Origin: Lactonifactor sp. BIOML-A5
GTDB taxonomy: Bacteria; Bacillota; Clostridia; Lachnospirales; Lachnospiraceae
Assembly: GCF_009677585.1 (NCBI RefSeq)
Contig: NZ_WKYV01000002.1
Location: 124,001 to 188,000, forward strand
DNA: 64,000 nucleotides
Direction of reading: 5' to 3'
Of this stretch, positions 1 through 64,000 are shown piece by piece (the first letter of the stretch is position 1; every line of letters begins with the position of its first letter). Below the pieces are notes generated by a model. It was given only the letters and a program-made list of their open reading frames with translations. It did no database searches and was not told the origin of the DNA. Made by a program: the position numbers and the translations under genes.

Positions 1-420
1 AATTGTAATCATTAACAATAGAAATGTGGCTAGATAGGCAGAAGGAGTGTGCAGTTCCTTCCCTGAGCAGCCCAGCGCCGCCGCACTTCCCACCACACCG
101 AAGATCAGGATTGTCCAGTCATAATCTCCGTTCGTTACCGGATAATCCCTTCTCACCACCAGACGGCTGGTATTCAGTGACTGGCCTACAGAAGGGCAGA
201 GTATGCTGACAAGCCCCATAATATACAGGAGATTTCCCAGCTGCTCTGCCCCCATCTGACGGTTCAGCAACGGATAGATCACAAGCTGCAGAACGCCGTT
301 CATCAACAGCATTCCGCCCATGGTATACATGGTATTGGTTATAATTGTTTTGTTCTGTCTCCCCACTTTCACTTGTGATTTACCTGCTTTCTGTACTTCA
401 TTGCCGCCGGTACTTTTCAC
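1..420 (-). CDS. Polysaccharide flippase-like membrane protein (N-terminal part)
   Basis: The minus strand is open from a GTG at 420 to the window edge, giving about 140 residues of a gene that continues outside the window. After a polar N-terminus, TITNTMYTMGGMLLMNGVLQ begins the first membrane helix, followed by the amphipathic NRQMGAEQLGNLLYIMGL stretch typical of the first two helices of Wzx/MATE-like polysaccharide exporters. It overlaps the 3' end of the CapK-like gene by 23 bp. A second GTG at 372, with AGG about 10 nt upstream, is an alternative start. The family call rests on the N-terminus and on the position next to sugar-nucleotide genes, so it is an inference. Confidence 0.6.
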   Translation of the reverse strand, partial: MKSTGGNEVQKAGKSQVKVGRQNKTIITNTMYTMGGMLLMNGVLQLVIYPLLNRQMGAEQLGNLLYIMGLVSILCPSVGQSLNTSRLVVRRDYPVTNGDYDWTILIFGVVGSAAALGCSGKELHTPSAYLATFLLLMITI

Positions 421-1711
421 AGCGGTTTTCGATATATTTTCTCTTGCCGGACTGAAGCACCGGAATCTCATCCACATATTCTATAGTGATTCTGGCTCTC
501 TCCCCCAGATGGGGCTGGATTCTCCCCAGTATCAGGGGCTCGTCAATCTCGTCCTTATTCCCGTTCAGCCACAGAGTGTATTCGGTCTCTTCCATCTGTA
601 TAAAGCGGAATTGACGGACCCCACGGACGTCCCACATATTATTGGTAATAATATAAGGCGTCACCGGCCTGCCCTCACAATCATAGATGAGGTCGCTTCT
701 TCTGCCGTAAAGCTCCGTAAGAAATAGTTGATATCTTCCGTCCTTCACCCGTTTCCTTGCAATGGCAGTATCCCCATTGTCATACCGTATGATGGGAAAT
801 GCATAATTATACAAATCCGTTATTACAATACGCCCCAACTCCCCGGGCTCTGCGGGCTCGTCCGAATCCATTTTCAGGATTTCATAATAATAGCTTTCCG
901 TGTCGATGTGGTATCCCTCATCCTTTTTATTCTGTATCCCCATAATTCCATTTTCTTCATTGGAGTACCAGGCCCGCACCGGGCAGGAAAACTGCCTTTG
1001 CAAAGCCTCCCGGTCTGCTTTGGGCAGGGCCTCGGAGATGGGGATCACAGCCTTTACCTGAAAGTTCTCTGTGGGGATCTGATGCCCATCGATATAGCGG
1101 CTCAGCTCACCCAGCGCGGAGGAATAGCCCACCAGACACTTTACCTTCTTTTTCCGGATGATATCTGTCATCTCTGAAAGGGCGGTATCGTCCAGATTAG
1201 AGCTGTCCATCATAATAAGGTTTTCCTGAAGCAGGCGAAGCCTGCTCTTTTTCACATTATTCACCCAGACCCTAAGGAAAGCCTCTTTCATTCCTATATA
1301 ATAGCCTCCCACTGCGCCGAGGAAAATTCCCCCCGCTGTGTTATGGTCAATCTTGTCCTTATTCTGTATCATCCGAAGAGGCGTCCCTGTGGAACCACTG
1401 GTACACATTATCCGGTTATCGGAAGCCTCTCTAAACACAGAGGACTGAAATTTTTCATATTGTTCCCGGAAGGTATCCTTGTTAACCACAGGAAGCTGCT
1501 CCAGAGGAGTATCTTCCGGGTACTCTTTATAATACCCGGTAGTTCTTACCGCGTGGGCAATCAGCTTCTGAAGCTTTTCCCGAGTCTCCTCCAGCGAAGT
1601 ACCGTCACGGAACCCCCTGTGAATCTGATTATAGTATTTCCTGACCTTGCCGCCCTTTACGGCATCCAGCAGCCAGAAGCCATACCATCTCAGCTTTTCA
1701 TCAATGAGCAT
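398..1711 (-). CDS. CapK/PaaK-like adenylate-forming enzyme (phenylacetate-CoA ligase family)
   Basis: A 437-residue protein of the PaaK/CapK branch of adenylate-forming enzymes. The AMP-binding P-loop is CTSGSTGTPLR near residue 105, and the C-terminal half has the conserved aromatic-glycine pattern around WYSNEENGIMG and the IRYDNGD motif. Paralogues occur often in capsule and O-polysaccharide clusters, where they are thought to activate an acid for attachment to a sugar or to act on the lipid-linked intermediate; the substrate cannot be read here. It starts 11 bp inside the rfbH end, so the two are translationally coupled, and its own end overlaps the flippase-like gene. Confidence 0.8.
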   Translation of the reverse strand: MLIDEKLRWYGFWLLDAVKGGKVRKYYNQIHRGFRDGTSLEETREKLQKLIAHAVRTTGYYKEYPEDTPLEQLPVVNKDTFREQYEKFQSSVFREASDNRIMCTSGSTGTPLRMIQNKDKIDHNTAGGIFLGAVGGYYIGMKEAFLRVWVNNVKKSRLRLLQENLIMMDSSNLDDTALSEMTDIIRKKKVKCLVGYSSALGELSRYIDGHQIPTENFQVKAVIPISEALPKADREALQRQFSCPVRAWYSNEENGIMGIQNKKDEGYHIDTESYYYEILKMDSDEPAEPGELGRIVITDLYNYAFPIIRYDNGDTAIARKRVKDGRYQLFLTELYGRRSDLIYDCEGRPVTPYIITNNMWDVRGVRQFRFIQMEETEYTLWLNGNKDEIDEPLILGRIQPHLGERARITIEYVDEIPVLQSGKRKYIENRCEKYRRQ

Positions 1712-3062
1712 TGGATATCCCCTCCTGGTTCACTGCCTCTTTTACTGTCTGTATCATATAATCCAGCATTTCATCTGTCATTCCGGGATACACGCCGATC
1801 CAGAAGGAATCCCGCATAATCCGGTCTGTATTCTCAAGGCTTCCCCGAATCCGGTACCCGGCACCTGCGCCCCTCATATGATCAAAGCAGGGATGCTTCA
1901 CAAGATTGCCCGCAAAAAGCATTCTGGTCTGCACGCCCTTTTTCTCTATGAATGGTACTACCCGATTTCTGTCCACCCCTTCCCTGCAGGTCATGAGGAA
2001 CCCAAACCAGCTGGGTTCGGAACCCTCACAGGCTCTGGGCAGAATCAGCTTATCCTCCGCATCTGCCAGCCCCGCTCTCAGATATTCAAAGTTGCGGATT
2101 CTTTTTTTCACAAAACCCGGGAATTTTTTCAGCTGGGCACAGCCGATGGCTGCCTGCATGTCCGTAGCTTTCAGATTATATCCAAAGTGAGAATACACAT
2201 ATTTGTGATCGTATCCCAGAGGCAGCTCCCCGTACTGACGGTCAAACCGGTGTCCGCAGAGATTGTCCTTTCCGGAGGGACAGCTGCAGTCTCTGCCCCA
2301 GTCCCTGAGAGAACGGATTATTTTATGGAGCAGGGGATTGTCCGTATAGACCGCCCCGCCCTCTCCCATAGTCATATGGTGAGGCGGATAGAAGCTGGAA
2401 GTACCGATATCTCCTATGGTTCCCGTGAATCTCTTCCCGCCGTTCCACGTATATACCGAACCAAGGGCATCGCAGTTGTCCTCGATAAGCCACAGGTTAT
2501 GTGTTTCACAGAATGCCTTCACAGCCTTCAGGTCAAAGGGATTCCCAAGGGTATGGGCCAGCATCACTGCCTTTGTCCTGCTGGAGAGAGCTTCCTCAAG
2601 CCCGGTCACGTCTATGTTGTACTGGGGAATGGTGACATCCACAAAAACCGGTACTGCCCCGTACTGTACCACAGGGGCCACTGTTGTGGGGAATCCTGCG
2701 GCCACTGTGATTACCTCATCCTCCGGCCGAATCTGACGTTCTCCCAAAAGAGGGGATGTCAGGGCCATAAAGGCCAGCAGATTAGCGGAAGATCCTGAAT
2801 TCACCAGAGAACAGAAGCGCAGTCCCAGATAGCCGGCAAATTCCTTCTCAAACTGTTCTGTGTATCTTCCGGAGGTAAGCCAAAATTCCAGAGCGCTGTC
2901 CACCAGATTCACCATTTCTTCATGGTCGTAAACTCTGGCGGCATAGGAAATCCTGTCTCCGGGGACATAGTCCTTCTTTTTATTATGGTACGTATCACAG
3001 TAGGCACTGACCATCTCCAGGATCTGGTCCCTGGCCTGCTGCTCTGTCATCTGTTCAAACAT
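1701..3062 (-). CDS. rfbH: CDP-6-deoxy-4-hexulose 3-dehydrase (RfbH/E1 type)
   Basis: A 453-residue PLP-fold enzyme that removes the C3 hydroxyl of CDP-4-keto-6-deoxyglucose on the way to CDP-3,6-dideoxyhexoses. The usual PLP-binding lysine is replaced by histidine in SFYPPHHMTMGEGG, the diagnostic change of this dehydrase class. Cysteines in EDNCDALG and in the CSC...C group around DNLCGHR fit the 2Fe-2S cluster of the E1 enzyme. The start at 3062 is chosen over an earlier in-frame codon because AAGCAGGTGA lies just upstream. It overlaps the rfbG end by 16 bp. The E3-type reductase partner is not in the window and should lie in the part of the cluster beyond position 1. Confidence 0.93.
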   Translation of the reverse strand: MFEQMTEQQARDQILEMVSAYCDTYHNKKKDYVPGDRISYAARVYDHEEMVNLVDSALEFWLTSGRYTEQFEKEFAGYLGLRFCSLVNSGSSANLLAFMALTSPLLGERQIRPEDEVITVAAGFPTTVAPVVQYGAVPVFVDVTIPQYNIDVTGLEEALSSRTKAVMLAHTLGNPFDLKAVKAFCETHNLWLIEDNCDALGSVYTWNGGKRFTGTIGDIGTSSFYPPHHMTMGEGGAVYTDNPLLHKIIRSLRDWGRDCSCPSGKDNLCGHRFDRQYGELPLGYDHKYVYSHFGYNLKATDMQAAIGCAQLKKFPGFVKKRIRNFEYLRAGLADAEDKLILPRACEGSEPSWFGFLMTCREGVDRNRVVPFIEKKGVQTRMLFAGNLVKHPCFDHMRGAGAGYRIRGSLENTDRIMRDSFWIGVYPGMTDEMLDYMIQTVKEAVNQEGISNAH

Positions 3063-4126
3063 GATTCTTTCACCTGCTTTTTCCAATATTCTTTTATCTG
3101 CTGTTCCATCACTGCAGCAGCATCCTCTCCCGCCAGGTATGCCTTGGCCCACGCCACGGTTTTTTCAACGGCCTCCTGCACATGCCATACCGGTTTCCAT
3201 CCCAGTTCCCTCTTGATTCTGGAGCAGTCCAGCTTCAAAAAGTTCGCCTCATGGGGGCCATCCTGAGACTGGTTTATCCAAGTCTGCCCTTCTCCCCAGG
3301 ACCGGCAGAAAATATCGGCCAGCTGCCCTGTGGTAATGCAGTCTCCCTCCTCCGGCCCTACGTTATAGCACCCTGCAAGACCGGGATCCCCGTATTGCCT
3401 CTGTGCAATCAAAAGATAAGCAGACAAAGGCTCCAGCACATGCTGATACGGCCTGGTGGAGCGGGGATTTCGAACCAGTATAGGTTCTTTCTCTTTGGCT
3501 GCCCGGATACAGTCAGGAAGGATGCGGTCCGGCGCAAAATCCCCTCCTCCTATAACATTGCCTGCCCGGGCTGTAGATACGGGAATCCCGGCTTCCTCAA
3601 GGAAGGACTGCCGGTAGCTGTGGGTTACCAGTTCTGAGCAGGATTTGCTGTTGGAATAGGGATCGTAGCCGTCCAGCTCATCTGTCTCCCGATATCCCCA
3701 CTCCCACTCCCGGTTGCGGTATACCTTATCGGTGGTTATATTCAAAAATGATTTTACACACCCTGTCTTCCTTACGCACTCCAGAATGTGGACAGTTCCC
3801 ATTACATTTGTCCCGTATGTGGATACGGGATTCACATAGGATTCCCTCACAATAGGCTGTGCGGCCAGATGGAAGACAATCTCCGGGCGTGCCTCCTCCA
3901 CGGTTTTCATGAGAAGGGGAAGATCCCTGATATCTCCGGTAACTGACTGCATTTGTCTGCCGATCTTGCTGACAGCAAACAGGCTGGGGTCTGTAGGGGG
4001 ATCCAGCGCATATCCGGTGACAATGGCCCCTGCATCAAGCAGTATCTTACTAAGCCAGGTTCCCTTAAACCCTGTATGTCCGGTCACGAACACTCTTTTT
4101 CCCCGATAAAATTCTATATCTGCCAT
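3047..4126 (-). CDS. rfbG: CDP-glucose 4,6-dehydratase
   Basis: A 359-residue short-chain dehydrogenase/reductase family enzyme making CDP-4-keto-6-deoxyglucose from CDP-glucose. The NAD-binding glycine motif is TGHTGFKGTW near the N-terminus, TTDKVY follows at about 130, and the catalytic YxxxK is YSNSK near 160. The start is the ATG that overlaps the rfbF stop as TAATG, preceded by AAGGTGTGG, so translation is coupled to rfbF. Together with rfbF and rfbH this is the standard first three steps of CDP-3,6-dideoxyhexose synthesis. Confidence 0.93.
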   Translation of the reverse strand: MADIEFYRGKRVFVTGHTGFKGTWLSKILLDAGAIVTGYALDPPTDPSLFAVSKIGRQMQSVTGDIRDLPLLMKTVEEARPEIVFHLAAQPIVRESYVNPVSTYGTNVMGTVHILECVRKTGCVKSFLNITTDKVYRNREWEWGYRETDELDGYDPYSNSKSCSELVTHSYRQSFLEEAGIPVSTARAGNVIGGGDFAPDRILPDCIRAAKEKEPILVRNPRSTRPYQHVLEPLSAYLLIAQRQYGDPGLAGCYNVGPEEGDCITTGQLADIFCRSWGEGQTWINQSQDGPHEANFLKLDCSRIKRELGWKPVWHVQEAVEKTVAWAKAYLAGEDAAAVMEQQIKEYWKKQVKESCLNR

Positions 4127-4902
4127 TAGTTCCACACCTTCCAGGGAGCTCTGCCTGACTGCCACATCTGCTCCAGCTTTTCCTTTTCACTCAAAGTGTC
4201 CATACACTGCCAGAAACCGGTATGCTTATAGGCATTCAGCTGGCCTCTTCTGGCTGCCTCCTCCAGGGGATATCTCTCAAAGATGGTGTCGTCATCCTGA
4301 ATTAAATTGAGAATCTCCGGTTCCAGCACCATAAAGCCGGCATTGATCCAGCCCTCATCCTCTTTTTTCTTTTCTTTAAAATTGGAGATACTTCCGTCGT
4401 CCTGGATGTCCAGCACACCGAAACGTCCGCTGGGCTGGGCAGACGTTATAGTCGCCATCTTCCCGTGGGACTGGTGATATGCGAGAAGCTTCCTGATATC
4501 CACATCGGCAACTCCGTCCCCGTAGGTGAGCATAAAGGTCTCCTCATTCAGATACTCGCGGATCCGTTTGATACGTCCGCCGGTCATAGTCCGCAGTCCG
4601 GTATCAACTACCGTCACTTTCCACGGTTCAGAAATGTTATTATGTATGATTCTTCTGTTTCCCTGTGTCAAGTCAAAGGTCACGTCACTGTTGTACAGGA
4701 AATAGTGTGCAAACCACTCTTTTATCATGTGCTGCTTATAGCCGCAGCAGATCACAAATTCGTCAAATCCATAATGGGAATATAATTTCATAATATGCCA
4801 CAGGATGGGCTTTTCCCCGATCTCCACCATGGGCTTTGGTTTTAGATGGCTTTCTTCGCTGATTCTCGTACCGAACCCGCCAGCCAGTATAACAACCTTC
4901 AT
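4126..4902 (-). CDS. rfbF: Glucose-1-phosphate cytidylyltransferase
   Basis: A 258-residue nucleotidyltransferase. The N-terminus MKVVILAGGFGTRISEE is the nucleotide-binding signature, followed by LKPKPMVEIGEKPILWHIMK, which is typical of RfbF rather than of thymidylyl- or uridylyltransferases. It makes CDP-glucose from CTP and glucose-1-phosphate in the cytoplasm. It is the first gene of the minus-strand rfbF-rfbG-rfbH-capK-flippase run. About 340 bp without genes separate it from the GH32 gene. Confidence 0.95.
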   Translation of the reverse strand: MKVVILAGGFGTRISEESHLKPKPMVEIGEKPILWHIMKLYSHYGFDEFVICCGYKQHMIKEWFAHYFLYNSDVTFDLTQGNRRIIHNNISEPWKVTVVDTGLRTMTGGRIKRIREYLNEETFMLTYGDGVADVDIRKLLAYHQSHGKMATITSAQPSGRFGVLDIQDDGSISNFKEKKKEDEGWINAGFMVLEPEILNLIQDDDTIFERYPLEEAARRGQLNAYKHTGFWQCMDTLSEKEKLEQMWQSGRAPWKVWN

Positions 4903-5241
4903 AGGATACCTCTGTCTTATACTTTTTCTTTTGTTATATTCACTTCTGCATTCCTGCAGTCCTTTTTAGCCTTTGAGGAATAAACAACTAATAGTATAAT
5001 ATAATACTTTCTGTAGAAAAAGGAAGAGGTTTTTTGCATTTTATACATTTTAATCTCTTTTTTCGTCTGGATTAGCAGGGTGTTGCTGTAAAATGCCTAA
5101 TTATAGTTTTGCATATTATGAAGCTCAAGGTTATATAGTCGGCGAAATGAGCATGGGCAGAGCATGCACATAATGCATTCTCTGCCCACTCCATACCTTC
5201 CGGCTGAGGACTCTATACAGGTTTTCCTGCATAACCTTCTC
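4903..5241 (-). promoter_or_regulatory. Intergenic region upstream of rfbF: weak promoter candidate and 3' hairpin
   Basis: No gene is visible in this AT-rich gap. On the minus strand a TATACT box (complement of 4993-4998) lies about 90 bp before the rfbF start and is the best -10 candidate, but no convincing -35 is found at normal spacing. The far side of the gap carries the GH32 hairpin listed separately. Confidence 0.3.
5155..5187 (-). terminator. Hairpin after the GH32 gene
   Basis: GGGCAGAG plus ATGCA pair with TGCAT plus CTCTGCCC around a five-base loop, with one unpaired position on each side. It lies 54 bp beyond the GH32 stop and before the rfbF promoter region. There is no T-run on either strand, so it could be a Rho-independent terminator of poor quality or an mRNA 3'-end stabiliser. 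Confidence 0.5.
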
Positions 5242-6726
5242 CTATCGGTTGCACTCTTTTAACCCATATGCTTCTATCTTCTTAAGAACGGTCTTTCCTC
5301 CGCAGCTGCACAGATATGTCTCATTTTGAGTGCTGCCCGCATAAATATTTAAAGAATGATTATTCCGATACTGATTGGCAAAAACTTCAACAGAGCTCTG
5401 GTCTGATAAGATATGAATATCTAATTCTTTTTTATCCTGGAGATATAATGTGCTCTCAGACACTCCCTTGCTCCAGCCATCTGAGTTATTTCTGTCCACG
5501 GACATTTTACTTTTTATAAAATCAAAGGTACATACTGTCTGCTTTCCCTCTCCGCTGCGCAGCACAATCTCCAACTGTTCCGCATCTGTCTGTTCAAGAT
5601 CAACCTTAAGCTTACACTCAAAGGATACGCCGTCTCCGGCTTTTACTATAGTTTTTTCTTGCTTTATTACTATATCTTCCTGCTGCCATGCATCTGTGCG
5701 TATTGTTTCAATTTCCCTGATCGGCACAAACTGTAACGTATGATCTTCCAGAAGACGTACCTCTCTTGGAATATTATAAGAGCCGCACCATCCCTCCCGG
5801 TAGGTCGGTCCCCAATCCTTCCAAAATGGCATCCAATCCCACGCATTTGCCCAGCCGACGATGATTCTGCGTCCGTCCGGGGCCTCAAATGACTGCGGTG
5901 CATAGTAATCAAACCCCCAGTCAATTTCTCCATTCACATGATAATCGAATTTACCGGTCTCATAGTCAAAATCGCCCACCAAATATACAACGGTACGCTC
6001 TCCTGCTCCCATTGGTGAGAACATAAGTACATATTTGTCACCAATAGGATAAAAATCCGGACACTCCCACATATAGCCCCATTCGCCCCGGCTTTCAGCC
6101 AGAACATTAAAGAACTCCCAATGCAGCATATCCTTTGAGCGGTACAAAAGCGCCTGTGCTCTATTGCTGCGGCTTGCTCCGCATACCATATAATACGTAT
6201 CCCCATGTTTCCAGACCTTGGGATCCCTGAAAAAGTCGGTAGGTACTCCCTCTGGTGCAGTCAGTACCGGATTCCCTTCATACTTTTCAAAATGAATGCC
6301 ATCCCCGCTATAGGCAATACACTGTGTCTGTTCAAATCCATTTCCATTATTAGCCGTGCCAGTAAACATCAGAAATAATTTCCCGTCATGCTCGATCGCG
6401 CTTCCCGAAAAGCAGCCTCCCCGCAGATGATTGTCATAAGCCTCAGAGGGTGCCAATGCCAGCGGCAGATACTCCCAATGCAGCATATCATCGCTTACGG
6501 CATGCCCCCAGTGCATACAATCCCAGAATCCGTAATAGGGATTATACTGAAAGAAAAAATGATATTTTCCTTTATAATAGATCAGTCCATTGGGATCATT
6601 CATCCAACCCGTCTGGGGCATAAAATGATAATGCTGACGCATCTCACCATTTTTAACTATCTCCTTTTTTGCATCAATCTCCTGCTGGGCCTTCTCAATA
6701 TTCTGTTGCATCAGTTCTCTAGACAT
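5242..6726 (-). CDS. GH32 beta-fructosidase (sucrose/fructan hydrolase)
   Basis: A 494-residue glycoside hydrolase family 32 enzyme. The catalytic triad is visible: nucleophile Asp44 in WMNDPNG, transition-state Asp168 in FRDP and acid/base Glu221 in ECPD. A beta-sandwich C-terminal module follows the five-bladed propeller. There is no signal peptide, so it acts in the cytoplasm on imported fructosides. Its start has a strong GGAGGAG site. It is the last gene of the LacI-type operon and sits 14 bp after a GH172 gene. That pairing suggests it releases fructose from inulobiose or short fructans; sucrose-6-phosphate hydrolase is less likely because no PTS gene is nearby. Confidence 0.93.
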   Translation of the reverse strand: MSRELMQQNIEKAQQEIDAKKEIVKNGEMRQHYHFMPQTGWMNDPNGLIYYKGKYHFFFQYNPYYGFWDCMHWGHAVSDDMLHWEYLPLALAPSEAYDNHLRGGCFSGSAIEHDGKLFLMFTGTANNGNGFEQTQCIAYSGDGIHFEKYEGNPVLTAPEGVPTDFFRDPKVWKHGDTYYMVCGASRSNRAQALLYRSKDMLHWEFFNVLAESRGEWGYMWECPDFYPIGDKYVLMFSPMGAGERTVVYLVGDFDYETGKFDYHVNGEIDWGFDYYAPQSFEAPDGRRIIVGWANAWDWMPFWKDWGPTYREGWCGSYNIPREVRLLEDHTLQFVPIREIETIRTDAWQQEDIVIKQEKTIVKAGDGVSFECKLKVDLEQTDAEQLEIVLRSGEGKQTVCTFDFIKSKMSVDRNNSDGWSKGVSESTLYLQDKKELDIHILSDQSSVEVFANQYRNNHSLNIYAGSTQNETYLCSCGGKTVLKKIEAYGLKECNR

Positions 6727-6740
6727 AAGACTCCTCCACG

Positions 6741-8084
6741 TTATCTATATTCATCACGAAGTTTTTTGGCAAATTCTGTATTAAGCTTAGACTCACGACG
6801 TGCTTTTTCTTCTTTTATTCTGAATTGTTTCTGTCTTGCGGGACTGTATTCTTCCCAACGATTTGCCCATGACTCTCTTGCGGCCTTCATCTCATCTGTC
6901 ATCTCCGGCAGATTAAGTTCTCTTGAAGGCAGAGTCGGAACATTCGGAAGTCTTTCTTCCACGGGAAGAATCGTAATTTCCTTACTTGTGGGCAGGGTCT
7001 GATACCAATAAGCGGTAGAACTCCAATCGTCGGATAAATGATTTGCATGTCCATGCTCAATTGTTACCCTTAAACTCTTTTCAAAGCGAACGGGATCCGT
7101 AATATGAAATCTGTATGATACCTGGAACCCATCGGTATCGCCCTCATGGACAATTGTTCCAAAGAATGGATATGCATTTCTTTGCATTCCCCAGGCATGA
7201 TTAAAATAGTCCTCTGTTCCCGTGCCGTTAAGGCTTGGATATTCTTCTCCGTCAATAAAGAACATATCGTTGCCCTCGCCCCACCAGCTTCCCTGGTAAT
7301 GCTTCACTGTCAGATTACATCCCACATAATGGCCCGTCCCCTCTACATCCAGAACCGTATAATTCCCTTCGCCTTTCAAGTTTGTTACATTATTTACTTC
7401 GGGCGAATTGGTCTGCACATCCGGACCCCATCCGTCACAGGGATTTTCACGTCTCCAGCAGGCATGAAAATATGCCGTCTCTTCGTCCAAAGGCTCTCTA
7501 TACATCTCATAATCAATATTGAAATATAAGATGAATGGCAAATCATTTTCATTCACGATTTCAATCTTTGCTTTTTTATTAAATGGCATGGGGAAATAAC
7601 ATGATACAGAGCAGGGTGCCCCATAACGTCCGGCTTCTTCTGGTTTTAGAGATACGTTAAACGGAAGAGAGCTAAAGTTTCCCGGATAGCAGTTACCTAT
7701 ACAGAAGAAATCTCCCAAAGGCGCAAGGACACTTGGAGTATCCTGATCATCCCATGTTATTTTAATCAGTGCCTTTCTATAATAAAAGGGATCATAATCA
7801 TCCCAGATAACACCAAGCGCCGGGTGAATCTCCATAACCGGAGCCGCAGATGCATTCAGGACCGGATCCAGAATACTTGGCGCCTTTACTTTTCGGCAGG
7901 ATGAAGTCATCCATATATGTGTGATGCACCCAGGCCCTTCTACTTCACCCAGTACAATGCTTTCTTTCGCCGGTATCTCCCAGTAATCCTGATTTTTCCC
8001 TCTCTGATCCCAACTTGCAAGTCTTCCGTTTCTGGCTTTCTTAATTGTTGTTAAATCCTGAAATAATCCTGATACTTTACTCAT
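6741..8084 (-). CDS. GH172 (DUF2961) alpha-D-fructofuranosidase/difructose dianhydride hydrolase-like
   Basis: A 447-residue DUF2961 protein, the family now known as GH172. Glu270 in SWWGEGND and Glu291 in NGTGTEDYF are 21 residues apart, and as I recall both the spacing and the numbers match the catalytic pair of the Bifidobacterium dentium enzyme that interconverts difructose dianhydride I and inulobiose. There is no signal peptide, so it is cytoplasmic. It lies between the importer permeases and the GH32 gene, an arrangement also known for the bifidobacterial locus. Other GH172 members act on arabinofuranosides, so the fructose link is inferred from the GH32 neighbour. Confidence 0.88.
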   Translation of the reverse strand: MSKVSGLFQDLTTIKKARNGRLASWDQRGKNQDYWEIPAKESIVLGEVEGPGCITHIWMTSSCRKVKAPSILDPVLNASAAPVMEIHPALGVIWDDYDPFYYRKALIKITWDDQDTPSVLAPLGDFFCIGNCYPGNFSSLPFNVSLKPEEAGRYGAPCSVSCYFPMPFNKKAKIEIVNENDLPFILYFNIDYEMYREPLDEETAYFHACWRRENPCDGWGPDVQTNSPEVNNVTNLKGEGNYTVLDVEGTGHYVGCNLTVKHYQGSWWGEGNDMFFIDGEEYPSLNGTGTEDYFNHAWGMQRNAYPFFGTIVHEGDTDGFQVSYRFHITDPVRFEKSLRVTIEHGHANHLSDDWSSTAYWYQTLPTSKEITILPVEERLPNVPTLPSRELNLPEMTDEMKAARESWANRWEEYSPARQKQFRIKEEKARRESKLNTEFAKKLRDEYR

Positions 8085-8106
8085 AGTTTATTCTCTCCTT
8101 TTCGTT

Positions 8107-8937
8107 TTAGCCTTTTACTGCGCCGGCAGTCATACCCTCTACAATATTTTTCTGGAAAAGTCCATAGAATATTAATTCCGGAATAATGATCATAACGCTT
8201 GACGCCACAATTCCACCGTAGTCTACGGTATACGTTCCCTTAAAGAAGGATGCACCCATGGACAATGTATAATCCGAAGCATCCCTTAACATAACAGATG
8301 CAAACGGGAATTCATTCCATATATAAAGGACATTAAATATTACAATCGTAGCAATTACCGGTTTTGTCATGGGCAGAATCACCCTCATCATCAGATCCCA
8401 TATAGAACAGCCATCTATGACAGCCGCCTCATCTATCTCCGCAGGCAATGCCTTCAAATATCCCACCAACAATAATGTATTAAACGAAATAGATGTTGCA
8501 ACATAAGGGAAAATTAACGCCATCTTTCCTCTTAATCCCAAAAACACATTAATCTTATATACAGGAAACAAGAGAATAAATGGAGATATGGACAATCCCA
8601 TGATTAAAAACCCATATAATAATTTCCTTGTTTTTGCACTTTTAAATTCCATTCTTGCTAATACAAACGAGCTTAAAAACGTAATAATCAGCTCTGTAAC
8701 CAGGGAAACAGCACATACAAATATGGTATTTCCATACAATTTAGGAAAATTCAATACCTCCAGTGCATGCTTATAATTGTCAAAATTCAGTGTCTTTGGC
8801 AGGGACAATGGCGAAGATAATATCTCTGAATTTGTCTTAAAAGAGAGAATCAGCATCCATATAAAAGGAAATACAACCAGTACTGTACTCAATGCCATTA
8901 AAACATACATACCTGTCCTTTTTCTTTTATTGATCAT
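8107..8937 (-). CDS. Carbohydrate ABC transporter permease (MalG-like)
   Basis: A 276-residue inner-membrane permease with six predicted helices. The cytoplasmic coupling (EAA) loop reads EIDEAAVIDGCSIWDLMMRV, ending in LPMTKP. The C-terminus IVEGMTAGAVKG is characteristic of the MalG branch of CUT1 sugar importers. It follows the MalF-like partner by 3 bp. The ATPase is not encoded in the operon, so a shared MsmK-type ATPase is expected elsewhere. Confidence 0.92.
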   Translation of the reverse strand: MINKRKRTGMYVLMALSTVLVVFPFIWMLILSFKTNSEILSSPLSLPKTLNFDNYKHALEVLNFPKLYGNTIFVCAVSLVTELIITFLSSFVLARMEFKSAKTRKLLYGFLIMGLSISPFILLFPVYKINVFLGLRGKMALIFPYVATSISFNTLLLVGYLKALPAEIDEAAVIDGCSIWDLMMRVILPMTKPVIATIVIFNVLYIWNEFPFASVMLRDASDYTLSMGASFFKGTYTVDYGGIVASSVMIIIPELIFYGLFQKNIVEGMTAGAVKG

Positions 8938-8940
8938 ATC

Positions 8941-9813
8941 CTATCCCTCCCTTTCCCTTGTCAGAACCGAATAAACAGCTGTTATCAAAAGAGAAAGTAA
9001 AAACGTCACTGTCGCCAGAGACATTCCATATCCATAATCACTGCTGGAAAACGTCTGTGAATAGCTGTATGTTACCAGCGTCTCTGATAAATGATTGGGC
9101 CCTCCTCCGGTCGTCTGCTGAACAATTTCAAAGATCTTAAATACTCCTGTGATAATCAATACTGCTACCGTAGAAATCGTTGTCCGCATCATGGGAATAA
9201 TTACATAGCGTATTTCCTGAAGACCACTTGCCCCGTCAATCTTAACAGCCTCCAATATATCCATGGGAATCATCTTAAGCCCTGCGATAAAGATTGTCAC
9301 AAGATATCCCAATTGCTGCCAGAAATAAATAATAGCGATACTGTACGGTGATAAAGACTCACCGCCAATCCATTTTTGTTTCAGCGCACCTGCTCCCACT
9401 GCGTCCAAAAGGTTATTTAAAATACCGATATTCGGATCCAATATATAAACCCATATGATACCTACAATGATTGGAGCGATAATGGCCGGCGAAAAAATTA
9501 ATGCTTTTGAAAGGTCAACGGCTTTCAGCTTATGATTCAGCAGCAACGCAATCAAAAAGGACAATGTAAGCAATAACACAAAAGCCAGAATAAACATAAC
9601 CATCGTGTTCCTGAATGAGATCCAGAACAATTCATCCTGAAACAGCCTTACATAATTTTTTATACCCGTAAATCTTGGTTTTCCGATTCCGGAATACTTT
9701 GTAAAACTATAGTAAACAGCAATAGCAATCGGTAATATAATAAAAACGCTGTACACAAGTAATGTGGGAATCATGAGACCAATTTTATATCTTTTCTTAC
9801 TTAACCAATGCAT
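8941..9813 (-). CDS. Carbohydrate ABC transporter permease (MalF-like)
   Basis: A 290-residue CUT1-family permease with six helices; the first is MIPTLLVYSVFIILPIAIAV. The EAA loop is DILEAVKIDGASGLQEIRYV. The start is placed at MHWLSKKRYK, which fits family N-termini; an in-frame ATG at 9855 with AGGATGA upstream would add 14 residues. It pairs with the MalG-like permease downstream and the lipoprotein upstream. Confidence 0.9.
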   Translation of the reverse strand: MHWLSKKRYKIGLMIPTLLVYSVFIILPIAIAVYYSFTKYSGIGKPRFTGIKNYVRLFQDELFWISFRNTMVMFILAFVLLLTLSFLIALLLNHKLKAVDLSKALIFSPAIIAPIIVGIIWVYILDPNIGILNNLLDAVGAGALKQKWIGGESLSPYSIAIIYFWQQLGYLVTIFIAGLKMIPMDILEAVKIDGASGLQEIRYVIIPMMRTTISTVAVLIITGVFKIFEIVQQTTGGGPNHLSETLVTYSYSQTFSSSDYGYGMSLATVTFLLSLLITAVYSVLTREREG

Positions 9814-9888
9814 ACGGTTACCCCATTTCTTACAGAAATATCTGCCAGATGCCATTTCATCCTAAGCAGCTGGCAGAATCCTTATATA

Positions 9889-11211
9889 TTACTGACTGTT
9901 TGCCAATGCTGTATCCATCTTATCCAGCGCTTCAGCGGGTTCATATGTTCCCTGAAGTACTCCGAAAATCCCATCATACAATGCTTCCTGTACTGCCGAG
10001 CGAACGGTAAGGTCCGGCGCTGCTTCCGGACTTTCCCAGCCATCTGCAAGTGCTTCAAGCATTGCGTTCATAGCATACTGTGAATCAGATGCTGCCACAC
10101 CCTCATAATTGGTTGCCGGGAAAATAGAGCCTTCATAGGATAATTCTGCCGCTTCTTCTCCATAATAGAAGCTGAGGAATTTATAAACACCCTCTTTTAA
10201 ATTATCGTCATCCGCAACCGCTGCACTGACACCAATAGGTGCAGACGGAACTTTCATCGCAATATTCTGTTCCGCCTGTGTGTCCGTAAACTTTGGTCCC
10301 CACCAGAAACCAATTTTATCGCCAATGTTCTCATCAAACTCTGCGCAATCCCACTGGCCGGTCCCGAACATTGCTGCACTTCCCCCGTCGAAAAGCTGTT
10401 TAGCATCAAAATATTCAATGGTCGCCATGTTGTCTGGGAAAGCACCTGCGTCTTTCAGGCCCTTTAACTTTTCAAAACAAGCAAGCAGTTCTGCATTATT
10501 AAATTTATCTGATCCGGATAGAATATTCTCAATATTATCTTCCCACCCATATCTGGCCAGAAATTCATTAAACTCCCACATGGCAAAACCACTGTTCTTA
10601 CTTCCAATTGCCAATGGAGTAACTCCACTTGTCTTTAATGCTTTGATCATTTCAACAAACTCATCATAAGTTGTATCATCTGTGGGATAAGAAACTCCTG
10701 CCTTATCAAAGAGTTCTTTGTTATAAAATATACCCTGTACGTTACATTGATATGGAAGACCAAATTGTCCGTTATCGTCCTTAAACGCTGCCTCCATTCC
10801 CCCCAGAGCCTTCTTAATCTCAGTATTTTCATCTAAAAACTCTGTGAGATCCATCAACACACCTGCTTCACTGTACTCGGAAGCTTCAGATCCCTCAATC
10901 CAGAAAATCTGCGGAAGTGTTCCGTCTTCTGCCTTCAGCTTCATATTTTTTGAATGTGTTTCTGTGTCAGCCGCCTCAAATTCTACTTTGTATTTCCCTT
11001 CATTTGCTTTATTAAATGCCTGCACAATATTATATGTAACCGGCTCCTGTTCTTCCGGGTTTGCCACATGAATGCCAAATTTAATAACTGTTGCACCGCT
11101 TTCATCTGTTTTAGTTTCGTTACTGCTGTCTCCGCAGCCCGCCATAAGGCTCAATGACAATGTACTTACCAACATTGCAGAAAAAATTTTTCTAAGTTTC
11201 TTTACTTTCAT
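9889..11211 (-). CDS. Sugar-binding lipoprotein of the fructoside ABC importer
   Basis: A 440-residue family 1 extracellular solute-binding protein. The N-terminus is a lipoprotein signal, MKVKKLRKIFSAMLVSTLSL followed by the lipobox LMAGC. The aromatic-rich body with NKELFDKAGVSYPTD is typical of sugar binders. The start at 11211 is fixed by AAGGAGGATAATT; longer in-frame extensions run through the operators and are not coding. It is the first structural gene of the operon and should set substrate choice, probably short fructooligosaccharides or difructose anhydrides. Confidence 0.92.
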   Translation of the reverse strand: MKVKKLRKIFSAMLVSTLSLSLMAGCGDSSNETKTDESGATVIKFGIHVANPEEQEPVTYNIVQAFNKANEGKYKVEFEAADTETHSKNMKLKAEDGTLPQIFWIEGSEASEYSEAGVLMDLTEFLDENTEIKKALGGMEAAFKDDNGQFGLPYQCNVQGIFYNKELFDKAGVSYPTDDTTYDEFVEMIKALKTSGVTPLAIGSKNSGFAMWEFNEFLARYGWEDNIENILSGSDKFNNAELLACFEKLKGLKDAGAFPDNMATIEYFDAKQLFDGGSAAMFGTGQWDCAEFDENIGDKIGFWWGPKFTDTQAEQNIAMKVPSAPIGVSAAVADDDNLKEGVYKFLSFYYGEEAAELSYEGSIFPATNYEGVAASDSQYAMNAMLEALADGWESPEAAPDLTVRSAVQEALYDGIFGVLQGTYEPAEALDKMDTALANSQ

Positions 11212-11235
11212 AATTATCCTCCTTAAAATTAGTGT

Positions 11236-11315
11236 TGTGGAACCCGTTCCATACCTGATAAAAAAATAAAATATGTCCCGAATCTTTTTGTAAGCGCTGT
11301 GGAACGCGTTCCACA
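11236..11315 (-). promoter_or_regulatory. Two LacI-type operators before the fructoside operon
   Basis: TGTGGAACGCGTTCCACA at 11298-11315 is a perfect 18-bp palindrome with the central CG of LacI-family operators. A second site, TGTGGAACCCGTTCCATA, lies at 11236-11253. Their centres are 62 bp apart, close to six helical turns, which suits repression by DNA looping. A weak TTACAA/TTTATT promoter on the minus strand lies between them. The LacI-family gene 150 bp upstream is the natural ligand-responsive repressor. Confidence 0.8.
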
Positions 11316-11459
11316 ACACTTACAACACGAATGTGCACTATTCGATTTCTTTAATCTCATTATATTCTTTCATTCCCCGATGTCAATGTTTTTTTATGTC
11401 TTATACAATATTTTGTACATAATTACAAAATTTTCTAATTACTTTTTGTTGCTTTTCTC

Positions 11460-12443
11460 TTAAACAATTGTTGTTTTTCTCTTCTTTAATTCTACATTCA
11501 ATATAATATTTTTGTCTTTATAAATTTTGCCATTAATTAATTTACAAATTAAGCGGGCAGATTCTTTTGCCAGCCCTCCTATTGGCTGAACGATTGCTGT
11601 TAATTCCGGTTCAACCATTTCTGTAATATATGTTCCATCGTAAGCCACAAATTTTACATCTCTTGGAACCTTTTTATGCCTTCTTATTACTTCATTCATA
11701 CATTCTATGGCCAGCCTGTCAACCCCAAAAACGCCGTCAAAGTCTATATTTTGGGACATAACATCCTTTACTGCCTCTCTGTAATACTGAGCGTCCAGCC
11801 GATTCCATTCCAGTTCATAGCAAATTGTCCGGATATTATTTTCCTTCATAATTCTCTCGAACTCATAATGCCTCTCATGATAGGGAGATTCCACCTTTGT
11901 ATTGCCAATAAAATGCAAAATCTTTTTACATCCATTCTCAATTAAGGTTTCCGCCGCAAGCCTTCCGCCTTCCTTATGGTTAACCGCTACCACCGGTATC
12001 TCTTCTCCAAGGTAACGATCCAAAGCAACAATCGGCTTATGGATTCTCTTGTATTCTTCTACCTTCAAAGAATGGACGCCTGTAATTACCCCGTCAACAA
12101 TGTGCCGATTCAGCATATCTAAATATTCCAGTTCAGCATTACTTTCTTTTTCTGTATTACACAGCATCATTTTAAATCCGGCATTATACAGCTCTGACTC
12201 TACGCAATCCACAAATTCTGCGAAAAAAGGGTTAGAGACATTCGGCACCAGCACTGCAATAATTCCTGTCTTTTTATGATAAAGATTCCTTGCCAGCTCA
12301 TTCGGTGTATAGTCGAGCTTTTTCATTGCATCTTCAATTTTCGTTCTTGCTTCTTCCGATACATAACCACTGTCATTTAGAAATCTTGATACTGTACCGA
12401 CCCCTACCCCCGCCTCTTTTGCAACATCTCTGATGCTTGCCAT
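11460..12443 (-). CDS. LacI-family transcriptional regulator
   Basis: A 327-residue repressor. The N-terminus MASIRDVAKEAGVGVGTVSRFLN is the LacI helix-turn-helix and hinge start, and the hinge-type helix is YTPNELARNLYHKKTG. The rest is a periplasmic-binding-protein-like sensor domain. It lies upstream of, and in the same direction as, the fructoside operon, whose promoter has two matching palindromes. It has its own promoter, TTGACA-18-TATACT on the minus strand. The inducer is inferred to be a fructoside or fructose derivative. Confidence 0.93.
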   Translation of the reverse strand: MASIRDVAKEAGVGVGTVSRFLNDSGYVSEEARTKIEDAMKKLDYTPNELARNLYHKKTGIIAVLVPNVSNPFFAEFVDCVESELYNAGFKMMLCNTEKESNAELEYLDMLNRHIVDGVITGVHSLKVEEYKRIHKPIVALDRYLGEEIPVVAVNHKEGGRLAAETLIENGCKKILHFIGNTKVESPYHERHYEFERIMKENNIRTICYELEWNRLDAQYYREAVKDVMSQNIDFDGVFGVDRLAIECMNEVIRRHKKVPRDVKFVAYDGTYITEMVEPELTAIVQPIGGLAKESARLICKLINGKIYKDKNIILNVELKKRKTTIV

Positions 12444-12490
12444 ATCTTTTCTCCTTCTTTCTTATCTGCAAATAATCGCTGCTATAACGA

Positions 12491-12520
12491 AGTATAATTC
12501 CCGTGAAATCAAGTTGTCAA
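12491..12520 (-). promoter_or_regulatory. Promoter of the LacI-family gene
   Basis: On the minus strand TTGACA (complement of 12515-12520) and TATACT (complement of 12491-12496) are 18 bp apart, 48 bp before the regulator start. The remaining gap up to 12724 holds only the leader of the HD-domain gene, where I see no firm promoter. Confidence 0.6.
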
Positions 12521-12724
12521 TATACATTTTCTCTATTTTGTTCTGTAAGATTCACAGCCATCCGGCGAAGGGTGCAATATTCTGCTTTTTGCGCGAATCC
12601 CCGTGTATTGCCGGAAGGACATATATTGTACTGGATCTCACAAGCACCTGATGATAGAATAAATACAAAATAATAGCAATAACCGAGCCAAATATGATAA
12701 AAAGACTGGATATGAGGTGAACCG

Positions 12725-14170
12725 ATGAGTGGATATGACATCCGTTTTGTAGACAAGATTCTGGACAATGTACATGGATTTATTGAATATACTGCTGTGG
12801 AGAAGGAGATTATAGAGCTCCCCGTCTTCAAGCGCCTGCAGAGCATCAAGCAGCTGAGCCTGACCAATTGGATCTTTCCCGGCGCAGAGCATACCCGTTT
12901 TATCCATTCCCTGGGGGTTATGTACATTGCCGACCAGATGGCCATACAGCTGAACTATACAGGGGAGGAGCGGCAGCTGGTGCGGCTGGCAGGCCTTCTT
13001 CACGATATCGGGCACTATCCCCTCTCTCATGTGGGAGAACAGGCTTACAAATCACTCCCCCGGGATCCGGAAAATATTCTTGTGAATCAGAAGCACAAGG
13101 TACAAAACAGTCTGAATGGCCTGGATCATCCCAGCCTGGACTACATGCAGGAATCTCCCAATCCATTTCACCATGAGCACATTACCAGAGAAGTCATCCG
13201 CCATGATGAAGATATTATTAGAATTATTGAGAAACACCGCGGGGGATCCTCCCTGATTCAGATTGATAATATTTGTGACATTATTACCGGAAATGTGGAG
13301 CGCAATCCCGGCATCTCTGGCCTGGTGCAGCTGATCCACTCGGAGCTGGATGCCGACCGAATCGATTATATTATGAGGGATGCCACCTTTTCCGGAACCA
13401 GCTACGGCGGCTTTGAGCTGGGTCTGTTTCTCAGGAGTCTGGCCAGAACCATGTATCAGGATGCGGAGATCATCGGTGTTCACTCGAAAGGGATCTCCAT
13501 TGCCGATCAGTTTCTTATGAACCGGTATTTTTCCTACACTCAGGTTTTCTTTAACCGCCACGTGGCGATCCTGGAATTCATGGCCCGTTCTCTGACGGAG
13601 GTGTTTATTTCCAGGAATACCAGTGAATACCCCTCTCCGGATGTCCTGCTCCAATATGTCAAAAAGCACAGTGGGAAGACAGAATTTCTGTATTTCACAG
13701 ACCGGGCATTCTGGGACAGCCTGCATCATGTATCTATGGGGTATTCCCCTTATGCGGATATCTTTCAGGAGCTCCTGCTGAAATATCAGGAGCTGGATCT
13801 CACAGAGAACAGGGAAATATCCATTACGTTTAACAGCAAAGAAGAATTAATGAAGCGTCTGGAAGAACATCCCATCTATCAAAACCTCCTGGATGATGCC
13901 TGTGAGACAGTTCCCATCCTGCATCTGGGAAACTTTACCGGCCAGCTGCCCCGGGAAGTCTTCTGCAGAGAGCTTGAACGTCTCGGGAATACCTCTGGCC
14001 TCACGGAGGGGGATATCCGGCGGATGAAGATACGGCGGATGCAGGAAGGCATTACTGTAATTGAAGAGGGGAAAGCGCCTTCACTGCTCTGTGACAGCCC
14101 GGCCTCCCTTATGTCCGGCCTTTATTCCACCCGTTTCTGTATCCTCAGAGAATACGGGCTTCCCCGGTAA
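12725..14170 (+). CDS. HD-domain phosphohydrolase (COG1078, dNTPase-like)
   Basis: A 481-residue HD-superfamily protein. The metal-binding His is in EHTRFIHSLGV and the HD pair is in GLLHDIGHYPLSH; the third conserved stretch is ELDADRIDYIMRDA near residue 210. Relatives include dGTP triphosphohydrolases and SAMHD1-like enzymes; the bacterial COG1078 members are mostly uncharacterised. GAGGTGA precedes the ATG. It is one of the few plus-strand genes and stands alone between a LacI operon and a convergent surface-protein gene. Confidence 0.92.
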   Translation: MSGYDIRFVDKILDNVHGFIEYTAVEKEIIELPVFKRLQSIKQLSLTNWIFPGAEHTRFIHSLGVMYIADQMAIQLNYTGEERQLVRLAGLLHDIGHYPLSHVGEQAYKSLPRDPENILVNQKHKVQNSLNGLDHPSLDYMQESPNPFHHEHITREVIRHDEDIIRIIEKHRGGSSLIQIDNICDIITGNVERNPGISGLVQLIHSELDADRIDYIMRDATFSGTSYGGFELGLFLRSLARTMYQDAEIIGVHSKGISIADQFLMNRYFSYTQVFFNRHVAILEFMARSLTEVFISRNTSEYPSPDVLLQYVKKHSGKTEFLYFTDRAFWDSLHHVSMGYSPYADIFQELLLKYQELDLTENREISITFNSKEELMKRLEEHPIYQNLLDDACETVPILHLGNFTGQLPREVFCRELERLGNTSGLTEGDIRRMKIRRMQEGITVIEEGKAPSLLCDSPASLMSGLYSTRFCILREYGLPR

Positions 14171-14184
14171 GGGAAGCCCGTATT
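14151..14184 (+). terminator. Hairpin enclosing the HD gene stop codon
   Basis: A perfect 14-bp stem (AATACGGGCTTCCC with its complement) closes a six-base loop, CGGTAA, that contains the TAA stop. A short GCATCTAGATGC palindrome and a T7 run at 14204-14210 follow. It probably ends the HD transcript, and may also act on the convergent surface-protein gene. Confidence 0.75.
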
Positions 14185-14194
14185 CATTAAGCAT

Positions 14195-14419
14195 CTAGAT
14201 GCATTTTTTTCGAAAGCAGACGATCCCGGCTGCTCCCAGTATACACACCAGCAGCCAGACAGGCGCCTTCATGACGTCCCCGGTATCTGCTGTTTTTGCG
14301 TACCCAGTCTTCCCATATCCCCATACCCCTGAGGGGGACCACACGCCTGCTCTGTTTTGCCCTTCTTTTGGATAAGCAGGTTGTTGTGACCCAGGTTCAT
14401 CAGGAACGATCTCCCTGTT
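14195..14419 (-). pseudogene. Detached sortase-anchor-like tail of the surface protein
   Basis: After the TGA at 14420-14422 the same frame stays open for 74 more codons to a TAG at 14195-14197. The tail has a Pro/Gly/Gln-rich linker (IVPDEPGSQQPAYPKEG), then KTADTGD, a hydrophobic helix (APVWLLVCILGAAGIVCF) and RKK. This is the layout of a sortase-anchored C-terminus with a variant TGD motif. The intact tail suggests a recent nonsense mutation, readthrough, or a sequencing error in the stop. Confidence 0.55.
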
Positions 14420-14935
14420 TCATTCGGCGTCTGCCACCGCAATTCCATAGGTAAGGCTGCCGGTATAGGTAACTCCTTTTACTGTCGTAGGTCCGATCTC
14501 GGGAATTGCTCTGTATGTCTTTGTCCCGTCTTCTGTGAAGGACACAATCTCCTGTCCTTTGGCCACAGATACGTTTGCAATGGACTCTATTAAGGTGCCG
14601 TCCGGTCTCTGAATCTTATACCCCAGGATTCTGTTTATTCCACCGGAGTCCCTGCCGCTCAAAACCAGCTGGTCAAAAGAAAAGTCTGTCCCTGCCACGG
14701 TCACGGAAACCTTCTGCCCATCCTGAAGATTATTTACATCTGTCACTGTAATATCCACGTCTGTTCCATCTGCAGCCATAGTAACGCTGGACGGAATACT
14801 GACCGTATAGGAAGGCTCATTGGTTACTGTACAAGTGAATTGTGTCTCTGAACTTTCCAGATTTGCCGCGTAAACAGATCCGGATGTCCCTAAGATAAGG
14901 CCCATGGTTAACACTGCTGCTAATTTTTTTCTCAT
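14420..14935 (-). CDS. Secreted protein of a surface pair, cut short by an in-frame TGA
   Basis: A 171-residue protein with a clear Sec signal (MRKKLAAVLTMGLILGTSGS, cleavage after VYA) and a beta-rich body made of short Thr/Val/Asp repeats. I do not recognise a named family. As it stands the product is secreted without an anchor, but 74 further in-frame codons encode a cell-wall anchor-like tail. A bitopic membrane protein gene lies just upstream on the same strand. GGAGGAAATATTTTT precedes the start. The original product was probably a 246-residue wall-anchored protein. Confidence 0.75.
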   Translation of the reverse strand: MRKKLAAVLTMGLILGTSGSVYAANLESSETQFTCTVTNEPSYTVSIPSSVTMAADGTDVDITVTDVNNLQDGQKVSVTVAGTDFSFDQLVLSGRDSGGINRILGYKIQRPDGTLIESIANVSVAKGQEIVSFTEDGTKTYRAIPEIGPTTVKGVTYTGSLTYGIAVADAE

Positions 14936-15057
14936 AAAAATATTTCCTCCTCATAATATATGGAATTTGCAGACGGAGGCAGGAATAACTCCCTCCGGAC
15001 TTGCTGTTCTATTAAAACAGATAACTCCCGGGCGGATATCTGTATTAACCGTTCCTT

Positions 15058-15552
15058 TCACTGTACTGAAAGATTGGTATGTACCACTGCATTATTCATC
15101 CTCTCCTGCGTATCCAGGGAAAATGTGTGAACCTGAATCGCTGCCTCATGTTCTCCTGCCTCCAGGCCTCGGGCCAGCGTAAGATTCTTAATGGCTTTTC
15201 CTGGTTCGATAAGGTCTGACGTATAAAGTATTTCCCCTGTTTCATCCAGTGCGATGACAAACTGAAAATAGCAGGGATTTTCTTCTGGGTTAGCAAGGGT
15301 GAGCTGTACCTCTTTTTCATCTGCCGGAAAAGTAATTGTTCCATATCCGGGTATCTTAATGCCTGAAGTTTCTGCCTCTGCCTGGCCTTCCAGCTGATTT
15401 TCCCAATCCTCTGCATCCATATCCAGGACCATGCCGTTTCCGGTCTGAACAGGGGATACCTGGGCAGGCCGGAAAAAAAGCCAGAACACACCCCCTGTAA
15501 ATAAGAGAACTATCAGTAAAATGACCATTATTTTCTGCCTGGTAATCTGCAT
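15058..15552 (-). CDS. Small membrane-anchored protein next to the surface protein
   Basis: A 164-residue protein with one N-terminal membrane helix (MVILLIVLLFTGGVFWLFF) and an extracellular beta-rich domain of about 125 residues containing IKIPGYGTITFPADEKE and NPCYFQFVIALDE. I know similar anonymous proteins in Lachnospiraceae beside secreted beta-proteins but not their role. It is 122 bp upstream of the interrupted surface gene on the same strand and likely co-transcribed. A structural or accessory role in surface-fibre display is a guess. Confidence 0.7.
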   Translation of the reverse strand: MQITRQKIMVILLIVLLFTGGVFWLFFRPAQVSPVQTGNGMVLDMDAEDWENQLEGQAEAETSGIKIPGYGTITFPADEKEVQLTLANPEENPCYFQFVIALDETGEILYTSDLIEPGKAIKNLTLARGLEAGEHEAAIQVHTFSLDTQERMNNAVVHTNLSVQ

Positions 15553-15656
15553 TTTCTTTCACTTCCTCTCCTTTACTGAGACAAGTATATGCCGGACGGG
15601 TTAAATACCTTGTGGGGATGGAGTAAATAACCTGTAAAAGTTTTAAATAAATCCTC

Positions 15657-15704
15657 TTGACTTTGCGACACATATGTCTCATAATATAGAGACATTCATG
15701 TCGC
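15657..15704 (+). promoter_or_regulatory. Promoter and large dyad operator of the TetR gene
   Basis: TTGACT (15657-15662) and CATAAT (15680-15685) are 17 bp apart. An interrupted dyad has arms at 15666-15681 and 15689-15704 that match at 13 of 16 positions and is centred on the -10 region. Within the left arm ACATATGT is itself palindromic. This is the layout of an autorepressed TetR-family promoter. Confidence 0.75.
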
Positions 15705-15721
15705 TTATTGGAGGTTGTACT

Positions 15722-16306
15722 ATGGGAGAGAAGGGAAGAAGAACCAGGCAGGCAATCTGTCAGAGCGCCTGTCAGCTGTTTGCAGAAAAGGGATTCAAAG
15801 ATGTGACAATGAAAGACATCTGTGAACGCACGCACCTGAGCCGGGGAGGCCTGTACCGGCATTACGGTAGTACACGGGAGATTTTCATAGAAATCGTGGA
15901 CTCCCTTATGAGACAGCAGGCCGACGATTTCGGCGGTAAGATGGAACAGGGTGTTCCCGCAGGTGACATCCTGGATGAGGTGCTGAAACGCTACGAATCG
16001 GAGATGGCAGATGCCGGGAGTTCATTAAGTGTTGCACTGTATGAGTTTTTCAGCAGCCCTGAATACTCCGGGGATGACCATTCCATGTATGAGCAGTACC
16101 GTCAGTCTGCAGAGATGTGGGAACGTTTACTGGAATACGGGATAAAAAGAGGCGAATTTTTGCCTGTGGATACGGAGGCAGTGATTGACTTGATACTGTT
16201 CTCCTATCAGGGGGTACGCATGTACAGCAAGCTTATGCCGGTAGATCCCCGGATACCAAAAAGAATCCTCAGCCAGATCCGGCTGATACTTACAGGAAAG
16301 GAGTGA
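15722..16306 (+). CDS. TetR-family transcriptional regulator
   Basis: A 194-residue regulator. The N-terminal HTH is FAEKGFKDVTMKDICERTHL followed by SRGGLYRHYGSTREIF; the C-terminal helical ligand domain has no recognisable substrate signature. The start at 15722 is chosen because TTGGAGG lies just upstream; an earlier in-frame ATG would begin inside the operator. It is followed after 7 bp by a nucleoside-phosphorylase-family gene, so the pair forms an operon under the dyad promoter. Confidence 0.92.
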   Translation: MGEKGRRTRQAICQSACQLFAEKGFKDVTMKDICERTHLSRGGLYRHYGSTREIFIEIVDSLMRQQADDFGGKMEQGVPAGDILDEVLKRYESEMADAGSSLSVALYEFFSSPEYSGDDHSMYEQYRQSAEMWERLLEYGIKRGEFLPVDTEAVIDLILFSYQGVRMYSKLMPVDPRIPKRILSQIRLILTGKE

Positions 16307-16313
16307 ATCCCCT

Positions 16314-17090
16314 ATGACGTCTGTATTTTATAAGAAGGAGCTGCCCTCTGCAGCCGTAATTAACCCGGAAGACTCTGTCCAGCCAGTAAACGGTTTTCCG
16401 GAGGTATGTATCTCTACCTTTTCCAAAGCTATCATTGATAAGTTCGCATCCATGGACGGCGTTCGGATTATTGCCTGGTTATATACTGCCAACGGCAGAA
16501 ATCCAGTCTATGAGATCACCTACGGAGGCAGAAGATTAGCCTTTTATCTCTCTCTGGTAGGTGCTCCGGCCTGTATCTGCGGGCTGGAAGAGATCATTGC
16601 TATGGGCGGAAAACGCTTTGTCTTTTTCGGATGCTGCGGAGTCCTGGACGAAAAAAAGGTGGGGAATCGTCTGATCCTTCCCACCGGAGCTGTCCGGGAT
16701 GAGGGCACCAGCTACCATTATTATCCCGGAGATATGCAGTTAAAGCCTGATGCAGCGAGCAGCCTCATCCTTCAAAGCTGTATGGACCGCTGGGGCTGTC
16801 CCTATACGTCCGGAATGATTTGGACTACAGATGCCATATACCGGGAGACCGCCCCCCGGATCTCAGAGCGCAAAAAAGAGGGCTGCATTGCTGTTGATAT
16901 GGAGTACTCCGCACTGCTGGCAGTATCCAGATACCGAAAGGTTCCTTTCGCCCAGTTTTTTTACGGTGCGGACAGCCTCGACGGGGGCGTATGGCAGCCC
17001 AGGGATCTGACAGATTACGGTCTTTCCGGAGCAGATAATTATATGGCACTTGCACTGGAATGCGGTCTGGCGCTCTCGTCTGCACCCTAA
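16314..17090 (+). CDS. Nucleoside phosphorylase family protein
   Basis: A 258-residue protein of the PNP/UDP phosphorylase family. Conserved glycine-rich blocks are VGAPACICGLEEIIAMGGKRFVFFGCCG and the base/ribose region CIAVDMEYSALLAVS, where VDMEYS holds the ribose-contacting Met-Glu pair. It should cleave a nucleoside with phosphate in the cytoplasm; uridine-type specificity is possible but not proven. AAAGGAG precedes the start. Its stop overlaps the convergent Crp/Fnr gene by 4 bp. Confidence 0.85.
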   Translation: MTSVFYKKELPSAAVINPEDSVQPVNGFPEVCISTFSKAIIDKFASMDGVRIIAWLYTANGRNPVYEITYGGRRLAFYLSLVGAPACICGLEEIIAMGGKRFVFFGCCGVLDEKKVGNRLILPTGAVRDEGTSYHYYPGDMQLKPDAASSLILQSCMDRWGCPYTSGMIWTTDAIYRETAPRISERKKEGCIAVDMEYSALLAVSRYRKVPFAQFFYGADSLDGGVWQPRDLTDYGLSGADNYMALALECGLALSSAP

Positions 17091-17728
17091 AGCAGACCGG
17101 AAAGCCCCTCCGCATCCAGCAGTTTCAGCCCCCGGGGATTTCTCCGGAAATATCCCAGGGCCTCCATCTTCTTTAGTTCCTGATTCAGGGAAGATCTGCT
17201 TACGTGCAGCTTGTTGGCCCATACAGTCTGTGACACAGGGAGGGGAATCTGTCCGTCCTCATAAAGATGATCCATCCCCACCAGCCAAAAGGCCACTCTC
17301 TGACGAATGGTCTGATAATTCAGACAGTTAAGCTGAAGCTGATTTTTCAGCCCCCTCTGAGAGACGTAGAGAAGGAGTGAGTACATCATCCGGGTATCCT
17401 CCTCTATCATCTCAACAAACCTGGAGGCAGGCATCCAGGCTACTGTAGTTCTTTTGGCCGCCACCAGATTATAGGTGTAGGATCTCCTGCCAGAGAAGTA
17501 TAAAAATTCAGGTAATATATCCTTTTCCTCAAAGTAAGCACTGCACATCTCTTCCCCTCCGGCGGTATCTGTCTCCGCTTTCAGGATTCCGTCTGTTACA
17601 ATCCCAAAGGCATCGATGGGATCCCCCAGAGAATAGATGATGCTGGCTGCTTTATAGGTTTTGTATTTCAGATACCGGCTGTAGATTTCGTGTTCCCGGC
17701 AAAGATCGGCAAAGGGGGGCTGATGCAT
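17087..17728 (-). CDS. Crp/Fnr-family transcriptional regulator
   Basis: A 213-residue regulator with an N-terminal cyclic-nucleotide-binding-like barrel (residues 10-120) and a C-terminal winged helix; the recognition region is TVWANKLHVSRSSLNQELKKM. There is no N-terminal cysteine cluster, so it is not an FNR-type oxygen sensor. CAGGAGGAAGG precedes the ATG. Its target is not visible; the thioredoxin/arylsulfotransferase genes beyond the next gap are candidates by position only. Confidence 0.88.
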   Translation of the reverse strand: MHQPPFADLCREHEIYSRYLKYKTYKAASIIYSLGDPIDAFGIVTDGILKAETDTAGGEEMCSAYFEEKDILPEFLYFSGRRSYTYNLVAAKRTTVAWMPASRFVEMIEEDTRMMYSLLLYVSQRGLKNQLQLNCLNYQTIRQRVAFWLVGMDHLYEDGQIPLPVSQTVWANKLHVSRSSLNQELKKMEALGYFRRNPRGLKLLDAEGLSGLL

Positions 17729-18071
17729 GTTTCCTTCCTCCTGATGGAAAACTTACCCACGGGCACCTCTCAACGCATCCCCTGCAGACAGGCGCACTGC
17801 GTTTGCGGTACATTAAAGGTTAACATCATCATACTCTATATCCGGGGGGAATGCAATCTGTCCTCAAAGTGTACTGCACAGATGCCCCAGGACAAAACCG
17901 GCATACCCGGAGAAGATTTTTCCGGCAGAGCAGGCCGAAAACAGCGAAAATGGGGCAGGTTTTGCCTGTCCCATATAAGGGGTACTCCCCAGGGAACGCC
18001 GGCTTTGTCTTAGAGCATCTCTATGGCAGAGGCCCCAAGGGGCCCTGCCGCCAGGCAAGAGCCCCGGAAAT
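17729..18071 (-). terminator. Gene-free gap with two hairpins after the arylsulfotransferase-like gene
   Basis: A very stable GC hairpin at 18025-18049 (GGCAGAGGCCCC paired with GGGGCCCTGCC around AA) and a second at 17952-17972 (GGGGCAGG, TTTT loop, CCTGTCCC side) lie just beyond the stop at 18072. On the minus strand the second is followed by ATTTT. Together they look like a tandem terminator. The rest of the gap is the leader of the Crp/Fnr gene; no further gene is seen. Confidence 0.6.
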
Positions 18072-19886
18072 TCAAAACTGCTGCAGCCCTCTGTCCAAAA
18101 TATCACAGAGATCGTCGTAGTCTTTCTCCCCCTGGAATCTGAGGACTTCTTTTCCTCTGCAGAATACCGCCACCACAGGAATACCGCCTATATGCAGGGC
18201 TTCTGCCAATGCCTTATCGGCATCTACATCCACAAAGCAGACCTTGAACCGCCCCTGGAATTCTTCCTGCAAAGCCTCTTCCAGCACCGGATGAAGTGCC
18301 TTGCAGTGGACACAGCGCTCCGCCCCAAAAAGCACAAGGACAGGGATTTCTTCCTCCTTCAGCACTTCCCCTTCCCATTCCTGCATCGTGATCGGCCGGA
18401 AGAAGTCGGTGTCTACGGTAAACACCTTCTCCCGTTTTGTCATATCTTCTTCATCGTCTGTAGCTACGCACAGGGCAACATCGTCATAGTAGGGCAGAGT
18501 CCCTTCCACGTCAACCACTGTTTTGGCCCCCAGGGCTCCCGCACCCGGGACACGGAAGGCAGTGTTGTCTACAGGGACTATGGGGATCTCCGCAGGCCTT
18601 GGCTCCTGGGGCACATAGTCGTAGGGATACCGATATGCCCTGTAAATCATGTTGTTTTTCGGGCCCTTTTCATTGTGGGAATAGTAAGGGGAAATCCATT
18701 CCCATACAATCTCATATTCCGGCGTCACCTCGAACACCCTTCCGTCCGATCCCTCCGTGACCAGTGTATTTCCGTTTGGCAGGCGCTGGGCGCTGCTCAC
18801 ATAAGGACTGTAGAATTTGCTGGCATCTGTGGGAATAGCGTGCCCCAGTTCCTTGGGCGTTAATTTCCATACCACCTCCAGCGTGACCGGATTCAGCTCC
18901 AGCACACGGCTGTAGTCCCTGAGCGCATTTTTGGTTCCGATCCTGGAGCCGGGATTGGGCGTACCGTATCCGGCCCAGCCTCCGTTGTCAAAGACGAGAA
19001 GATTACCCTCCCCTGGCAGTCCTTTGGGAATCATATGAAAATGATGCTGACCGATGATCCACCCCAGCTTCAAGAGTTCAGGGGCGGCCGTGAAGTCCGG
19101 TCCTATCTTCCAGACAATGTTTCCTGTTTCCTTATCAAGGATTGCCAGAATATTAGCCTCTCTGCAGTCAAAAATAATATTCTCCGGCTTGAATCTCTGA
19201 TCCCCCGAATCATACCAGCGGTTTGGCCCCAGATAGCTCATACAGTTAATGTGGAGATAATCACCCACGCCTCCGTCGGAGGTTCTGAGATTGGGGTCCC
19301 GAAACAGCACATTTCTGGCTGCCTCGTCAAACCCCAGCTCCTCAAAATGTTCGCTGACAGACCATTTCCAGAGTATATTCCCCTCCCAGTCCACTTCTAT
19401 CATTGCATCGTCCAGAAGTTTTTTGTCGGAGATCCCCGGATTCCTGATGGTCTGATGTACCAGAATCAGGGTATTTCCATCCAAAGGCTTTGCGTCCATT
19501 CCCGGCACATAATAGCCTACCGGGTTCCCTTCCCTCTGGTAGTCATGGTGCTGCCTTGCCATCCAGCGGTGATCCCGTCCCGGGTCATCAATCTCCTCAA
19601 AATGATCAAAACTCCAAACAATATTACCGTCGTAATCTATCTCAATAAGATTTACCCCATCCTGCATGCCGTAATCGGGGTGGCGGTATCCGGAAAGTCC
19701 CATTACGTATCCCCCCGGAAGGAGTTTAGGCGGCATGGCATGCATCTTCCATCTCCTGATCTCATTTCCGTTCATGTCAAACAGCAAGACTCCGTCGTTA
19801 ATTAGCGGAACTATCGTATATCCATTCCAGCACTTTTCCGGCTGGTATACAGTTACCCCGTGGGGAAAAACAAGCGGCTGTCCCAT
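18072..19886 (-). CDS. Arylsulfotransferase-like beta-propeller fused to thioredoxin
   Basis: A 604-residue two-domain protein. Residues 1-470 form an ASST-type beta-propeller with blade signatures such as GNIVWSF, GNILWKW and LPNGNTLVTEGSDGRVFEV, and His-rich motifs (RQHHDYQ, GQHHFHMIP) where ASST enzymes carry catalytic histidines. Residues 495-604 are a thioredoxin fold with CVHC at 525-528 (in LFGAERCVHC) and cis-Pro 570 in GGIPVV. There is no signal peptide, unlike classical periplasmic ASST, so it should be cytoplasmic. The gene 50 bp upstream encodes a thioredoxin-reductase-like flavoprotein, the obvious electron donor. Whether it moves sulfuryl groups or only reduces a thiol partner cannot be told. 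Confidence 0.88.
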   Translation of the reverse strand: MGQPLVFPHGVTVYQPEKCWNGYTIVPLINDGVLLFDMNGNEIRRWKMHAMPPKLLPGGYVMGLSGYRHPDYGMQDGVNLIEIDYDGNIVWSFDHFEEIDDPGRDHRWMARQHHDYQREGNPVGYYVPGMDAKPLDGNTLILVHQTIRNPGISDKKLLDDAMIEVDWEGNILWKWSVSEHFEELGFDEAARNVLFRDPNLRTSDGGVGDYLHINCMSYLGPNRWYDSGDQRFKPENIIFDCREANILAILDKETGNIVWKIGPDFTAAPELLKLGWIIGQHHFHMIPKGLPGEGNLLVFDNGGWAGYGTPNPGSRIGTKNALRDYSRVLELNPVTLEVVWKLTPKELGHAIPTDASKFYSPYVSSAQRLPNGNTLVTEGSDGRVFEVTPEYEIVWEWISPYYSHNEKGPKNNMIYRAYRYPYDYVPQEPRPAEIPIVPVDNTAFRVPGAGALGAKTVVDVEGTLPYYDDVALCVATDDEEDMTKREKVFTVDTDFFRPITMQEWEGEVLKEEEIPVLVLFGAERCVHCKALHPVLEEALQEEFQGRFKVCFVDVDADKALAEALHIGGIPVVAVFCRGKEVLRFQGEKDYDDLCDILDRGLQQF

Positions 19887-19936
19887 AATTCATATCCTCC
19901 ATTCTTCCTGCCTGCTTCTCAGGCTATATTCACCTT

Positions 19937-21118
19937 TTATTTAGACAGCTGAAAGCTCTCTGTCTTTATCAGCTGTCCATTCTCATAATATGCTGCCGCC
20001 ACAGTCTCTTTCAGGCCAAGCTCCTGATAAAGCAGACTCTGCCGTGTAATATCCTGGCGGTAAACCTTCTGGCTTTCCCCCAGCATTCTCTCCAGCTTTG
20101 TCACCTTTTCAATCTCCTCGCTGTGGTAGGGATTATAGAATACAAAGACTGTCTTTCCTGAATCCGGACTTAATATCCCCCGAATCTGCTCTAATTCACT
20201 GGTATATCGGCCGGAAGCCTCTGCTGCCACAGCCCCGTCCGCGGCAGATGTCACAATCTGCCTCAAAAATTTGCGGGTACAATCCCCAACTGCATAGAGC
20301 CCCGGTATACAGGTCTCCATCTTATCTGTCACAGGAATGTACCCGGAGGAATCGCAGTGTACCAGCTCCTTTACAAAGTCTGTCTGGGGCACCATGCCCA
20401 CAAAGGAAAAGAGTCCTTCTGTCTTTACCTCCCTCATTTCTCCTGTCACAACGTTCTTCAGCATCAGGGATTCCACCCAGTCCCTGCCCCGGATTTCAGC
20501 CAGCGTTGCATTCCATACAAAATCAATTTTGGGGTTCTCATAAGCCTTTTGGGCTGCTAACTCATTGCAGTCCAGATGTCCTTTCTCGTGGAGAACAATC
20601 ACCGTAACCTTTTTAACCAGACGTGTGAGATAATCCGCCTCCTCAATGGCCTGATCCCCGGCTCCCAGCACATAAATTTCTTTATCCTTAAAAAATTCCC
20701 CGTCACAGGTGGCACAGTAGGCAACCCCATGGCCGGCAAACTCTTCCTCCCCGGGAATCCCCAGAACCCGGGGCCTGGTTCCCAGATCCAGAATAACGCA
20801 TGCTGCCTGAAAATCCCCTCTTCTTCTGGTATGGACGGTGAAGATATCCCCCTCTTTTTCCACCCCTGTAACTGTGGTCCGCTTCATAGAAACCGTGGGA
20901 AAGCTTTCCGCATGCTCACGGAATCTCTGCATCAGCCCTTCCCCGCTCTCGCGGACTGTTCCGGGATAATTTCTAATCTCTGCCGTTGTGTTTACCCTGC
21001 CTCCGTAGCTGCCCTTCTCAATCAGCAGTGTCTTTCTGCCGGCCCGGCCGGCATATATGGCAGCGGTCAGACCTCCCGGGCCCCCGCCTATAATGATTAC
21101 ATCATACTGTTCATTCAT
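19937..21118 (-). CDS. Thioredoxin reductase-like flavoprotein with extra C-terminal domain
   Basis: A 393-residue protein. The FAD motif is IIGGGPGGLTAAIYAGRAG, the redox pair is CATC and the C-terminal FAD motif is GLYAVGDC. With the start at 21118 the cysteines fall at 135 and 138, as in E. coli TrxB; in-frame starts further upstream exist (21154). The NADPH-phosphate motif HRRxxxR is absent, replaced by LHEKGHLDC, so NADH or another donor is possible. The usual family length is about 310; the extra 80 residues (VFVFYNPYHSEEIEKVTKLE onward) look like a thioredoxin fold whose CxxC is lost. It is transcribed with the ASST-thioredoxin gene. Confidence 0.87.
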   Translation of the reverse strand: MNEQYDVIIIGGGPGGLTAAIYAGRAGRKTLLIEKGSYGGRVNTTAEIRNYPGTVRESGEGLMQRFREHAESFPTVSMKRTTVTGVEKEGDIFTVHTRRRGDFQAACVILDLGTRPRVLGIPGEEEFAGHGVAYCATCDGEFFKDKEIYVLGAGDQAIEEADYLTRLVKKVTVIVLHEKGHLDCNELAAQKAYENPKIDFVWNATLAEIRGRDWVESLMLKNVVTGEMREVKTEGLFSFVGMVPQTDFVKELVHCDSSGYIPVTDKMETCIPGLYAVGDCTRKFLRQIVTSAADGAVAAEASGRYTSELEQIRGILSPDSGKTVFVFYNPYHSEEIEKVTKLERMLGESQKVYRQDITRQSLLYQELGLKETVAAAYYENGQLIKTESFQLSK

Positions 21119-21178
21119 ACTTACCGCCTCACTCTTCTTGATTTCTATTCTCATTGTAATCCCTTCAGAAAAAATCAC

Positions 21179-21196
21179 CTGTTGGCGCTCCAACAG
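21179..21196 (-). promoter_or_regulatory. Palindrome in the leader of the thioredoxin reductase gene
   Basis: CTGTTGGCGCTCCAACAG has 7-bp arms around a four-base centre, 60 bp upstream of the 21118 start. It could be an operator or a small leader hairpin. It does not resemble a Crp site (TGTGA-N6-TCACA). Confidence 0.4.
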
Positions 21197-21284
21197 CAGC
21201 CTAATATTTTATAAGTTTTCTGCGCTGACCTCTCAGCTGTAGATCTGTTAGGATAAGAATCATGTACAGAAAGGAGGCTTTGCT

Positions 21285-21431
21285 TTGGCAAATACAAATC
21301 TGCAGCTTATAAAGTATATGAAAGAAATGCAGGAGAAACACAAAAGGCATAACCTGCCATCCCTGAGGAGGGCAGGTTATGCCTTATCCAAACAGCTCCA
21401 CCGCTTCCTTCATCTTCCCGATGATATTTAA
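21285..21431 (+). CDS. Possible 48-residue small protein
   Basis: AAAGGAGG at ideal spacing precedes a TTG, then 48 codons to TAA. The product is basic and helical (LQLIKYMKEMQEKHKRHNL, then PSLRRAGYALSKQLHRFL). I recognise no family. It is divergent from the thioredoxin reductase gene. Against it: the middle of the frame is a perfect 15-bp inverted repeat, so the segment may instead be a structured RNA or a gene remnant. Confidence 0.35.
   Translation: MANTNLQLIKYMKEMQEKHKRHNLPSLRRAGYALSKQLHRFLHLPDDI
21344..21385. repeat. Perfect inverted repeat, 15-bp arms
   Basis: AAGGCATAACCTGCC at 21344-21358 pairs fully with GGCAGGTTATGCCTT at 21371-21385 across a 12-base loop. There is no T-run on either strand. 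It lies inside the putative small protein at 21285-21431. Confidence 0.8.
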
Positions 21432-21479
21432 CGGAACAGGGCGCGCAGTGGCCGCCAAATGCACTCCTGGGAGCATTGG

Positions 21480-21863
21480 CTAAAATCGTACTGTAGTCTC
21501 TTTCTTTTTCCCATCCAAAATTGTAAGCTTCTCTTTCTTCCTGAATTGAATCATTTTGCGAATCAACGCTTCCGGCAGTTTCGTATCATAAGGAAACTGC
21601 ACTGTGTTCTTCTTGTTTGTCTTATAGACAGCCAGATCCTCCCTGAATTCTTCCAGTGTACCCGGGCTTGTATAGAATCCCAGGTGCTTCTTATTCGCTG
21701 CAATCTGCAGCAGATACCCGTTCAGATAATAAGCCGGGGCGCCCCAGGCTATCTTCTCAGTACATTCCGGTATCGTGTCCAGGATTATGCGCCGCATCTC
21801 CAGAAGATACGCCTGCACCGGCGGTTCAAAGCCTTCTATATATTCCTTTATATCTGCCTGCAT
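21480..21863 (-). CDS. DUF1801 domain protein (YdhG-like)
   Basis: A 127-residue single-domain DUF1801 protein. Conserved features are IDTIPECTEKIAWGAPAYYL-like core (DTIPE...GAPAYYLNG), the LLQIAANKKHLGFYTSPG strand-turn and the basic FPYDTKLPEALIRKMIQFR helix. The family shares a fold with frataxin-like proteins and includes proposed iron-handling or growth-related proteins, but its role is not established. It stands alone, with GGAGGAACC before the ATG. Confidence 0.85.
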   Translation of the reverse strand: MQADIKEYIEGFEPPVQAYLLEMRRIILDTIPECTEKIAWGAPAYYLNGYLLQIAANKKHLGFYTSPGTLEEFREDLAVYKTNKKNTVQFPYDTKLPEALIRKMIQFRKKEKLTILDGKKKETTVRF

Positions 21864-21975
21864 GGTTCCTCCTTTGTCTCTATGCGTATCTGCTTCTGTC
21901 TCTAGAATACAAGAATACCATGGAAAAATCTACTGCTTTTCATCCAGAAACGCAGCTTTGAATTTACAAAATAAA

Positions 21976-22017
21976 AAAGCCAAGGCATCTATAAACTTTC
22001 ATTTATGCCCCAGCTTT
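21976..22017 (-). terminator. Terminator of the HPr-like gene
   Basis: On the minus strand AAAGCTGGGGCAT pairs with ATGCCTTGGCTTT and is followed by TTTATTTT. It lies 10 bp past the HPr-like stop. Confidence 0.7.
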
Positions 22018-22026
22018 CTTTAATTC

Positions 22027-22224
22027 CTATACCGCGCTGTCCCCGGTGTGCATGCATACCTCGACCTTGTGGTTTGTACCCACAGCCAGCGCTCCCAGTA
22101 AAGATTTTCCGTCTACTACTATATGACCATACTTTAAATCAACATCAAAATCATATTTCTGAACAGATTCCACAAACTGAACAATCTCTTCTGGAGAATG
22201 AAAAATAATCGTTTCTGTCTTCAA
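22027..22224 (-). CDS. HPr-like protein lacking the phosphorylated histidine
   Basis: A 65-residue protein with an HPr-type core: VDLKYGHIVVDGKSLLGALAV corresponds to the HPr beta-strand and the helix containing Ser46 (KSIMG in typical HPr, KSLLG here). The usual N-terminal GLHARPA loop with His15 is absent and the first helix reads HSPEEIVQFVESVQKY. It starts with TTG, with GAGGTG in front. It therefore cannot act as a PTS phosphocarrier at His15; a regulatory role through the Ser46-like position is possible. Confidence 0.75.
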   Translation of the reverse strand: MKTETIIFHSPEEIVQFVESVQKYDFDVDLKYGHIVVDGKSLLGALAVGTNHKVEVCMHTGDSAV

Positions 22225-22355
22225 ATTTTCACCTCTTCAATTATTGCTTTCTTATTATTCTATCCAGATTTTCCTGAGTTGAAACTCAAAATTTTAAAAG
22301 TATGGCGGATAACCCTATCATTTCCTGCCTGCTTAGTCTTTAATCCAGACACATA

Positions 22356-22393
22356 AGAAAAACCGCCCCGGAGTTTCATACTCCGTAGCGGTT
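22356..22393 (-). terminator. Terminator of the large surface hydrolase gene
   Basis: On the minus strand ACCGC-TA-CGGAGT pairs with AACTCCG-GG-GCGGT and runs into TTTTTCTTATG. It lies about 45 bp after the stop of the 2185-residue gene and ends the GH31/ABC operon. Confidence 0.85.
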
Positions 22394-22435
22394 CCTCACT
22401 TTTGATAGGTATTGAATCAAGTTTGATTGCTGCTG

Positions 22436-25400
22436 TTATCTTGTCTTTGTCCAGGCGCCGGAACTGTTCACATAGTAGTTTCCTATCCATGTACTGGTGG
22501 CCATGGCCCCGCTGCTTCTCAGGTAATACCAGGTATTTCCCACTTTTACCCAGCCTGTAGCCATCGCTCCGCTGCTCTTCAGATAATACCAGGCGCTTCC
22601 TACTTTTGCCCAGCCGGTCACCATCGCTCCGTTGTTCTTCAGATAGTACCAGGTGTTTCCATCCAGTACCCAGCCCGACGCCATGGCTCCACTGCTCTTC
22701 AGATAGTACCAGGTATTTCCATCCTGCAGCCAGCCCGTTGCCATGACTCCGTTACTTTTCAGATAATACCAGGTACTTCCCACTTTTGTCCAGCCTGTGG
22801 CCATGGCTCCGCTGTTTTTCAGGTAATACCAGGCAGTTCCATCCTGCAGCCAGCCCGTTGCCATGGCTCCGCTGTTTTTCAGGTAGTACCAGGTACTTCC
22901 CAGCTGCAGCCAGCCCGTCTGCATCACACCGTTTTCGTCACAGTAGTACCAGGTCTTGCCATCCAGCACCCAGCCCTCGGCACGGTAACCGTATTTATCA
23001 AAGTAATACCAGTCTCCGTCTATCAGCTTCCAGGTGTTCTTTGGCCAGGTACCGTCTCCGTTGTTATACCACCAGCCGTTGCGGTCTTGCTCCCAGTGGG
23101 GGGATTTCGCTGCTTCCTCCACCGTAACTGTGAACTCTGCGGCGGCTTCCCCATAGGTTACGGTAATGGTCTTTTCTCCCGGAGTGGATGAATCCAATTC
23201 ACTCACGGTGTAATTCGTTACCTCTTCCTGGCTTCCGTCTGCATAATAAGCGGTTACAATCATTCCTTCTGTGTCCAGTGTTTCCCCTGCCTGATAGGTA
23301 AGTTTATCCGGAGCCTTCACTTCAATCTTTGTCACTTCCGGTTTTGGAGCTTCTGCTACCACTGCCATGAATTCTGCAGCCATCTCTCCGTAGGTAACCG
23401 TCACATAGTGGATGCCCGGTACGGTTGTATCTAATTCTGTGATCTGGTAATCCTCTGGAGTGAGCTCCGTATAGCTGCCGTCTGAGTAGTGGGCATATAC
23501 GGCCAATCCAGTGAGATCCAGGGCTTCCCCAACCACATATTCTGTCTTTACCGGAGGGGTCAGCACTACCTTAGATAACACTGGTTCCGGTGTTTCTTCT
23601 TTTACATTTACCGTGAATTCTGCCTTCATCTCCTGATAGGTTACGGTGATTGTCTGTTCCCCTGCCTCTGCGGAATCAAAGCCTTCCACCGTATACTCTT
23701 CAGAAGAAACCTCTTCTTTTACCTTGTTGCTGTAGACAGCGTTTACTACCATACCGGCGGGATCAAAGTCTTCTCCTACCAGGTAATCTGTTTTGTCAGG
23801 TACAATCACTTCAATTCCTGTGAGCACTCTCTCCTTTACCAGGATCGTGAATTCTGCCGTCTTTTCTTGATAGGTTACGGTAACCTTCTGTTCCCCTGCC
23901 TTGCAGGTGTCCACTTCAGAAACGGTGTAATCTTTCACTTCGGCTTCTGTATTGTCGGAATACTGGGCCATAACTTTCAGGCCAGTGCTGTCGAAGGGTT
24001 CCCCGATCTCGTATTCTGTTTTCTCCGGAGGTGTCACAGTAATTCCTGTAAGAGTCTTATCCGGTTCTTCCTTTTCCTTTACGGTTACAGTAAATTCTGC
24101 AGTCTTTGTCGCCTCACCCTCTGTGTAGCTGACGGTTATAGTCTTCTGACCCGGAGTTTCGGAGTCAAAGCCTTCCAGGGTGTAGCTGCCTGCTTCCAGT
24201 TCCTGCTGGCTGCCGTCACTGTACTTTGCAGTAACTGCCAGTCCCTCCAGCTCCAGTTCTTCCCCGATTTCGTATTCGGCCTTTGCAGGAGGAGTTACTT
24301 CAATCGAGTCCAATACTACTTCTTCCGGTGCTTCTTCTAATTTGTAAATCTTAATGTAATTAACAGTAACGCAGGCGTCCGGGCAACTCAGATGAATATC
24401 CAGATTTCCGTCTGTTACCTGTATCTGTTTTTCAATTACATTTGTCTTATTCATGGGTATCCCAACCGTGGGAGTGTCTGTAGCCAACCCCCCGTTTAGG
24501 GTAATTGCTGTCCTCCACGCATTGCTCCACGGATTGCCGATCCCCACCTGTACCAGATAGGTGCCGTTTTCCAGCTCATAGCCATAGTCGATCCCTGGCC
24601 GCTGACCTGCATCCGGGAATGCCACGTCCTGACCCCTTGCATAGCGGAAAGTGGATTCCTTGGGCTGATTATCGCCGGTACTGCGCTCATCGGCCCACGT
24701 GTATTTAGTGAATATTGCCTTGGACCCTGCAGGTGTGCCTGTGGTGTCTAGGTCTGAATCCTTTACCTTCAGTCCCCACATCCTGCCGGTGCCGGGATCT
24801 GCCTGATACAGCTGCTCGGTTACACTGTTACCGTATCCGAATTCCTCACCCTCGCTCAATGTGGAGGGATCGTGATCTCCGCAGTCTGTGAAATATGCCA
24901 GTTCCATCTTGGGCGGCTCTGTCCATTTCTCTATGGTGATATAGTTCATATTAATGGTGGCATCCTTAGACAGAGCATACACATCCAGGAATTCCTCCCC
25001 CTGTGGGACTGTCACCTGTCCGCTTACCTCAACAGCGGCGCCGCTGCTGATATTCAGAGGGGTTTCATTTAATTTGGTCTCCCCTGCATATACATCGGGA
25101 TTTCCGGAGTTGTTCCACTGATTCCCCATGCCTGCGGTTACCCTATAGTCTCCCGGCTCCAGCTGGAAGCGGTATTTGACATAGCGGGGATTGATTCCGT
25201 TTTCCACCTGATTATGCGCATAGCGGAAGGATGTTTCTTTGTCCTGCAGGTCTGCTTTATTATTTTCATTAGCCCACTGGTAAGTAGTGTAAGCGCCTTT
25301 GCTTCCGGAGGGCGCTGCAATAGCCTGATCCTGTTCTGAGGTTACCACACCCCACTGATATCCCGTACGGATGTCCTCTCCAAAAATCTGATCCGTAACT

Positions 25401-28400
25401 TGATTGCGTTTTCCAAATTTTTCTCCGGGGCTGAGTGTATCCGGATTGTGATCTCCGCAGTCTACAAAGTATTCCAGTTCCTGTGAAATCAGGCTTTCAT
25501 CCCTCTGATATACTCTTTCCAGTGAGAAGTTATCCAAGTATAAGGTTCCTTTAGTAAGCCCCGCAGCATCTGCTTTAATTAAGACATCGCCCTTATCCTG
25601 CAAATTGATAACCATTGTCTGTTCTTCATATTCTTCCGAAAGATTCATTGCCTGGGTGGTCTCTCCTGCACATAACAGAGCTTCTCCCTCTGTATTCTCT
25701 CCCTTTGCATAAACATGAAGGATATATTTTCCTGCCTCCAGCCCCTGAAGGGTCTGGGAAATACTGCCCCCCTCAACGCGGGCATAGTAGCCTTCGTAGC
25801 TGTTTGCAATTTCTTTTGCCACGGATACCGCATCCTCGCTGCTCGCTTCCCAGCCATAGGTATTCCCTGTACCAAAGCCTGCATTAGTGATGTACACATC
25901 CCGGTGTTCGCCGCTGGCTTCTTCAAAGTATACTTTTACCTGTACATCTGCCTGTACATCCGGGATCTCCAGGGTATAGGCACCGTCTCCCTGTTCCTGT
26001 ACCTGATCTTTTTTAGATACGCCATCCACCAGCACATCTGCCAGTCCCTTTTCCGGAGCCATCGTTACCAGGAAGCTGCCTCCCTGCTCCACTGCATTTT
26101 TGTCAACGGTAGCATAACCAGCCGCAGTAGTGGTTACCTGAATGCTGTAAGTATCAGGTACTGCAATCGGTGTATCCAGAGTCAATGGCGTCAGAATAAA
26201 CCGGTCAAAGTTAGGCGCATAGTTGTCTAATACATTTTCTCCCGGTGTGGACTGACTTCCTCCCCATTTTACGGTCCAGCTGTCATCGTTGAAAATCTTA
26301 ATTACATTATCTCCTGCGTCAAGACGAACCTGAATGGATTTCTCTTTAAAGGTATCGTCTGAGAAGGTATTGATAAAGAAGTATCTCTGGGGATCCTGTC
26401 CATTTACCTGGAAGGATGCATATTTGTCAATGATCTTGGTATTGTAAGAGTGTGTACCGCAGATATCATTGTTGGACTGGAACACCTGGAGTTCATAGAC
26501 ACCTGCCTGGGGCGCATTGTAGCGGATTTCCAGATATTTGTTGATATCCGCCGCCGCATTGGCATCGCCTTCCATACCGGCCACATATTTGCCGCCGGAA
26601 GCCATGCTGCTGTCTCTCACTTCAATGGAAGAGCCACCCGGAATGCAGTCCTCTGCTTCAATTGCCGTTGGGTATTCTCCCTGGTCTACTGCCTGTACCT
26701 TCATATAGTCCAGTGCCATATCCGCATCTGCATCTGCGTCAATGACATTGATGCCCTTCTGCAGATAAACGGAAGCCGTTGCTTCTCTCCACTGTCCCTG
26801 GGCAGCTTCCGCCGAAACGGTCTTACTCAGTCTGTCCAGCGTAGTCGCCGTATTGCCTGTATATATATGGATATTGCCGGCTGCCGCTGACTGATAGCGG
26901 AAGGTCATGTTGTACAGTCCGCTTTCCTCTACGACTACGTTCCACCGGATACCTCCGCCTTCTCCTACTGTTCTCTTATCCAGTCCGGTTACATATCCAT
27001 TGCTGGAGTACCCGGAAATGCTGTTCTCAGTTTTCACTGTTGTGTCCGTATTTCCCAGGAGAATATTGAAATCTGACTGTTCGGCCTCATAGAGATCCCT
27101 TGACTTTTCCAGAGCCACATCCTTGGCTCCCGCCCAGGTTACAGTCAGTGCATCATGCCAAACCGTGCCATCTCCCATTGTCTGAATCTGGATGGTGTGG
27201 GTGCCTGCTGACAGATCCCCGTATAAAGTATGAATACCTGTCATATTTTCCAGAAGTGTATTCTTCATCATTTCCTCTGACGGTTCCTGTCCATCAATGG
27301 AAAATCTCTGCATAATGTTCTGGGGGTTGTGGGTACTCATATTATTTCTGGTAGATCCCGTTCCGTTTCCGTAGATAAAATCCAGTTTATATTTTCCGTC
27401 TACAGGGACCTCTATGGTGTAAGTCATAACTGCATCCTGAGGCATGGAAACAATGGAACCGTCAGAGAGATAGTAGTTGGGGTTGAACGTCTCCCCTTTG
27501 GTGATGCACCCGGTTCCCAGTTCGGCCTGTTCGGCCTCGTACACCTTCTGATAACGGTTTACCATTGCATCTGTCAGTTCTTCTCCTTCAGACACCTTTG
27601 TTATCGTAACATTATAGGCCGTGGAAAACTTCATGTTATTCAGAGATAAGGCCACACTGCCGTCCTCATTCACAGGAAGAGCCCCTTCCATGATAACCGG
27701 TGTCTGGTTCTGTGCCCCGTGATATCCGGAAAAAGCGGTAGCCTGTACTTTAACATGTACCATGCCCTGTCCCTTGAATGCCTCTGTGTTTCCCACGTTC
27801 AGCAGATTTACGTTGGCAGATCCATCGATTCCTCCCAGAAGCGTGGTAGCGCTCTGTTTTGTGTTGTCAATGGAAGCTACACCATATAACTGTTCGTAGC
27901 TGGTATTGGTAGATACCTTTACTGTCTCTCCGGACATATCCCCGTACCATTTATACAGCCACCATGCTCCGTTCCCCTCATTGGCATCCGCTGTCAGGTC
28001 GTTCAGGTTATTGGCCTGATGCCAGAAAGGAAGGCACCCGTATACTTTTTCATCCTCCAGTCGGGCAATCCAGTTCACCAGACGCCCGGGAACACCGCAG
28101 TCAGAGAAGTCGGCATACTCGTTGATGCAGATCTGCGGAATCTCCGGATCCTGATCCGTATGGTTCGCTTCCTTCCATTTTGTCCAGTTTGTAGAATTCC
28201 AGATAGATTTAAAGTCCTGCATCTCCCATTTCAGTCCATTCAGCTTATCCACCTGGAGATCATGCCAGGTTATGATATCGGGCATACAGTTATTATCCGC
28301 ACAATACTGAATATGTCCCCGCATATTGGTTCCGCTGAACTGGGTATTATAGGCTGCGCTGTTGGGGCCGGCAATGGTTGCACCCGGATCCCCTGCCTTG

Positions 28401-28993
28401 ATTGCCTCATAGTAGGCTTTCCAGGCTGTATTCGTATCAGTGCCCTGGATAGGAGTACCTTCGTTAATGGGGATATAGACAATTGCTTTGTCAATATCCA
28501 CATCCTTCAGATTGTCATCCTTATGGTCCTCTTTCCAGGCTTCCTTCCACTCTACCACCGCAGGGGCAATGATGGTCTCCAGGACATTTGCATATTCTTT
28601 GTAATTGGCAGTTACACCAAACACTCCGTAATAATTGCTGTTGTACATCATGACTTGCTCTCCCCCGGATTCCAGGAAGGTCTTGGCCACGTCAAGGGCA
28701 TCTCCGTAGGGGTGTTCTGTTCCCAGCGCACCCTTTGTACACAATACCTTCGGCTTCAGGGGCACCAGTGTATTCGTGGTAGGCACATCCTCGCTGCTGA
28801 CCCCGTACAGGAATCCGGCAGCACCGTGAAGAATATCCCCGGTTGTGTCCCCAAAATCCACGGTCAGGGCAGGCATCTCGGCTGCCTGCGCCTCAACGCT
28901 TCCCAGCCCCGTGGAAAAAGCACCTCCGGCAGCCATTGCTGTGCTCAACAGTCCGGCAACAGCCTTTTTCCAGAAACTTTTGGTTTTCCTCAT
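22436..28993 (-). CDS. Giant modular surface glycoside hydrolase (2185 residues)
   Basis: Secreted multidomain protein. Residues 1-37 are a signal peptide (cleavage near AQA). Residues 40-480 are a TIM-barrel hydrolase of clan GH-A type, closest in my reading to GH39, with Glu178 (INEG) as likely acid/base and Glu292 (INEY) as likely nucleophile. CBM6/35-like modules start near 488, 636 and 778 (YEAEQ, LYEAEQ, IEAED). An InlB-type repeat lies at 948-1021, a CBM4/9-like module at 1025-1160, two malectin-like modules near 1169 and 1364 (YFVDCGDH and YFTDCGDH), five Big_3 Ig-like domains at 1555-1961, and choline-binding-like repeats to the end. The start at 28993 is fixed by GGAGGAG. It is the last gene of the YesMN-linked operon and probably attacks a complex glycan at the cell surface. 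Confidence 0.88.
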   Translation of the reverse strand: MRKTKSFWKKAVAGLLSTAMAAGGAFSTGLGSVEAQAAEMPALTVDFGDTTGDILHGAAGFLYGVSSEDVPTTNTLVPLKPKVLCTKGALGTEHPYGDALDVAKTFLESGGEQVMMYNSNYYGVFGVTANYKEYANVLETIIAPAVVEWKEAWKEDHKDDNLKDVDIDKAIVYIPINEGTPIQGTDTNTAWKAYYEAIKAGDPGATIAGPNSAAYNTQFSGTNMRGHIQYCADNNCMPDIITWHDLQVDKLNGLKWEMQDFKSIWNSTNWTKWKEANHTDQDPEIPQICINEYADFSDCGVPGRLVNWIARLEDEKVYGCLPFWHQANNLNDLTADANEGNGAWWLYKWYGDMSGETVKVSTNTSYEQLYGVASIDNTKQSATTLLGGIDGSANVNLLNVGNTEAFKGQGMVHVKVQATAFSGYHGAQNQTPVIMEGALPVNEDGSVALSLNNMKFSTAYNVTITKVSEGEELTDAMVNRYQKVYEAEQAELGTGCITKGETFNPNYYLSDGSIVSMPQDAVMTYTIEVPVDGKYKLDFIYGNGTGSTRNNMSTHNPQNIMQRFSIDGQEPSEEMMKNTLLENMTGIHTLYGDLSAGTHTIQIQTMGDGTVWHDALTVTWAGAKDVALEKSRDLYEAEQSDFNILLGNTDTTVKTENSISGYSSNGYVTGLDKRTVGEGGGIRWNVVVEESGLYNMTFRYQSAAAGNIHIYTGNTATTLDRLSKTVSAEAAQGQWREATASVYLQKGINVIDADADADMALDYMKVQAVDQGEYPTAIEAEDCIPGGSSIEVRDSSMASGGKYVAGMEGDANAAADINKYLEIRYNAPQAGVYELQVFQSNNDICGTHSYNTKIIDKYASFQVNGQDPQRYFFINTFSDDTFKEKSIQVRLDAGDNVIKIFNDDSWTVKWGGSQSTPGENVLDNYAPNFDRFILTPLTLDTPIAVPDTYSIQVTTTAAGYATVDKNAVEQGGSFLVTMAPEKGLADVLVDGVSKKDQVQEQGDGAYTLEIPDVQADVQVKVYFEEASGEHRDVYITNAGFGTGNTYGWEASSEDAVSVAKEIANSYEGYYARVEGGSISQTLQGLEAGKYILHVYAKGENTEGEALLCAGETTQAMNLSEEYEEQTMVINLQDKGDVLIKADAAGLTKGTLYLDNFSLERVYQRDESLISQELEYFVDCGDHNPDTLSPGEKFGKRNQVTDQIFGEDIRTGYQWGVVTSEQDQAIAAPSGSKGAYTTYQWANENNKADLQDKETSFRYAHNQVENGINPRYVKYRFQLEPGDYRVTAGMGNQWNNSGNPDVYAGETKLNETPLNISSGAAVEVSGQVTVPQGEEFLDVYALSKDATINMNYITIEKWTEPPKMELAYFTDCGDHDPSTLSEGEEFGYGNSVTEQLYQADPGTGRMWGLKVKDSDLDTTGTPAGSKAIFTKYTWADERSTGDNQPKESTFRYARGQDVAFPDAGQRPGIDYGYELENGTYLVQVGIGNPWSNAWRTAITLNGGLATDTPTVGIPMNKTNVIEKQIQVTDGNLDIHLSCPDACVTVNYIKIYKLEEAPEEVVLDSIEVTPPAKAEYEIGEELELEGLAVTAKYSDGSQQELEAGSYTLEGFDSETPGQKTITVSYTEGEATKTAEFTVTVKEKEEPDKTLTGITVTPPEKTEYEIGEPFDSTGLKVMAQYSDNTEAEVKDYTVSEVDTCKAGEQKVTVTYQEKTAEFTILVKERVLTGIEVIVPDKTDYLVGEDFDPAGMVVNAVYSNKVKEEVSSEEYTVEGFDSAEAGEQTITVTYQEMKAEFTVNVKEETPEPVLSKVVLTPPVKTEYVVGEALDLTGLAVYAHYSDGSYTELTPEDYQITELDTTVPGIHYVTVTYGEMAAEFMAVVAEAPKPEVTKIEVKAPDKLTYQAGETLDTEGMIVTAYYADGSQEEVTNYTVSELDSSTPGEKTITVTYGEAAAEFTVTVEEAAKSPHWEQDRNGWWYNNGDGTWPKNTWKLIDGDWYYFDKYGYRAEGWVLDGKTWYYCDENGVMQTGWLQLGSTWYYLKNSGAMATGWLQDGTAWYYLKNSGAMATGWTKVGSTWYYLKSNGVMATGWLQDGNTWYYLKSSGAMASGWVLDGNTWYYLKNNGAMVTGWAKVGSAWYYLKSSGAMATGWVKVGNTWYYLRSSGAMATSTWIGNYYVNSSGAWTKTR
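22440..23090 (-). repeat. Choline-binding-like aromatic repeats (about ten, 60 bp each)
   Basis: Tandem 20-residue units of the form W-YYLK-S-GAMATGW with alternating LQDG and KVG turns. They resemble CW_binding_1 repeats that hold proteins on teichoic-acid choline or other wall glycans. The last two thirds are very similar at the DNA level, which points to recent expansion. No LPxTG motif follows. Confidence 0.9.
23110..24330 (-). repeat. Five tandem Big_3 Ig-like domains
   Basis: Five units of about 80 residues each start with a variant of I-VTPP-KTEYEIGE and end with TVTYGEKTAEFTV-like strands. They form a stalk between the carbohydrate-binding modules and the wall-binding repeats. Confidence 0.88.
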
Positions 28994-29019
28994 CTTCTTT
29001 TCTCCTCCTTTTCTCTTCA

Positions 29020-31023
29020 TTAGCTATCTATGGGTAACGGCTGACAGTCATCCTTCAGAAATACCGGAATGGTATCCCTTCCGCAAACTGCTTCAACCCG
29101 CTGACCGCCTTTATATCTTCTTCCTGTAGCATACTCCGTCCAGACTGGTCCGGCAGGGAGATAAACACTTCTGACAGTAATTCCGGGGTAAAGCACCGGA
29201 GCAACCAGAATATCACTGCCGTAGCAGTATTCATCCTCAATCTTCCAGCACTCCTCATCCTCCGGGAATTCATAGAACAGTGTCCGCATCACCGGAGTCC
29301 CTTTTTCATGGGCTTCCGCCATCAGTTCCCGGGTGTAGGGACGGAGAGCTTCACGAATCTCCATATATTTCTTACAGATCTCATAGACCTCCTCCCCATA
29401 GCTCCAAACCTCATTGGCTGCCCCGGAACAACAGGTTGCCCCTCCCGTGGTGCCCACCTGGGGCTGTCTGGGTTCCCGATCACCGTGGAGACGCATCACC
29501 GGACAGAAAGCGCCCCACTGAAACCAGCGGACGAACAGCTCCCGGAATGCTTCATCGTTGGGATTCCCTCCGTGAAATCCCCCGATATCAGTCGTCCACC
29601 AGGGGATCCCCGCAAGTCCCATGTTCAGGCCGGCAGCCAGCTGGTTTCTCATGCTGGAGAAACTGGAAGCAATATCTCCGGACCAGACAAGGGCTCCGTA
29701 CTTCTGGCTTCCTGCCCAGGCACACCGGAGCAGATTGACAATATTCTTCTGTCCCTCTGCCTCCATTCCCTCATAGAACGCCCGGGCATAATCCACCGGA
29801 TAGATATTGCCAATCTGGAGATTTGGCCCCAGATAGTACCGGTAGTTGTCAAAATCATAGGCGGTATACTCCGGCTCCGCCTCATCCAGCCAGAAGATCT
29901 TGATTCCTTTTTCATAGTAGTTCTTTCTGGCTTTTTCCCAGATGTATTCCCTGGCTCCAGGGTTGGTGGCGTCAAAATGAATGGTAGCCCCCTCAAAGTC
30001 CAGCCCCACCCGGAAGCCCCGGTCTGTGCGGATGAGATAGCCTTTCTCCAGCATCTCCTGATAGTTCTCACTTTCTCTGTCCACCGTAGGCCAGACAGAT
30101 ACCATAAGCTCTATTCCCATATCTTTTAGTTCCCGCACCATCCCATCGGGATCCGGCCAGTACACGGGATCGAACTTCCAATCTCCCTGTTTGGGCCAGT
30201 GGAAGAAATCTATAACGATCACATCTATGGGCAGGTTTCTTCTCTTATACTCCCTGGCCACAGAAAGCAGTTCCTCCTGGGTCTGATAGCGCAGCTTACA
30301 CTGCCAAAAGCCTAAGCCATATTCCGGCATCATGGGCACGGTACCCGTCACACGGGCGTACTGTTCCTCAATCTCAGCCGGAGTATCCCCCGCTGTCACC
30401 CAGTAATCCATCTGCTTGGTGGAATAGGCCTCAAAGCTGGTAATGTTCTTGCCTAACACAGCCCGTCCCACTCCGGGATTATTCCAGAGGAACCCATACC
30501 CTCTGGAAGACAGGGCAAAAGGAACACTGGCCTGTGAATTCCGGTGGGCCAGCTCCAGGTCCGCTCCCTTAAGGTCAAGGTAGGGCTGCTGATACTGGCC
30601 CATCCCATAAATCCTTTCTTCAGGGTCTAGGGACTCAAACCTCAGAGTCAGATGGTAATCGCCCCCCGGGATAGGCTGAAACTCCCTGGCCTCCACTTCA
30701 ATGGCGCTGCATTTGCTGTCTGTTACATCCTTTCGGTTCCTCATATACTCCTCTAACAGAAGCTTTCCGGCCCGGTTATAGATGAGAAGCTTTCCGGCCC
30801 ATGTTACGACTGCTCGGATTCCTCCGTTTTTCAGTTCCGCCTCCCGGCTTTCGATTCTTATCTCTGTCTCCTGCTCCGGCTGTGGGAGGAGGGCCCAGTC
30901 AGTGTCCTCCATTGCCCGGTTTTTGGTGGCCCGGATGCGCAGACTGTTCTCTCCCCAGGGTTCTATCCACATCGTTTCCCCGTCATAGGTATAAATCAGC
31001 CTTCCATTTTCCTGTCGAAACAT
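29020..31023 (-). CDS. GH31 alpha-glycosidase (alpha-glucosidase/alpha-xylosidase type)
   Basis: A 667-residue cytoplasmic family 31 hydrolase. The nucleophile is Asp380 in FWLDEAEPEY and the acid/base is Asp450 in VWSGD; MGQYQQPYLDLKG lies in the N-terminal sandwich and GIPWWTTDIGGF follows. The DEAEPE form of the nucleophile motif is common in alpha-xylosidase-like Firmicutes members, but the exact bond is not decided by sequence. The start at 31023 follows AAAGGAG; an upstream in-frame extension lacks family similarity. Its stop overlaps a non-used ATG before the giant gene. It probably degrades the oligosaccharide imported by the adjacent ABC system. Confidence 0.92.
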   Translation of the reverse strand: MFRQENGRLIYTYDGETMWIEPWGENSLRIRATKNRAMEDTDWALLPQPEQETEIRIESREAELKNGGIRAVVTWAGKLLIYNRAGKLLLEEYMRNRKDVTDSKCSAIEVEAREFQPIPGGDYHLTLRFESLDPEERIYGMGQYQQPYLDLKGADLELAHRNSQASVPFALSSRGYGFLWNNPGVGRAVLGKNITSFEAYSTKQMDYWVTAGDTPAEIEEQYARVTGTVPMMPEYGLGFWQCKLRYQTQEELLSVAREYKRRNLPIDVIVIDFFHWPKQGDWKFDPVYWPDPDGMVRELKDMGIELMVSVWPTVDRESENYQEMLEKGYLIRTDRGFRVGLDFEGATIHFDATNPGAREYIWEKARKNYYEKGIKIFWLDEAEPEYTAYDFDNYRYYLGPNLQIGNIYPVDYARAFYEGMEAEGQKNIVNLLRCAWAGSQKYGALVWSGDIASSFSSMRNQLAAGLNMGLAGIPWWTTDIGGFHGGNPNDEAFRELFVRWFQWGAFCPVMRLHGDREPRQPQVGTTGGATCCSGAANEVWSYGEEVYEICKKYMEIREALRPYTRELMAEAHEKGTPVMRTLFYEFPEDEECWKIEDEYCYGSDILVAPVLYPGITVRSVYLPAGPVWTEYATGRRYKGGQRVEAVCGRDTIPVFLKDDCQPLPIDS

Positions 31024-31061
31024 TTTGTTCTCCTTTCCGCTGTACCGGCATGCCGACTGCG

Positions 31062-31910
31062 TCAGCCTTTTACTGCTCCGCTGGTCATGCCGCTTATGAT
31101 GTATTTCTGCATAAAGATAAAGATCAATGCCACTGGGATAATTGTGACTACCGCAAAGGCGGTGAGGTAGCTCCACTTGGTTCCGTACTGTCCCATAAAG
31201 TTAAAGATTCCTGCTGTGATAGGCCGTTTCTGCTGGTCGATGATAAAAGTCATGCCGTAAGCCAGATCCCCCCAGGCATACAGGAAGGAAAAGATAGAGC
31301 ATACCATAACCCCCGGCTTTGCGATGGGAATCAGTACCCGGATAAATGCGGTAAACCGGTTGCATCCGTCTATATAGGCGGCCTCCTCCAGTTCCTTAGG
31401 GATCGAGGCAAAATAATTTTTTAAAATCAGAACTGAAAATGGAATTCCTATAGTAGCATCTGCCAGGATGGCTGCCACAGGTGTGTTATACGCGTGTATG
31501 TTCTTGAACATAATAAACATTGGTGTCAGAAGCACAGACACCGGAAGCATCTGGGTTACCAGAAATCCCAAAAGCACTACCTTTTTCCCCCGGAACCGGT
31601 ATTTTGCAATTCCGTAGGAAGCGGGAACTGCCAGGATTACTGAGATTACCATGGCCCCTGCCGCAATTAGGAGACTGTTTCCAAAAGAACGGAACATGTT
31701 AAAGTCTCCGGTTTCTACCTGTGCCGCATACGACTTTGTATTCAGCACGTGGGGAAACAAGGTGGGGGGAACCTGGAAAATCTCCTGCTCCGTCTTCAGG
31801 GATGTCACTATAATCCAGAACAGCGGGAACAGCAGTACACACAGTACAAGAAGCGATGCGATACACAGGATCACATTCTTTCCGCCGGTTATTCTTTTCT
31901 CGTCTCCCAT
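31062..31910 (-). CDS. Carbohydrate ABC transporter permease (MalG-like)
   Basis: A 282-residue CUT1 permease with six helices. The EAA loop is ELEEAAYIDGCNRFTAFIRV followed by LIPIAKPG; the C-terminus ends YIISGMTSGAVKG. It starts at a TAATG overlap with the partner permease and is followed by the GH31 gene. Confidence 0.93.
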   Translation of the reverse strand: MGDEKRITGGKNVILCIASLLVLCVLLFPLFWIIVTSLKTEQEIFQVPPTLFPHVLNTKSYAAQVETGDFNMFRSFGNSLLIAAGAMVISVILAVPASYGIAKYRFRGKKVVLLGFLVTQMLPVSVLLTPMFIMFKNIHAYNTPVAAILADATIGIPFSVLILKNYFASIPKELEEAAYIDGCNRFTAFIRVLIPIAKPGVMVCSIFSFLYAWGDLAYGMTFIIDQQKRPITAGIFNFMGQYGTKWSYLTAFAVVTIIPVALIFIFMQKYIISGMTSGAVKG

Positions 31911-32809
31911 TATTCTTCCTCTCCTTTCGTTGTCATCCGCAGGTAGAACATACTGATAATCAGCAGAATGACAAACAATACATTTGCCACTGCGGAGCCC
32001 TTGCTGTATTTGAACATTTCAAAGGATAATTTATAAGAATAGGTGGAGAGCATATGGGTGGAATTCACCGGTCCCCCTCCCGTCATTACATATACCAGAT
32101 CGAAGACCTTAAACGTATAGATAAAGCCTAAAATCAAAACGGATTCAATGGTGGGCTTCAGCAGCGGTAACGTAATCTTAAAAAAGGACTGGATTCTGCC
32201 GGCTCCGTCTATGGATGCGCTCTCATACAATTCCTGGGGAATGGTGGTGAGTCCTGTGGAAATCAGAATCATATTGAAGGGAATTCCGATCCACACATTG
32301 GCGCATACAATGGCAAACATTGCCGTATTCGTGGAGGTCAGCCAATCTATGTTTTCCTTGATAATCCCCAGTCCCTGGAGGATATTATTGAGAATCCCCA
32401 CATCTGTGCCAAAGATAAATTTAAAGATAAGTGCTGTCACCGTGATAGGAATCATCCAGGGCATCATCAGAAGTCCCCGCACCGTCTTTGAAATCTTAAA
32501 ATTCTGGTTGAAGAAGATCGCCAGGGCGAATCCGATGAGAAACTGGAACAGTAAACAGCATACGGTAAATAAAAGTGTGTTTCCCAAAGATTTTATAAAT
32601 ACAGGATCGTGAAAGATCTCTATGTAATTGGCCAGGCCCGCAAATGGCTTGTGAGCTGCGGTCAGTGTTTTCATGTTTACGTCCTGAAAGCTTAATATTA
32701 TGTTGTCTACAATAGGATATCCTACGAATATAAGCATGTATAGAAATGCCGGAAGAACGAACAGATATCCGATATTGTCATACTGAAAAAACCGCTTCAC
32801 TTTTTTCAA
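31910..32809 (-). CDS. Carbohydrate ABC transporter permease (MalF-like)
   Basis: A 299-residue CUT1 permease. The EAA loop is ELYESASIDGAGRIQSFFKI with TLPLLKP after it, and MTGGGPVNSTHMLSTY is the conserved segment before helix 5. It is coupled to the MalG-like gene by a TAATG overlap. No ATPase gene is in the operon, so a shared one is expected. Confidence 0.93.
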   Translation of the reverse strand: MKKVKRFFQYDNIGYLFVLPAFLYMLIFVGYPIVDNIILSFQDVNMKTLTAAHKPFAGLANYIEIFHDPVFIKSLGNTLLFTVCCLLFQFLIGFALAIFFNQNFKISKTVRGLLMMPWMIPITVTALIFKFIFGTDVGILNNILQGLGIIKENIDWLTSTNTAMFAIVCANVWIGIPFNMILISTGLTTIPQELYESASIDGAGRIQSFFKITLPLLKPTIESVLILGFIYTFKVFDLVYVMTGGGPVNSTHMLSTYSYKLSFEMFKYSKGSAVANVLFVILLIISMFYLRMTTKGEEE

Positions 32810-32891
32810 AATAACGCCTCCTCATTAATTTTGGGCAAAGATATGGAGTACACAGATCTTCCGCATACTCCGTATCTCTATGTATCCGCTT

Positions 32892-34166
32892 TTATTTTTT
32901 TACAATACTGTCAATGGTTGCCTGGGCATCGGCTGCTGCCTTGTCCGGTTCAGCTGCTCCTGTCATTACCTGATTAAAGGCCAGTGAGATGGCATCGGAT
33001 ACTTCCGGCCATTCTGCCAGAGGACCTCTTGCTTTGGCATAGTTTAATTCTTCTGTAAACTTTTGCATAACTGCATCATCTGTAAACTGTGTCTCTGCAA
33101 TGGTTTTATCTGCTGATATGTAGCCGAATTTGTCCATCAGATAAGTCACCTGTTCCTGTTCTGTGGCATATTCCAGGAACTTAAGGGCACCCTCTTCATT
33201 GCCGCCGGCAATTACTGCATAGTTTTCACCGCCTAAGGCAGAGGCATATTCGCTGTCCTTGGGAATTAAGGTTACATCCCAGTTCAGGTCCGGTGCCTCT
33301 TCTTTCATAGTTGGAATCTGCCATGGACCATTGATCATCATAGCCACATTGCCGGAGATAAACTGGTTCATCACATCTCCCTGTGTCCAGTTGATGCACT
33401 CCTTGCTCATAGAGCCGGAATCAATGAGATCCTTTGCTAAAGTCAGGGCTTTCTTGCCTCCCTCTGAGTCGATGGTGTAGGAATCCGTGCCGGTGGACCA
33501 TACCCACGGCATAAAGTTAAAGGTCCCCTCCTCGTTTTGAACGCTGCAGAATGCCAACCCTGTTACCTTGTCCTTTGTGAGAGCCGCTGCAGTATCTTTC
33601 AGTTCATCCCAGGTTGTGGGCGGAGTTAGGCCGGCCGCATCCATCATATCCTTGTTATAGTAAAGTCCCAGACAGTTTACTCCGAAAGGGACCCCGTAGA
33701 GACTGCCGTCTATGGTACAGGAATCCACCGCGCCCTGATAATAGCTGGATACATCAAACTTCCCTGTCAGATCTGCGAAGATTCCCATGGAAGCATAGGA
33801 TGCATGGTCCGGGGAGTCCAAAATGGCAATATCGGGAAGCTCATTGGCAGATGCCCCGATGGAAAGCTGTTTCTTAAAGTCTGCAAACGGAACGTACTTG
33901 GCAGTTACCTGTATGGCATCCTGGGATGCGTTATAATCCTGAATTACCTTATCCAGGGCCTTCTGGTGTCCCTCTGTCTCCCAATAATACCAGATGGTCA
34001 CGTCCTCTTTTTCTCCTGCCTCCTCGCCGTCGGACTTTGCCGCTGTCTCCGTACTGCTTTCCTTTGTGTCCTCATTACTGTCATTGCTTTTGCTGTCGCC
34101 GCACCCGGCAAGCATGCCCATGGCCATTGTCGCTGCTAAAAAAGCTGCTACTACTTTCTTTCTCAT
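32892..34166 (-). CDS. Sugar-binding lipoprotein of the GH31 operon
   Basis: A 424-residue family 1 solute-binding protein with a lipoprotein signal (MRKKVVAAFLAATMAMGM, lipobox MLAGC) and a Ser/Glu-rich linker. The domain has TIWYYWETEGHQKALDKVI at its start and MMINGPWQIPT in the middle. AAGGAGGATTTATTC fixes the start at 34166. It is the first gene after the regulator pair and its promoter carries the motif shared with the kinase promoter. Confidence 0.92.
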   Translation of the reverse strand: MRKKVVAAFLAATMAMGMLAGCGDSKSNDSNEDTKESSTETAAKSDGEEAGEKEDVTIWYYWETEGHQKALDKVIQDYNASQDAIQVTAKYVPFADFKKQLSIGASANELPDIAILDSPDHASYASMGIFADLTGKFDVSSYYQGAVDSCTIDGSLYGVPFGVNCLGLYYNKDMMDAAGLTPPTTWDELKDTAAALTKDKVTGLAFCSVQNEEGTFNFMPWVWSTGTDSYTIDSEGGKKALTLAKDLIDSGSMSKECINWTQGDVMNQFISGNVAMMINGPWQIPTMKEEAPDLNWDVTLIPKDSEYASALGGENYAVIAGGNEEGALKFLEYATEQEQVTYLMDKFGYISADKTIAETQFTDDAVMQKFTEELNYAKARGPLAEWPEVSDAISLAFNQVMTGAAEPDKAAADAQATIDSIVKK

Positions 34167-34238
34167 GAATAAATCCTCCTTATATTTGTTTATCAAAGAA
34201 TGTCATTGCTGGAATGGCTTTCTGTTTTCTATGGTCTT

Positions 34239-34310
34239 ATTCTATCTCAGATTTCCCGGTTCCAAAACTCTAAATAACTGAAAAAGGGTAGACATTTCTA
34301 AAGTAATCGG
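34239..34310 (-). promoter_or_regulatory. Promoter and YesN-type motif upstream of the sugar-binding gene
   Basis: On the minus strand TAGAAT (complement of 34239-34244) lies 17 bp from TTTTGG (34262-34267). Directly upstream, 34270-34301 matches 37858-37889 before the kinase gene at 26 of 32 positions; the core is GGG-AGACATT-CTAA on the plus strand. The block sits just upstream of the -35, a normal place for an AraC-type activator. Confidence 0.55.
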
Positions 34311-34328
34311 AAATGTCTACCCTTTTTT
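34281..34328 (-). terminator. Terminator of the response regulator gene
   Basis: AAAAAGGGTAGACATTTC and GAAATGTCTACCCTTTTT form a perfect 18-bp stem with an 11-base loop, touching the regulator stop at 34327. The T-run works on both strands. It overlaps the putative activator motif of the next operon, so the element may have two jobs. Confidence 0.85.
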
Positions 34329-35862
34329 ATTGATGCCGCTTTCTGTACTCTGCCGGAAGTTCTCCTGTCACCTCCTTGAATACTCTGCTGAAGTATTTGG
34401 GATCCGAATACCCCACGGCGGAGGCAATCTCATAGAGCTTCATCCGGGATCCTATAAGCAGCTCTTTTGCCTTTTTTACCCGGTACTTCTTCATATACGA
34501 GGAAAAATTACTTCCTGTCTCCCTGTGGAACTGCATGCCCAGGTATTCCGGCGTGATCTTCAGCTGCCCGGCGATCTCATCCAGCGTGATGCCCTGCCGG
34601 TAGAATTCGTGGATAAGGCTTTTCGTCCTCTGAATCAGATAATTGTCGTCTCTCTCCCCTTCCACAGGGATTCTGGCCGTCACCCCGGCAAGAATCTCCT
34701 CCAGTTCGTCATAGGTGACTGCAGACATAATATCCTCCAGAAGCTCCTGCTGTCCAACGGCTTTCAGAGGTTCAATATCAATTTCCTTTCCCACATTCAG
34801 GATACTCCACAGAAAGCGTACGTAGGATTCCTTAATCTCCCTGGGAGCATAGACAGTTCCATTGGCAAAGTACTCCCGGAAGGCCCTCCCCACCTGCTGA
34901 ATCCTTTTTTGCCTGCCGGCACAGAGTTCCCTCCGCATCTCCTTCTCCAGCTCCACAGGGTAGGATAGCGGCTGGGTCTGCACCTGCGTAATCTTGGGAT
35001 AGACAATAAGAACCGAGCTTCCCAGAACCAGCGCCCAGTCCATATACTTCTGCAGGGTCTGAAACGCGCCTGAGAGGCGGCTTAGTCCCTGAAAAGCATA
35101 CCACCCCGCGCTCACTGCTCTCTGGCCTATCCCTCTGTGGTGTACCAGATAGTTGCTAATTTCACGTTCTGCCTTTGCCAGATCCCCCCACCGGTATAGC
35201 AGAACCAGGATCTCTGACTTTTCAGGAAGGTGGAACAGACAGTGGGGCACCCCGCCCATTCCCTTCAGCATAGTCTCTATCTCAATAGCCGTATGTTTCC
35301 TTTCTCTCTCATATTGCTTTCCCAGATAAAAACTAAGCAGCGCAAACTCTCCTCCCGGATCTATCCCATACTGTCCGGAAAGATAGGTTTCTAATTCTCT
35401 GTCCGCTGCCACCGTCCCCATGAGAAGCCCAATACAAATGTTCTCCAGAGACCGCAGCTTCTCCGGATGTTCCCCTTCGTTTCTCCTGGCCTCCTTTAGC
35501 TGATCCTCCACATTTTTTAGGGATTGAGCCAGCTCTCCCACCGCAACAGGCTTCAATATGTATTCACTTACTCCCAGGTGAATGGCCTGCTGTGCATAGG
35601 CGAATTCTGAATAGGCGCTGAGCACAATCGCCTTTATCAGAAGACCGTCCTTATGAAGCTCCTCCAGCATCTGCAGCCCGTCCATCTCCGGCATCTTAAT
35701 ATCTGTAATCACCAGATCCGGCCTGGCCGCTTTTACCAGTTCAAGTCCGGCCCAGCCATTTTCTGCCTCCCCCACGATCTCGTAGGATGGGTCTATCTTT
35801 CCCAGAAGCTTTGATATTCCCTCCCTGATTCTGATCTCATCCTCTACAATGACAATCCTCAT
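34327..35862 (-). CDS. AraC-type response regulator (YesN-like)
   Basis: A 511-residue regulator. The receiver domain has phosphoacceptor Asp54 in ITDIKMPEMDG, acidic Glu7/Asp8 and the conserved Lys in YILKPV. A middle region of about 260 residues is followed by a two-HTH AraC domain at about 405-511 ending with YSDPKYFSRVFKEVTGELPAEYR. It pairs with the kinase 33 bp upstream and should activate the downstream importer and hydrolase genes. Confidence 0.93.
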   Translation of the reverse strand: MRIVIVEDEIRIREGISKLLGKIDPSYEIVGEAENGWAGLELVKAARPDLVITDIKMPEMDGLQMLEELHKDGLLIKAIVLSAYSEFAYAQQAIHLGVSEYILKPVAVGELAQSLKNVEDQLKEARRNEGEHPEKLRSLENICIGLLMGTVAADRELETYLSGQYGIDPGGEFALLSFYLGKQYERERKHTAIEIETMLKGMGGVPHCLFHLPEKSEILVLLYRWGDLAKAEREISNYLVHHRGIGQRAVSAGWYAFQGLSRLSGAFQTLQKYMDWALVLGSSVLIVYPKITQVQTQPLSYPVELEKEMRRELCAGRQKRIQQVGRAFREYFANGTVYAPREIKESYVRFLWSILNVGKEIDIEPLKAVGQQELLEDIMSAVTYDELEEILAGVTARIPVEGERDDNYLIQRTKSLIHEFYRQGITLDEIAGQLKITPEYLGMQFHRETGSNFSSYMKKYRVKKAKELLIGSRMKLYEIASAVGYSDPKYFSRVFKEVTGELPAEYRKRHQ

Positions 35863-35895
35863 TTTCCCACACTCCAGTCTTTTTCTCTCCCGTCC

Positions 35896-37710
35896 CTATT
35901 CCATTCTTGGTATCCACAGCGTAATCTCTGTCCCTTCTCCCGGACAGCTCTTAATCTCTGCCTGCGCCTCCTTCTCATAATACATCTTTAAGCGGCCAAT
36001 GGCATTGCTGACCCCGATATGGGTTCTCTCCTGATCCTCTGCCGTCTCACCTGCGGCTAAGCGGTCTGCCTTCTCCTGCGGCATCCCTTTTCCATTGTCC
36101 TGTATCCGGATCCGGATGCGGTCCTCATCCCCGTCAATGGAGATTTTCAGAATATGCGTCCGGTTCACTCCTTCAAATCCATGGAGAATGGCATTCTCCA
36201 CAAAGGGCTGGAACAGCAGTTTATGGATCCGGCATCCCAGTATCCCGGGCTCTGCGTTTATCTGACACTCAAAGGTATTTTTAAGCCTTGTCTGCTGCAG
36301 AAATATATACTGACGGAGCCACTCCACCTCTCTGCGTATCTCCACCATGGAGTTGCTCTTATCTAATCCGTACCTGAGTATCTGTGCCAGAGAATTAATG
36401 GTATTGCTGATCTCGTATTCATCCTTATCGATTGCCATCCAGTTAATGGTATCCAGAATATTATATAGAAAATGAGGATTAATCTGAGCCTCCAAAGCAG
36501 CAATTTCTGCATTTTTCTGACGCACAACCGCTTCCCGCTCCTTATCCATAGACTCTTCCACCTTACTGAGCATATGGTTAAACTGCCTGGCGATCAGCTC
36601 AATTTCTGTGGGCATACGCTTCTCATCCGGAATCCTCTGGGCCAGTCCGCCCTCCTCCACATTCTTCATAGTAGCGACTACTCTATATATGGAGCCTGTG
36701 AGATGGGCAACCGTAAAATGTATGATAATAACCAGCGCTGCCCCGGAGAGAATAACAATCAGGCATATAATGGTTCTCTGCTGCCGCAGCTGACTCAATG
36801 TGGCCGCCTGATTAGATGCATTGACAAAGGTAAAATCCAGCTTTTCATCATAATAAGCCTGAACAGCCAGGTGCTCCCCCGACATATAGCCCTCTGCCTC
36901 AAGGAACTGCTTTGCCTTTCTTACTTTTTCATCCTGTGTATCCTTTTTCCCCCAGAGTTTTGTACCGCAGCGGGCCGGATCATCAAAGGAACAGATCCTA
37001 CCCTCCCCGTCCGCGATAAAGTTCATGGTTTGATACCGTCCATCCTCCATGCGTACGGTATCTTCATTGCAGATATCATTCAGCATTCTCTCATCAATGC
37101 TGACGATTACAACTCCATTTCTCTTCTTTACCTTTTTATAATCAATAATCCTGTTTGCCATATGAAATAAATAATAGTCATTGTTTCCCTGGGTAGTCGC
37201 GTACTGTGTGGAGTACATCACAGTGCCCGCTGTCCCTGATATCTGCTGAAATATTTCTCTCTGGGACAGTCTGAACCCGTCCAGCCAGGAATTCTTTGTG
37301 GTGGCAGCCGTAATCATATCATAGAAGACCGCCTCTCCGCTGGCTGTCAGTATGGTGATGGACTGGATATCCGGCTTTGCACTGGCATATCCTCTTAAAG
37401 CCCGGCGCAGCTGGTTCTTACTCACCGCCAGATCCTGGCCGGAGTTGATCTTGTCTGTCAGGGCCACAATGTTTTCATCCGTAAAAATCTGATAGAGCAG
37501 AGCATGATAGGCTTCAATGGATACAGCCGCTGTTTTGCTGGTCTGTGTCAGATTTGCATAGGTAAAAGTCTTCACATTATCGTTTACAATGCCGGAGGTG
37601 TTCTTATAGGTCCATATCCCTATGCCAATGAGAGGAATGATAGACACAATGATAAAAGACAGGACAATCTGTGTCTTAAATCCCCGGACAGCCTTTCGGA
37701 TTCTTTTCAT
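35896..37710 (-). CDS. Sensor histidine kinase (YesM-like, LytS-type)
   Basis: A 604-residue membrane kinase. Helix 1 spans about residues 13-33, an extracellular sensor of about 270 residues follows, then helix 2 near 315, a HAMP linker, the HisKA_LytS box (QINPHFLYNILDTINW) and a HATPase domain with DNGKGMP. Its partner is the AraC-type regulator. Its promoter carries the same motif as the importer operon, so autoregulation is likely. Confidence 0.93.
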   Translation of the reverse strand: MKRIRKAVRGFKTQIVLSFIIVSIIPLIGIGIWTYKNTSGIVNDNVKTFTYANLTQTSKTAAVSIEAYHALLYQIFTDENIVALTDKINSGQDLAVSKNQLRRALRGYASAKPDIQSITILTASGEAVFYDMITAATTKNSWLDGFRLSQREIFQQISGTAGTVMYSTQYATTQGNNDYYLFHMANRIIDYKKVKKRNGVVIVSIDERMLNDICNEDTVRMEDGRYQTMNFIADGEGRICSFDDPARCGTKLWGKKDTQDEKVRKAKQFLEAEGYMSGEHLAVQAYYDEKLDFTFVNASNQAATLSQLRQQRTIICLIVILSGAALVIIIHFTVAHLTGSIYRVVATMKNVEEGGLAQRIPDEKRMPTEIELIARQFNHMLSKVEESMDKEREAVVRQKNAEIAALEAQINPHFLYNILDTINWMAIDKDEYEISNTINSLAQILRYGLDKSNSMVEIRREVEWLRQYIFLQQTRLKNTFECQINAEPGILGCRIHKLLFQPFVENAILHGFEGVNRTHILKISIDGDEDRIRIRIQDNGKGMPQEKADRLAAGETAEDQERTHIGVSNAIGRLKMYYEKEAQAEIKSCPGEGTEITLWIPRME

Positions 37711-37827
37711 AGGTTTTCCCCTTTAGAGTTATTTCACAGTTTTTTTATATTTTGTATCATGTCACATTCTTCCTCTGTCTGCAATATATTATTGGAAATT
37801 TATGTTTCTGATTGCCGCTTTACTATC

Positions 37828-37897
37828 ATTCTACCTGTATTGTCAAAAGTTAAAAGTCTAAATTTCCAAAAAAGGGGAGACATTCCTAAGATTCCGG
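37828..37897 (-). promoter_or_regulatory. Promoter region of the kinase gene with YesN-type motif
   Basis: The block 37858-37889 repeats the 34270-34301 sequence at 26 of 32 positions without gaps. Beside it is TAGAAT (complement of 37828-37833), 24 bp from the TTTAG end of the motif; the other site has 25 bp. A nearby TTGACA (complement of 37841-37846) gives an alternative promoter with poorer -10. Confidence 0.55.
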
Positions 37898-37912
37898 TGG
37901 TAAACCAAAAAA

Positions 37913-37953
37913 CTGCCGCCCGCCGGATGTTTGTCCTATCCGGCGGGCGGCAG
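37913..37953 (-). terminator. Terminator of the TetR gene
   Basis: CTGCCGCCCGCCGGAT and ATCCGGCGGGCGGCAG form a perfect 16-bp GC-rich stem with a 9-base loop. On the minus strand TTTTTT follows. It lies 19 bp after the TetR stop. Confidence 0.9.
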
Positions 37954-37971
37954 CCCTATATTTTATATCAA

Positions 37972-38613
37972 TTATTTAATTCGGTATCTTACGATCAGAG
38001 AATCCAGCATCTTCATAAACCGTTCATGGCCTTCCTCCGCCATCCCCGGCTGTCTGTAGACATCTTTGTATTCCATCAATACCCCATGGAACAGACAGCA
38101 CTCCAAATCGCTCAGAAGCATGGCATCATCAAAGGTAAAGTATCCGGTCGAAGCTGCTCTCCGAAGCATTATCCGGTTTCTGCCCTGCAGGTCGTCATTA
38201 AAGAACACACTTGCAGAAAGGCCGTCGGAATGAATCCATTCATCCGGAAACAACTGGTAGTATTCGAAGATCGTGTCCCCAAGGTTCTCTTTGTACTTGC
38301 CCCAGAAGAGGGTCTCAAAAACATGAATATTCTGAAATGCATATTTAGAAAAAGACTCCCACATCAGTACTCCCATGTCCAGGGCGTTCATATTGGAGTT
38401 GAATATCTTCTGCAGATCTACCATATAGTCCTCCAGGAACTTTATGGAGGCAAACAGCAGCAGATGATCCAGATCATTAAAGTGCCTGTAAATAACTGTA
38501 CTGGTACAGTTAGCTTTTGAAGCAATGGTGCGTATCTTAGTATCCTCGGGACCTACGTCCTTCAGAATCTCATATGTTTTTTGTATTAGTTCTTTCTTTT
38601 TGTTCTCTGCCAT
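37972..38613 (-). CDS. TetR-family regulator beside the MttB-like gene
   Basis: A 213-residue regulator. The HTH is DTKIRTIASKANCTSTVIYRHF and the C-terminal domain is aromatic-rich, with FETLFWGKYKENL and ECCLFHGVLMEYKDVYR. It lies downstream of the methyltransferase gene on the same strand. The TGTTATCA boxes in the divergent mttB-like/MFS promoters are its likely operators. The ligand is probably the transporter substrate, but this is inference. Confidence 0.88.
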   Translation of the reverse strand: MAENKKKELIQKTYEILKDVGPEDTKIRTIASKANCTSTVIYRHFNDLDHLLLFASIKFLEDYMVDLQKIFNSNMNALDMGVLMWESFSKYAFQNIHVFETLFWGKYKENLGDTIFEYYQLFPDEWIHSDGLSASVFFNDDLQGRNRIMLRRAASTGYFTFDDAMLLSDLECCLFHGVLMEYKDVYRQPGMAEEGHERFMKMLDSLIVRYRIK

Positions 38614-38651
38614 AGCGGCTCTCCCTAAACTTACTTAGAATATTATGACAA

Positions 38652-38672
38652 CTGCGCCCCAAACGGGCGCAG
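38652..38672 (-). terminator. Hairpin between the MttB-like and TetR genes
   Basis: CTGCGCCC and GGGCGCAG pair around CAAAC, 92 bp after the MttB-like stop. The T-run is poor (TTGTCATAATATT on the minus strand), so it may be partial and let some transcript into the TetR gene. Confidence 0.5.
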
Positions 38673-38763
38673 CCATCATCAAGCTATCTAATTTTATACC
38701 AAAAAATTAATAAAAGCAAGTTCTTTCAGGGAATGTTCCTACTCTCTATAGCCTGCGTACGTT

Positions 38764-40173
38764 TTAGAGTGCCTCAATATATTTTCTGAGATCTGCGTCA
38801 ACATCAGCCGGTAAAGTAGGCTCGCCGTAATCGGCAACAATCTGTTTCCATTTGGCATTGGCAACCTTTTCAATCGGCGTGCAGCCTTCTCTGTGCCACT
38901 GGTCGTAAGTCTGCCGGTTGCTGAGTCTTGGTCTGTAGAACTCATCTCTGAAGTTATCCAGTGTATGATCGTGGGTGAGGAAGATGCCCCTTGGGCCTAC
39001 TTCTTCAATAACATCATAAGCGAGGGTTTCTTCGTTTACAGTAACACCCTGGTTGATTCTCTTGAGGTAGCCAATGATCTCGTCGTCAACAATGAGTTTT
39101 TCGAAAGATGTAGTACTGTAGGTATCAATAATTCCGGCTGCATGGAGGATAAAGTTTCCGCCTGCCATCTGAGCCATCATCAAGGTTATGGCTGACTCAT
39201 AGGCCGCCTGAGAATCCATCATCTTAGAATCAGAAAGGGCACCGCTGATACGGCATGGAATCTGATAATACTTACACAGCTGTCCGTTAACCAGAGATAC
39301 TACCGCATCCTCCGGCGATCCGATAGCCAGAGAGCCCGTAGCCATATCCGCATTGGAACCTGAAGCAGAATATACAATGGGTGTTCCCGGATTCACGCAC
39401 TGGGCCAATACAATACCAGCCAGAACTTCTGCGTTCTGAAGCGATACCAGACCTGCAAGTGTAGCCGGTGTCGTCATTCCTGCCATAGACAGGGAGTTAA
39501 CAAGCTGCGGCTGTCCTGCTTCTGCATAGGCAATGATAGCGCCTGCCATATTGTTGTCGTAACTCAGAGGCGTCAGGGTACAGGGGATGGATGCCATTAC
39601 CGGTTTGTCTTTAATTGCATCCATGCCGCCGAACAGCATAGAGGCCATCTCAATACACTGTTTTGACTTCTCATATCCGTATACGCTGCCCATCAGCGGT
39701 TTATCGCTGTATTTTAAGGTATTGTACACCATCACCTGAGCGCGGATCTTTACATCAACATCATTGGGTTCACAGGAGATATGGCTCTGAATATCAATAT
39801 TATCCAATTTATCACAGATTTTTACTATGTTAATAAAATCATCCAGGGTACCGCTGCGGCGTCCTTTGTCCATATCCGTAACAAACGGTGATCCGTAAGG
39901 TCCCACATACGCAGTCTTTTCGCATGTAATTTCAACATTCTTTTTAGGGTTTCTAGCATACATTGTAAATGAAGAAGGTACGTTCTTCAGCTCTCTCTCC
40001 ACCATCTCTCTGGGGAAACGAATCAGATCGCCGTCAACCTTCGCACCTGCTTTTTTCAGGATTTCTTTTGCAGGTTCATAGGTAAAAATGATACCTACAT
40101 TTTCCATTATTCTGAGAGAGTTCTCATGAATCTGTTCGATTTCATTCTGTGTTAATAATTGATATCTCTGCAT
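38764..40173 (-). CDS. MttB-family (trimethylamine methyltransferase-like) protein, non-pyrrolysine
   Basis: A 469-residue member of the MttB superfamily. The frame has no internal amber codon, so it belongs to the non-pyrrolysine branch that includes glycine-betaine, proline-betaine and carnitine demethylases. Recognisable blocks are LRIMENVGIIF at the N-terminus, AYVGPYGSPF and GPRGIFLTHDHTLDNF near the C-terminus. It should move a methyl group from a quaternary amine to a corrinoid protein in the cytoplasm. No corrinoid protein or methyl-corrinoid:THF methyltransferase gene is nearby. CGGAGGTATTTGTA precedes the start. A divergent MFS gene probably brings in the substrate. Confidence 0.9.
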   Translation of the reverse strand: MQRYQLLTQNEIEQIHENSLRIMENVGIIFTYEPAKEILKKAGAKVDGDLIRFPREMVERELKNVPSSFTMYARNPKKNVEITCEKTAYVGPYGSPFVTDMDKGRRSGTLDDFINIVKICDKLDNIDIQSHISCEPNDVDVKIRAQVMVYNTLKYSDKPLMGSVYGYEKSKQCIEMASMLFGGMDAIKDKPVMASIPCTLTPLSYDNNMAGAIIAYAEAGQPQLVNSLSMAGMTTPATLAGLVSLQNAEVLAGIVLAQCVNPGTPIVYSASGSNADMATGSLAIGSPEDAVVSLVNGQLCKYYQIPCRISGALSDSKMMDSQAAYESAITLMMAQMAGGNFILHAAGIIDTYSTTSFEKLIVDDEIIGYLKRINQGVTVNEETLAYDVIEEVGPRGIFLTHDHTLDNFRDEFYRPRLSNRQTYDQWHREGCTPIEKVANAKWKQIVADYGEPTLPADVDADLRKYIEAL

Positions 40174-40760
40174 TTACAAATACCTCCGTTTTCATTAAAT
40201 AGGGGATTCCATTTGCTTCATTCCAAATCCTGCTATGATGCAATGCCGGCTCTTATATCCGGTTTTTCTTAACCACCTCCACACACGATACGGGCCCTCG
40301 GTGTGCCCCCCTGCCGCATGCACCGGTACCCTTATATCACTATGCGTAAAACAATATTTACATACCATTTGATAACAACATCATATCCCATTATGTTATC
40401 ATTGTCAACATATTTTTACTGATATATTTCTTGTTTTTTATTAATTGTATGTTTAATTAAACCACTTCCATCTATTTATTAGGTTTTTATTTCACATGTT
40501 CATTGACACAGCATCCCATTTATGTTACCATCTTGTTATCATGATAACTATATAATTATGTTGCAGCACCGGCAGGCTTAATTCTGCTAACGCATTCTGC
40601 CTTTACCACAATCAGGCTGCCGGCAGCAAAACCGTTATCATTCAGGCACCGAACTATTATAGAAAGAATGGGGGGGGATACAAAGACAGCCAAAAACTAG
40701 GAACCTAACGTGCAAGGTATGTTTGTACCGTCAACCTGGCGGTGGAATGGAGACAATTTT
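40174..40760. promoter_or_regulatory. Divergent promoter region of mttB-like and MFS genes with TGTTATCA operators
   Basis: The minus-strand promoter for the MttB-like gene is TTGACA (complement of 40403-40408)-17-TATGAT (40380-40385). Boxes TGTTATCA at 40394-40401 (in its spacer) and TGATAACA at 40370-40377 (just past the -10) form an inverted pair. The plus-strand promoter is TTGACA at 40503-40508, 17 bp, TACCAT at 40526-40531, with the perfect palindrome GTTATCATGATAAC at 40535-40548 directly after it. No gene is seen in the gap. Confidence 0.7.
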
Positions 40761-42011
40761 ATGAAAAAAATGGGTTTTAAAAAATTAATGATTTTTATTA
40801 TTTTAAGTGCCACTGTTGCCCTCGCCTACCAGATTCCATATCTTCGGTACACATTTTATGATCAGATGACTGCAGCCCTGCATCTGAACGATACACAGAT
40901 GGGACTGATGGCAACGGCAGTATCCCTTACCAGTACCCTCTGCTATCCCATCGGAGGCATATTTGCAGAAAAATTTTCCTGCCGGAACCTGATTATAATT
41001 TCATTGGCAGGACTGGCTGCATGTACAGTTGTCTATTCTATGACAACTAACTTCGTACTTTTGATGATCGTCCATATTCTGTTTGGATTCTTTGGGATTG
41101 CCACTTTGTGGTCTGCCTATCTGGCAGGTATCCGCTCTCTTGGAGATGAGGAGAACCAAAGTACTATCTTCGGCAGCAGCGAAGCTACCCGCGGTATTCT
41201 CCAGGCAATCTGCGGTTTTATTTTCCTGGGAATTATGGGTGCCGCCGCCTCTGTTGCCACAGGTTTCCGCTTTATACTCTTAGCAGGAACTGCTATCTGT
41301 GTAATATTTCTGGTTCTGGCATTTGTCTTCCTGCCGAAAGGCAATCTGAACGGCGACGAAGAAACCCAGGACAGCGGAAAATCTTATTCTATGCTGGATG
41401 CCCTCAAGTGTAAAGGGGTATGGATCACCATCGGCCTGGTTGCCTGTGCATATATTTCCTGGACACTGGGCAACGGCTATCTGACCACTTATACCGTGCG
41501 GGTACTCGGCGTTTCAGAGTCAACAGCCTCTACCCTCGGCATTGTCAGAAGTTATATTATTGTATTCCTGGCAGGATTTATCGGCGGCTGGCTGCTGGAT
41601 AAGTTTACCTTCAAAGGAAAGGGATTCTTTGTATTATTCACAGCAGTCATTGCAGCTACGGCAGCAATGATACTCACCAACAAGGTGGTGCCGGTGTGTA
41701 TTGCCATTACACTCATTCTTGCATTTATCGCCAATATAATGAAGTCCACCTACTGGAGCACTATGGGGCAGGCAGGCATACCCATAAAGATGACAGCAGT
41801 TGCCACTGGAGTTGTATCCTTTATAGCCTTTATTCCTGATTTTGTTATTCCTCCCATTGCCGGCGCATGGCTGGACCAGGCAACCAAAGCAGGGAATGTG
41901 GAAGCAGGCTTTAATAAAATCTTTATTCTGCTCTTCGCTTTCTCAGCAGCCGGACTTATCGTGTCAGTTATCTTAACAAGACAGACAAAATCACTGAAAA
42001 AGCAGGCATAA
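40761..42011 (+). CDS. Major facilitator superfamily transporter
   Basis: A 416-residue twelve-helix MFS protein. It has the cytoplasmic loop 2-3 motif in reduced form (GGIFAEKFSCRNLII) and a long central loop (KGNLNGDEETQDSGKSYSM). The start MKKMGFKKL at 40761 is used because it sits at the head of the first helix and GGAG lies upstream. Divergent transcription from the methyltransferase gene with shared operator boxes suggests that it takes up the methylated substrate. Confidence 0.88.
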   Translation: MKKMGFKKLMIFIILSATVALAYQIPYLRYTFYDQMTAALHLNDTQMGLMATAVSLTSTLCYPIGGIFAEKFSCRNLIIISLAGLAACTVVYSMTTNFVLLMIVHILFGFFGIATLWSAYLAGIRSLGDEENQSTIFGSSEATRGILQAICGFIFLGIMGAAASVATGFRFILLAGTAICVIFLVLAFVFLPKGNLNGDEETQDSGKSYSMLDALKCKGVWITIGLVACAYISWTLGNGYLTTYTVRVLGVSESTASTLGIVRSYIIVFLAGFIGGWLLDKFTFKGKGFFVLFTAVIAATAAMILTNKVVPVCIAITLILAFIANIMKSTYWSTMGQAGIPIKMTAVATGVVSFIAFIPDFVIPPIAGAWLDQATKAGNVEAGFNKIFILLFAFSAAGLIVSVILTRQTKSLKKQA

Positions 42012-42337
42012 GATTTCGCCAGACATACTGCTATGCAAACAGCAAAAGGTGCAGAACTAACCTACGGGTTATGTCTGCACCTTTTTTATTGCCCCCCGCC
42101 AGCCTCTGCCCTTCACTTTTGTTAATATCTTTATTGCATTTTTATTTCTTTTGCCGACAAAAAAACATGCTAATATGACAAAATATTTCTAATTTTTTAT
42201 ATGTTTTTGTTTTTCTGTTTCATTACTCTAACGTTTTTAGCAAACAGCTTGACAATCAAATCATTTTATACGATTATATTGCCAACATATGGAAAAGCGC
42301 TTTTTTAAATATTACATTTACAAGTGAGGACACCATA
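42012..42337 (+). promoter_or_regulatory. Gene-free gap: MFS terminator side and capA-like promoter
   Basis: After the terminator at 42044-42087 the sequence is AT-rich without a convincing frame. A promoter for the downstream gene is TTGACA at 42249-42254 with GATTAT at 42272-42277, 17 bp apart, about 60 bp before the start. Confidence 0.5.
42044..42087 (+). terminator. Terminator of the MFS gene
   Basis: AAAAGGTGCAGA pairs with TCTGCACCTTTT over an 18-base loop and runs into TTTTTTATT on the plus strand. Confidence 0.88.
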
Positions 42338-43588
42338 ATGAAGGAGAGAAAAGAACGGCTGCGGGAAAGGGAACAGGAGAAACGAAGGGAGGAGCGGGAA
42401 GATCAGGTAAGGCGCCAGAAGCTATATGTGCTGGCAGGCATATTGCTGGTACTAAGTATCTCTGCTGCGGCATTCCTGATAAAAGGCTGCGGAGACAGAA
42501 AGGCAAAAAACCCCGGACACACCGCACAGCAGGCGTCATCCCAGAGCAGCTCATTGGATGAGACCCTGACCCTTCTCGCGGCAGGAGATAATTTATTTCA
42601 CGGCCCCTTAATAGAAACAGGAAAACAAAAGTCCGGCGGCTGGAATTATGACAGCATCTATGCCCATGTAAAGGACAAAATTCAGGCAGCAGATCTGGCT
42701 GTTGTCAACCAGGAAACTGTTTTTGTAAAAGACCGCTCCGAACTATCGGGATATCCGCTTTTCGGGACCCCAACAGAGGTGGGGGACGCGCTGGTCAATG
42801 CAGGATTCGATGTCATCCAACAGGCCAGCAACCATACCTATGATAAAAAAGAGCAAGGGGTTTTGGATACGCTGGATTTCTGGAGGGATAACCATCCGGG
42901 TATTGCTGTTCTCGGCATCCACAGCAGTAAAAAAGATCAGGAAAAGATTACTGTGGTGGAGAAAAAAGGTATTAAAATAGCTATGCTCAACTATACCTAC
43001 GGGGTAAACGATAATAATCTCCCCTCTTCCAAATCTTATCTTATTGATATCTGGGACGAAACGAGAGTAGAGAACGATATTAAACAGGCAGAGAAGGAGG
43101 GGGATATTACTGTCTGCTTTCTCCATGCAGGGGAAGAATACTCTAAAAAGCCTACAAAAGATATGGAAAAAAAAGTAGATTTTCTTCTGCAGAACGGCGT
43201 TGACATTACCATCGGTGCCCATCCCCATGTACTGCAGGGGTATGAAATGAAAAAGAACCGGAAGGGCCACCAGATGCTTGTGTATTACTCGCTGGGAAAC
43301 TTTGTGTCCACCCAGCAGAGGCCGGAGGCACTCCTTGGGGGACTTGCGGAAATTACACTGGTAAAATCCGCAGAAGACGGGAGTGTCAGTATCCGGGATG
43401 ATTACGGACTCACCCCTATAGTTATGCAGTATGATGACGATCCCAGCGCACGAGCTGTCTATCTGCTGGAGGACTATACGGAGGAAATGGCGCAAAAGCA
43501 CCGCATACACGTCTATTCCAACGAGGAATTTACTCTGAAGCGGCTGCAGGAGATGGCCGGGGAAATTACCGGTAATGTATACTCCTGA
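42338..43588 (+). CDS. CapA-family metallophosphoesterase-like membrane protein
   Basis: A 416-residue protein with a strongly charged cytoplasmic N-terminus (rich in Arg/Glu, residues 1-28), one membrane helix (YVLAGILLVLSISAAAFLI) and an extracellular PGA_cap domain. Metal-site motifs are LLAAGDNLF, VVNQET, QASNHTYDK and IGAHPHVLQG. The family includes CapA of poly-gamma-glutamate capsules; lone copies in Clostridia have unknown substrates. GAGG lies upstream. No capB or capC genes are present. Confidence 0.88.
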   Translation: MKERKERLREREQEKRREEREDQVRRQKLYVLAGILLVLSISAAAFLIKGCGDRKAKNPGHTAQQASSQSSSLDETLTLLAAGDNLFHGPLIETGKQKSGGWNYDSIYAHVKDKIQAADLAVVNQETVFVKDRSELSGYPLFGTPTEVGDALVNAGFDVIQQASNHTYDKKEQGVLDTLDFWRDNHPGIAVLGIHSSKKDQEKITVVEKKGIKIAMLNYTYGVNDNNLPSSKSYLIDIWDETRVENDIKQAEKEGDITVCFLHAGEEYSKKPTKDMEKKVDFLLQNGVDITIGAHPHVLQGYEMKKNRKGHQMLVYYSLGNFVSTQQRPEALLGGLAEITLVKSAEDGSVSIRDDYGLTPIVMQYDDDPSARAVYLLEDYTEEMAQKHRIHVYSNEEFTLKRLQEMAGEITGNVYS

Positions 43589-43598
43589 CAACGCAAAA

Positions 43599-43637
43599 GT
43601 GCACAGGACGCCGGCCTTAGGCCGGTCACCTGTGCAC
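43599..43637. terminator. Bidirectional terminator between the capA-like gene and spmB
   Basis: GTGCACAGG and CCTGTGCAC enclose an inner GCCGGCC/GGCCGG stem. It starts 11 bp after one stop and ends 2 bp before the other. Confidence 0.8.
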
Positions 43638-43638
43638 C

Positions 43639-44163
43639 TTACATCATTCCTGCCAGTATCACACTGGCAATTATCCCTGCAACAGTAGCCATCAGTGCAC
43701 CTGTGAGGGTGTATCTTGTTTTCTTTACCTTTGCTGTCATAAAGTAAACAGACATGGTATAAAAAATCGTCTCTGTGCAGCTCATCATAATGGACGCTAT
43801 CAAGCCTATCTTTGAGTCGGTTCCAAATTCCTTAAACACATCAAGCACCAATCCGGTTGCCGCACTGGAGGAGAACATACGAACAATGGCCAGAGGCACC
43901 AGCTGGGACGGGAAACCTATATATCTGGTCCACTGCCCTATGAGATCTCCCAGGAGATCCAGGAAGCCTGACGCTCTTAAAATCCCCACGCCTACCATAA
44001 GGCCCACCAACGTGGGCAGTATCTGAACCACTGTCTTAAGACCGTCCTTTGCCCCTGTGACAAAATCCTCGTAGACATTCTTTTTCATGAGAATGCCATA
44101 GCCCACAATATAAAAAATTACCAGCGGAATAATCAAGTCTGAGACATAGAGTAAAATCTTCAA
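43639..44163 (-). CDS. spmB: Spore maturation protein B
   Basis: A 174-residue membrane protein of the nucleoside-recognition (Gate) family with about five helices. Typical SpmB stretches are DGLKTVVQILPTLVGLMVGVG, VRMFSSSAATGL and SCTETIFYT. It takes part in spore core dehydration in Bacillus. The usual spmA partner is not beside it. It supports an endospore-forming host. Confidence 0.92.
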   Translation of the reverse strand: MKILLYVSDLIIPLVIFYIVGYGILMKKNVYEDFVTGAKDGLKTVVQILPTLVGLMVGVGILRASGFLDLLGDLIGQWTRYIGFPSQLVPLAIVRMFSSSAATGLVLDVFKEFGTDSKIGLIASIMMSCTETIFYTMSVYFMTAKVKKTRYTLTGALMATVAGIIASVILAGMM

Positions 44164-44229
44164 TATAACCCCTCTGAACTGTCTTGTCTATTTATTTTAC
44201 TCCGCCGGCCGTAAAAAAAGAACTCTCTT

Positions 44230-45261
44230 TTACGCTGCACTTCCATTTCCGTTGTTCCGTTTAGGGTTTCCAGCCGCGCATGCATGTTCAAATTCTTTTA
44301 ACTTCTGCCTGGCTTCCGGATTCAGAGTTCTGGGCACCTGAATCTGTATTGTCACATACTGATCCCCACGCACATCCGGATTCTTCATAGAGACAACCCC
44401 TTTTCCCCTGAGGCGGATCTTAGTCCCGGACTGTACGCCCTCACGAATCCTGCACACCACATTTCCGTCAATGGTAGGAACCGTAACCTCCCCGCCGAAC
44501 ACAGCGGTGGTAAAAGGCACTTCTGCTGTGGTATAGATATCCATGCCTTTCCGGCAAAACCCTGCCTTTTCACCCACATGCACCTTCAGAAGCAGATCCC
44601 CCGGTTCTCCTTTACCGAGCCCGGGAAGCCCTTTGCCCCGGAGCCGAATGCTTTTGCCATTCTCTATCCCTGCGGGAATATGAACCTGGAGTGACTGCGC
44701 TTTGTCCCCCGGTGTCTCCGGATTCTGAAGCGTGATGATCTTGTCGCACCCAAAGGCCGCTTCATCAAATGTGACAGATAACTCCGCATGAAGATCCGGA
44801 CCTTTGGACCGAAAACCTTCCCCGGAAAACCCTCTGCCGTAAAATCTGCCGGTGCTGTCAAATCCATCTCTATGAAATCCGCTGTATCTTTTTCTGTCTC
44901 TTCCTCCGAAGGCATCTCCAAAAATATCCCCGAAAATATCGTTCATATCGCCGCCCTCAAAATGAAATTCCCGGTAGCTGCCGTCAGAGCTGCTGTATGC
45001 ATTTCCATATCCCCCTGTTTCCCCGGGCGTTCCCTCCAGACCGGCATGACCGAACTGATCATAGAGTTTCTTTTTCTCCGGATCGCTCAAAACCGTGTAG
45101 GCCTCAGTAGCTTCCTTAAATTTTTCTTCTGCCGCTTTATTTCCTGTATTTGTATCAGGATGATACGTTTTCGCAAGTTTGCGGTATGCTTTTTTGATTG
45201 TCTGCTCATCGGCATCTCTGCCAATTCCCAAAATTTCGTAATAATCCCGTTTTCTTTCCAT
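44230..45261 (-). CDS. DnaJ/CbpA-type co-chaperone without zinc finger
   Basis: A 343-residue class B J-protein. The J domain at 4-70 has HPD in KTYHPDTN, a Gly/Phe linker with GDIFGDAFGG and GRGFSGEGFRSKG follows, then two C-terminal beta-sandwich domains. The CxxCxGxG zinc repeats of true DnaJ are missing. It stimulates a DnaK-type ATPase and holds clients. The start is the ATG at 45261 with GGGAGGTG upstream rather than a GTG three codons earlier. A hairpin with T-run lies in its leader. Confidence 0.9.
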   Translation of the reverse strand: MERKRDYYEILGIGRDADEQTIKKAYRKLAKTYHPDTNTGNKAAEEKFKEATEAYTVLSDPEKKKLYDQFGHAGLEGTPGETGGYGNAYSSSDGSYREFHFEGGDMNDIFGDIFGDAFGGRDRKRYSGFHRDGFDSTGRFYGRGFSGEGFRSKGPDLHAELSVTFDEAAFGCDKIITLQNPETPGDKAQSLQVHIPAGIENGKSIRLRGKGLPGLGKGEPGDLLLKVHVGEKAGFCRKGMDIYTTAEVPFTTAVFGGEVTVPTIDGNVVCRIREGVQSGTKIRLRGKGVVSMKNPDVRGDQYVTIQIQVPRTLNPEARQKLKEFEHACAAGNPKRNNGNGSAA

Positions 45262-45294
45262 TACTGCCACCTCCCTGCTGTGCAGTCAAAAATA

Positions 45295-45318
45295 TTCCCC
45301 GGGAAGATTCCCGGGGAA
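45295..45318 (-). terminator. Hairpin terminator or attenuator in the dnaJ-like leader
   Basis: TTCCCCGGGAA and TTCCCGGGGAA form a perfect 11-bp stem with a two-base loop, followed on the minus strand by ATATTTTTG. It lies about 35 bp before the dnaJ-like start and downstream of a strong promoter, so it probably attenuates that transcript or ends a small RNA. Confidence 0.75.
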
Positions 45319-45434
45319 ACACAATATATTCTTATATGAAATACCCGGTATCCTCATAAGCTGCTGTTCTTATTCAATACCCGACCGCCGAATATAATTC
45401 TATAGTGCAGCGATACTTTGCGACTTACGCTTGT

Positions 45435-45475
45435 TGTTATATCTGTAATATAACAGCTATACTTTCATTTGTCAA
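45435..45475 (-). promoter_or_regulatory. Strong promoter with TGTTATAT palindrome
   Basis: On the minus strand TTGACA (complement of 45470-45475) and TATATT (45447-45452) are exactly 17 bp apart. TGTTATAT at 45435-45442 and ATATAACA at 45448-45455 form an inverted repeat over the -10, so a repressor is likely. The nearest downstream gene is the dnaJ-like one; the cognate regulator is unknown. Confidence 0.75.
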
Positions 45476-45500
45476 GAGAAACGGCGAAAATTTATAAATC

Positions 45501-48074
45501 CTACTCTGCCTTTCCCATCCCTTCCACAATCTCACGTGTTTTCCAGGTTTTCAGGATTCCCAGGGAAAGCAGCATGCTTATAAGCAGGGCAACCAGCGAT
45601 ACCAGAAAAAAAGCAGGGAAGTTATACTGAAAGGGATGGCCAAAAGCACGCATGTCAGAGATTCTGTAGAGATACCTAAGTGCCGGCTGAGATATCAAAA
45701 ACGCCACGGCTATGGACACCACGCACAGAATCGTATTTTCAAACAGCATCATTCGTTTTGTCATAGCCACACTCATTCCAATGGCCCGGAGCATACATAC
45801 TTCTCTGGTCCTTGTCTGCATACGGTACCTCAGGTTATTTATCATATTGATCATCACTAAAACAAAAGCAATGACGGATATACCATAGACATAAACCATC
45901 TGTTTCTGATAGAAGGTTTCATTCTGCCGGATTTCCGAAATCAGGCTGCGGGCAGACACATTATCATTTTGACTGCTAACCTTAATCAGCTGTCTTTCCA
46001 GCTCCATCTGCCGGGACAGTGACATTTGGTTCCCGCCGTCCGCATACATACACTGGATACCGCTGTCTGGGGCAATCTTTTTTATCTGCTCATCGCTGGT
46101 GATCAGCAAAGGGTAGACCGTCCGGTTGCAGTCGTACATATAGGCAAAGGATACTATAGCCGCAACCTTATATGTTTTATACTCATATTCTGCCTGGGTA
46201 TCTGTCAGATTGTCATACTCCAACGTGCCAGTATCCAGATCCTTCCTGTATTTTATCTGTATCTCATCCCCCACACGGTAGTCCATCAGGGGCGTGCCTT
46301 CTTTGTAGAAACCCGGATTTTTATTCTCCTTCGTGTCATCCGTTCGGAGCACAGAGAGAATCACCTCGTTCTCCCCGATCTCCTCCGGGTCAAAATCTCC
46401 GGAAATTACATGGCTTTTCAATGCCGTCAGCGCCTCGTTGTTGTATCCGTACAGGATAGATTTGTAGATCTGATTCCTCCCGTCATATCCCGCGTCCCCG
46501 TATCCGTATGTGTCTCTCAGCCTTTTGTTGTGTTCCTCGTAATAGCTGTCGTTTCTTTTCTTTCCGGCTTCATCCACAACACGCACCGGGATGCCGGATG
46601 CTGTCTTCACTGCTGTAATCCCCGGGATCTGTTCCATCTCCCGGGCGCTTTCTCTGGATATCCCCTCCCGGGCGGCGGCAAAAGCCTGCATTGTCATAGC
46701 ATACTGTCCGTTTAAATACCACATTTCCTCTGTATCATTGCGGTATGCCTCCAGGGTCTGTGCCCGGTAAGCAAGGCCCGTAAATAAGGTAACTCCCAGA
46801 CATACCGTGAGTACCACAAAAGCGCTGGTCTTCCTATCCCTGAAAATATATTTGCATGCCATCTGAAGAAGGGTGCCTGTCTTGCTCTCGGACTTCTCTA
46901 AGGCAAAAACGCTTCCGCTTTTCTTTTCCTCCCTCCCGGAACGCCCCCCGGATATGGTTTCTGTCACAGATGCTGACGCGATCTTTCTCCCTGTCATCCA
47001 CCCCACCGTTCCAATCAGCAAAGCAGTCACTGCCACGCAGATAAGAATCAGCCACACAGGAATCACCGGAGCAAAGCTTACCTTTTCATTAAATAGATAG
47101 ATTTCCATACCCCGATCGCCGGAGATCGCACTAATGAAGACTGACACCAGCAATCCCCCGACGATCCCCGCCGGAACCCCTGCGCAGTAGATAAGAAAGA
47201 GTTCGGATAAAATCATTCTCTGGAGCTGCCTCCGCTTCATTCCCACTGCCCTTAAAATGCCGTACTGTTTTTCTCTGGTTATAGTTGCAATGCGGTAAAT
47301 CCCATAGAATACTACCATACAGATCACGAGAATTACACCGATCACCTTAACATCCGTCCAGTATAAATCCCGGAAATCTTCCCTCGCAGGACAGGTTCGT
47401 ATCTGACTGCTTTGTATCCCCAGCTCTGTGCGCAGCTCTTTTATCCTGGAAGTATAACTCACCCCCTCCTTAAACTGCAGATACACAAGGTAAGAGTCTT
47501 CCGTTTGCTTATCCAGAGGGGTATACAGTTGGATCACTCCATATTTTTTATTACCCAGCATATCGGACAAAATGCCAACCAGTGTAACCTTCTTCGGCTC
47601 CCCGGTTTCCGGATCTGTGATGGTAAAGCTCTGGTTGACCGAGGGTTCTATCCCCAGATTTAAAAGAGCCCATTTCTCTGCGGCTACTTCCCCTTCCTGT
47701 TTGGGCAGTCTGCCCTCTATGGTCTTTGCCATCATGGTAACCAGCGTATCATCCCCCTTGACGAGAAACATGGTCTGATGGTTGCGCTGAAACGTATAGC
47801 GCCCCCCCTGCTCCACTGCCAGCCGCTGAATACTCCTGTCCTCTTTCAACTGCTGAACTTGCTGTTCTGACAGGTCCTCTATATAACAATCTGAGGGGGT
47901 AAACTGCGCCTTTGCCTGTATGTTAGCAATTCTGTGATTGGTATGCAGCAAAACCAGCATGGCAGTCAGGAGTGTAAAGGTCAGGGCAAAACTTAGAAAG
48001 ATAGCCAGGGTGTTCTTCTTATAACTTTTTATAAATTGCAGGTGCAGTCTGCTGTCAGTTTCTCTGCCTTTCAT
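45501..48074 (-). CDS. FtsX-like ABC exporter permease
   Basis: An 857-residue membrane protein with two FtsX permease modules: helices near 27-50, 240-375 (three), 415-440 and three at the C-terminus, separated by large extracellular domains. The SYTSRIKELRTELGIQSS and REKQYGILRAVGMKRRQLQRM segments are typical of the MacB/LolE-like superfamily. It overlaps the ATPase gene by 4 bp. Regulated by the adjacent two-component system, it is likely a peptide-antibiotic or envelope-stress exporter. Confidence 0.9.
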   Translation of the reverse strand: MKGRETDSRLHLQFIKSYKKNTLAIFLSFALTFTLLTAMLVLLHTNHRIANIQAKAQFTPSDCYIEDLSEQQVQQLKEDRSIQRLAVEQGGRYTFQRNHQTMFLVKGDDTLVTMMAKTIEGRLPKQEGEVAAEKWALLNLGIEPSVNQSFTITDPETGEPKKVTLVGILSDMLGNKKYGVIQLYTPLDKQTEDSYLVYLQFKEGVSYTSRIKELRTELGIQSSQIRTCPAREDFRDLYWTDVKVIGVILVICMVVFYGIYRIATITREKQYGILRAVGMKRRQLQRMILSELFLIYCAGVPAGIVGGLLVSVFISAISGDRGMEIYLFNEKVSFAPVIPVWLILICVAVTALLIGTVGWMTGRKIASASVTETISGGRSGREEKKSGSVFALEKSESKTGTLLQMACKYIFRDRKTSAFVVLTVCLGVTLFTGLAYRAQTLEAYRNDTEEMWYLNGQYAMTMQAFAAAREGISRESAREMEQIPGITAVKTASGIPVRVVDEAGKKRNDSYYEEHNKRLRDTYGYGDAGYDGRNQIYKSILYGYNNEALTALKSHVISGDFDPEEIGENEVILSVLRTDDTKENKNPGFYKEGTPLMDYRVGDEIQIKYRKDLDTGTLEYDNLTDTQAEYEYKTYKVAAIVSFAYMYDCNRTVYPLLITSDEQIKKIAPDSGIQCMYADGGNQMSLSRQMELERQLIKVSSQNDNVSARSLISEIRQNETFYQKQMVYVYGISVIAFVLVMINMINNLRYRMQTRTREVCMLRAIGMSVAMTKRMMLFENTILCVVSIAVAFLISQPALRYLYRISDMRAFGHPFQYNFPAFFLVSLVALLISMLLSLGILKTWKTREIVEGMGKAE

Positions 48075-48751
48075 TCTCCCACCTGCCTTTTCACAAGCTT
48101 TCCGTCCTCTATCCGCAGGATCCGATCCGCAAGCTGTGCAATTTCCTCATTGTGGGTAATCATCAGGATGGTCTGCCTGTACCTGGCGCTTGTTATTTTA
48201 AGCAGCCCCAGTACATCCTGACTTGTTTTTGAATCCAGATTCCCCGTAGGCTCGTCAGCCAGCACAATGGCGGGTTTTGCCGCCAGAGCCCTGGCAATGG
48301 CAACTCTCTGCTGCTGGCCCCCGGACAGCTGGCCGGGAATGCTTTTTCTCTTTTCCCGAAGTCCCAGAATCCCCGTGATCTCCAGTACGTACTCCTCGTC
48401 CACCCGCTTTCCGTCCAGTTTCAGAGGTAATATAATATTTTCCCATACATTTAACATAGGGATTAAATTGTACTGCTGAAAAATGAAGCCAATCTTCCTG
48501 CGCCGGAAGACGGTAAGCTCATCATCCGACAGCTCCTGAAGTTTTCTGCCGTCAACCACCACTTCTCCCCCGGTAGGAATATCCAGGCCCCCAACCATAT
48601 TTAAAAAGGTAGATTTTCCGCTTCCCGAGGATCCTACGATCGCGGCAAACTCTCCTTTTTCTATGGTCAGATCAATGCCGTCCAGGGCACGAACCTGAGC
48701 CTCCCCTTTTCCATATACCTTTGTCAGCCCTTTTACTTCCAATATATTCAT
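48071..48751 (-). CDS. ABC exporter ATPase (MacB/LolD-type)
   Basis: A 226-residue ATPase with Walker [11 protein letters not shown]-loop [11 protein letters not shown], signature LSGGQQQR, Walker B IVLADEP and H-loop MITHN. The start at 48751 follows GCGGAGGAG; an upstream in-frame extension overlaps the kinase gene end. It pairs with the FtsX-like permease. Confidence 0.94.
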
Positions 48752-48840
48752 GTTTTCGTTCTCCTCCGCAAATGAAAATAGTCTGTATCTTATATACAGA
48801 CTATACCATGCCAATATCTCAAACCTGTTTCCGGAATGTC

Positions 48841-49794
48841 TCACTTCTGAGATATTTCTTCTTTCAGCAGAAAAAGAGAGAACACACTGCCCTTACCCTC
48901 CCTGGAAGCAAGTTTTATATATCCACTCTGGGCCTTCATCACTTCCCTGGCAAGATACAGCCCGATCCCCAGTCCGGGTTCCCCGCTCACCCCGGGGGAT
49001 CGGTAAAACCTGGAGAAAACGCTGGCCTGTTCCTCTTCCGGGATCCCAATCCCCTGATCTGCCACACGGATACATACAAAAAAGGAATAAGCCTCTGCAG
49101 AGACAACAATCTCACCTCCGCAGGGCGTGTACTTTATGGCATTGTCAACCACATTTGCCGCTGCCTCTATGGTCCATTTCAAATCGAACACAGCGGTTTC
49201 CTCTGTGGGTTCCACGGTTAGCCGAACCCCCTTCTGCTCTGCCTTCGGCATAAACTGCTGCTGTACGGCCCATAACACGGGCTGAATCCTTTGTTTTTGC
49301 ATACATACTTTAATAATCCCCGTCTCCAGGCGGGACAGTTTTACCAAAGATTCCACCAGGAATTCCAATGTTTTAGCCTGCTCCCGGATCGCCTCCGTCC
49401 AGCCCGCCGCCTCCGGGCTCCCGTCCGATTTCTGCCGTGCCAGCCATTCTTCCAGTAATTGTGCGTACAGTACTATATTTGAGATGGGAGTTACCGATTG
49501 ATGGGAAATATCAGAAATCTGCAGCTGGATCTGCTCTTTCTCCCTGGAAAGCTTCTGGTATGCCATCTCATTGTCACAGAGGTACCGCCACATGGTGTTT
49601 TCTATGGCCGATATCCCCGTCTCATCCAAATGTTTATCCTGGAATCTGCCGTCTATGGCATCATCCAGCATCTTCTGTATCCGTCGGATGACTCTTTTCT
49701 CCCGCGCCCTAAAGAATATCACTACAGAAATACAGGCGCCAAACAAAACGAATGCCGCACTTACAGATACAAGTATCAGAACCTCTGCCTTCAT
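48841..49794 (-). CDS. Sensor histidine kinase of the ABC exporter system
   Basis: A 317-residue kinase with only one clear N-terminal helix (LILVSVSAAFVLFGACISVVI), a short basic linker, the H-box ISDISHQSVTPISN and a HATPase domain with NAIKYTP, DQGIGIP and GLGIGLYLAREV. Having no large external loop, it may sense in the membrane or through the exporter. It lies between its regulator and the exporter genes. Confidence 0.9.
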   Translation of the reverse strand: MKAEVLILVSVSAAFVLFGACISVVIFFRAREKRVIRRIQKMLDDAIDGRFQDKHLDETGISAIENTMWRYLCDNEMAYQKLSREKEQIQLQISDISHQSVTPISNIVLYAQLLEEWLARQKSDGSPEAAGWTEAIREQAKTLEFLVESLVKLSRLETGIIKVCMQKQRIQPVLWAVQQQFMPKAEQKGVRLTVEPTEETAVFDLKWTIEAAANVVDNAIKYTPCGGEIVVSAEAYSFFVCIRVADQGIGIPEEEQASVFSRFYRSPGVSGEPGLGIGLYLAREVMKAQSGYIKLASREGKGSVFSLFLLKEEISQK

Positions 49795-49819
49795 TTTTGC
49801 TTCCTCTGCTTTCTGTACT

Positions 49820-50491
49820 TTATTGTTTTGCCCAGATATACCCTATGCCGTACACGGTTTTGATACATTCCGGTGCGCTGGGGGAATCCCCCAGCTTATT
49901 GCGCAGGCGGTTGACCGCAACCGTAAGGGCATGTTCATCCACAAACTCGGTTTCCCCCTGCCAGACGCTGTCAATCAGCCGGCTCCGGCTCACATTTTTT
50001 CCCTTATGCTCCACCAGACACCGGAGCAGCCGCTGTTCTGTTTTGCTCAGGTCGATCCCGCGGCTGCCCTTCATAAATTCCATTTTCTCAAAGTCAAAGC
50101 AGTACTCCCCGCATTTAAATACAGCACCCGTGTCTTTTCCTTCCCGCAGCTGCACTCCCACCCTGGCACGCAGGACCATGAGGCTGAAGGGTTTTGTTAT
50201 GTAATCATTTGCCCCGGATTCCAGTCCTGTCACGATATCCATTTCCATATTATTTGCTGTAAGCAATATAATAGGCGTCCTGTCAAAACGGCGGATCTCC
50301 GCCATTAAATCAATCCCGCTGCCGTCCGGCAGATTCACATCCAGAAGGATCAAGTCGGGACGCTGTTCCTTCCAAATCTCCCTTGCCTGCTGCAGGGTAA
50401 AGGCCTGCACGCAGCAATATTCACCCCGCAATGCAATATTTATCCCTTTATTAAGATTTTCATCATCTTCCACAATCAGAACCTGTTTCAT
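49820..50491 (-). CDS. OmpR-family response regulator
   Basis: A 223-residue regulator. The receiver has phosphoacceptor Asp in LILLDVNLPDGSG and the YITKPF lysine. The winged-helix output domain ends with VAVNRLRNKLGDS. It is the first gene of the kinase/exporter group. Confidence 0.94.
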   Translation of the reverse strand: MKQVLIVEDDENLNKGINIALRGEYCCVQAFTLQQAREIWKEQRPDLILLDVNLPDGSGIDLMAEIRRFDRTPIILLTANNMEMDIVTGLESGANDYITKPFSLMVLRARVGVQLREGKDTGAVFKCGEYCFDFEKMEFMKGSRGIDLSKTEQRLLRCLVEHKGKNVSRSRLIDSVWQGETEFVDEHALTVAVNRLRNKLGDSPSAPECIKTVYGIGYIWAKQ

Positions 50492-50662
50492 ATAACGCCT
50501 CTCACCTCAGCCTCACTTTTTTAACACATATTACTATCCGTATACATATACCCTATCATAAAAGAAGCTATTCTGCAAAACCATCCTTTTCCATTTATCT
50601 ATTCTCTGCTGTTATGTTTCCTTATTCCGCCGTCCGGGAAGAGCCCATGAACCAGAAATAGT

Positions 50663-50691
50663 GCCTTATGTATTCTTTCTATACATAAGGC
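50663..50691 (-). terminator. Hairpin after the MBL-fold gene
   Basis: GCCTTATGTAT and ATACATAAGGC pair perfectly with a seven-base loop, about 30 bp after the stop. It is followed by only a weak T stretch (ACTATTTCTGG) on the minus strand. It would end the long cluster that runs in from 64000. The rest of the 231-bp gap is AT-rich without a gene. Confidence 0.55.
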
Positions 50692-50722
50692 GCCGCAAAA
50701 ATTTTCAAGAGACATTCTGACT

Positions 50723-51493
50723 CTAATCAACAACAAGATGCAAAGGATACCTCTCTTTTGCCTCCAGGCAGTATACAGGATACGGAAGCTCCTCTCCCAT
50801 CTTCCGGCAGCTCTCCACAGTGCTTTTTATCCAGCCCTCCATATCCTCACCGGGAGAGGGAAAATGCACCAGAAATATCTGATCCGGCCGGCAAAACTGA
50901 AGCAGGCACTTTCTCGCCCCGGGCAGCCCCAGGGCGGGAAATGGGGCAATCAGAACACTCAGTTTCCCGCAGTACTCCCGCAAATGGCCGTACAGCCTGT
51001 GATCGGGCTTTGCATCCCCCGAAACAAACAGTTCCTGCCCCTGATACTGAAGCAGTACGCTGTAATGGCGTACGTCCCGGTAGACGTTGCCCATATGTTC
51101 TGTGGACAGCAGATATAGAGTCAGTGCACCGTATCTGCCCATAAAGTCCTGGTCAGACATTCTTATTCTTTCCTTTCTCAGAAAGCGGGAGGAACTAACG
51201 CCGGCTTCCGCCAGTATGGAAAGGATATCATCCCCCGCCAAAACCAAGGCAGAGCTGTGGGTTTTCAGATAAGCAGAAACCTTTTGGGGATGGAAATGGT
51301 CCCTATGGCTATGGGTAACCACAAGAAGTCCTATCTCAGGACAGCCGGCATCACAGAGAAGCTTTTGTTCCAGTGTCTCCGGCAGTGGCTGATAGGGCTT
51401 GATCTCCCGACCGGTAAATACATCAATTCCAACCCACTGCCCTCCAAGTTTTAATATAACTCCTGCATTTCCAACGTGAAATAAATAATCCAT
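50723..51493 (-). CDS. Metallo-beta-lactamase-fold hydrolase
   Basis: A 256-residue MBL-fold protein. The metal motif is THSHRDHFHP and the second-shell Asp is in VSGDAKPDHR; HVGNAGVILKLGGQWVGIDV starts the fold. It resembles the UlaG-like branch. AGAGAGGTCG fixes the start at 51493. It is the last gene of the cluster and may hydrolyse a lactone or phosphodiester, but this cannot be decided. Confidence 0.82.
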   Translation of the reverse strand: MDYLFHVGNAGVILKLGGQWVGIDVFTGREIKPYQPLPETLEQKLLCDAGCPEIGLLVVTHSHRDHFHPQKVSAYLKTHSSALVLAGDDILSILAEAGVSSSRFLRKERIRMSDQDFMGRYGALTLYLLSTEHMGNVYRDVRHYSVLLQYQGQELFVSGDAKPDHRLYGHLREYCGKLSVLIAPFPALGLPGARKCLLQFCRPDQIFLVHFPSPGEDMEGWIKSTVESCRKMGEELPYPVYCLEAKERYPLHLVVD

Positions 51494-51534
51494 TATCGAC
51501 CTCTCTTTTGCCTTCCCCATCCGCAGTTACCTTT

Positions 51535-52527
51535 TTAGTTCTCTGCAGATGAAAGCCATGACACCACTTCCCTGATCCGTTCCCTCTGCTGCCCTGAACT
51601 GCCGGCGCAGAGGATATCTTCCTCCGTCACATCGCCCATATCAAGCCTTTTCCCTGTCGCCAAACGCTCAAACGCCTGAGGCAGACCGGTATCCAGGCAG
51701 TCGGAAAACATCTTAATCTCCTGAATGCGAAGGCCGGATCCCTTCATCCACAGATCCGCTCCCCCCCACGCAAAACGTCTGGTGCATCTTATCCCGCACT
51801 CCGGTGACTTTCCGTATCTCCATTCCCAGGCGGCGTACCATTCCTTTGTGCGGTTGATTTCTGATAACGGAAATTCCTGATCCTTTAATTTTTGAGCGCT
51901 CCCATATTCTTTGCAGAAGCTTTCTATTAATGTGCCTTTCAATCCCTCAACGGTAAGCCCCGGGAGGATATCTCTCAGGTTGCATACCCTGGAGCGCACA
52001 GACGAAACCCCTTTTGCCCTGAGCTTTTGAGGGGAGGGGGTCAGATAACGCTCCATGTTCTGCAAGTTCACATTCACCATTAAAGTACCGTGATGTACTC
52101 TGCAGCCACCGGTATTGGAAAATGCATTTCCCGAGAATTTGCATCCATTTTCCGCCAGCAAATCATTTCTTCCCGAAAATTCAGTGCACAGGCCGTAGGT
52201 TTTTATGGCGTCCGTCACCACCTTCATCTGCCGTTCCAAATCATAGACCTCTGGATCTGCCAAAAATGTAAAACACAGATTCCCCAGATCCTGGTATACG
52301 GCGCCTCCTCCTGTTGTTCTTCTGGCCAGAAACCCTCCTTCTTCCTCCAGCAGCTTTGCCCTGCACTCCAGAAGTGCATTCTGGTTCTTGCCGATTACTA
52401 CTGTTTTGTCATTCTGCCAAAGGTAGAGGATCACATCATTTTTCTGTATTCTGGTGCCCAGATACGTTTCCACGGCCAGATTGTACCAAGGATTACAGGA
52501 TTCTGTCTGATAATAGTAATGTCCCAC
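51535..52527 (-). CDS. lplA: Lipoate-protein ligase
   Basis: A 330-residue LplA-type ligase with the lipoyl-AMP binding motif RRTTGGGAVYQD and VHHGTLMVN. It attaches lipoate to E2 lysines. I prefer the GTG at 52527, with GGGAG at ideal spacing; an ATG at 52560 would add 11 residues. It belongs to the cluster that encodes an E2 subunit (62750-63928), so it is probably dedicated to that complex, as in some acetoin dehydrogenase operons. Confidence 0.92.
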   Translation of the reverse strand: MGHYYYQTESCNPWYNLAVETYLGTRIQKNDVILYLWQNDKTVVIGKNQNALLECRAKLLEEEGGFLARRTTGGGAVYQDLGNLCFTFLADPEVYDLERQMKVVTDAIKTYGLCTEFSGRNDLLAENGCKFSGNAFSNTGGCRVHHGTLMVNVNLQNMERYLTPSPQKLRAKGVSSVRSRVCNLRDILPGLTVEGLKGTLIESFCKEYGSAQKLKDQEFPLSEINRTKEWYAAWEWRYGKSPECGIRCTRRFAWGGADLWMKGSGLRIQEIKMFSDCLDTGLPQAFERLATGKRLDMGDVTEEDILCAGSSGQQRERIREVVSWLSSAEN

Positions 52528-52575
52528 ACGCTCACTCCCTTCTGCAGCCGGACGGGCCATGAGAACCCCATGCCT

Positions 52576-53865
52576 TTAATAAACTTCATCCTGGAGTTTT
52601 CTCAGTTCATAGATGTAAGAGTTCTCATCCATAGCAAGCATGTCATAGGTGATCACCTCACCCTTCTTTATATCTTTTTTTGCCACTGTGTTCTTGTTGA
52701 TCAGCCCGATGGGTACTGCATTCATCCTCTTGGCTGTATCGTATTCTTCAATCATACCATACACGGTGTATCCCCCGATGTAATCCAGAGGCTCTCCGGC
52801 CTTGAGATCCCGTTTTGCCAGGGTGATGACCTCACACACCGGTTTCCCCAGAGGCGCAATGGTAGCCATCTTGTCGATAGACGCCATAGCCACTGAAAGC
52901 GGCGTCTCAAGACTGCATAGATGGAAGGGACGAAACAATGTGTAATTGGGGCCGTCTCCCATTCTTAAATACCGCATTTCCCCGTTTACCTCGCTGTTCC
53001 CGTGGGCTATAATGGCAAACACGCCTGGTGCAACGCCATTTACATATTCCACCACCCCGTAGCGGTCCAGGATCCCGCCCTCTTCTTTTGACAAGAAGGT
53101 GCCGGCAAGGCCGTCTACGTCTGTGGATGGACCATGGGCGCCCCGGATATCGCAGGTCATACCTGTAGAGTTCGCCATGGCCGTCATCTCCACCATTGTC
53201 TTTGTTCCGTCTTTAAAGGAACAGAGCATCTTAGGGGCAAGCCCCAGGCTCTTTGCCTCCTTTGCAACGGTATCCGGCGTTGACTCCCTGTTTATCTTAT
53301 GATTCTGTCCTTTTCCGATTACACGCACCTGGAAGCCCATTGCCTTTGCAAAATCATAATACTCTTTTACGGCGCCGGGCTCATCTCCTGCGGATCCAGT
53401 ATACACGACACCCCTTTTGTCCGCAAGGATTTTCAGGTAGGATCCAATAGTAACGTCTGTCTCCACATTCAGCATTACGATATTTTTTCCATTCTCTATA
53501 GCCTCCACCGCCAGCCGCGCACCCACCTCCGGGACGCCGGTGGCATCTACCACCGTTGAAATCCCTTCCGCCTGTGCAACCAGCTTAAAGTCCTCCGTCA
53601 CAACAAACTTGCCGTTTTTTAATGCCTCGTTTGCTTCCTTCAGATCATTGGTAACAATAAACTGTTCTCTGGTTAATCCTGCATTTTCATAGGCTGATAC
53701 GGCATTCTCTAACCGGATATCCGAAATAATCGCAGGCCTCATGCCGGGCATGCCTGCCATCTGGTTGATCATTCCCCTTCCCTGGTTTCCTGCTCCCACC
53801 ACGCCTGCATATACGGGATTCCCCTCTTCCTCCAGCTTTAATAACTTGTAATTCAGTCCAAACAT
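52576..53865 (-). CDS. NAD(P)-dependent oxidoreductase with C-terminal SAF domain
   Basis: A 429-residue protein. The N-terminal Rossmann fold has VVGAGNQGRGM and resembles homoserine dehydrogenase; the C-terminal SAF module starts near GLINKNTVAKKDIKKGEVIT. The family occurs in carboxylate and sugar-acid catabolic clusters, but its reaction is not settled. It lies between the ATPase genes and the lipoate ligase, so it probably acts on the imported compound. Confidence 0.82.
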   Translation of the reverse strand: MFGLNYKLLKLEEEGNPVYAGVVGAGNQGRGMINQMAGMPGMRPAIISDIRLENAVSAYENAGLTREQFIVTNDLKEANEALKNGKFVVTEDFKLVAQAEGISTVVDATGVPEVGARLAVEAIENGKNIVMLNVETDVTIGSYLKILADKRGVVYTGSAGDEPGAVKEYYDFAKAMGFQVRVIGKGQNHKINRESTPDTVAKEAKSLGLAPKMLCSFKDGTKTMVEMTAMANSTGMTCDIRGAHGPSTDVDGLAGTFLSKEEGGILDRYGVVEYVNGVAPGVFAIIAHGNSEVNGEMRYLRMGDGPNYTLFRPFHLCSLETPLSVAMASIDKMATIAPLGKPVCEVITLAKRDLKAGEPLDYIGGYTVYGMIEEYDTAKRMNAVPIGLINKNTVAKKDIKKGEVITYDMLAMDENSYIYELRKLQDEVY

Positions 53866-53892
53866 ATTACTTTTTCTCCTCTCTCTATCTGA

Positions 53893-54642
53893 TTACCACC
53901 ATTTAATCTGATCCGTTATGTGGGTACGCAGCTGAATAAATGCAGGATCCGTAAAGTCCCGGGGTCTCGGAAGATCCACTTCTATCTCCTCCTTAATCGT
54001 CGCCGGTTTATTGGTCAGAATCAGCACTTTTTCTGCCAGATACACAGCCTCTTCTATGTTGTGGGTAATAAATACTACTGTGCTTCCCGTTTCTTTCCAG
54101 AGCCGGATCACCTCATCCTCCAGATAATACCGGAGTTTTATATCCATCTGCCCGTAGGGCTCGTCCATAAGCAGCAAGTCCGGATTCATGACAAATGCCC
54201 GGCCTATGATAATGCGCTGCTCTGAACTCACCGACAGCTGGGAAGGGTATGCGTTTCTGAATTTGGTCAGTCCCAGCAGCTCCAGCATATTATCTACCCT
54301 CCGCTTAATTTCTTCCGGGGGCAGTTTCTTTATTTTCAGGCCAAAGGCCAGATTCTCTTCTACCGTCAGCCACTGAAATGCCGACGGCTCCTGAAACACA
54401 AAGGCCAGATTATGTTTTTTCGGATCCGCCGGTTCTCCGTCTATCAGGAGTTCTCCTGCCGTGGGCTCTATCAGCTTTGTCAGCAGATTCAGAAATGTTG
54501 TTTTGCCGCACCCGGTTGGCCCTACGACACAGACAAATTCCCCTTTTCTAATGTTAAAAGAAATATCATTGAGCACCAGGAGATCATCAAATTTTTTTGT
54601 CAGGTTTTTTACTTCCACCTTAACTTCACGGTTATTGCCCAT
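53893..54642 (-). CDS. NitT/TauT-type ABC ATPase with degenerate signature
   Basis: A 249-residue ATPase. Walker A is GPTGCGKTT, the H-loop histidine is in FITHN, but the signature is LSVSSEQR instead of LSGGQ and the D-loop is GQMD. With a partner carrying a normal signature, this one should have a sound Walker A and H-loop but offer a poor signature. The start at 54642 follows AGAGGTG. It lies 26 bp after the other ATPase. Confidence 0.92.
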   Translation of the reverse strand: MGNNREVKVEVKNLTKKFDDLLVLNDISFNIRKGEFVCVVGPTGCGKTTFLNLLTKLIEPTAGELLIDGEPADPKKHNLAFVFQEPSAFQWLTVEENLAFGLKIKKLPPEEIKRRVDNMLELLGLTKFRNAYPSQLSVSSEQRIIIGRAFVMNPDLLLMDEPYGQMDIKLRYYLEDEVIRLWKETGSTVVFITHNIEEAVYLAEKVLILTNKPATIKEEIEVDLPRPRDFTDPAFIQLRTHITDQIKWW

Positions 54643-54668
54643 CTCTAACACCTCTCGTCCTTCCATAG

Positions 54669-55430
54669 TTAAAGAGCCAGATCCGTATTCGCCGCAATCA
54701 CCTGCCTGATATGCAGAAAATTGGGGTCTACATTATTTCTGGGCCGGGGTAAATCTATCTCATATATTTCTTTTACGTGGGCAGGACACTCGCTGAATAA
54801 GACGATGCGGTCTCCCAGATACGCCGCTTCCTCAATATTATTTGTCACAAAGATAATGGTACGCTTTTCCTGTTCCCAGATTCTTATAAGTTCGTCTTCC
54901 ATGGCATACCTGGTCTGGGCGTCCAACGCCCCAAAAGGTTCGTCCATCAGCAGGATCTCCGGGTTATTGGTGTAGGCGCGGGCGATTCCCACCCGCTGCT
55001 TCATACCTCCGGAGAGCTGGCTGGGGTAAGAATTCTCGAATCCCGACAGACCTACCAGATCAATATATTTCTTCGCCCGCTCCCGCCTGGTCTTTTTGTC
55101 CTCCCCGGCCATTTTAGGACCCAGCTCCACATTCTGCATCACTGTCTTCCAGGGCATGAGTCCTGTTTTCTGAAACACCATCCCCACGGCGCCGTGGGAA
55201 CCCCGGACTTCTTTTTCATCCAGATAAAAACTGCCCGACGAGGGAGTCTCCATCCCCGCTATCATATTCAGAAGTACCGTTTTGCCGCAGTGGCCGGGCC
55301 CCAGAAGCACTAGGAATTCCCTGTCCTGAACCTCCAGGGTCACCTCATGTACCGCCTCGAATTCTCCCTCCGGGGTATGGTATATCTTTGTCAGTTTGTC
55401 TAACCTTAACCTTATTTTTTTCTCAGCCAT
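54669..55430 (-). CDS. NitT/TauT-type ABC ATPase with H-loop Asn
   Basis: A 253-residue ATPase with a normal signature ([14 protein letters not shown]) and Walker B ([11 protein letters not shown]), but Walker A is the unusual GPGHCGKTV and the H-loop reads FVTNNIEEA, so His is replaced by Asn. It overlaps the permease end by 19 bp. It is likely the asymmetric partner of the ATPase at 53893-54642. Confidence 0.92.
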
Positions 55431-56191
55431 GGACAAATCATCCTTTCCACAAATGAAATAAATACTGCAAGCAGGGCACCTACAATGCCGATAGCGATCA
55501 TCGCCACAAGAACCAGGGCAGTATCACCGCTGTCCATGCCCCTGGTAATCAGAAAGCCTACGCCTGATTTTGCCCCCAGCATCTCCGCTGCCAGTACAAC
55601 CATCCATCCGGTACTAATAGAAGTCTTAATTCCCGCCAGAATGGTGGGCAGCGCCGAGGGCACTGCGATTTCAAACAAAAGCTGCCTGGAATTGGCGTGA
55701 AATACTGTTCCCACATCCAGGTAGAGCTGTTCCACGCGCTCCATTCCTGACTGTGTATTTACAATGACCGGAACGATGGAACCAATTACTACAATTAATA
55801 TTTTGGGTGTCTCGCCAATCCCAAACCATATAGTTATAAGAGGGATCCACGCCAGAGGGGGAATGGGACGCAGCATATTAAAGATGGAGCCAAAAACTGA
55901 CTTGCCGGTCCTGCTCCAGCCGATTAGAATCCCGAATAAAATACCCGCAGACCAGGAAATTAATAAGGCGGTCATAACTCTGCGCAGGCTGGCCAGGATA
56001 TGCCCGAAAAAGCTGAGTCTCATAATGGGCTTGTCAAAGGTATCCGCAAACCTGGACCAGGTCTCTGCCGGTGTGGGGATCAGATCCGGCCGATTCCCGG
56101 AAACGCCCATCCACAGGGCCAAAAGGCATGCAATGGAGACAGCCGGCAGAACAGCATACAGAATTTCTAAAAACAGATTTCTTTGCTTCAT
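55412..56191 (-). CDS. NitT/TauT-type ABC permease (second)
   Basis: A 259-residue permease with about six helices. The EAA-like loop is [20 protein letters not shown], and [21 protein letters not shown] is the conserved family stretch. It overlaps the first permease by 4 bp and forms a likely heterodimer with it. Confidence 0.9.
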
Positions 56192-56997
56192 CGTGTTCTA
56201 CCTCCCCATTTCACAATTTTCTTCTCCGCGAGTTCCAGCAGCGCTGTCATAATTGCCCCGATGATGCCAATCACAAGCATGCCCAGAACGATAATGTCCG
56301 GTCTGGCAAAGGCGCGCCCCATAAGGATCATGTAACCCAGTCCCGCACTGGAGGCAAGCATCTCGGCCGCCACCAGTGTAGACCATGAATTCCCCAGGGC
56401 TACCCGGATCCCGGCAAAGGTAATGGGAAGTGAGGAAGGAATTCCTACCTTTATAAAAATAGTAAAGTTGGAGGCTCCAAATGTTTTCGCCACATTGATG
56501 AGCACAGGACTGGTCTGCTTAATTCCCGTATAGGAATTAATCACACAGGGAATAAATGCTGAGAAAAATATAATAAACGCCTGTGCCTTCAGTCCGATCC
56601 CCAGCCACAGGATCGTTAAGGGGATCCAGGATATAGGGGGAATGGGACGTATGATTTCAAACAGAGGGGTGACAAAGCGATCCACCCACCTATACCACCC
56701 CATGAGCCAGCCCAGGGGAATACCCAGAATCAATGCGGTAAAAAGCCCCAAAAGAGACACCCGCAGACTGGAAAACACATTGACCTGCAGCGTATTGCCG
56801 TCCGGCGCTGTCTCCGCAATTTTTACAAAAAACAGCTTTATAATGTCTGTGGGCGCCGCCAGATACTTTGAATTGATAATGCCGCTTACTACCAGCAGCT
56901 GCCAGATGACAAAAAAACCGGCAATTCCCAGCACTGACAGCAAAGCGTACTTTGTACTGCCCACCGCGAATTTATTTTTCTTTGTTTTTTTATTCAT
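56188..56997 (-). CDS. NitT/TauT-type ABC permease (first)
   Basis: A 269-residue permease. Conserved stretches are IRPIPPISWIPLTILWLGIG and TFGASNFTIFIKVGIPSSLP. The start at 56997 follows AGAGGAA at good spacing; an ATG two codons earlier is too close to it. It follows the binding-protein gene by 24 bp. Confidence 0.9.
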   Translation of the reverse strand: MNKKTKKNKFAVGSTKYALLSVLGIAGFFVIWQLLVVSGIINSKYLAAPTDIIKLFFVKIAETAPDGNTLQVNVFSSLRVSLLGLFTALILGIPLGWLMGWYRWVDRFVTPLFEIIRPIPPISWIPLTILWLGIGLKAQAFIIFFSAFIPCVINSYTGIKQTSPVLINVAKTFGASNFTIFIKVGIPSSLPITFAGIRVALGNSWSTLVAAEMLASSAGLGYMILMGRAFARPDIIVLGMLVIGIIGAIMTALLELAEKKIVKWGGRTR

Positions 56998-57021
56998 TCT
57001 CATTTCCTCTATGATTATGGG

Positions 57022-58197
57022 TTAATAATTCCATCTTCCGGCCTCTGTCATTTCCTTGTGAACCTCTTGGGCAATGCTTGGATCAAACATATTGTTATCC
57101 AGCACGAATTCCCGGTCTTTCTCTGTATACTTTCCGGTGTCAATAAAAAAGTCCAGGGTAACCAGCAAATCGGACTCCGCTTTGGTAACTGCCCGCTTTG
57201 TGTAAGGCGCATACTCTACGGTAGTGTCCAGCTGCTCCATTACATCCTCCAGCGTCGGGCTGTTTCTTCTTTCGCAGATATATTTTGAGGTTTCCTCGTC
57301 ACATGCTATCCCTTCAATCTCACAGGTTTCCAGATAGTACGCTTCTGCCTCTTCCATATTGTCAGCAATCCACTCGCTGGCTCTGTAATACACTTCATAA
57401 AACTTTTTAACAGCATCCCTTTTATTTTCCAGAGCATCTGCCGTTGCGCAGATACCGCATTCGATTAAATCACCTGTAATATCCAGACCGCTGACCTTTT
57501 TATATCCTGCCTTTTCTGCTTCCAGGGCCACAGAAAGGGACAGGCACACACCATCCCCCTCACCTGCCTTAAAGGCGGTGAAACCTGTGCTGTTATCCAT
57601 ATTTACCATTGTGATATCCTTATCTGTCAGACCCAGAAGGGACAGGGTGGAATTCAGCACAATATTTGTGGTGGTGCCCACAGGCAGAAGCCATTCCGTT
57701 CCCGCCCATTCTTCTGCAGTGCCGTATAACTCCTCTGCCCCCTCTACCTTCCCTTTTCCGGCTTGATAGATAGGAGAGTCTTCCCGGGTATACAGATTCA
57801 GAACCGCGTCATATTCACAGTTGCCGATGCAGTAAACATCATATCCCAGCATGCCCACCAAAACTCCGGGGCTGCCTGTGGTAGCGATATCCCAGCTCTC
57901 GTTGGCCTCCATCATAGCAGGGCCGCTGGTAAAAGAGGAATACTCCAGGTCAATATTCAGTTCATCAAACCAGCCCTTTTCATCTGCAATATAAATTGGG
58001 AGAGAGTGCATAACCCCGGAGAAGTATGCAATATCCAGCGTCTGCCTTTCCTCCAGGGGCTGTATATCCCAGGTTGTTTTGGAGTCCTTCCCTGCCGTTG
58101 TTTTCGTCTCCTCCTTGGAGGAAGACCCCTCACCGCATCCTGCCATACCTCCCATCGCCAATGACATTACCAATGTAAACGCCAGCACCTTTTTCAT
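57022..58197 (-). CDS. NMT1/TauA-type substrate-binding lipoprotein
   Basis: A 391-residue lipoprotein (signal MKKVLAFTLVMSLAMG, lipobox GMAGC). The domain has IAYFSGVMHSLPIYIADEKG and IATTGSPGVLVGM, as in NitT/TauT binding proteins for nitrate, sulfonates, aromatics or thiamine precursors. The acid/amide-rich body suits a charged small ligand, which cannot be named. Its genes follow TauE/SafE. Confidence 0.9.
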   Translation of the reverse strand: MKKVLAFTLVMSLAMGGMAGCGEGSSSKEETKTTAGKDSKTTWDIQPLEERQTLDIAYFSGVMHSLPIYIADEKGWFDELNIDLEYSSFTSGPAMMEANESWDIATTGSPGVLVGMLGYDVYCIGNCEYDAVLNLYTREDSPIYQAGKGKVEGAEELYGTAEEWAGTEWLLPVGTTTNIVLNSTLSLLGLTDKDITMVNMDNSTGFTAFKAGEGDGVCLSLSVALEAEKAGYKKVSGLDITGDLIECGICATADALENKRDAVKKFYEVYYRASEWIADNMEEAEAYYLETCEIEGIACDEETSKYICERRNSPTLEDVMEQLDTTVEYAPYTKRAVTKAESDLLVTLDFFIDTGKYTEKDREFVLDNNMFDPSIAQEVHKEMTEAGRWNY

Positions 58198-58235
58198 AGT
58201 TTTTTCTCCTTTCTATGTTTGCTTTTTTCAGTAGT

Positions 58236-59030
58236 TTACATATATTGCACAAAATTATAGACACAAATTAGTATAATTATCAGCATGACTGCAATAAAAA
58301 GCTTATTCACTATATGTGAATTAATTCTGCTGTTCAGCCTTCTCCCCGCTGCTCCCCCTAAAATTCCAAATATTACCATCCCCAGCAGAAGCGCCGGACG
58401 GACAGCCGGCAGATTCCCTTTCACTGCTGTGAAGATCACGCTGCTGGCCTGGGATATGAGTATAATATATAAGGAATTCTGAACAGCCACTTTCGTTTCC
58501 ATGGAGAAGCAAAAGTAAAGAAGGACCAAATTGATGGGGCCCCCTCCTATCCCTAAAAAGGAGGACATAATCCCAAGTATAATTCCTATACATGCACAGA
58601 TACTCTTGCCGGTGATCTGCTTTGTGTGAATCTTATGTTTCTGCAGTGTATAACACAGTGTCCCTATGGTAAGGACAAACAGGGCCGCGGACTGAACAGC
58701 GCCGATCCGACCCGAATCAGAAAACCAGCGGTTCAGTACTTCGAAGAGGCATTTTCCCAGACAGCCTCCTGCGGCTGCCCCTATCCCCAGAAACGTGCTG
58801 ACTTTATAGTCAATACGGGAGTCTCCCTTCACATGGACGCTCACTACGGAATAGCATGTCATGGACAGTACGGTACACCCTGATAAAAAGCTGACCGTGC
58901 CCGCGTCCATGAGCTGAAAAGAATCCAGCACGGGTTTTATAATTACTCCGCCTCCGATGCCGCAGACAGATCCAAGGACGGAAGCCAGAAAACTGATTAG
59001 ATAAATTATGAGCAGCGATGAATCATACAT
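58236..59030 (-). CDS. TauE/SafE-family membrane permease
   Basis: A 264-residue protein with about eight helices and two internal repeats, marked GSVCGIGGGVIIKPVLD and MSSFLGIGGGPINLVLLY. The family moves sulfite, sulfonates or other organic anions, usually outward. The start overlaps the LarA-like gene end by 8 bp. Next to a NitT/TauT importer it hints at sulfonate metabolism, but the family is broad. Confidence 0.85.
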   Translation of the reverse strand: MYDSSLLIIYLISFLASVLGSVCGIGGGVIIKPVLDSFQLMDAGTVSFLSGCTVLSMTCYSVVSVHVKGDSRIDYKVSTFLGIGAAAGGCLGKCLFEVLNRWFSDSGRIGAVQSAALFVLTIGTLCYTLQKHKIHTKQITGKSICACIGIILGIMSSFLGIGGGPINLVLLYFCFSMETKVAVQNSLYIILISQASSVIFTAVKGNLPAVRPALLLGMVIFGILGGAAGRRLNSRINSHIVNKLFIAVMLIIILICVYNFVQYM

Positions 59031-60477
59031 TTTGCAGATCATCATCTTTCATACACAGATGGACAGCTCCCAGCTTAAACGTCTTGGGAAGTGCCAGTAT
59101 CTTCGGATCTTCCCCCACATACTTCTTTTTCGCATCTGCCAGAGCTTCCTCAAAGGTTGCTCTTGTCTTAAGTCCCATGCCTCTGGCAATTCCCGGTTCC
59201 TGGGCTCCTACAATATAGATTGCCGAGGTATTTTCCTCTGCGATATGCCCGCAGCTCATCATGCTGAATCCATGGAAGGGATGGAACGCATTGGCAAAAC
59301 GGTACTTCCGGATATACTCTTCCTTTGTGGCAAAGTACTCTCCATAGCGGTTCATGTCCGGCAGAATATTCATATAGTCATGCTGAAACATCTCATATAA
59401 TTCCCTTAGATACGGCCACCTTTCATCGTGGAAGTAGCCGTTGCAGACAGAGGAACAGATAATTACACACCGGTCGCTCATAATACGTTTATGCCGGATT
59501 ACCTGGGCAGACAATGCCTGCATCATCTGAATGGGATTGGTGCCCATACCGTTTCCGTAGTGGAAGTCCTGGGGCATACCGAAGACCAGAACATCATATT
59601 TCTGCTCGGCAAAGGGTACATAGGTTCTGATATTTGCCGTCTTCCAGCTTTGCCTCTGCATCTCGGCAGCGTAGCCGGAATTAATCTCTATCTGCCTGGA
59701 ATAGGTGTCCAATACCGCGTCACAGCAGAAAAATGGATGTCCCATCTTTTCCTCCATATGCCTGCCAATCTCGTCAAATTTCGTCCGCATCAGGGAATGT
59801 CCGGAGACCGGCGTAAAGTCCGGGCGGTGCATTACCTGGGGTACATGGTGGGACGCAATACTTTTCCAGTGGGTAATGCCTGTGGAGCAGTGCTTATACC
59901 CCCCTGAATATCCCCCGTAGGGATTTCCCTGGGTATGACCGATAAGGATAGGGATATCACACTCGTATACATACCGGTTCATAATAACCGGATCCCCCCG
60001 ACTGGTAGTCCCCAGATCCACCAGGTGTTCATAGTCCTCCGAATCGTGACTGGTAATCTGATTGGTATGATAGAATTCATCAAACAGCTCTTTCCCAAGG
60101 ATCTGTTTCATCTCCGGCACCGTAGTTCTGGGGTGCAGTCCGTTGGAAAACAGAAGAAGAATGTCTTTCTTTTCAACCCCTGCAGCATATAGCTCTTCCA
60201 GCATTACCTTAATGGCAACTTTTCTGTGGGAAGCGGCCTGGCAGCCGCCTTTCACAATATCGGGTATTACAAAAACCACCTTGCTCCCTTTATGGGCCAG
60301 CTTCCCAAGAGGCTCCATTCCAATGGGGCTGCGCACAGACTCCCTTGTGCGTTCATAAATTTCTGCTTCCGGAATGTGGGGGGGATCAGGAACGGTCTCC
60401 CCTGGAATAAATACATCTGCTGTATCCGGCAGGTCGGCTGTCATCGTGCCATGCCCATACTCAAACTCAACGTTCAT
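59023..60477 (-). CDS. LarA-family (nickel-pincer) racemase/epimerase-like protein with His-to-Asn change
   Basis: A 484-residue LarA-like (DUF2088) enzyme. In LarA, two catalytic histidines flank a lysine that carries the nickel-pincer cofactor. Here His115 in NGLHPRT, Lys195 in GGYKHC and His211 fit H108, K184 and H200, but the residue 10 before the lysine (H174 in LarA) is Asn185 in GNPYGG. The usual substrates are 2-hydroxyacids. It overlaps the TIM-like gene by 4 bp. No larB, larC or larE cofactor genes are in the window. Confidence 0.87.
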   Translation of the reverse strand: MNVEFEYGHGTMTADLPDTADVFIPGETVPDPPHIPEAEIYERTRESVRSPIGMEPLGKLAHKGSKVVFVIPDIVKGGCQAASHRKVAIKVMLEELYAAGVEKKDILLLFSNGLHPRTTVPEMKQILGKELFDEFYHTNQITSHDSEDYEHLVDLGTTSRGDPVIMNRYVYECDIPILIGHTQGNPYGGYSGGYKHCSTGITHWKSIASHHVPQVMHRPDFTPVSGHSLMRTKFDEIGRHMEEKMGHPFFCCDAVLDTYSRQIEINSGYAAEMQRQSWKTANIRTYVPFAEQKYDVLVFGMPQDFHYGNGMGTNPIQMMQALSAQVIRHKRIMSDRCVIICSSVCNGYFHDERWPYLRELYEMFQHDYMNILPDMNRYGEYFATKEEYIRKYRFANAFHPFHGFSMMSCGHIAEENTSAIYIVGAQEPGIARGMGLKTRATFEEALADAKKKYVGEDPKILALPKTFKLGAVHLCMKDDDLQNV

Positions 60478-61328
60478 TCGCCCTCTCCTCCCTGTTCTCC
60501 TAAATATAAGTGTACAATTTCCAGGTATTCCTCCGGATAGAACCCAATATTTTCTGAAAAATGGGTCAGGGCAATCAATCCCCCGTCAATCTCCTCAATA
60601 GATGCCAGCATCTTTGCGTTGTCTGCCTTTAGGCCTCCGCCGTATACCACATCCATGCCGCCCGTTTTTTCTTTGATGAATCGTGCAATCTCCGTTATGT
60701 ATTCTTTACCGGCCGGAGTCTTCCCGGGACCGATAGACCATATGGGTTCATATCCGATGACAACTCCCTCTTTGTCCACGCCCTTCAACCCTGTCTCCAG
60801 CTGTTCTCCCAGCACCTCTTTCCACCGTTCCTGCTCCTTTGCCGATTCACCGATGCAGTACAAAACCTTTAAGCCCGCTGCCTGGGCACACAAAATTTCT
60901 TCGTTCAGCAGACCGTTTACCGCTATGGGATCCCATATCCCGGCCTTTTTCAGCACCCCCTTTTTGTCATTTCGTTCCTCACAGTGTCCGATTAAAGTGG
61001 CGCCGCATCCCATAGCCTTCACTACTGATGCAGTACGGTTAGTAGTAAATGCACCAAAATTCCCTCCTACGGCGGCATCCTCTCTGTAGACGCCCTGGCT
61101 TCCTATCATTACCGGGCTGTCCTTTTCCAGAGCCTCCACTGCATTCATAAGATGTGCCTCCGGAAAGAAATGGATAAACTCTACCTCCTCCTTTCTGTAC
61201 TTTTTAAGTCCTTCCTGGGTGTTTTTTATAATATAAGAAGCCCATTCCGGCAGCTCTGCAAGACTGTTAACACCCCCGTATTCCTTAGTAATGTCGAATC
61301 TTTTCAGGTTCAAAAAAATATGCTTCAT
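60474..61328 (-). CDS. Triosephosphate isomerase-family protein
   Basis: A 284-residue TIM-barrel. Catalytic residues are conserved: Asn7 and Lys9 (LNLKRF), His115 (IGHCEERN) and Glu194 (GYEPIWSIGPGKTP). It is 30-35 residues longer than glycolytic TIM. The position in a catabolic operon suggests a paralogue that isomerises a different phosphate, as seen for erythrulose-phosphate isomerases, although a true TIM is possible. Confidence 0.9.
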   Translation of the reverse strand: MKHIFLNLKRFDITKEYGGVNSLAELPEWASYIIKNTQEGLKKYRKEEVEFIHFFPEAHLMNAVEALEKDSPVMIGSQGVYREDAAVGGNFGAFTTNRTASVVKAMGCGATLIGHCEERNDKKGVLKKAGIWDPIAVNGLLNEEILCAQAAGLKVLYCIGESAKEQERWKEVLGEQLETGLKGVDKEGVVIGYEPIWSIGPGKTPAGKEYITEIARFIKEKTGGMDVVYGGGLKADNAKMLASIEEIDGGLIALTHFSENIGFYPEEYLEIVHLYLGEQGGEGE

Positions 61329-61331
61329 GCT

Positions 61332-62735
61332 CTACCCCCTTGTCTTTTTGTTGCCCGTATGTATGGCGCGGTTCTGCGCCGCCAAAGCTGCCTCCCGCAC
61401 ACATTCACTCAGCGTTGGATGGGCATGAATGGTGTCAATAAGCTCATCTGCAGTAGCTTCCAGTTTTATGGCCAGGGCTGCCTCGGCGATCAGCTCCGTT
61501 GCCTGCGCCCCGTAGATATGTACTCCCAGCAGCTCCCCGTATGGCTCCCCCGTCAGTACTTTTACCATCCCGGTGTCCTGCCGGTAAATTAAAGCTCTGC
61601 CGTTGGCTGCCATGGGAAATACTCCGGCCCGGTAAGATATGTCTTTTTCCCGCAGCTGCTCCTCCGTAAATCCCACACCCGCCAGTTCAGGAAAGGAGTA
61701 CACTCCCCCCGGACATATACTTCCGTCAAAGCTGCGGGACCCTCCCATACAGTTTTCAGCCGCGATCATGCCCTGTTCTGACGCCGCGTGGGCAAGCATC
61801 AGCTGTCCGTTGCAGTCTCCCACGGCATAGATATGCTTTGCGCTGGTTCTCATAAAGGAGTCTGTCAGGATCCTTCTTTCAACCCTGACACCTGCTTTCT
61901 CCAGATTCAGCCCTTCCAGGCTGGCCTTTCTTCCTATGCACAAGAGTATCTTTTCCGCTTCCAGGGTTATCTGTGTATTCTCCTGTTCCACACAGCAGGC
62001 GGCCATGTCACCTTTTTTCTCAAACTTGCAGACTTTTGCTCCAGTCATAATGCGCATGCCCCTGTGTTCCATGTCTGCCTTCAGCTTTTCCGACAATGTC
62101 CTGTCCATGTTAGGCAAAATATTCCCTGCCATTTCCACAATTGTAATTTTGGTGCCGAACTCGTGATATGCGGTTGCCAGTTCAACACCGATCACACCGC
62201 CCCCTACTATGAGCATACTGTCGGGTACCTTTTCCAGAGAGAGGGCCGCCGTACTGTCAATGCAGATGTCTCCCCCGGCTCCCGGAATGGGCGGCACCAG
62301 AGGCTCAGCACCTGTTGCAAGAATAAAGAAATCACTGGAAACCCTTTGTTTTTGGCCGTCTGCCATGTTGACGCACACCGTATGGGGATCCAGAAAGCCC
62401 GCCGAACCGTACAATACTCTTATTCTGTTGGATCGCATTAACCCCTCAACCCCCGAGACCAGTCTGTCAATTACACTTTTTCTCCGTTCCTGAACCATTT
62501 CCCAGTCCAGATGCGGCGAGGCCACAACGCCGATTCCGGCGGACGCTCCCGCCTCGTGGTATACATGGGCGCTGTCCAGCAGCGCTTTGGTGGGGATACA
62601 GCCTATATTAAGGCAGGTGCCCCCCATCCGTTTCTTTTCAATCAGGGTTACTTCCGCCCCCAGCTGCGCTGCCCGGATGGCAGCCACATAGCCTCCCGGA
62701 CCTCCTCCTATCACTGTTACTGTTTTCTTATCCAT
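61332..62735 (-). CDS. lpdA: Dihydrolipoyl dehydrogenase (E3)
   Basis: A 467-residue flavoprotein. FAD motif VIGGGPGGYVAAIRAAQLG, redox cysteines 41 and 46 (GGTCLNIGC), NAD motif GGGVIGVELA and C-terminal catalytic His in HAHPTLSE. It reoxidises lipoyl-E2 with NAD. It follows the E2 gene by 14 bp and precedes the TIM-like gene by 3 bp. Confidence 0.95.
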   Translation of the reverse strand: MDKKTVTVIGGGPGGYVAAIRAAQLGAEVTLIEKKRMGGTCLNIGCIPTKALLDSAHVYHEAGASAGIGVVASPHLDWEMVQERRKSVIDRLVSGVEGLMRSNRIRVLYGSAGFLDPHTVCVNMADGQKQRVSSDFFILATGAEPLVPPIPGAGGDICIDSTAALSLEKVPDSMLIVGGGVIGVELATAYHEFGTKITIVEMAGNILPNMDRTLSEKLKADMEHRGMRIMTGAKVCKFEKKGDMAACCVEQENTQITLEAEKILLCIGRKASLEGLNLEKAGVRVERRILTDSFMRTSAKHIYAVGDCNGQLMLAHAASEQGMIAAENCMGGSRSFDGSICPGGVYSFPELAGVGFTEEQLREKDISYRAGVFPMAANGRALIYRQDTGMVKVLTGEPYGELLGVHIYGAQATELIAEAALAIKLEATADELIDTIHAHPTLSECVREAALAAQNRAIHTGNKKTRG

Positions 62736-62749
62736 CTCTTCTCCCTCCG

Positions 62750-63928
62750 CTAGGCCAGCATCATCACCGGATCGTCCAGCAAATCCTTGATCGCCTTCAG
62801 CAATTTTGCCGCAGCTGCGCCGTCAAATACCGTGTGATCAAATGACAGGGAAATCTGCATACAGGTTCTGACACATATTTCATGTTCCACCACTGCCGCT
62901 GTCTCTTTCATACAGCCCACCCCGAGAATCAGGCATTCCGGGGAATTAATAATGGGGTCAAAGGACTCAATTCCAAACATCCCCACGTTGGAAACGGAAA
63001 AGGTTCCCCCGCTCATATCCTCCCCGGATAACCGTCCGTTTCTGGCCTTCTCTGTCAAGGTCCCGAATTCACCTGCCAGTTCAAAGATTCCTTTTTTATC
63101 CGCGTTTTTAAGCACCGGGACAAGGAGTCCGTCAGGGGTATCCACAGCAACACCGATATTAATATCCTTCTTTATGCAGAATCCTCCCTCCTGCGTAATA
63201 CAATTCATGTGGGGATATGCCCCCAAAGCAGCTGCACATGCCTTGACGATAATTTCGTTGTACGACACTCTGGTCTGCTTTTTTAACTTTTCCCGAAAGG
63301 CAATTAAGTTTTCACAGTCAACGGTGGTTACCAGGGTCACCCGCGGTTTGTGATTTGCGCTTTCCAGCATATGTCTCGCAATTGCTTTTCTCCTGGGAGT
63401 AAAAGGCACAAAGACAGATGCGTCCCGGGAAACAGGCGCCTCATACCTGAGAACATCCGCTTTCACAATTCTTTTTCCTTCCTCTTTCGGAGAAAGCTCC
63501 TCTATGGGAATCCCTAAATCTTCCGCCATCTTCTTTGCCAGAGGCGAGATACGCACCTTCCCTCTTTTTCTCTCCTGTCCGGCAGCCTTTCCTCCCGGCT
63601 TCCTCTCAGGGACGTCCGCCGTATCAGGTTCCGGCTTAGGATCTGCACTTGCTTTGTTCTGATCTGCCCTCTCCTGCGTATACTCCTCTCCCTCCTCCAG
63701 CAGGATCGCAATTTTCTCCTGACAGGGGACGGTATCTCCCGGCTGCGCCAGGAGCTTGTACACGATTCCTGCATCCGTGGCAAAGATATCCTGAACAGCC
63801 TTGTCTGTCTCTGCCCGCAGCACAATCTGTTCCTTTTCGACCTTATCCCCGGGTTTTATGAGCCATTCGTCGATCACTCCCTCTTCCATATTCATTCCAA
63901 TTTTAGGCAAAACTAAGTATTTCGGCAT
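62750..63928 (-). CDS. 2-oxoacid dehydrogenase E2 (lipoyl acyltransferase)
   Basis: A 392-residue E2. One lipoyl domain with lipoyl-Lys43 (ETDKAV), a charged Pro/Lys linker, an E3-binding domain (SPLAKKMAEDLGIPIEEL) and the acyltransferase core with catalytic His365 and Asp369 (SFDHTVFDG). GAGGAGGGAGACTCT fixes the start at 63928. It follows a partial E1-beta gene by 13 bp. Single-lipoyl E2 fits pyruvate/acetoin-type complexes; the acyl group is unknown. Confidence 0.94.
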   Translation of the reverse strand: MPKYLVLPKIGMNMEEGVIDEWLIKPGDKVEKEQIVLRAETDKAVQDIFATDAGIVYKLLAQPGDTVPCQEKIAILLEEGEEYTQERADQNKASADPKPEPDTADVPERKPGGKAAGQERKRGKVRISPLAKKMAEDLGIPIEELSPKEEGKRIVKADVLRYEAPVSRDASVFVPFTPRRKAIARHMLESANHKPRVTLVTTVDCENLIAFREKLKKQTRVSYNEIIVKACAAALGAYPHMNCITQEGGFCIKKDINIGVAVDTPDGLLVPVLKNADKKGIFELAGEFGTLTEKARNGRLSGEDMSGGTFSVSNVGMFGIESFDPIINSPECLILGVGCMKETAAVVEHEICVRTCMQISLSFDHTVFDGAAAAKLLKAIKDLLDDPVMMLA

Positions 63929-63941
63929 AGAGTCTCCCTCC

Positions 63942-64000
63942 TCAATCATTGGATAAGCTTTTATGAACCGCACTTATAACATCTGAAACATCCGGCAATA
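63942..64000 (-). CDS. 2-oxoacid dehydrogenase E1-beta (C-terminal end)
   Basis: The last 19 codons of a minus-strand gene that runs in from beyond 64000. The tail reads LPDVSDVISAVHKSLSND, similar to the C-terminus of AcoB/E1-beta subunits. It ends 13 bp before the E2 start, which supports an E1-E2-E3 operon. Confidence 0.6.
   Translation of the reverse strand, partial: LPDVSDVISAVHKSLSND

Follow-up and report, generated by a model that had tools for sequence, protein, structure and literature searches.

The known substrates of LarA enzymes are 2-hydroxy acids, according to two papers (PMC11770544, PMC7583248). For homologs with an Asn at the position of the second catalytic His, structures have been solved (PDB 9q3j/9q2u), with no known substrate or activity: LarA_Sp, for which a ligand mass of 316.5 Da was reported, was not found to racemize lactate, and the phosphorylated ligand modelled in the 2025 structure paper is speculative (PMC12611868). 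In a second family, that of DXR-II (DRL; Brucella structures 3upl/3upy), Lys193 anchors fosmidomycin (PMC3847144).

Relatives of both enzymes are encoded together near the end of the window (the whole 64,000-nt stretch of Lactonifactor sp. BIOML-A5 DNA that was analysed). Asn-type LarA structures and the presence of a TIM neighbour have already been reported (PMC12611868). In the window this LarA/TIM-like module is joined to a DXR-II relative and a lipoyl complex, and phosphate-site changes in the enzymes that accompany the module in related bacteria hint at a glycolysis-like route for sugars carrying a group other than phosphate, perhaps sulfate. The reading that we prefer, with a probability of about 0.4, is that the operon takes up and breaks down a small sugar or polyol bearing an anionic, non-phosphate group X on its terminal carbon; we infer the substrate, X, the reaction directions and the LarA reaction. 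X is most likely a sulfate ester or a sulfonate, a carboxylate being possible. We propose such a substitute for phosphate because phosphate-site residues are replaced, neither a kinase nor a PTS gene is present in the operon, and the importer is of the SsuA/TauA type.

Organization of the operon and its transport genes

The earlier note had described thirteen genes on one strand, with tiny gaps or overlaps, as a single probable operon. The arrangement was borne out: the ORF list of the 64-kb window contains 13 minus-strand ORFs between 50723 and 63973, spaced in transcription order by +14, +3, -4, -23, +38, +18, -4, -25, +2, +27, +15 and +14 bp (i.e. -25 to +38 bp), and the next downstream gene lies 231 bp beyond the operon end. 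This gap contains, after the last gene, a terminator-like hairpin with an 11-pair stem (50663..50691, minus strand), which alone is weak evidence because such sites are about as frequent in shuffled sequence (15 found in 50300-64000 versus a mean of 13.7 in shuffles). A promoter scan was uninformative (12 found versus 16.2 expected).

That these genes form one operon is supported by their spacing and by Lactonifactor longoviformis, whose locus L001 is 92.4% identical in DNA to window positions 50702-63864 and has the same gene order from E2 to the MBL-fold gene. The window ends within E1beta, a TPP-dependent dehydrogenase component of which only the C-terminal end is present (18 codons plus stop; 63942..64000, minus strand), the remainder lying beyond the window. 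The complete gene is found in L. longoviformis (L089:1503-2483), where E1alpha-E1beta stand behind a divergent LacI gene. Since E1alpha and E1beta thus precede E2 in that species, we count 15 genes, probably in the order E1alpha-E1beta-E2-E3-TIM-LarA-TauE-SBP-perm-perm-ATP-ATP-DRL-LplA-MBL and with the divergent LacI-family gene as its probable regulator. Judged from the window ORFs and the L. longoviformis locus, the operon contains neither kinase nor PTS genes.

Six of the genes, all on the minus strand, encode transport proteins: a TauE/SafE family membrane transporter, presumably an exporter (58236..59045; PF01925), a NitT/TauT-type substrate-binding lipoprotein (57022..58197; PF09084/PF13379, NMT1-like, SsuA/TauA fold), two ABC permeases (56188..57003 and 55412..56191; PF00528) and two ABC ATPases (54669..55436, listed with a TTG start although the true start may be later, and 53893..54666; PF00005). 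The tauA/B/C-type importer proposed from the sequence appears to be of the sulfonate type: the sole NCBIfam match of the binding protein is SsuA_fam (51 bits, far under the 163.5 cut-off), and the best PDB fold matches of its AlphaFold model, of middling confidence (pLDDT 75.6), are SsuA and TauA, a likeness at the level of the fold, which does not give the ligand. The last gene (50723..51520, minus strand) encodes an MBL-fold hydrolase-like protein with four homologs in the protein search (PF12706, 21 bits, below the Pfam cut-off of 27).

The Asn-type LarA and its neighbours

The LarA homolog (59023..60477, minus strand; Lar_N) matches LarA_Bw of Blautia wexlerae and LarA_Sp over nearly its full length (859 and 820 bits) and has the same active-site set: D73, K76, H115, N185, K195, H211, H306 and Y307. 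The NPN thioamide Lys (K195), the nickel His (H211) and the catalytic His (H115) are present in the window and at 38/38 further loci, as is N185, which occupies the position of the second catalytic His (His174 in Lactiplantibacillus plantarum LarA). By these residues, the protein is a member of the NPN-dependent LarA superfamily that lacks the second His of classical hydroxyacid racemases. Its earlier designation as a hydroxyacid epimerase was not upheld, Asn185 replacing this His as it does in LarA_Bw and in LarA_Sp, the protein without lactate racemization (PMC12611868). A LarC gene is present in L. longoviformis (472 bits), and larB/C/E genes in three of the 38 LarA loci (L168, L172, L173). 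In a search that had no positive control and is therefore uninformative, Asn-type LarA was found at E<=1e-70 in 0/398 and 0/198 genomes of two other phyla.

The 38 wide LarA loci are stretches of 8-21 kb, and neighbour counts are lower bounds. A TIM-like gene is present in at least 36, on the same strand in 36/36 and adjacent in 33: LarA and the TIM-like enzyme form a conserved module. The other partners are PPi-PFK-like (at least 30), FBA-like (24), NagB-like (18), NitT permease (17), NagA-like (16) and TauE (15) genes, and, although these sets differ, a triose carrying one common terminal group could be the product of each. The co-occurrence suggested in the earlier note for LarA, the TIM-like enzyme and the SAF oxidoreductase therefore held for the first two only, a DRL gene accompanying LarA at 1/38 loci.

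Part of this neighbourhood evidence raises the possibility that X is a carboxylate, i.e. that uronates, aldarates or amino-uronates are catabolized to tartronate semialdehyde as the common triose, with the TIM-like protein as tartronate-semialdehyde/hydroxypyruvate isomerase and LarA acting on an alpha-hydroxy acid, in line with its known relatives. A 3-hydroxyisobutyrate-dehydrogenase-family gene takes the place of the TIM-like gene in L150 and L153. For the L153 protein, the highest score is that for tartronate semialdehyde reductase (197 bits, cut-off 341), ahead of SLA reductase (172 bits, cut-off 348), so that neither cut-off is reached. DapA-like genes (L149, L153, L166), together with IlvD/EDD-like genes (L153/L166) and TTT-type transporters (L149, L153, L166), the last two recognized by eye, are typical of carboxylates. 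We nevertheless hold this explanation to be improbable, given the SsuA/TauA-type importer and TauE of the window and the lack of lactate racemization by LarA_Sp. Besides, a carboxylate would lie nearer the reacting carbons than a phosphate (a geometry that we infer), yet the PFK-like and FBA-like proteins retain the Arg for the distal phosphate: R244 and R253 are kept in 31/31 PFK-like proteins, and the consensus of 17 FBA-like proteins retains the Arg of KINVDTDxR. From these Arg residues, X looks anionic.

In other partners, phosphate-site residues are replaced. The TIM-like isomerase (60474..61328, minus strand) shares with triosephosphate isomerase the fold and the catalytic Lys, His and Glu (NLKRF, His95 and Glu167, each 36/36), whereas its phosphate loops are replaced (YGGGLK and ALTHF in the window), with S212G, G233A and G234L in all 36 proteins (E. 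coli numbering with Met). We take Ser212, Gly233 and Gly234 to be phosphate-binding residues of E. coli TIM, and we likewise assume structural roles for the reference residues of E. coli NagB, NagA and PGI. The Lactonifactor protein has ALTHF where 33/36 have ALTRF, so X or its geometry may differ there. In the NagB-like proteins, T41 is Val and G43/T44 are lost (18/18) and K208 is His (17/17 aligned); the presumed catalytic D141 is Asn (17/17 aligned), and their reaction may consequently differ. The NagA-like proteins show R227H but keep H251 (16/16 each), and the PGI-like proteins show S207A and T209N but keep K208 and T212 (6/6), along with E355, H386 and K514. In these alignments, phosphate-site positions are replaced across five families (TIM-, NagB-, NagA- and PGI-like, and DRL) while most catalytic residues stay. 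The Arg163 and His250 differences between the PFK-like proteins and E. coli PfkA were set aside as evidence of phosphate loss, as they may merely reflect the PPi-type family.

It could be argued that the intermediates are ordinary phosphorylated ones, formed by a kinase encoded outside the operon, and that the altered loops reflect another sugar skeleton. Indeed, the PFK-like, NagA-like and RpiB proteins of the LarA clusters clear curated phospho-enzyme cut-offs, a finding that, like the retained PGI-like K208/T212 and NagA-like H251, counts against our preferred reading, and the DXR-II family handles phosphates. We consider this explanation unlikely in view of the replacements in five families and of the conservation of Lys193 among other DRL proteins described below.

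The DXR-II-like oxidoreductase and the lipoyl complex

The protein previously called a SAF oxidoreductase (52576..53865, minus strand) does contain DRL_cat and SAF domains and is, more exactly, a DXR-II relative: it is homologous to Brucella DXR-II over its full length (344 bits) and retains G121, K191, T229, H250 and R320. It differs by K193Q, N195H and Y322F and by its operon with a lipoyl complex; of the fosmidomycin anchor pair, Lys191 is kept and Lys193 is Gln. The resulting GKGQNH motif is found in the window and in the ten best-scoring of 120 listed homologs, GKGKNN in the other 110 and in Brucella. Similarly, K193 is present in 82/83 readable DRL ORFs of the DRL loci, the sole exception being that of L. 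longoviformis, and GKGKNN is retained by the five DRLs (L196-L200) whose neighbours, by eye, include FGGY-type kinases. A route through phosphorylated DXP/MEP was dropped for the window because of K193Q, the absence of a kinase or PTS gene and the replaced TIM-like phosphate loops.

Elsewhere these parts keep different company, the gene set being a mosaic. A glucitol-type PTS component is present in 55/80 DRL loci, which also fits phosphorylated intermediates; that DXR-II-like genes lie mostly near sugar-alcohol PTS genes in these 80 loci raises the question of whether they serve chiefly in isoprenoid synthesis in these bacteria. L001 alone among the 80 carries the TIM-like gene or matches LarA strongly (L030 has a LarA match of 60 bits), and DRL and E1-E3 accompany LarA only in Lactonifactor. 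The latter would be expected if an import/export module (LarA-TIM-ABC-TauE) and a separate DRL-acyloin dehydrogenase module, with unrelated functions, had merged by chance in this genus. Such a merger seems very improbable: the order is interleaved (E1-E3 first, DRL and LplA last), tightly spaced and the same in L. longoviformis, and K193Q sets this DRL and its closest homologs apart, which looks like adaptation to a new substrate.

The E1-E2-E3 and lipoate ligase set proposed earlier was recovered in the window for E2 (62750..63925, minus strand; profile match, one lipoyl domain; start probably ATG 63925, the ORF list beginning at GTG 63973), E3 dihydrolipoyl dehydrogenase (61332..62735, minus strand; TIGR01350, 520 bits, cut-off 409) and LplA (51535..52560, minus strand; TIGR00545, 317 bits, cut-off 280), but not for E1, apart from the 18 E1beta codons. 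As in acetoin and pyruvate dehydrogenase complexes, E1alpha, E1beta, E2, E3 and LplA are encoded together, E1 being seen in L. longoviformis. Unlike in those complexes, E1alpha scores below both NCBIfam PDH cut-offs (325 versus 394 and 214 versus 411 bits) and sits on a long branch of a tree that names no substrate and in which 3/11 inner branches are starred. E1beta clears only the broad PDH-type subfamily model (423 versus 321 bits). The complex may act on a 2-oxoacid or an acyloin, the NCBIfam scores deciding neither. Against our pathway, the operon E1alpha falls outside the clade of nine DRL-linked E1alphas, with which it shares only 37-44% identity.

The E1beta, E3 and LplA scores and the sulfonate-type importer agree with the scheme of the earlier note, in which LarA epimerizes a hydroxyacid or sulfonate, the SAF oxidoreductase forms a 2-oxoacid and E1-E2-E3 converts it into acyl-CoA. 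That scheme is nonetheless improbable, as the second LarA His is missing in 38/38 loci, the companion of LarA is the TIM-like gene rather than DRL/E1-E3, and relatives of DRL include reductoisomerases (DXR-II; PMC3847144).

A possible pathway and its relation to known systems

In our preferred reading, the NitT/TauT-type importer would bring in the compound, and DRL, working in the catabolic direction, would oxidize and rearrange a branched polyol-X into a ketol-X. The E1-E2-E3 complex, lipoylated by LplA, would then cleave ketol-X to yield an acyl-CoA, which would be acetyl-CoA for a 1-deoxyxylulose-like ketol, together with glyceraldehyde-3-X, which the TIM-like enzyme would interconvert with dihydroxyacetone-X. 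The triose-X might be the substrate of the nickel-pincer LarA, which could transiently remove a hydride and so permit loss or shift of X, and TauE would export the anion or end product. It counts against this reading that no 2-C-methylerythritol-like compound with a sulfate or sulfonate group is known to us as a natural gut substrate. Also against it stand the counts of TauE (15/38 LarA loci) and the NitT permease (17/38), the CUT1-type sugar ABC genes seen by eye in L151-L154 and L166, and the TTT-type transporters of L149, L153 and L166.

More broadly, it is conceivable, if rather unlikely, that gut Lachnospiraceae and relatives possess a sulfatase-independent parallel glycolysis in which a sulfate ester (e.g. 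that of mucin GlcNAc-6-sulfate) replaces phosphate from import to triose, Asn-type LarA expels a sulfur oxyanion by transient hydride abstraction and TauE exports it, Lactonifactor having added to this core an oxidoisomerase of the DXR-II type and a lipoyl complex that forms acyl-CoA. The consistent change in phosphate grip among the LarA partners offers a clue, open to experimental test, as to which chemical class the substrate belongs to. Should X be a sulfate or sulfonate, gut Firmicutes would have an unrecognised way of using sugars from host or diet that carry sulfate or sulfonate groups, and a nickel enzyme would have a new chemistry.

As the earlier note had held, no named pathway with this catabolic set was found in the listed titles and abstract openings of open-licence papers, nor was a catabolic role of DXR-II or a LarA/TIM sulfo pathway; PMC12611868 was the sole paper seen there on the Asn-type LarA subfamily. 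The terms triose, racemase, LarA, TauE and nickel are absent from the text of a 2026 sulfoglycolysis review (PMC12890257), and triose, racemase and TauE from that of the Faecalicatena paper (PMC11659671).

Sulfoglycolysis (sulfo-EMP, sulfo-ED, sulfo-TK and sulfo-TAL of sulfoquinovose) resembles our proposal in that phospho-sugar enzymes are re-tooled for a sulfo group, and EMP-, ED-, TK- and transaldolase-like gene sets surround LarA (partly by eye). It differs in that NagA/NagB around LarA point to an N-acetylhexosamine-X; the possible sulfo features noted in the window are the SsuA/TauA-type importer and TauE. A further close system is that of LarA_Bw and LarA_Sp, which share the TIM neighbour and for which glycolytic neighbours were reported and a phosphorylated carbohydrate was guessed (PMC12611868), whereas here the phosphate sites of such neighbours are altered, and in the window DRL and E1-E3 take the place of PFK/FBA.

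Layout and composition of the operon

The thirteen genes described in the earlier note are real: they lie on the minus strand at the 50723–64000 end of the window and are closely packed, with gaps of -25 to +38 bp. The window does not, however, contain the E1 component that had been counted among them, except for the last 18 codons of E1beta (63942–64000). In Lactonifactor longoviformis DSM 17459, the corresponding locus (L001) shares 92.4% identity with the window along a 13.2-kb alignment, and the start of the operon can be read in that species (L089), where a divergent LacI-family gene is followed by E1alpha and E1beta; the gene count is therefore 15. A terminator-like hairpin, of a kind about as common in shuffled sequence, lies 3' of the last gene (50691–50663). 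The MBL-fold protein encoded by this gene (50723–51520) has only 4 homologs among about 5.8 billion proteins at the sensitivity of the search, one of them at 28% identity. The adjoining region (45501–50491) holds genes for an FtsX-type permease, an ABC ATPase, a histidine kinase and a response regulator (read by eye), a set that resembles peptide-antibiotic sensing modules, and an MttB-family methyltransferase-like ORF was seen by eye at 38767–40173.

We then consider which parts of the operon recur elsewhere. In the family of L. longoviformis (397 genomes), LarA matches at E<=1e-20 were found in 38 genomes, 30 of which (L. longoviformis included) carry a LarA of at least 71% identity and 8 distant LarAs only. 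In a phylum sample of 398, LarA was found in 7 genomes besides L. longoviformis (G001); G1397 and G1412 were further finds from class samples (22 and 29 genomes). We compared 38 wide LarA loci, including L001 and leaving out G047; as the stretches span 8–21 kb and families were called by scripted score thresholds, locus counts are lower bounds. A TIM-like (triosephosphate isomerase-like) gene is present in 36 of the 38, on the same strand in all 36 and adjacent in 33. PPi-PFK-like (30), FBA-like (24), NagB-like (18), NitT permease (17), NagA-like (16), TauE (15) and LacI (14) genes follow, then aldose-epimerase-like (8), PGI-like (6), ManA-like (3) and DapA-like (3) genes. In the two loci lacking a TIM-like gene (L150, L153), a 3-hydroxyisobutyrate-dehydrogenase-family gene adjoins LarA. 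Other genes are seen in single loci: L122 has transketolase and AraD-like genes (by eye), L132 a transaldolase/FSA-like gene, and L125 RpiB and Rpe together with nucleoside-hydrolase-like genes and ABC genes of the BMP type (these last two kinds by eye). DUF4838 proteins are encoded in L123 (626 aa) and L132 (620 aa), with a related ORF in L174 (3/38 loci); they may possibly serve intracellular release of sugars bearing the terminal group X discussed below.

By contrast, the DXR-II-like oxidoreductase (DRL, with DRL_cat and SAF domains) and E2 and E3 each occur in one of the 38 LarA loci, and among 80 DRL loci L001 alone carries the TIM-like gene, and it alone has a strong match to LarA (L030 gives a 60-bit LarA match). 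Co-occurrence thus holds for LarA and the TIM-like gene and fails for DRL, and the operon is a mosaic of a recurrent LarA–TIM–transport core and a DRL–lipoyl complex front end.

The terminal group of the substrate

Residues of the partner enzymes were compared with E. coli positions that we take to be phosphate-contacting or catalytic. In the TIM-like proteins (36/36), S212, G233 and G234 are replaced by Gly, Ala and Leu, while H95, E97 and E167 are kept; all 36 share an NLKRF motif. The NagB-like proteins have Val for T41 and lack G43/T44 (18/18); the 17 aligned there carry His for K208, a residue other than Arg at R172 and Asn for D141, with D72, H143 and E148 kept. R227 is His in all 16 NagA-like proteins, which keep H195, H216, H251 and D273, and the 6 PGI-like proteins show S207 to Ala, T209 to Asn and T215 to Pro, with K208, T212 and the catalytic E355, H386 and K514 kept. 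R244 and R253 are kept in 31/31 PFK-like proteins; differences at R163 and H250 were not counted, as they may be PPi-type family traits. Curated models agree in part with these replacements: the NagB-like (89 vs 237 bits) and TIM-like (62 vs 131) proteins fall far below cut-off, whereas the PFK-like (423 vs 273), NagA-like (303 vs 226) and RpiB (176 vs 139) proteins pass. The association of LarA with a TIM-like gene (36/38) and the clean replacement of phosphate-site residues across several enzyme families are the strongest new facts. Judging from these residues, the terminal group in the Lachnospiraceae core, hereafter X, would be anionic and not phosphate (probability roughly 0.8).

A sulfur group is favoured for X because the binding protein resembles SsuA and TauA (its predicted fold is nearest to these two, and its only NCBIfam match, SsuA_fam at 51 bits, is below cut-off), a TauE gene lies within the operon, and two LarA loci (L169, L174) contain a sulfatase gene; L174 further holds GH20 and fucosidase genes and a 1036-aa GH2-like gene (by eye). 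GlcNAc-6-sulfate, a sugar that bacterial sulfoglycosidases release (PMC11659886), would suit NagA and NagB homologs whose phosphate sites have changed. However, a neighbouring sulfatase could simply strip sulfate, sulfatase genes occur in only 2/38 loci, and TauE and NitT permease are each found in fewer than half. X could possibly be a carboxylate, the triose then being tartronate semialdehyde, to which loci L149, L153 and L166 point. Arylsulfotransferase-family (ASST) genes were also seen, one in the window (18075–19886) that encodes an ASST domain fused to thioredoxin and one near the LarA–TIM genes of L149.

DRL and the lipoyl complex

The window DRL, 97% identical to that of L. longoviformis, is related to DXR-II, with matches to DRL_cat (213 bits) and 3upy (344 bits). 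In Brucella DXR-II, fosmidomycin is anchored by Lys191, Lys193 and Thr229 (PMC3847144). Aligned over the locus ORFs (two partial rows gapped), the window and L. longoviformis DRLs read GKGQNH, while Brucella and the other 82 readable ORFs read GKGKNN; among the best 120 of 3896 homologs, GKGQNH is found in the ten best-scoring (61–99% identical) and GKGKNN in 110. Some DRL is present in 16 of 395 relatives searched, with more than 54% identity to the window DRL only in L. longoviformis. The 80 DRL loci often carry a SorC-type regulator (56), SrlE (55), SrlA/GutM (54) and SrlB (51), and 9 carry E1alpha. Since these relatives mostly accompany PTS or kinase genes, whereas the window operon has neither and the anchor is changed, the comparison supports a substrate that would be non-phosphorylated.

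Six loci (L002, L004, L006, L008, L017, L027) combine a GKGKNN DXR-II with a glucitol-type PTS and E1alpha–E1beta–E2, and E3 in all except L008, whose stretch ends before it; they are candidates for a pathway that degrades 2-C-methyl-D-erythritol through MEP and DXP and yields acetyl-CoA plus glyceraldehyde-3-phosphate. Other DRL loci (L015, L018, L026, L074, L078 and others) hold class II aldolase-like (16/80), other TIM paralog (19/80) and YjbQ-like (16/80) genes, which suggests that the product of DRL may feed a second route downstream. Five DRLs (L196–L200) keep GKGKNN beside FGGY-type kinase and MDR-like (dehydrogenase) genes, with AraD-like or sugar ABC genes in some (all by eye), and probably belong to another branched-polyol pathway.

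Of the E1 subunits, E1beta scores above cut-off with a broad subfamily model and E1alpha below the PDH cut-offs; the L. longoviformis E1alpha is 37–44% identical to nine E1alphas of DRL loci and falls outside their clade. Because DRL recurs with E1–E3 and reversed DXR-II yields a 1-deoxyketose, that is, an acyloin, the lipoyl complex might cleave an acyloin, a role to which we give even odds.

LarA and its known relatives

LarA would act on a triose bearing X, its nickel-pincer cofactor taking a hydride and returning it on the same side, so that one His would be enough; the transient carbonyl would let X leave or shift. This is the least certain step, and a doubtful one. Supply of the nickel cofactor is plausible, since LarC is encoded in L. 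longoviformis, where it was searched for, and larB/C/E genes lie within 3/38 LarA loci (L168, L172, L173). L. longoviformis has a second LarA homolog (L175, G001:C29; 32% identical), which adjoins a split transketolase-like gene and a PGK-like gene (both by eye). Locus L174, which has TIM-, PFK-, FBA-, NagA- and NagB-like genes, contains a LarA gene of the single-histidine subfamily (LarA-Asn) that is split between two reading frames (L174:8649–10300).

The window LarA matches the two solved structures of this subfamily, LarA_Bw and LarA_Sp, over nearly its full length (859 and 820 bits) and shares H115, N185, K195, H211, H306 and Y307 with them; the second catalytic His is Asn in all 38 wide-locus relatives, L. 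longoviformis among them. In PMC12611868, no lactate racemisation is reported for LarA_Sp, and the two enzymes are described as lacking a known substrate and having glycolysis-like neighbours, TIM included. The enzyme that had been called hydroxyacid epimerase-like therefore belongs to a known subfamily and not to the classical epimerases. The catabolic operon is probably new in composition, and its LarA–TIM core is part of a recurrent sugar pathway that is probably phosphate-free.
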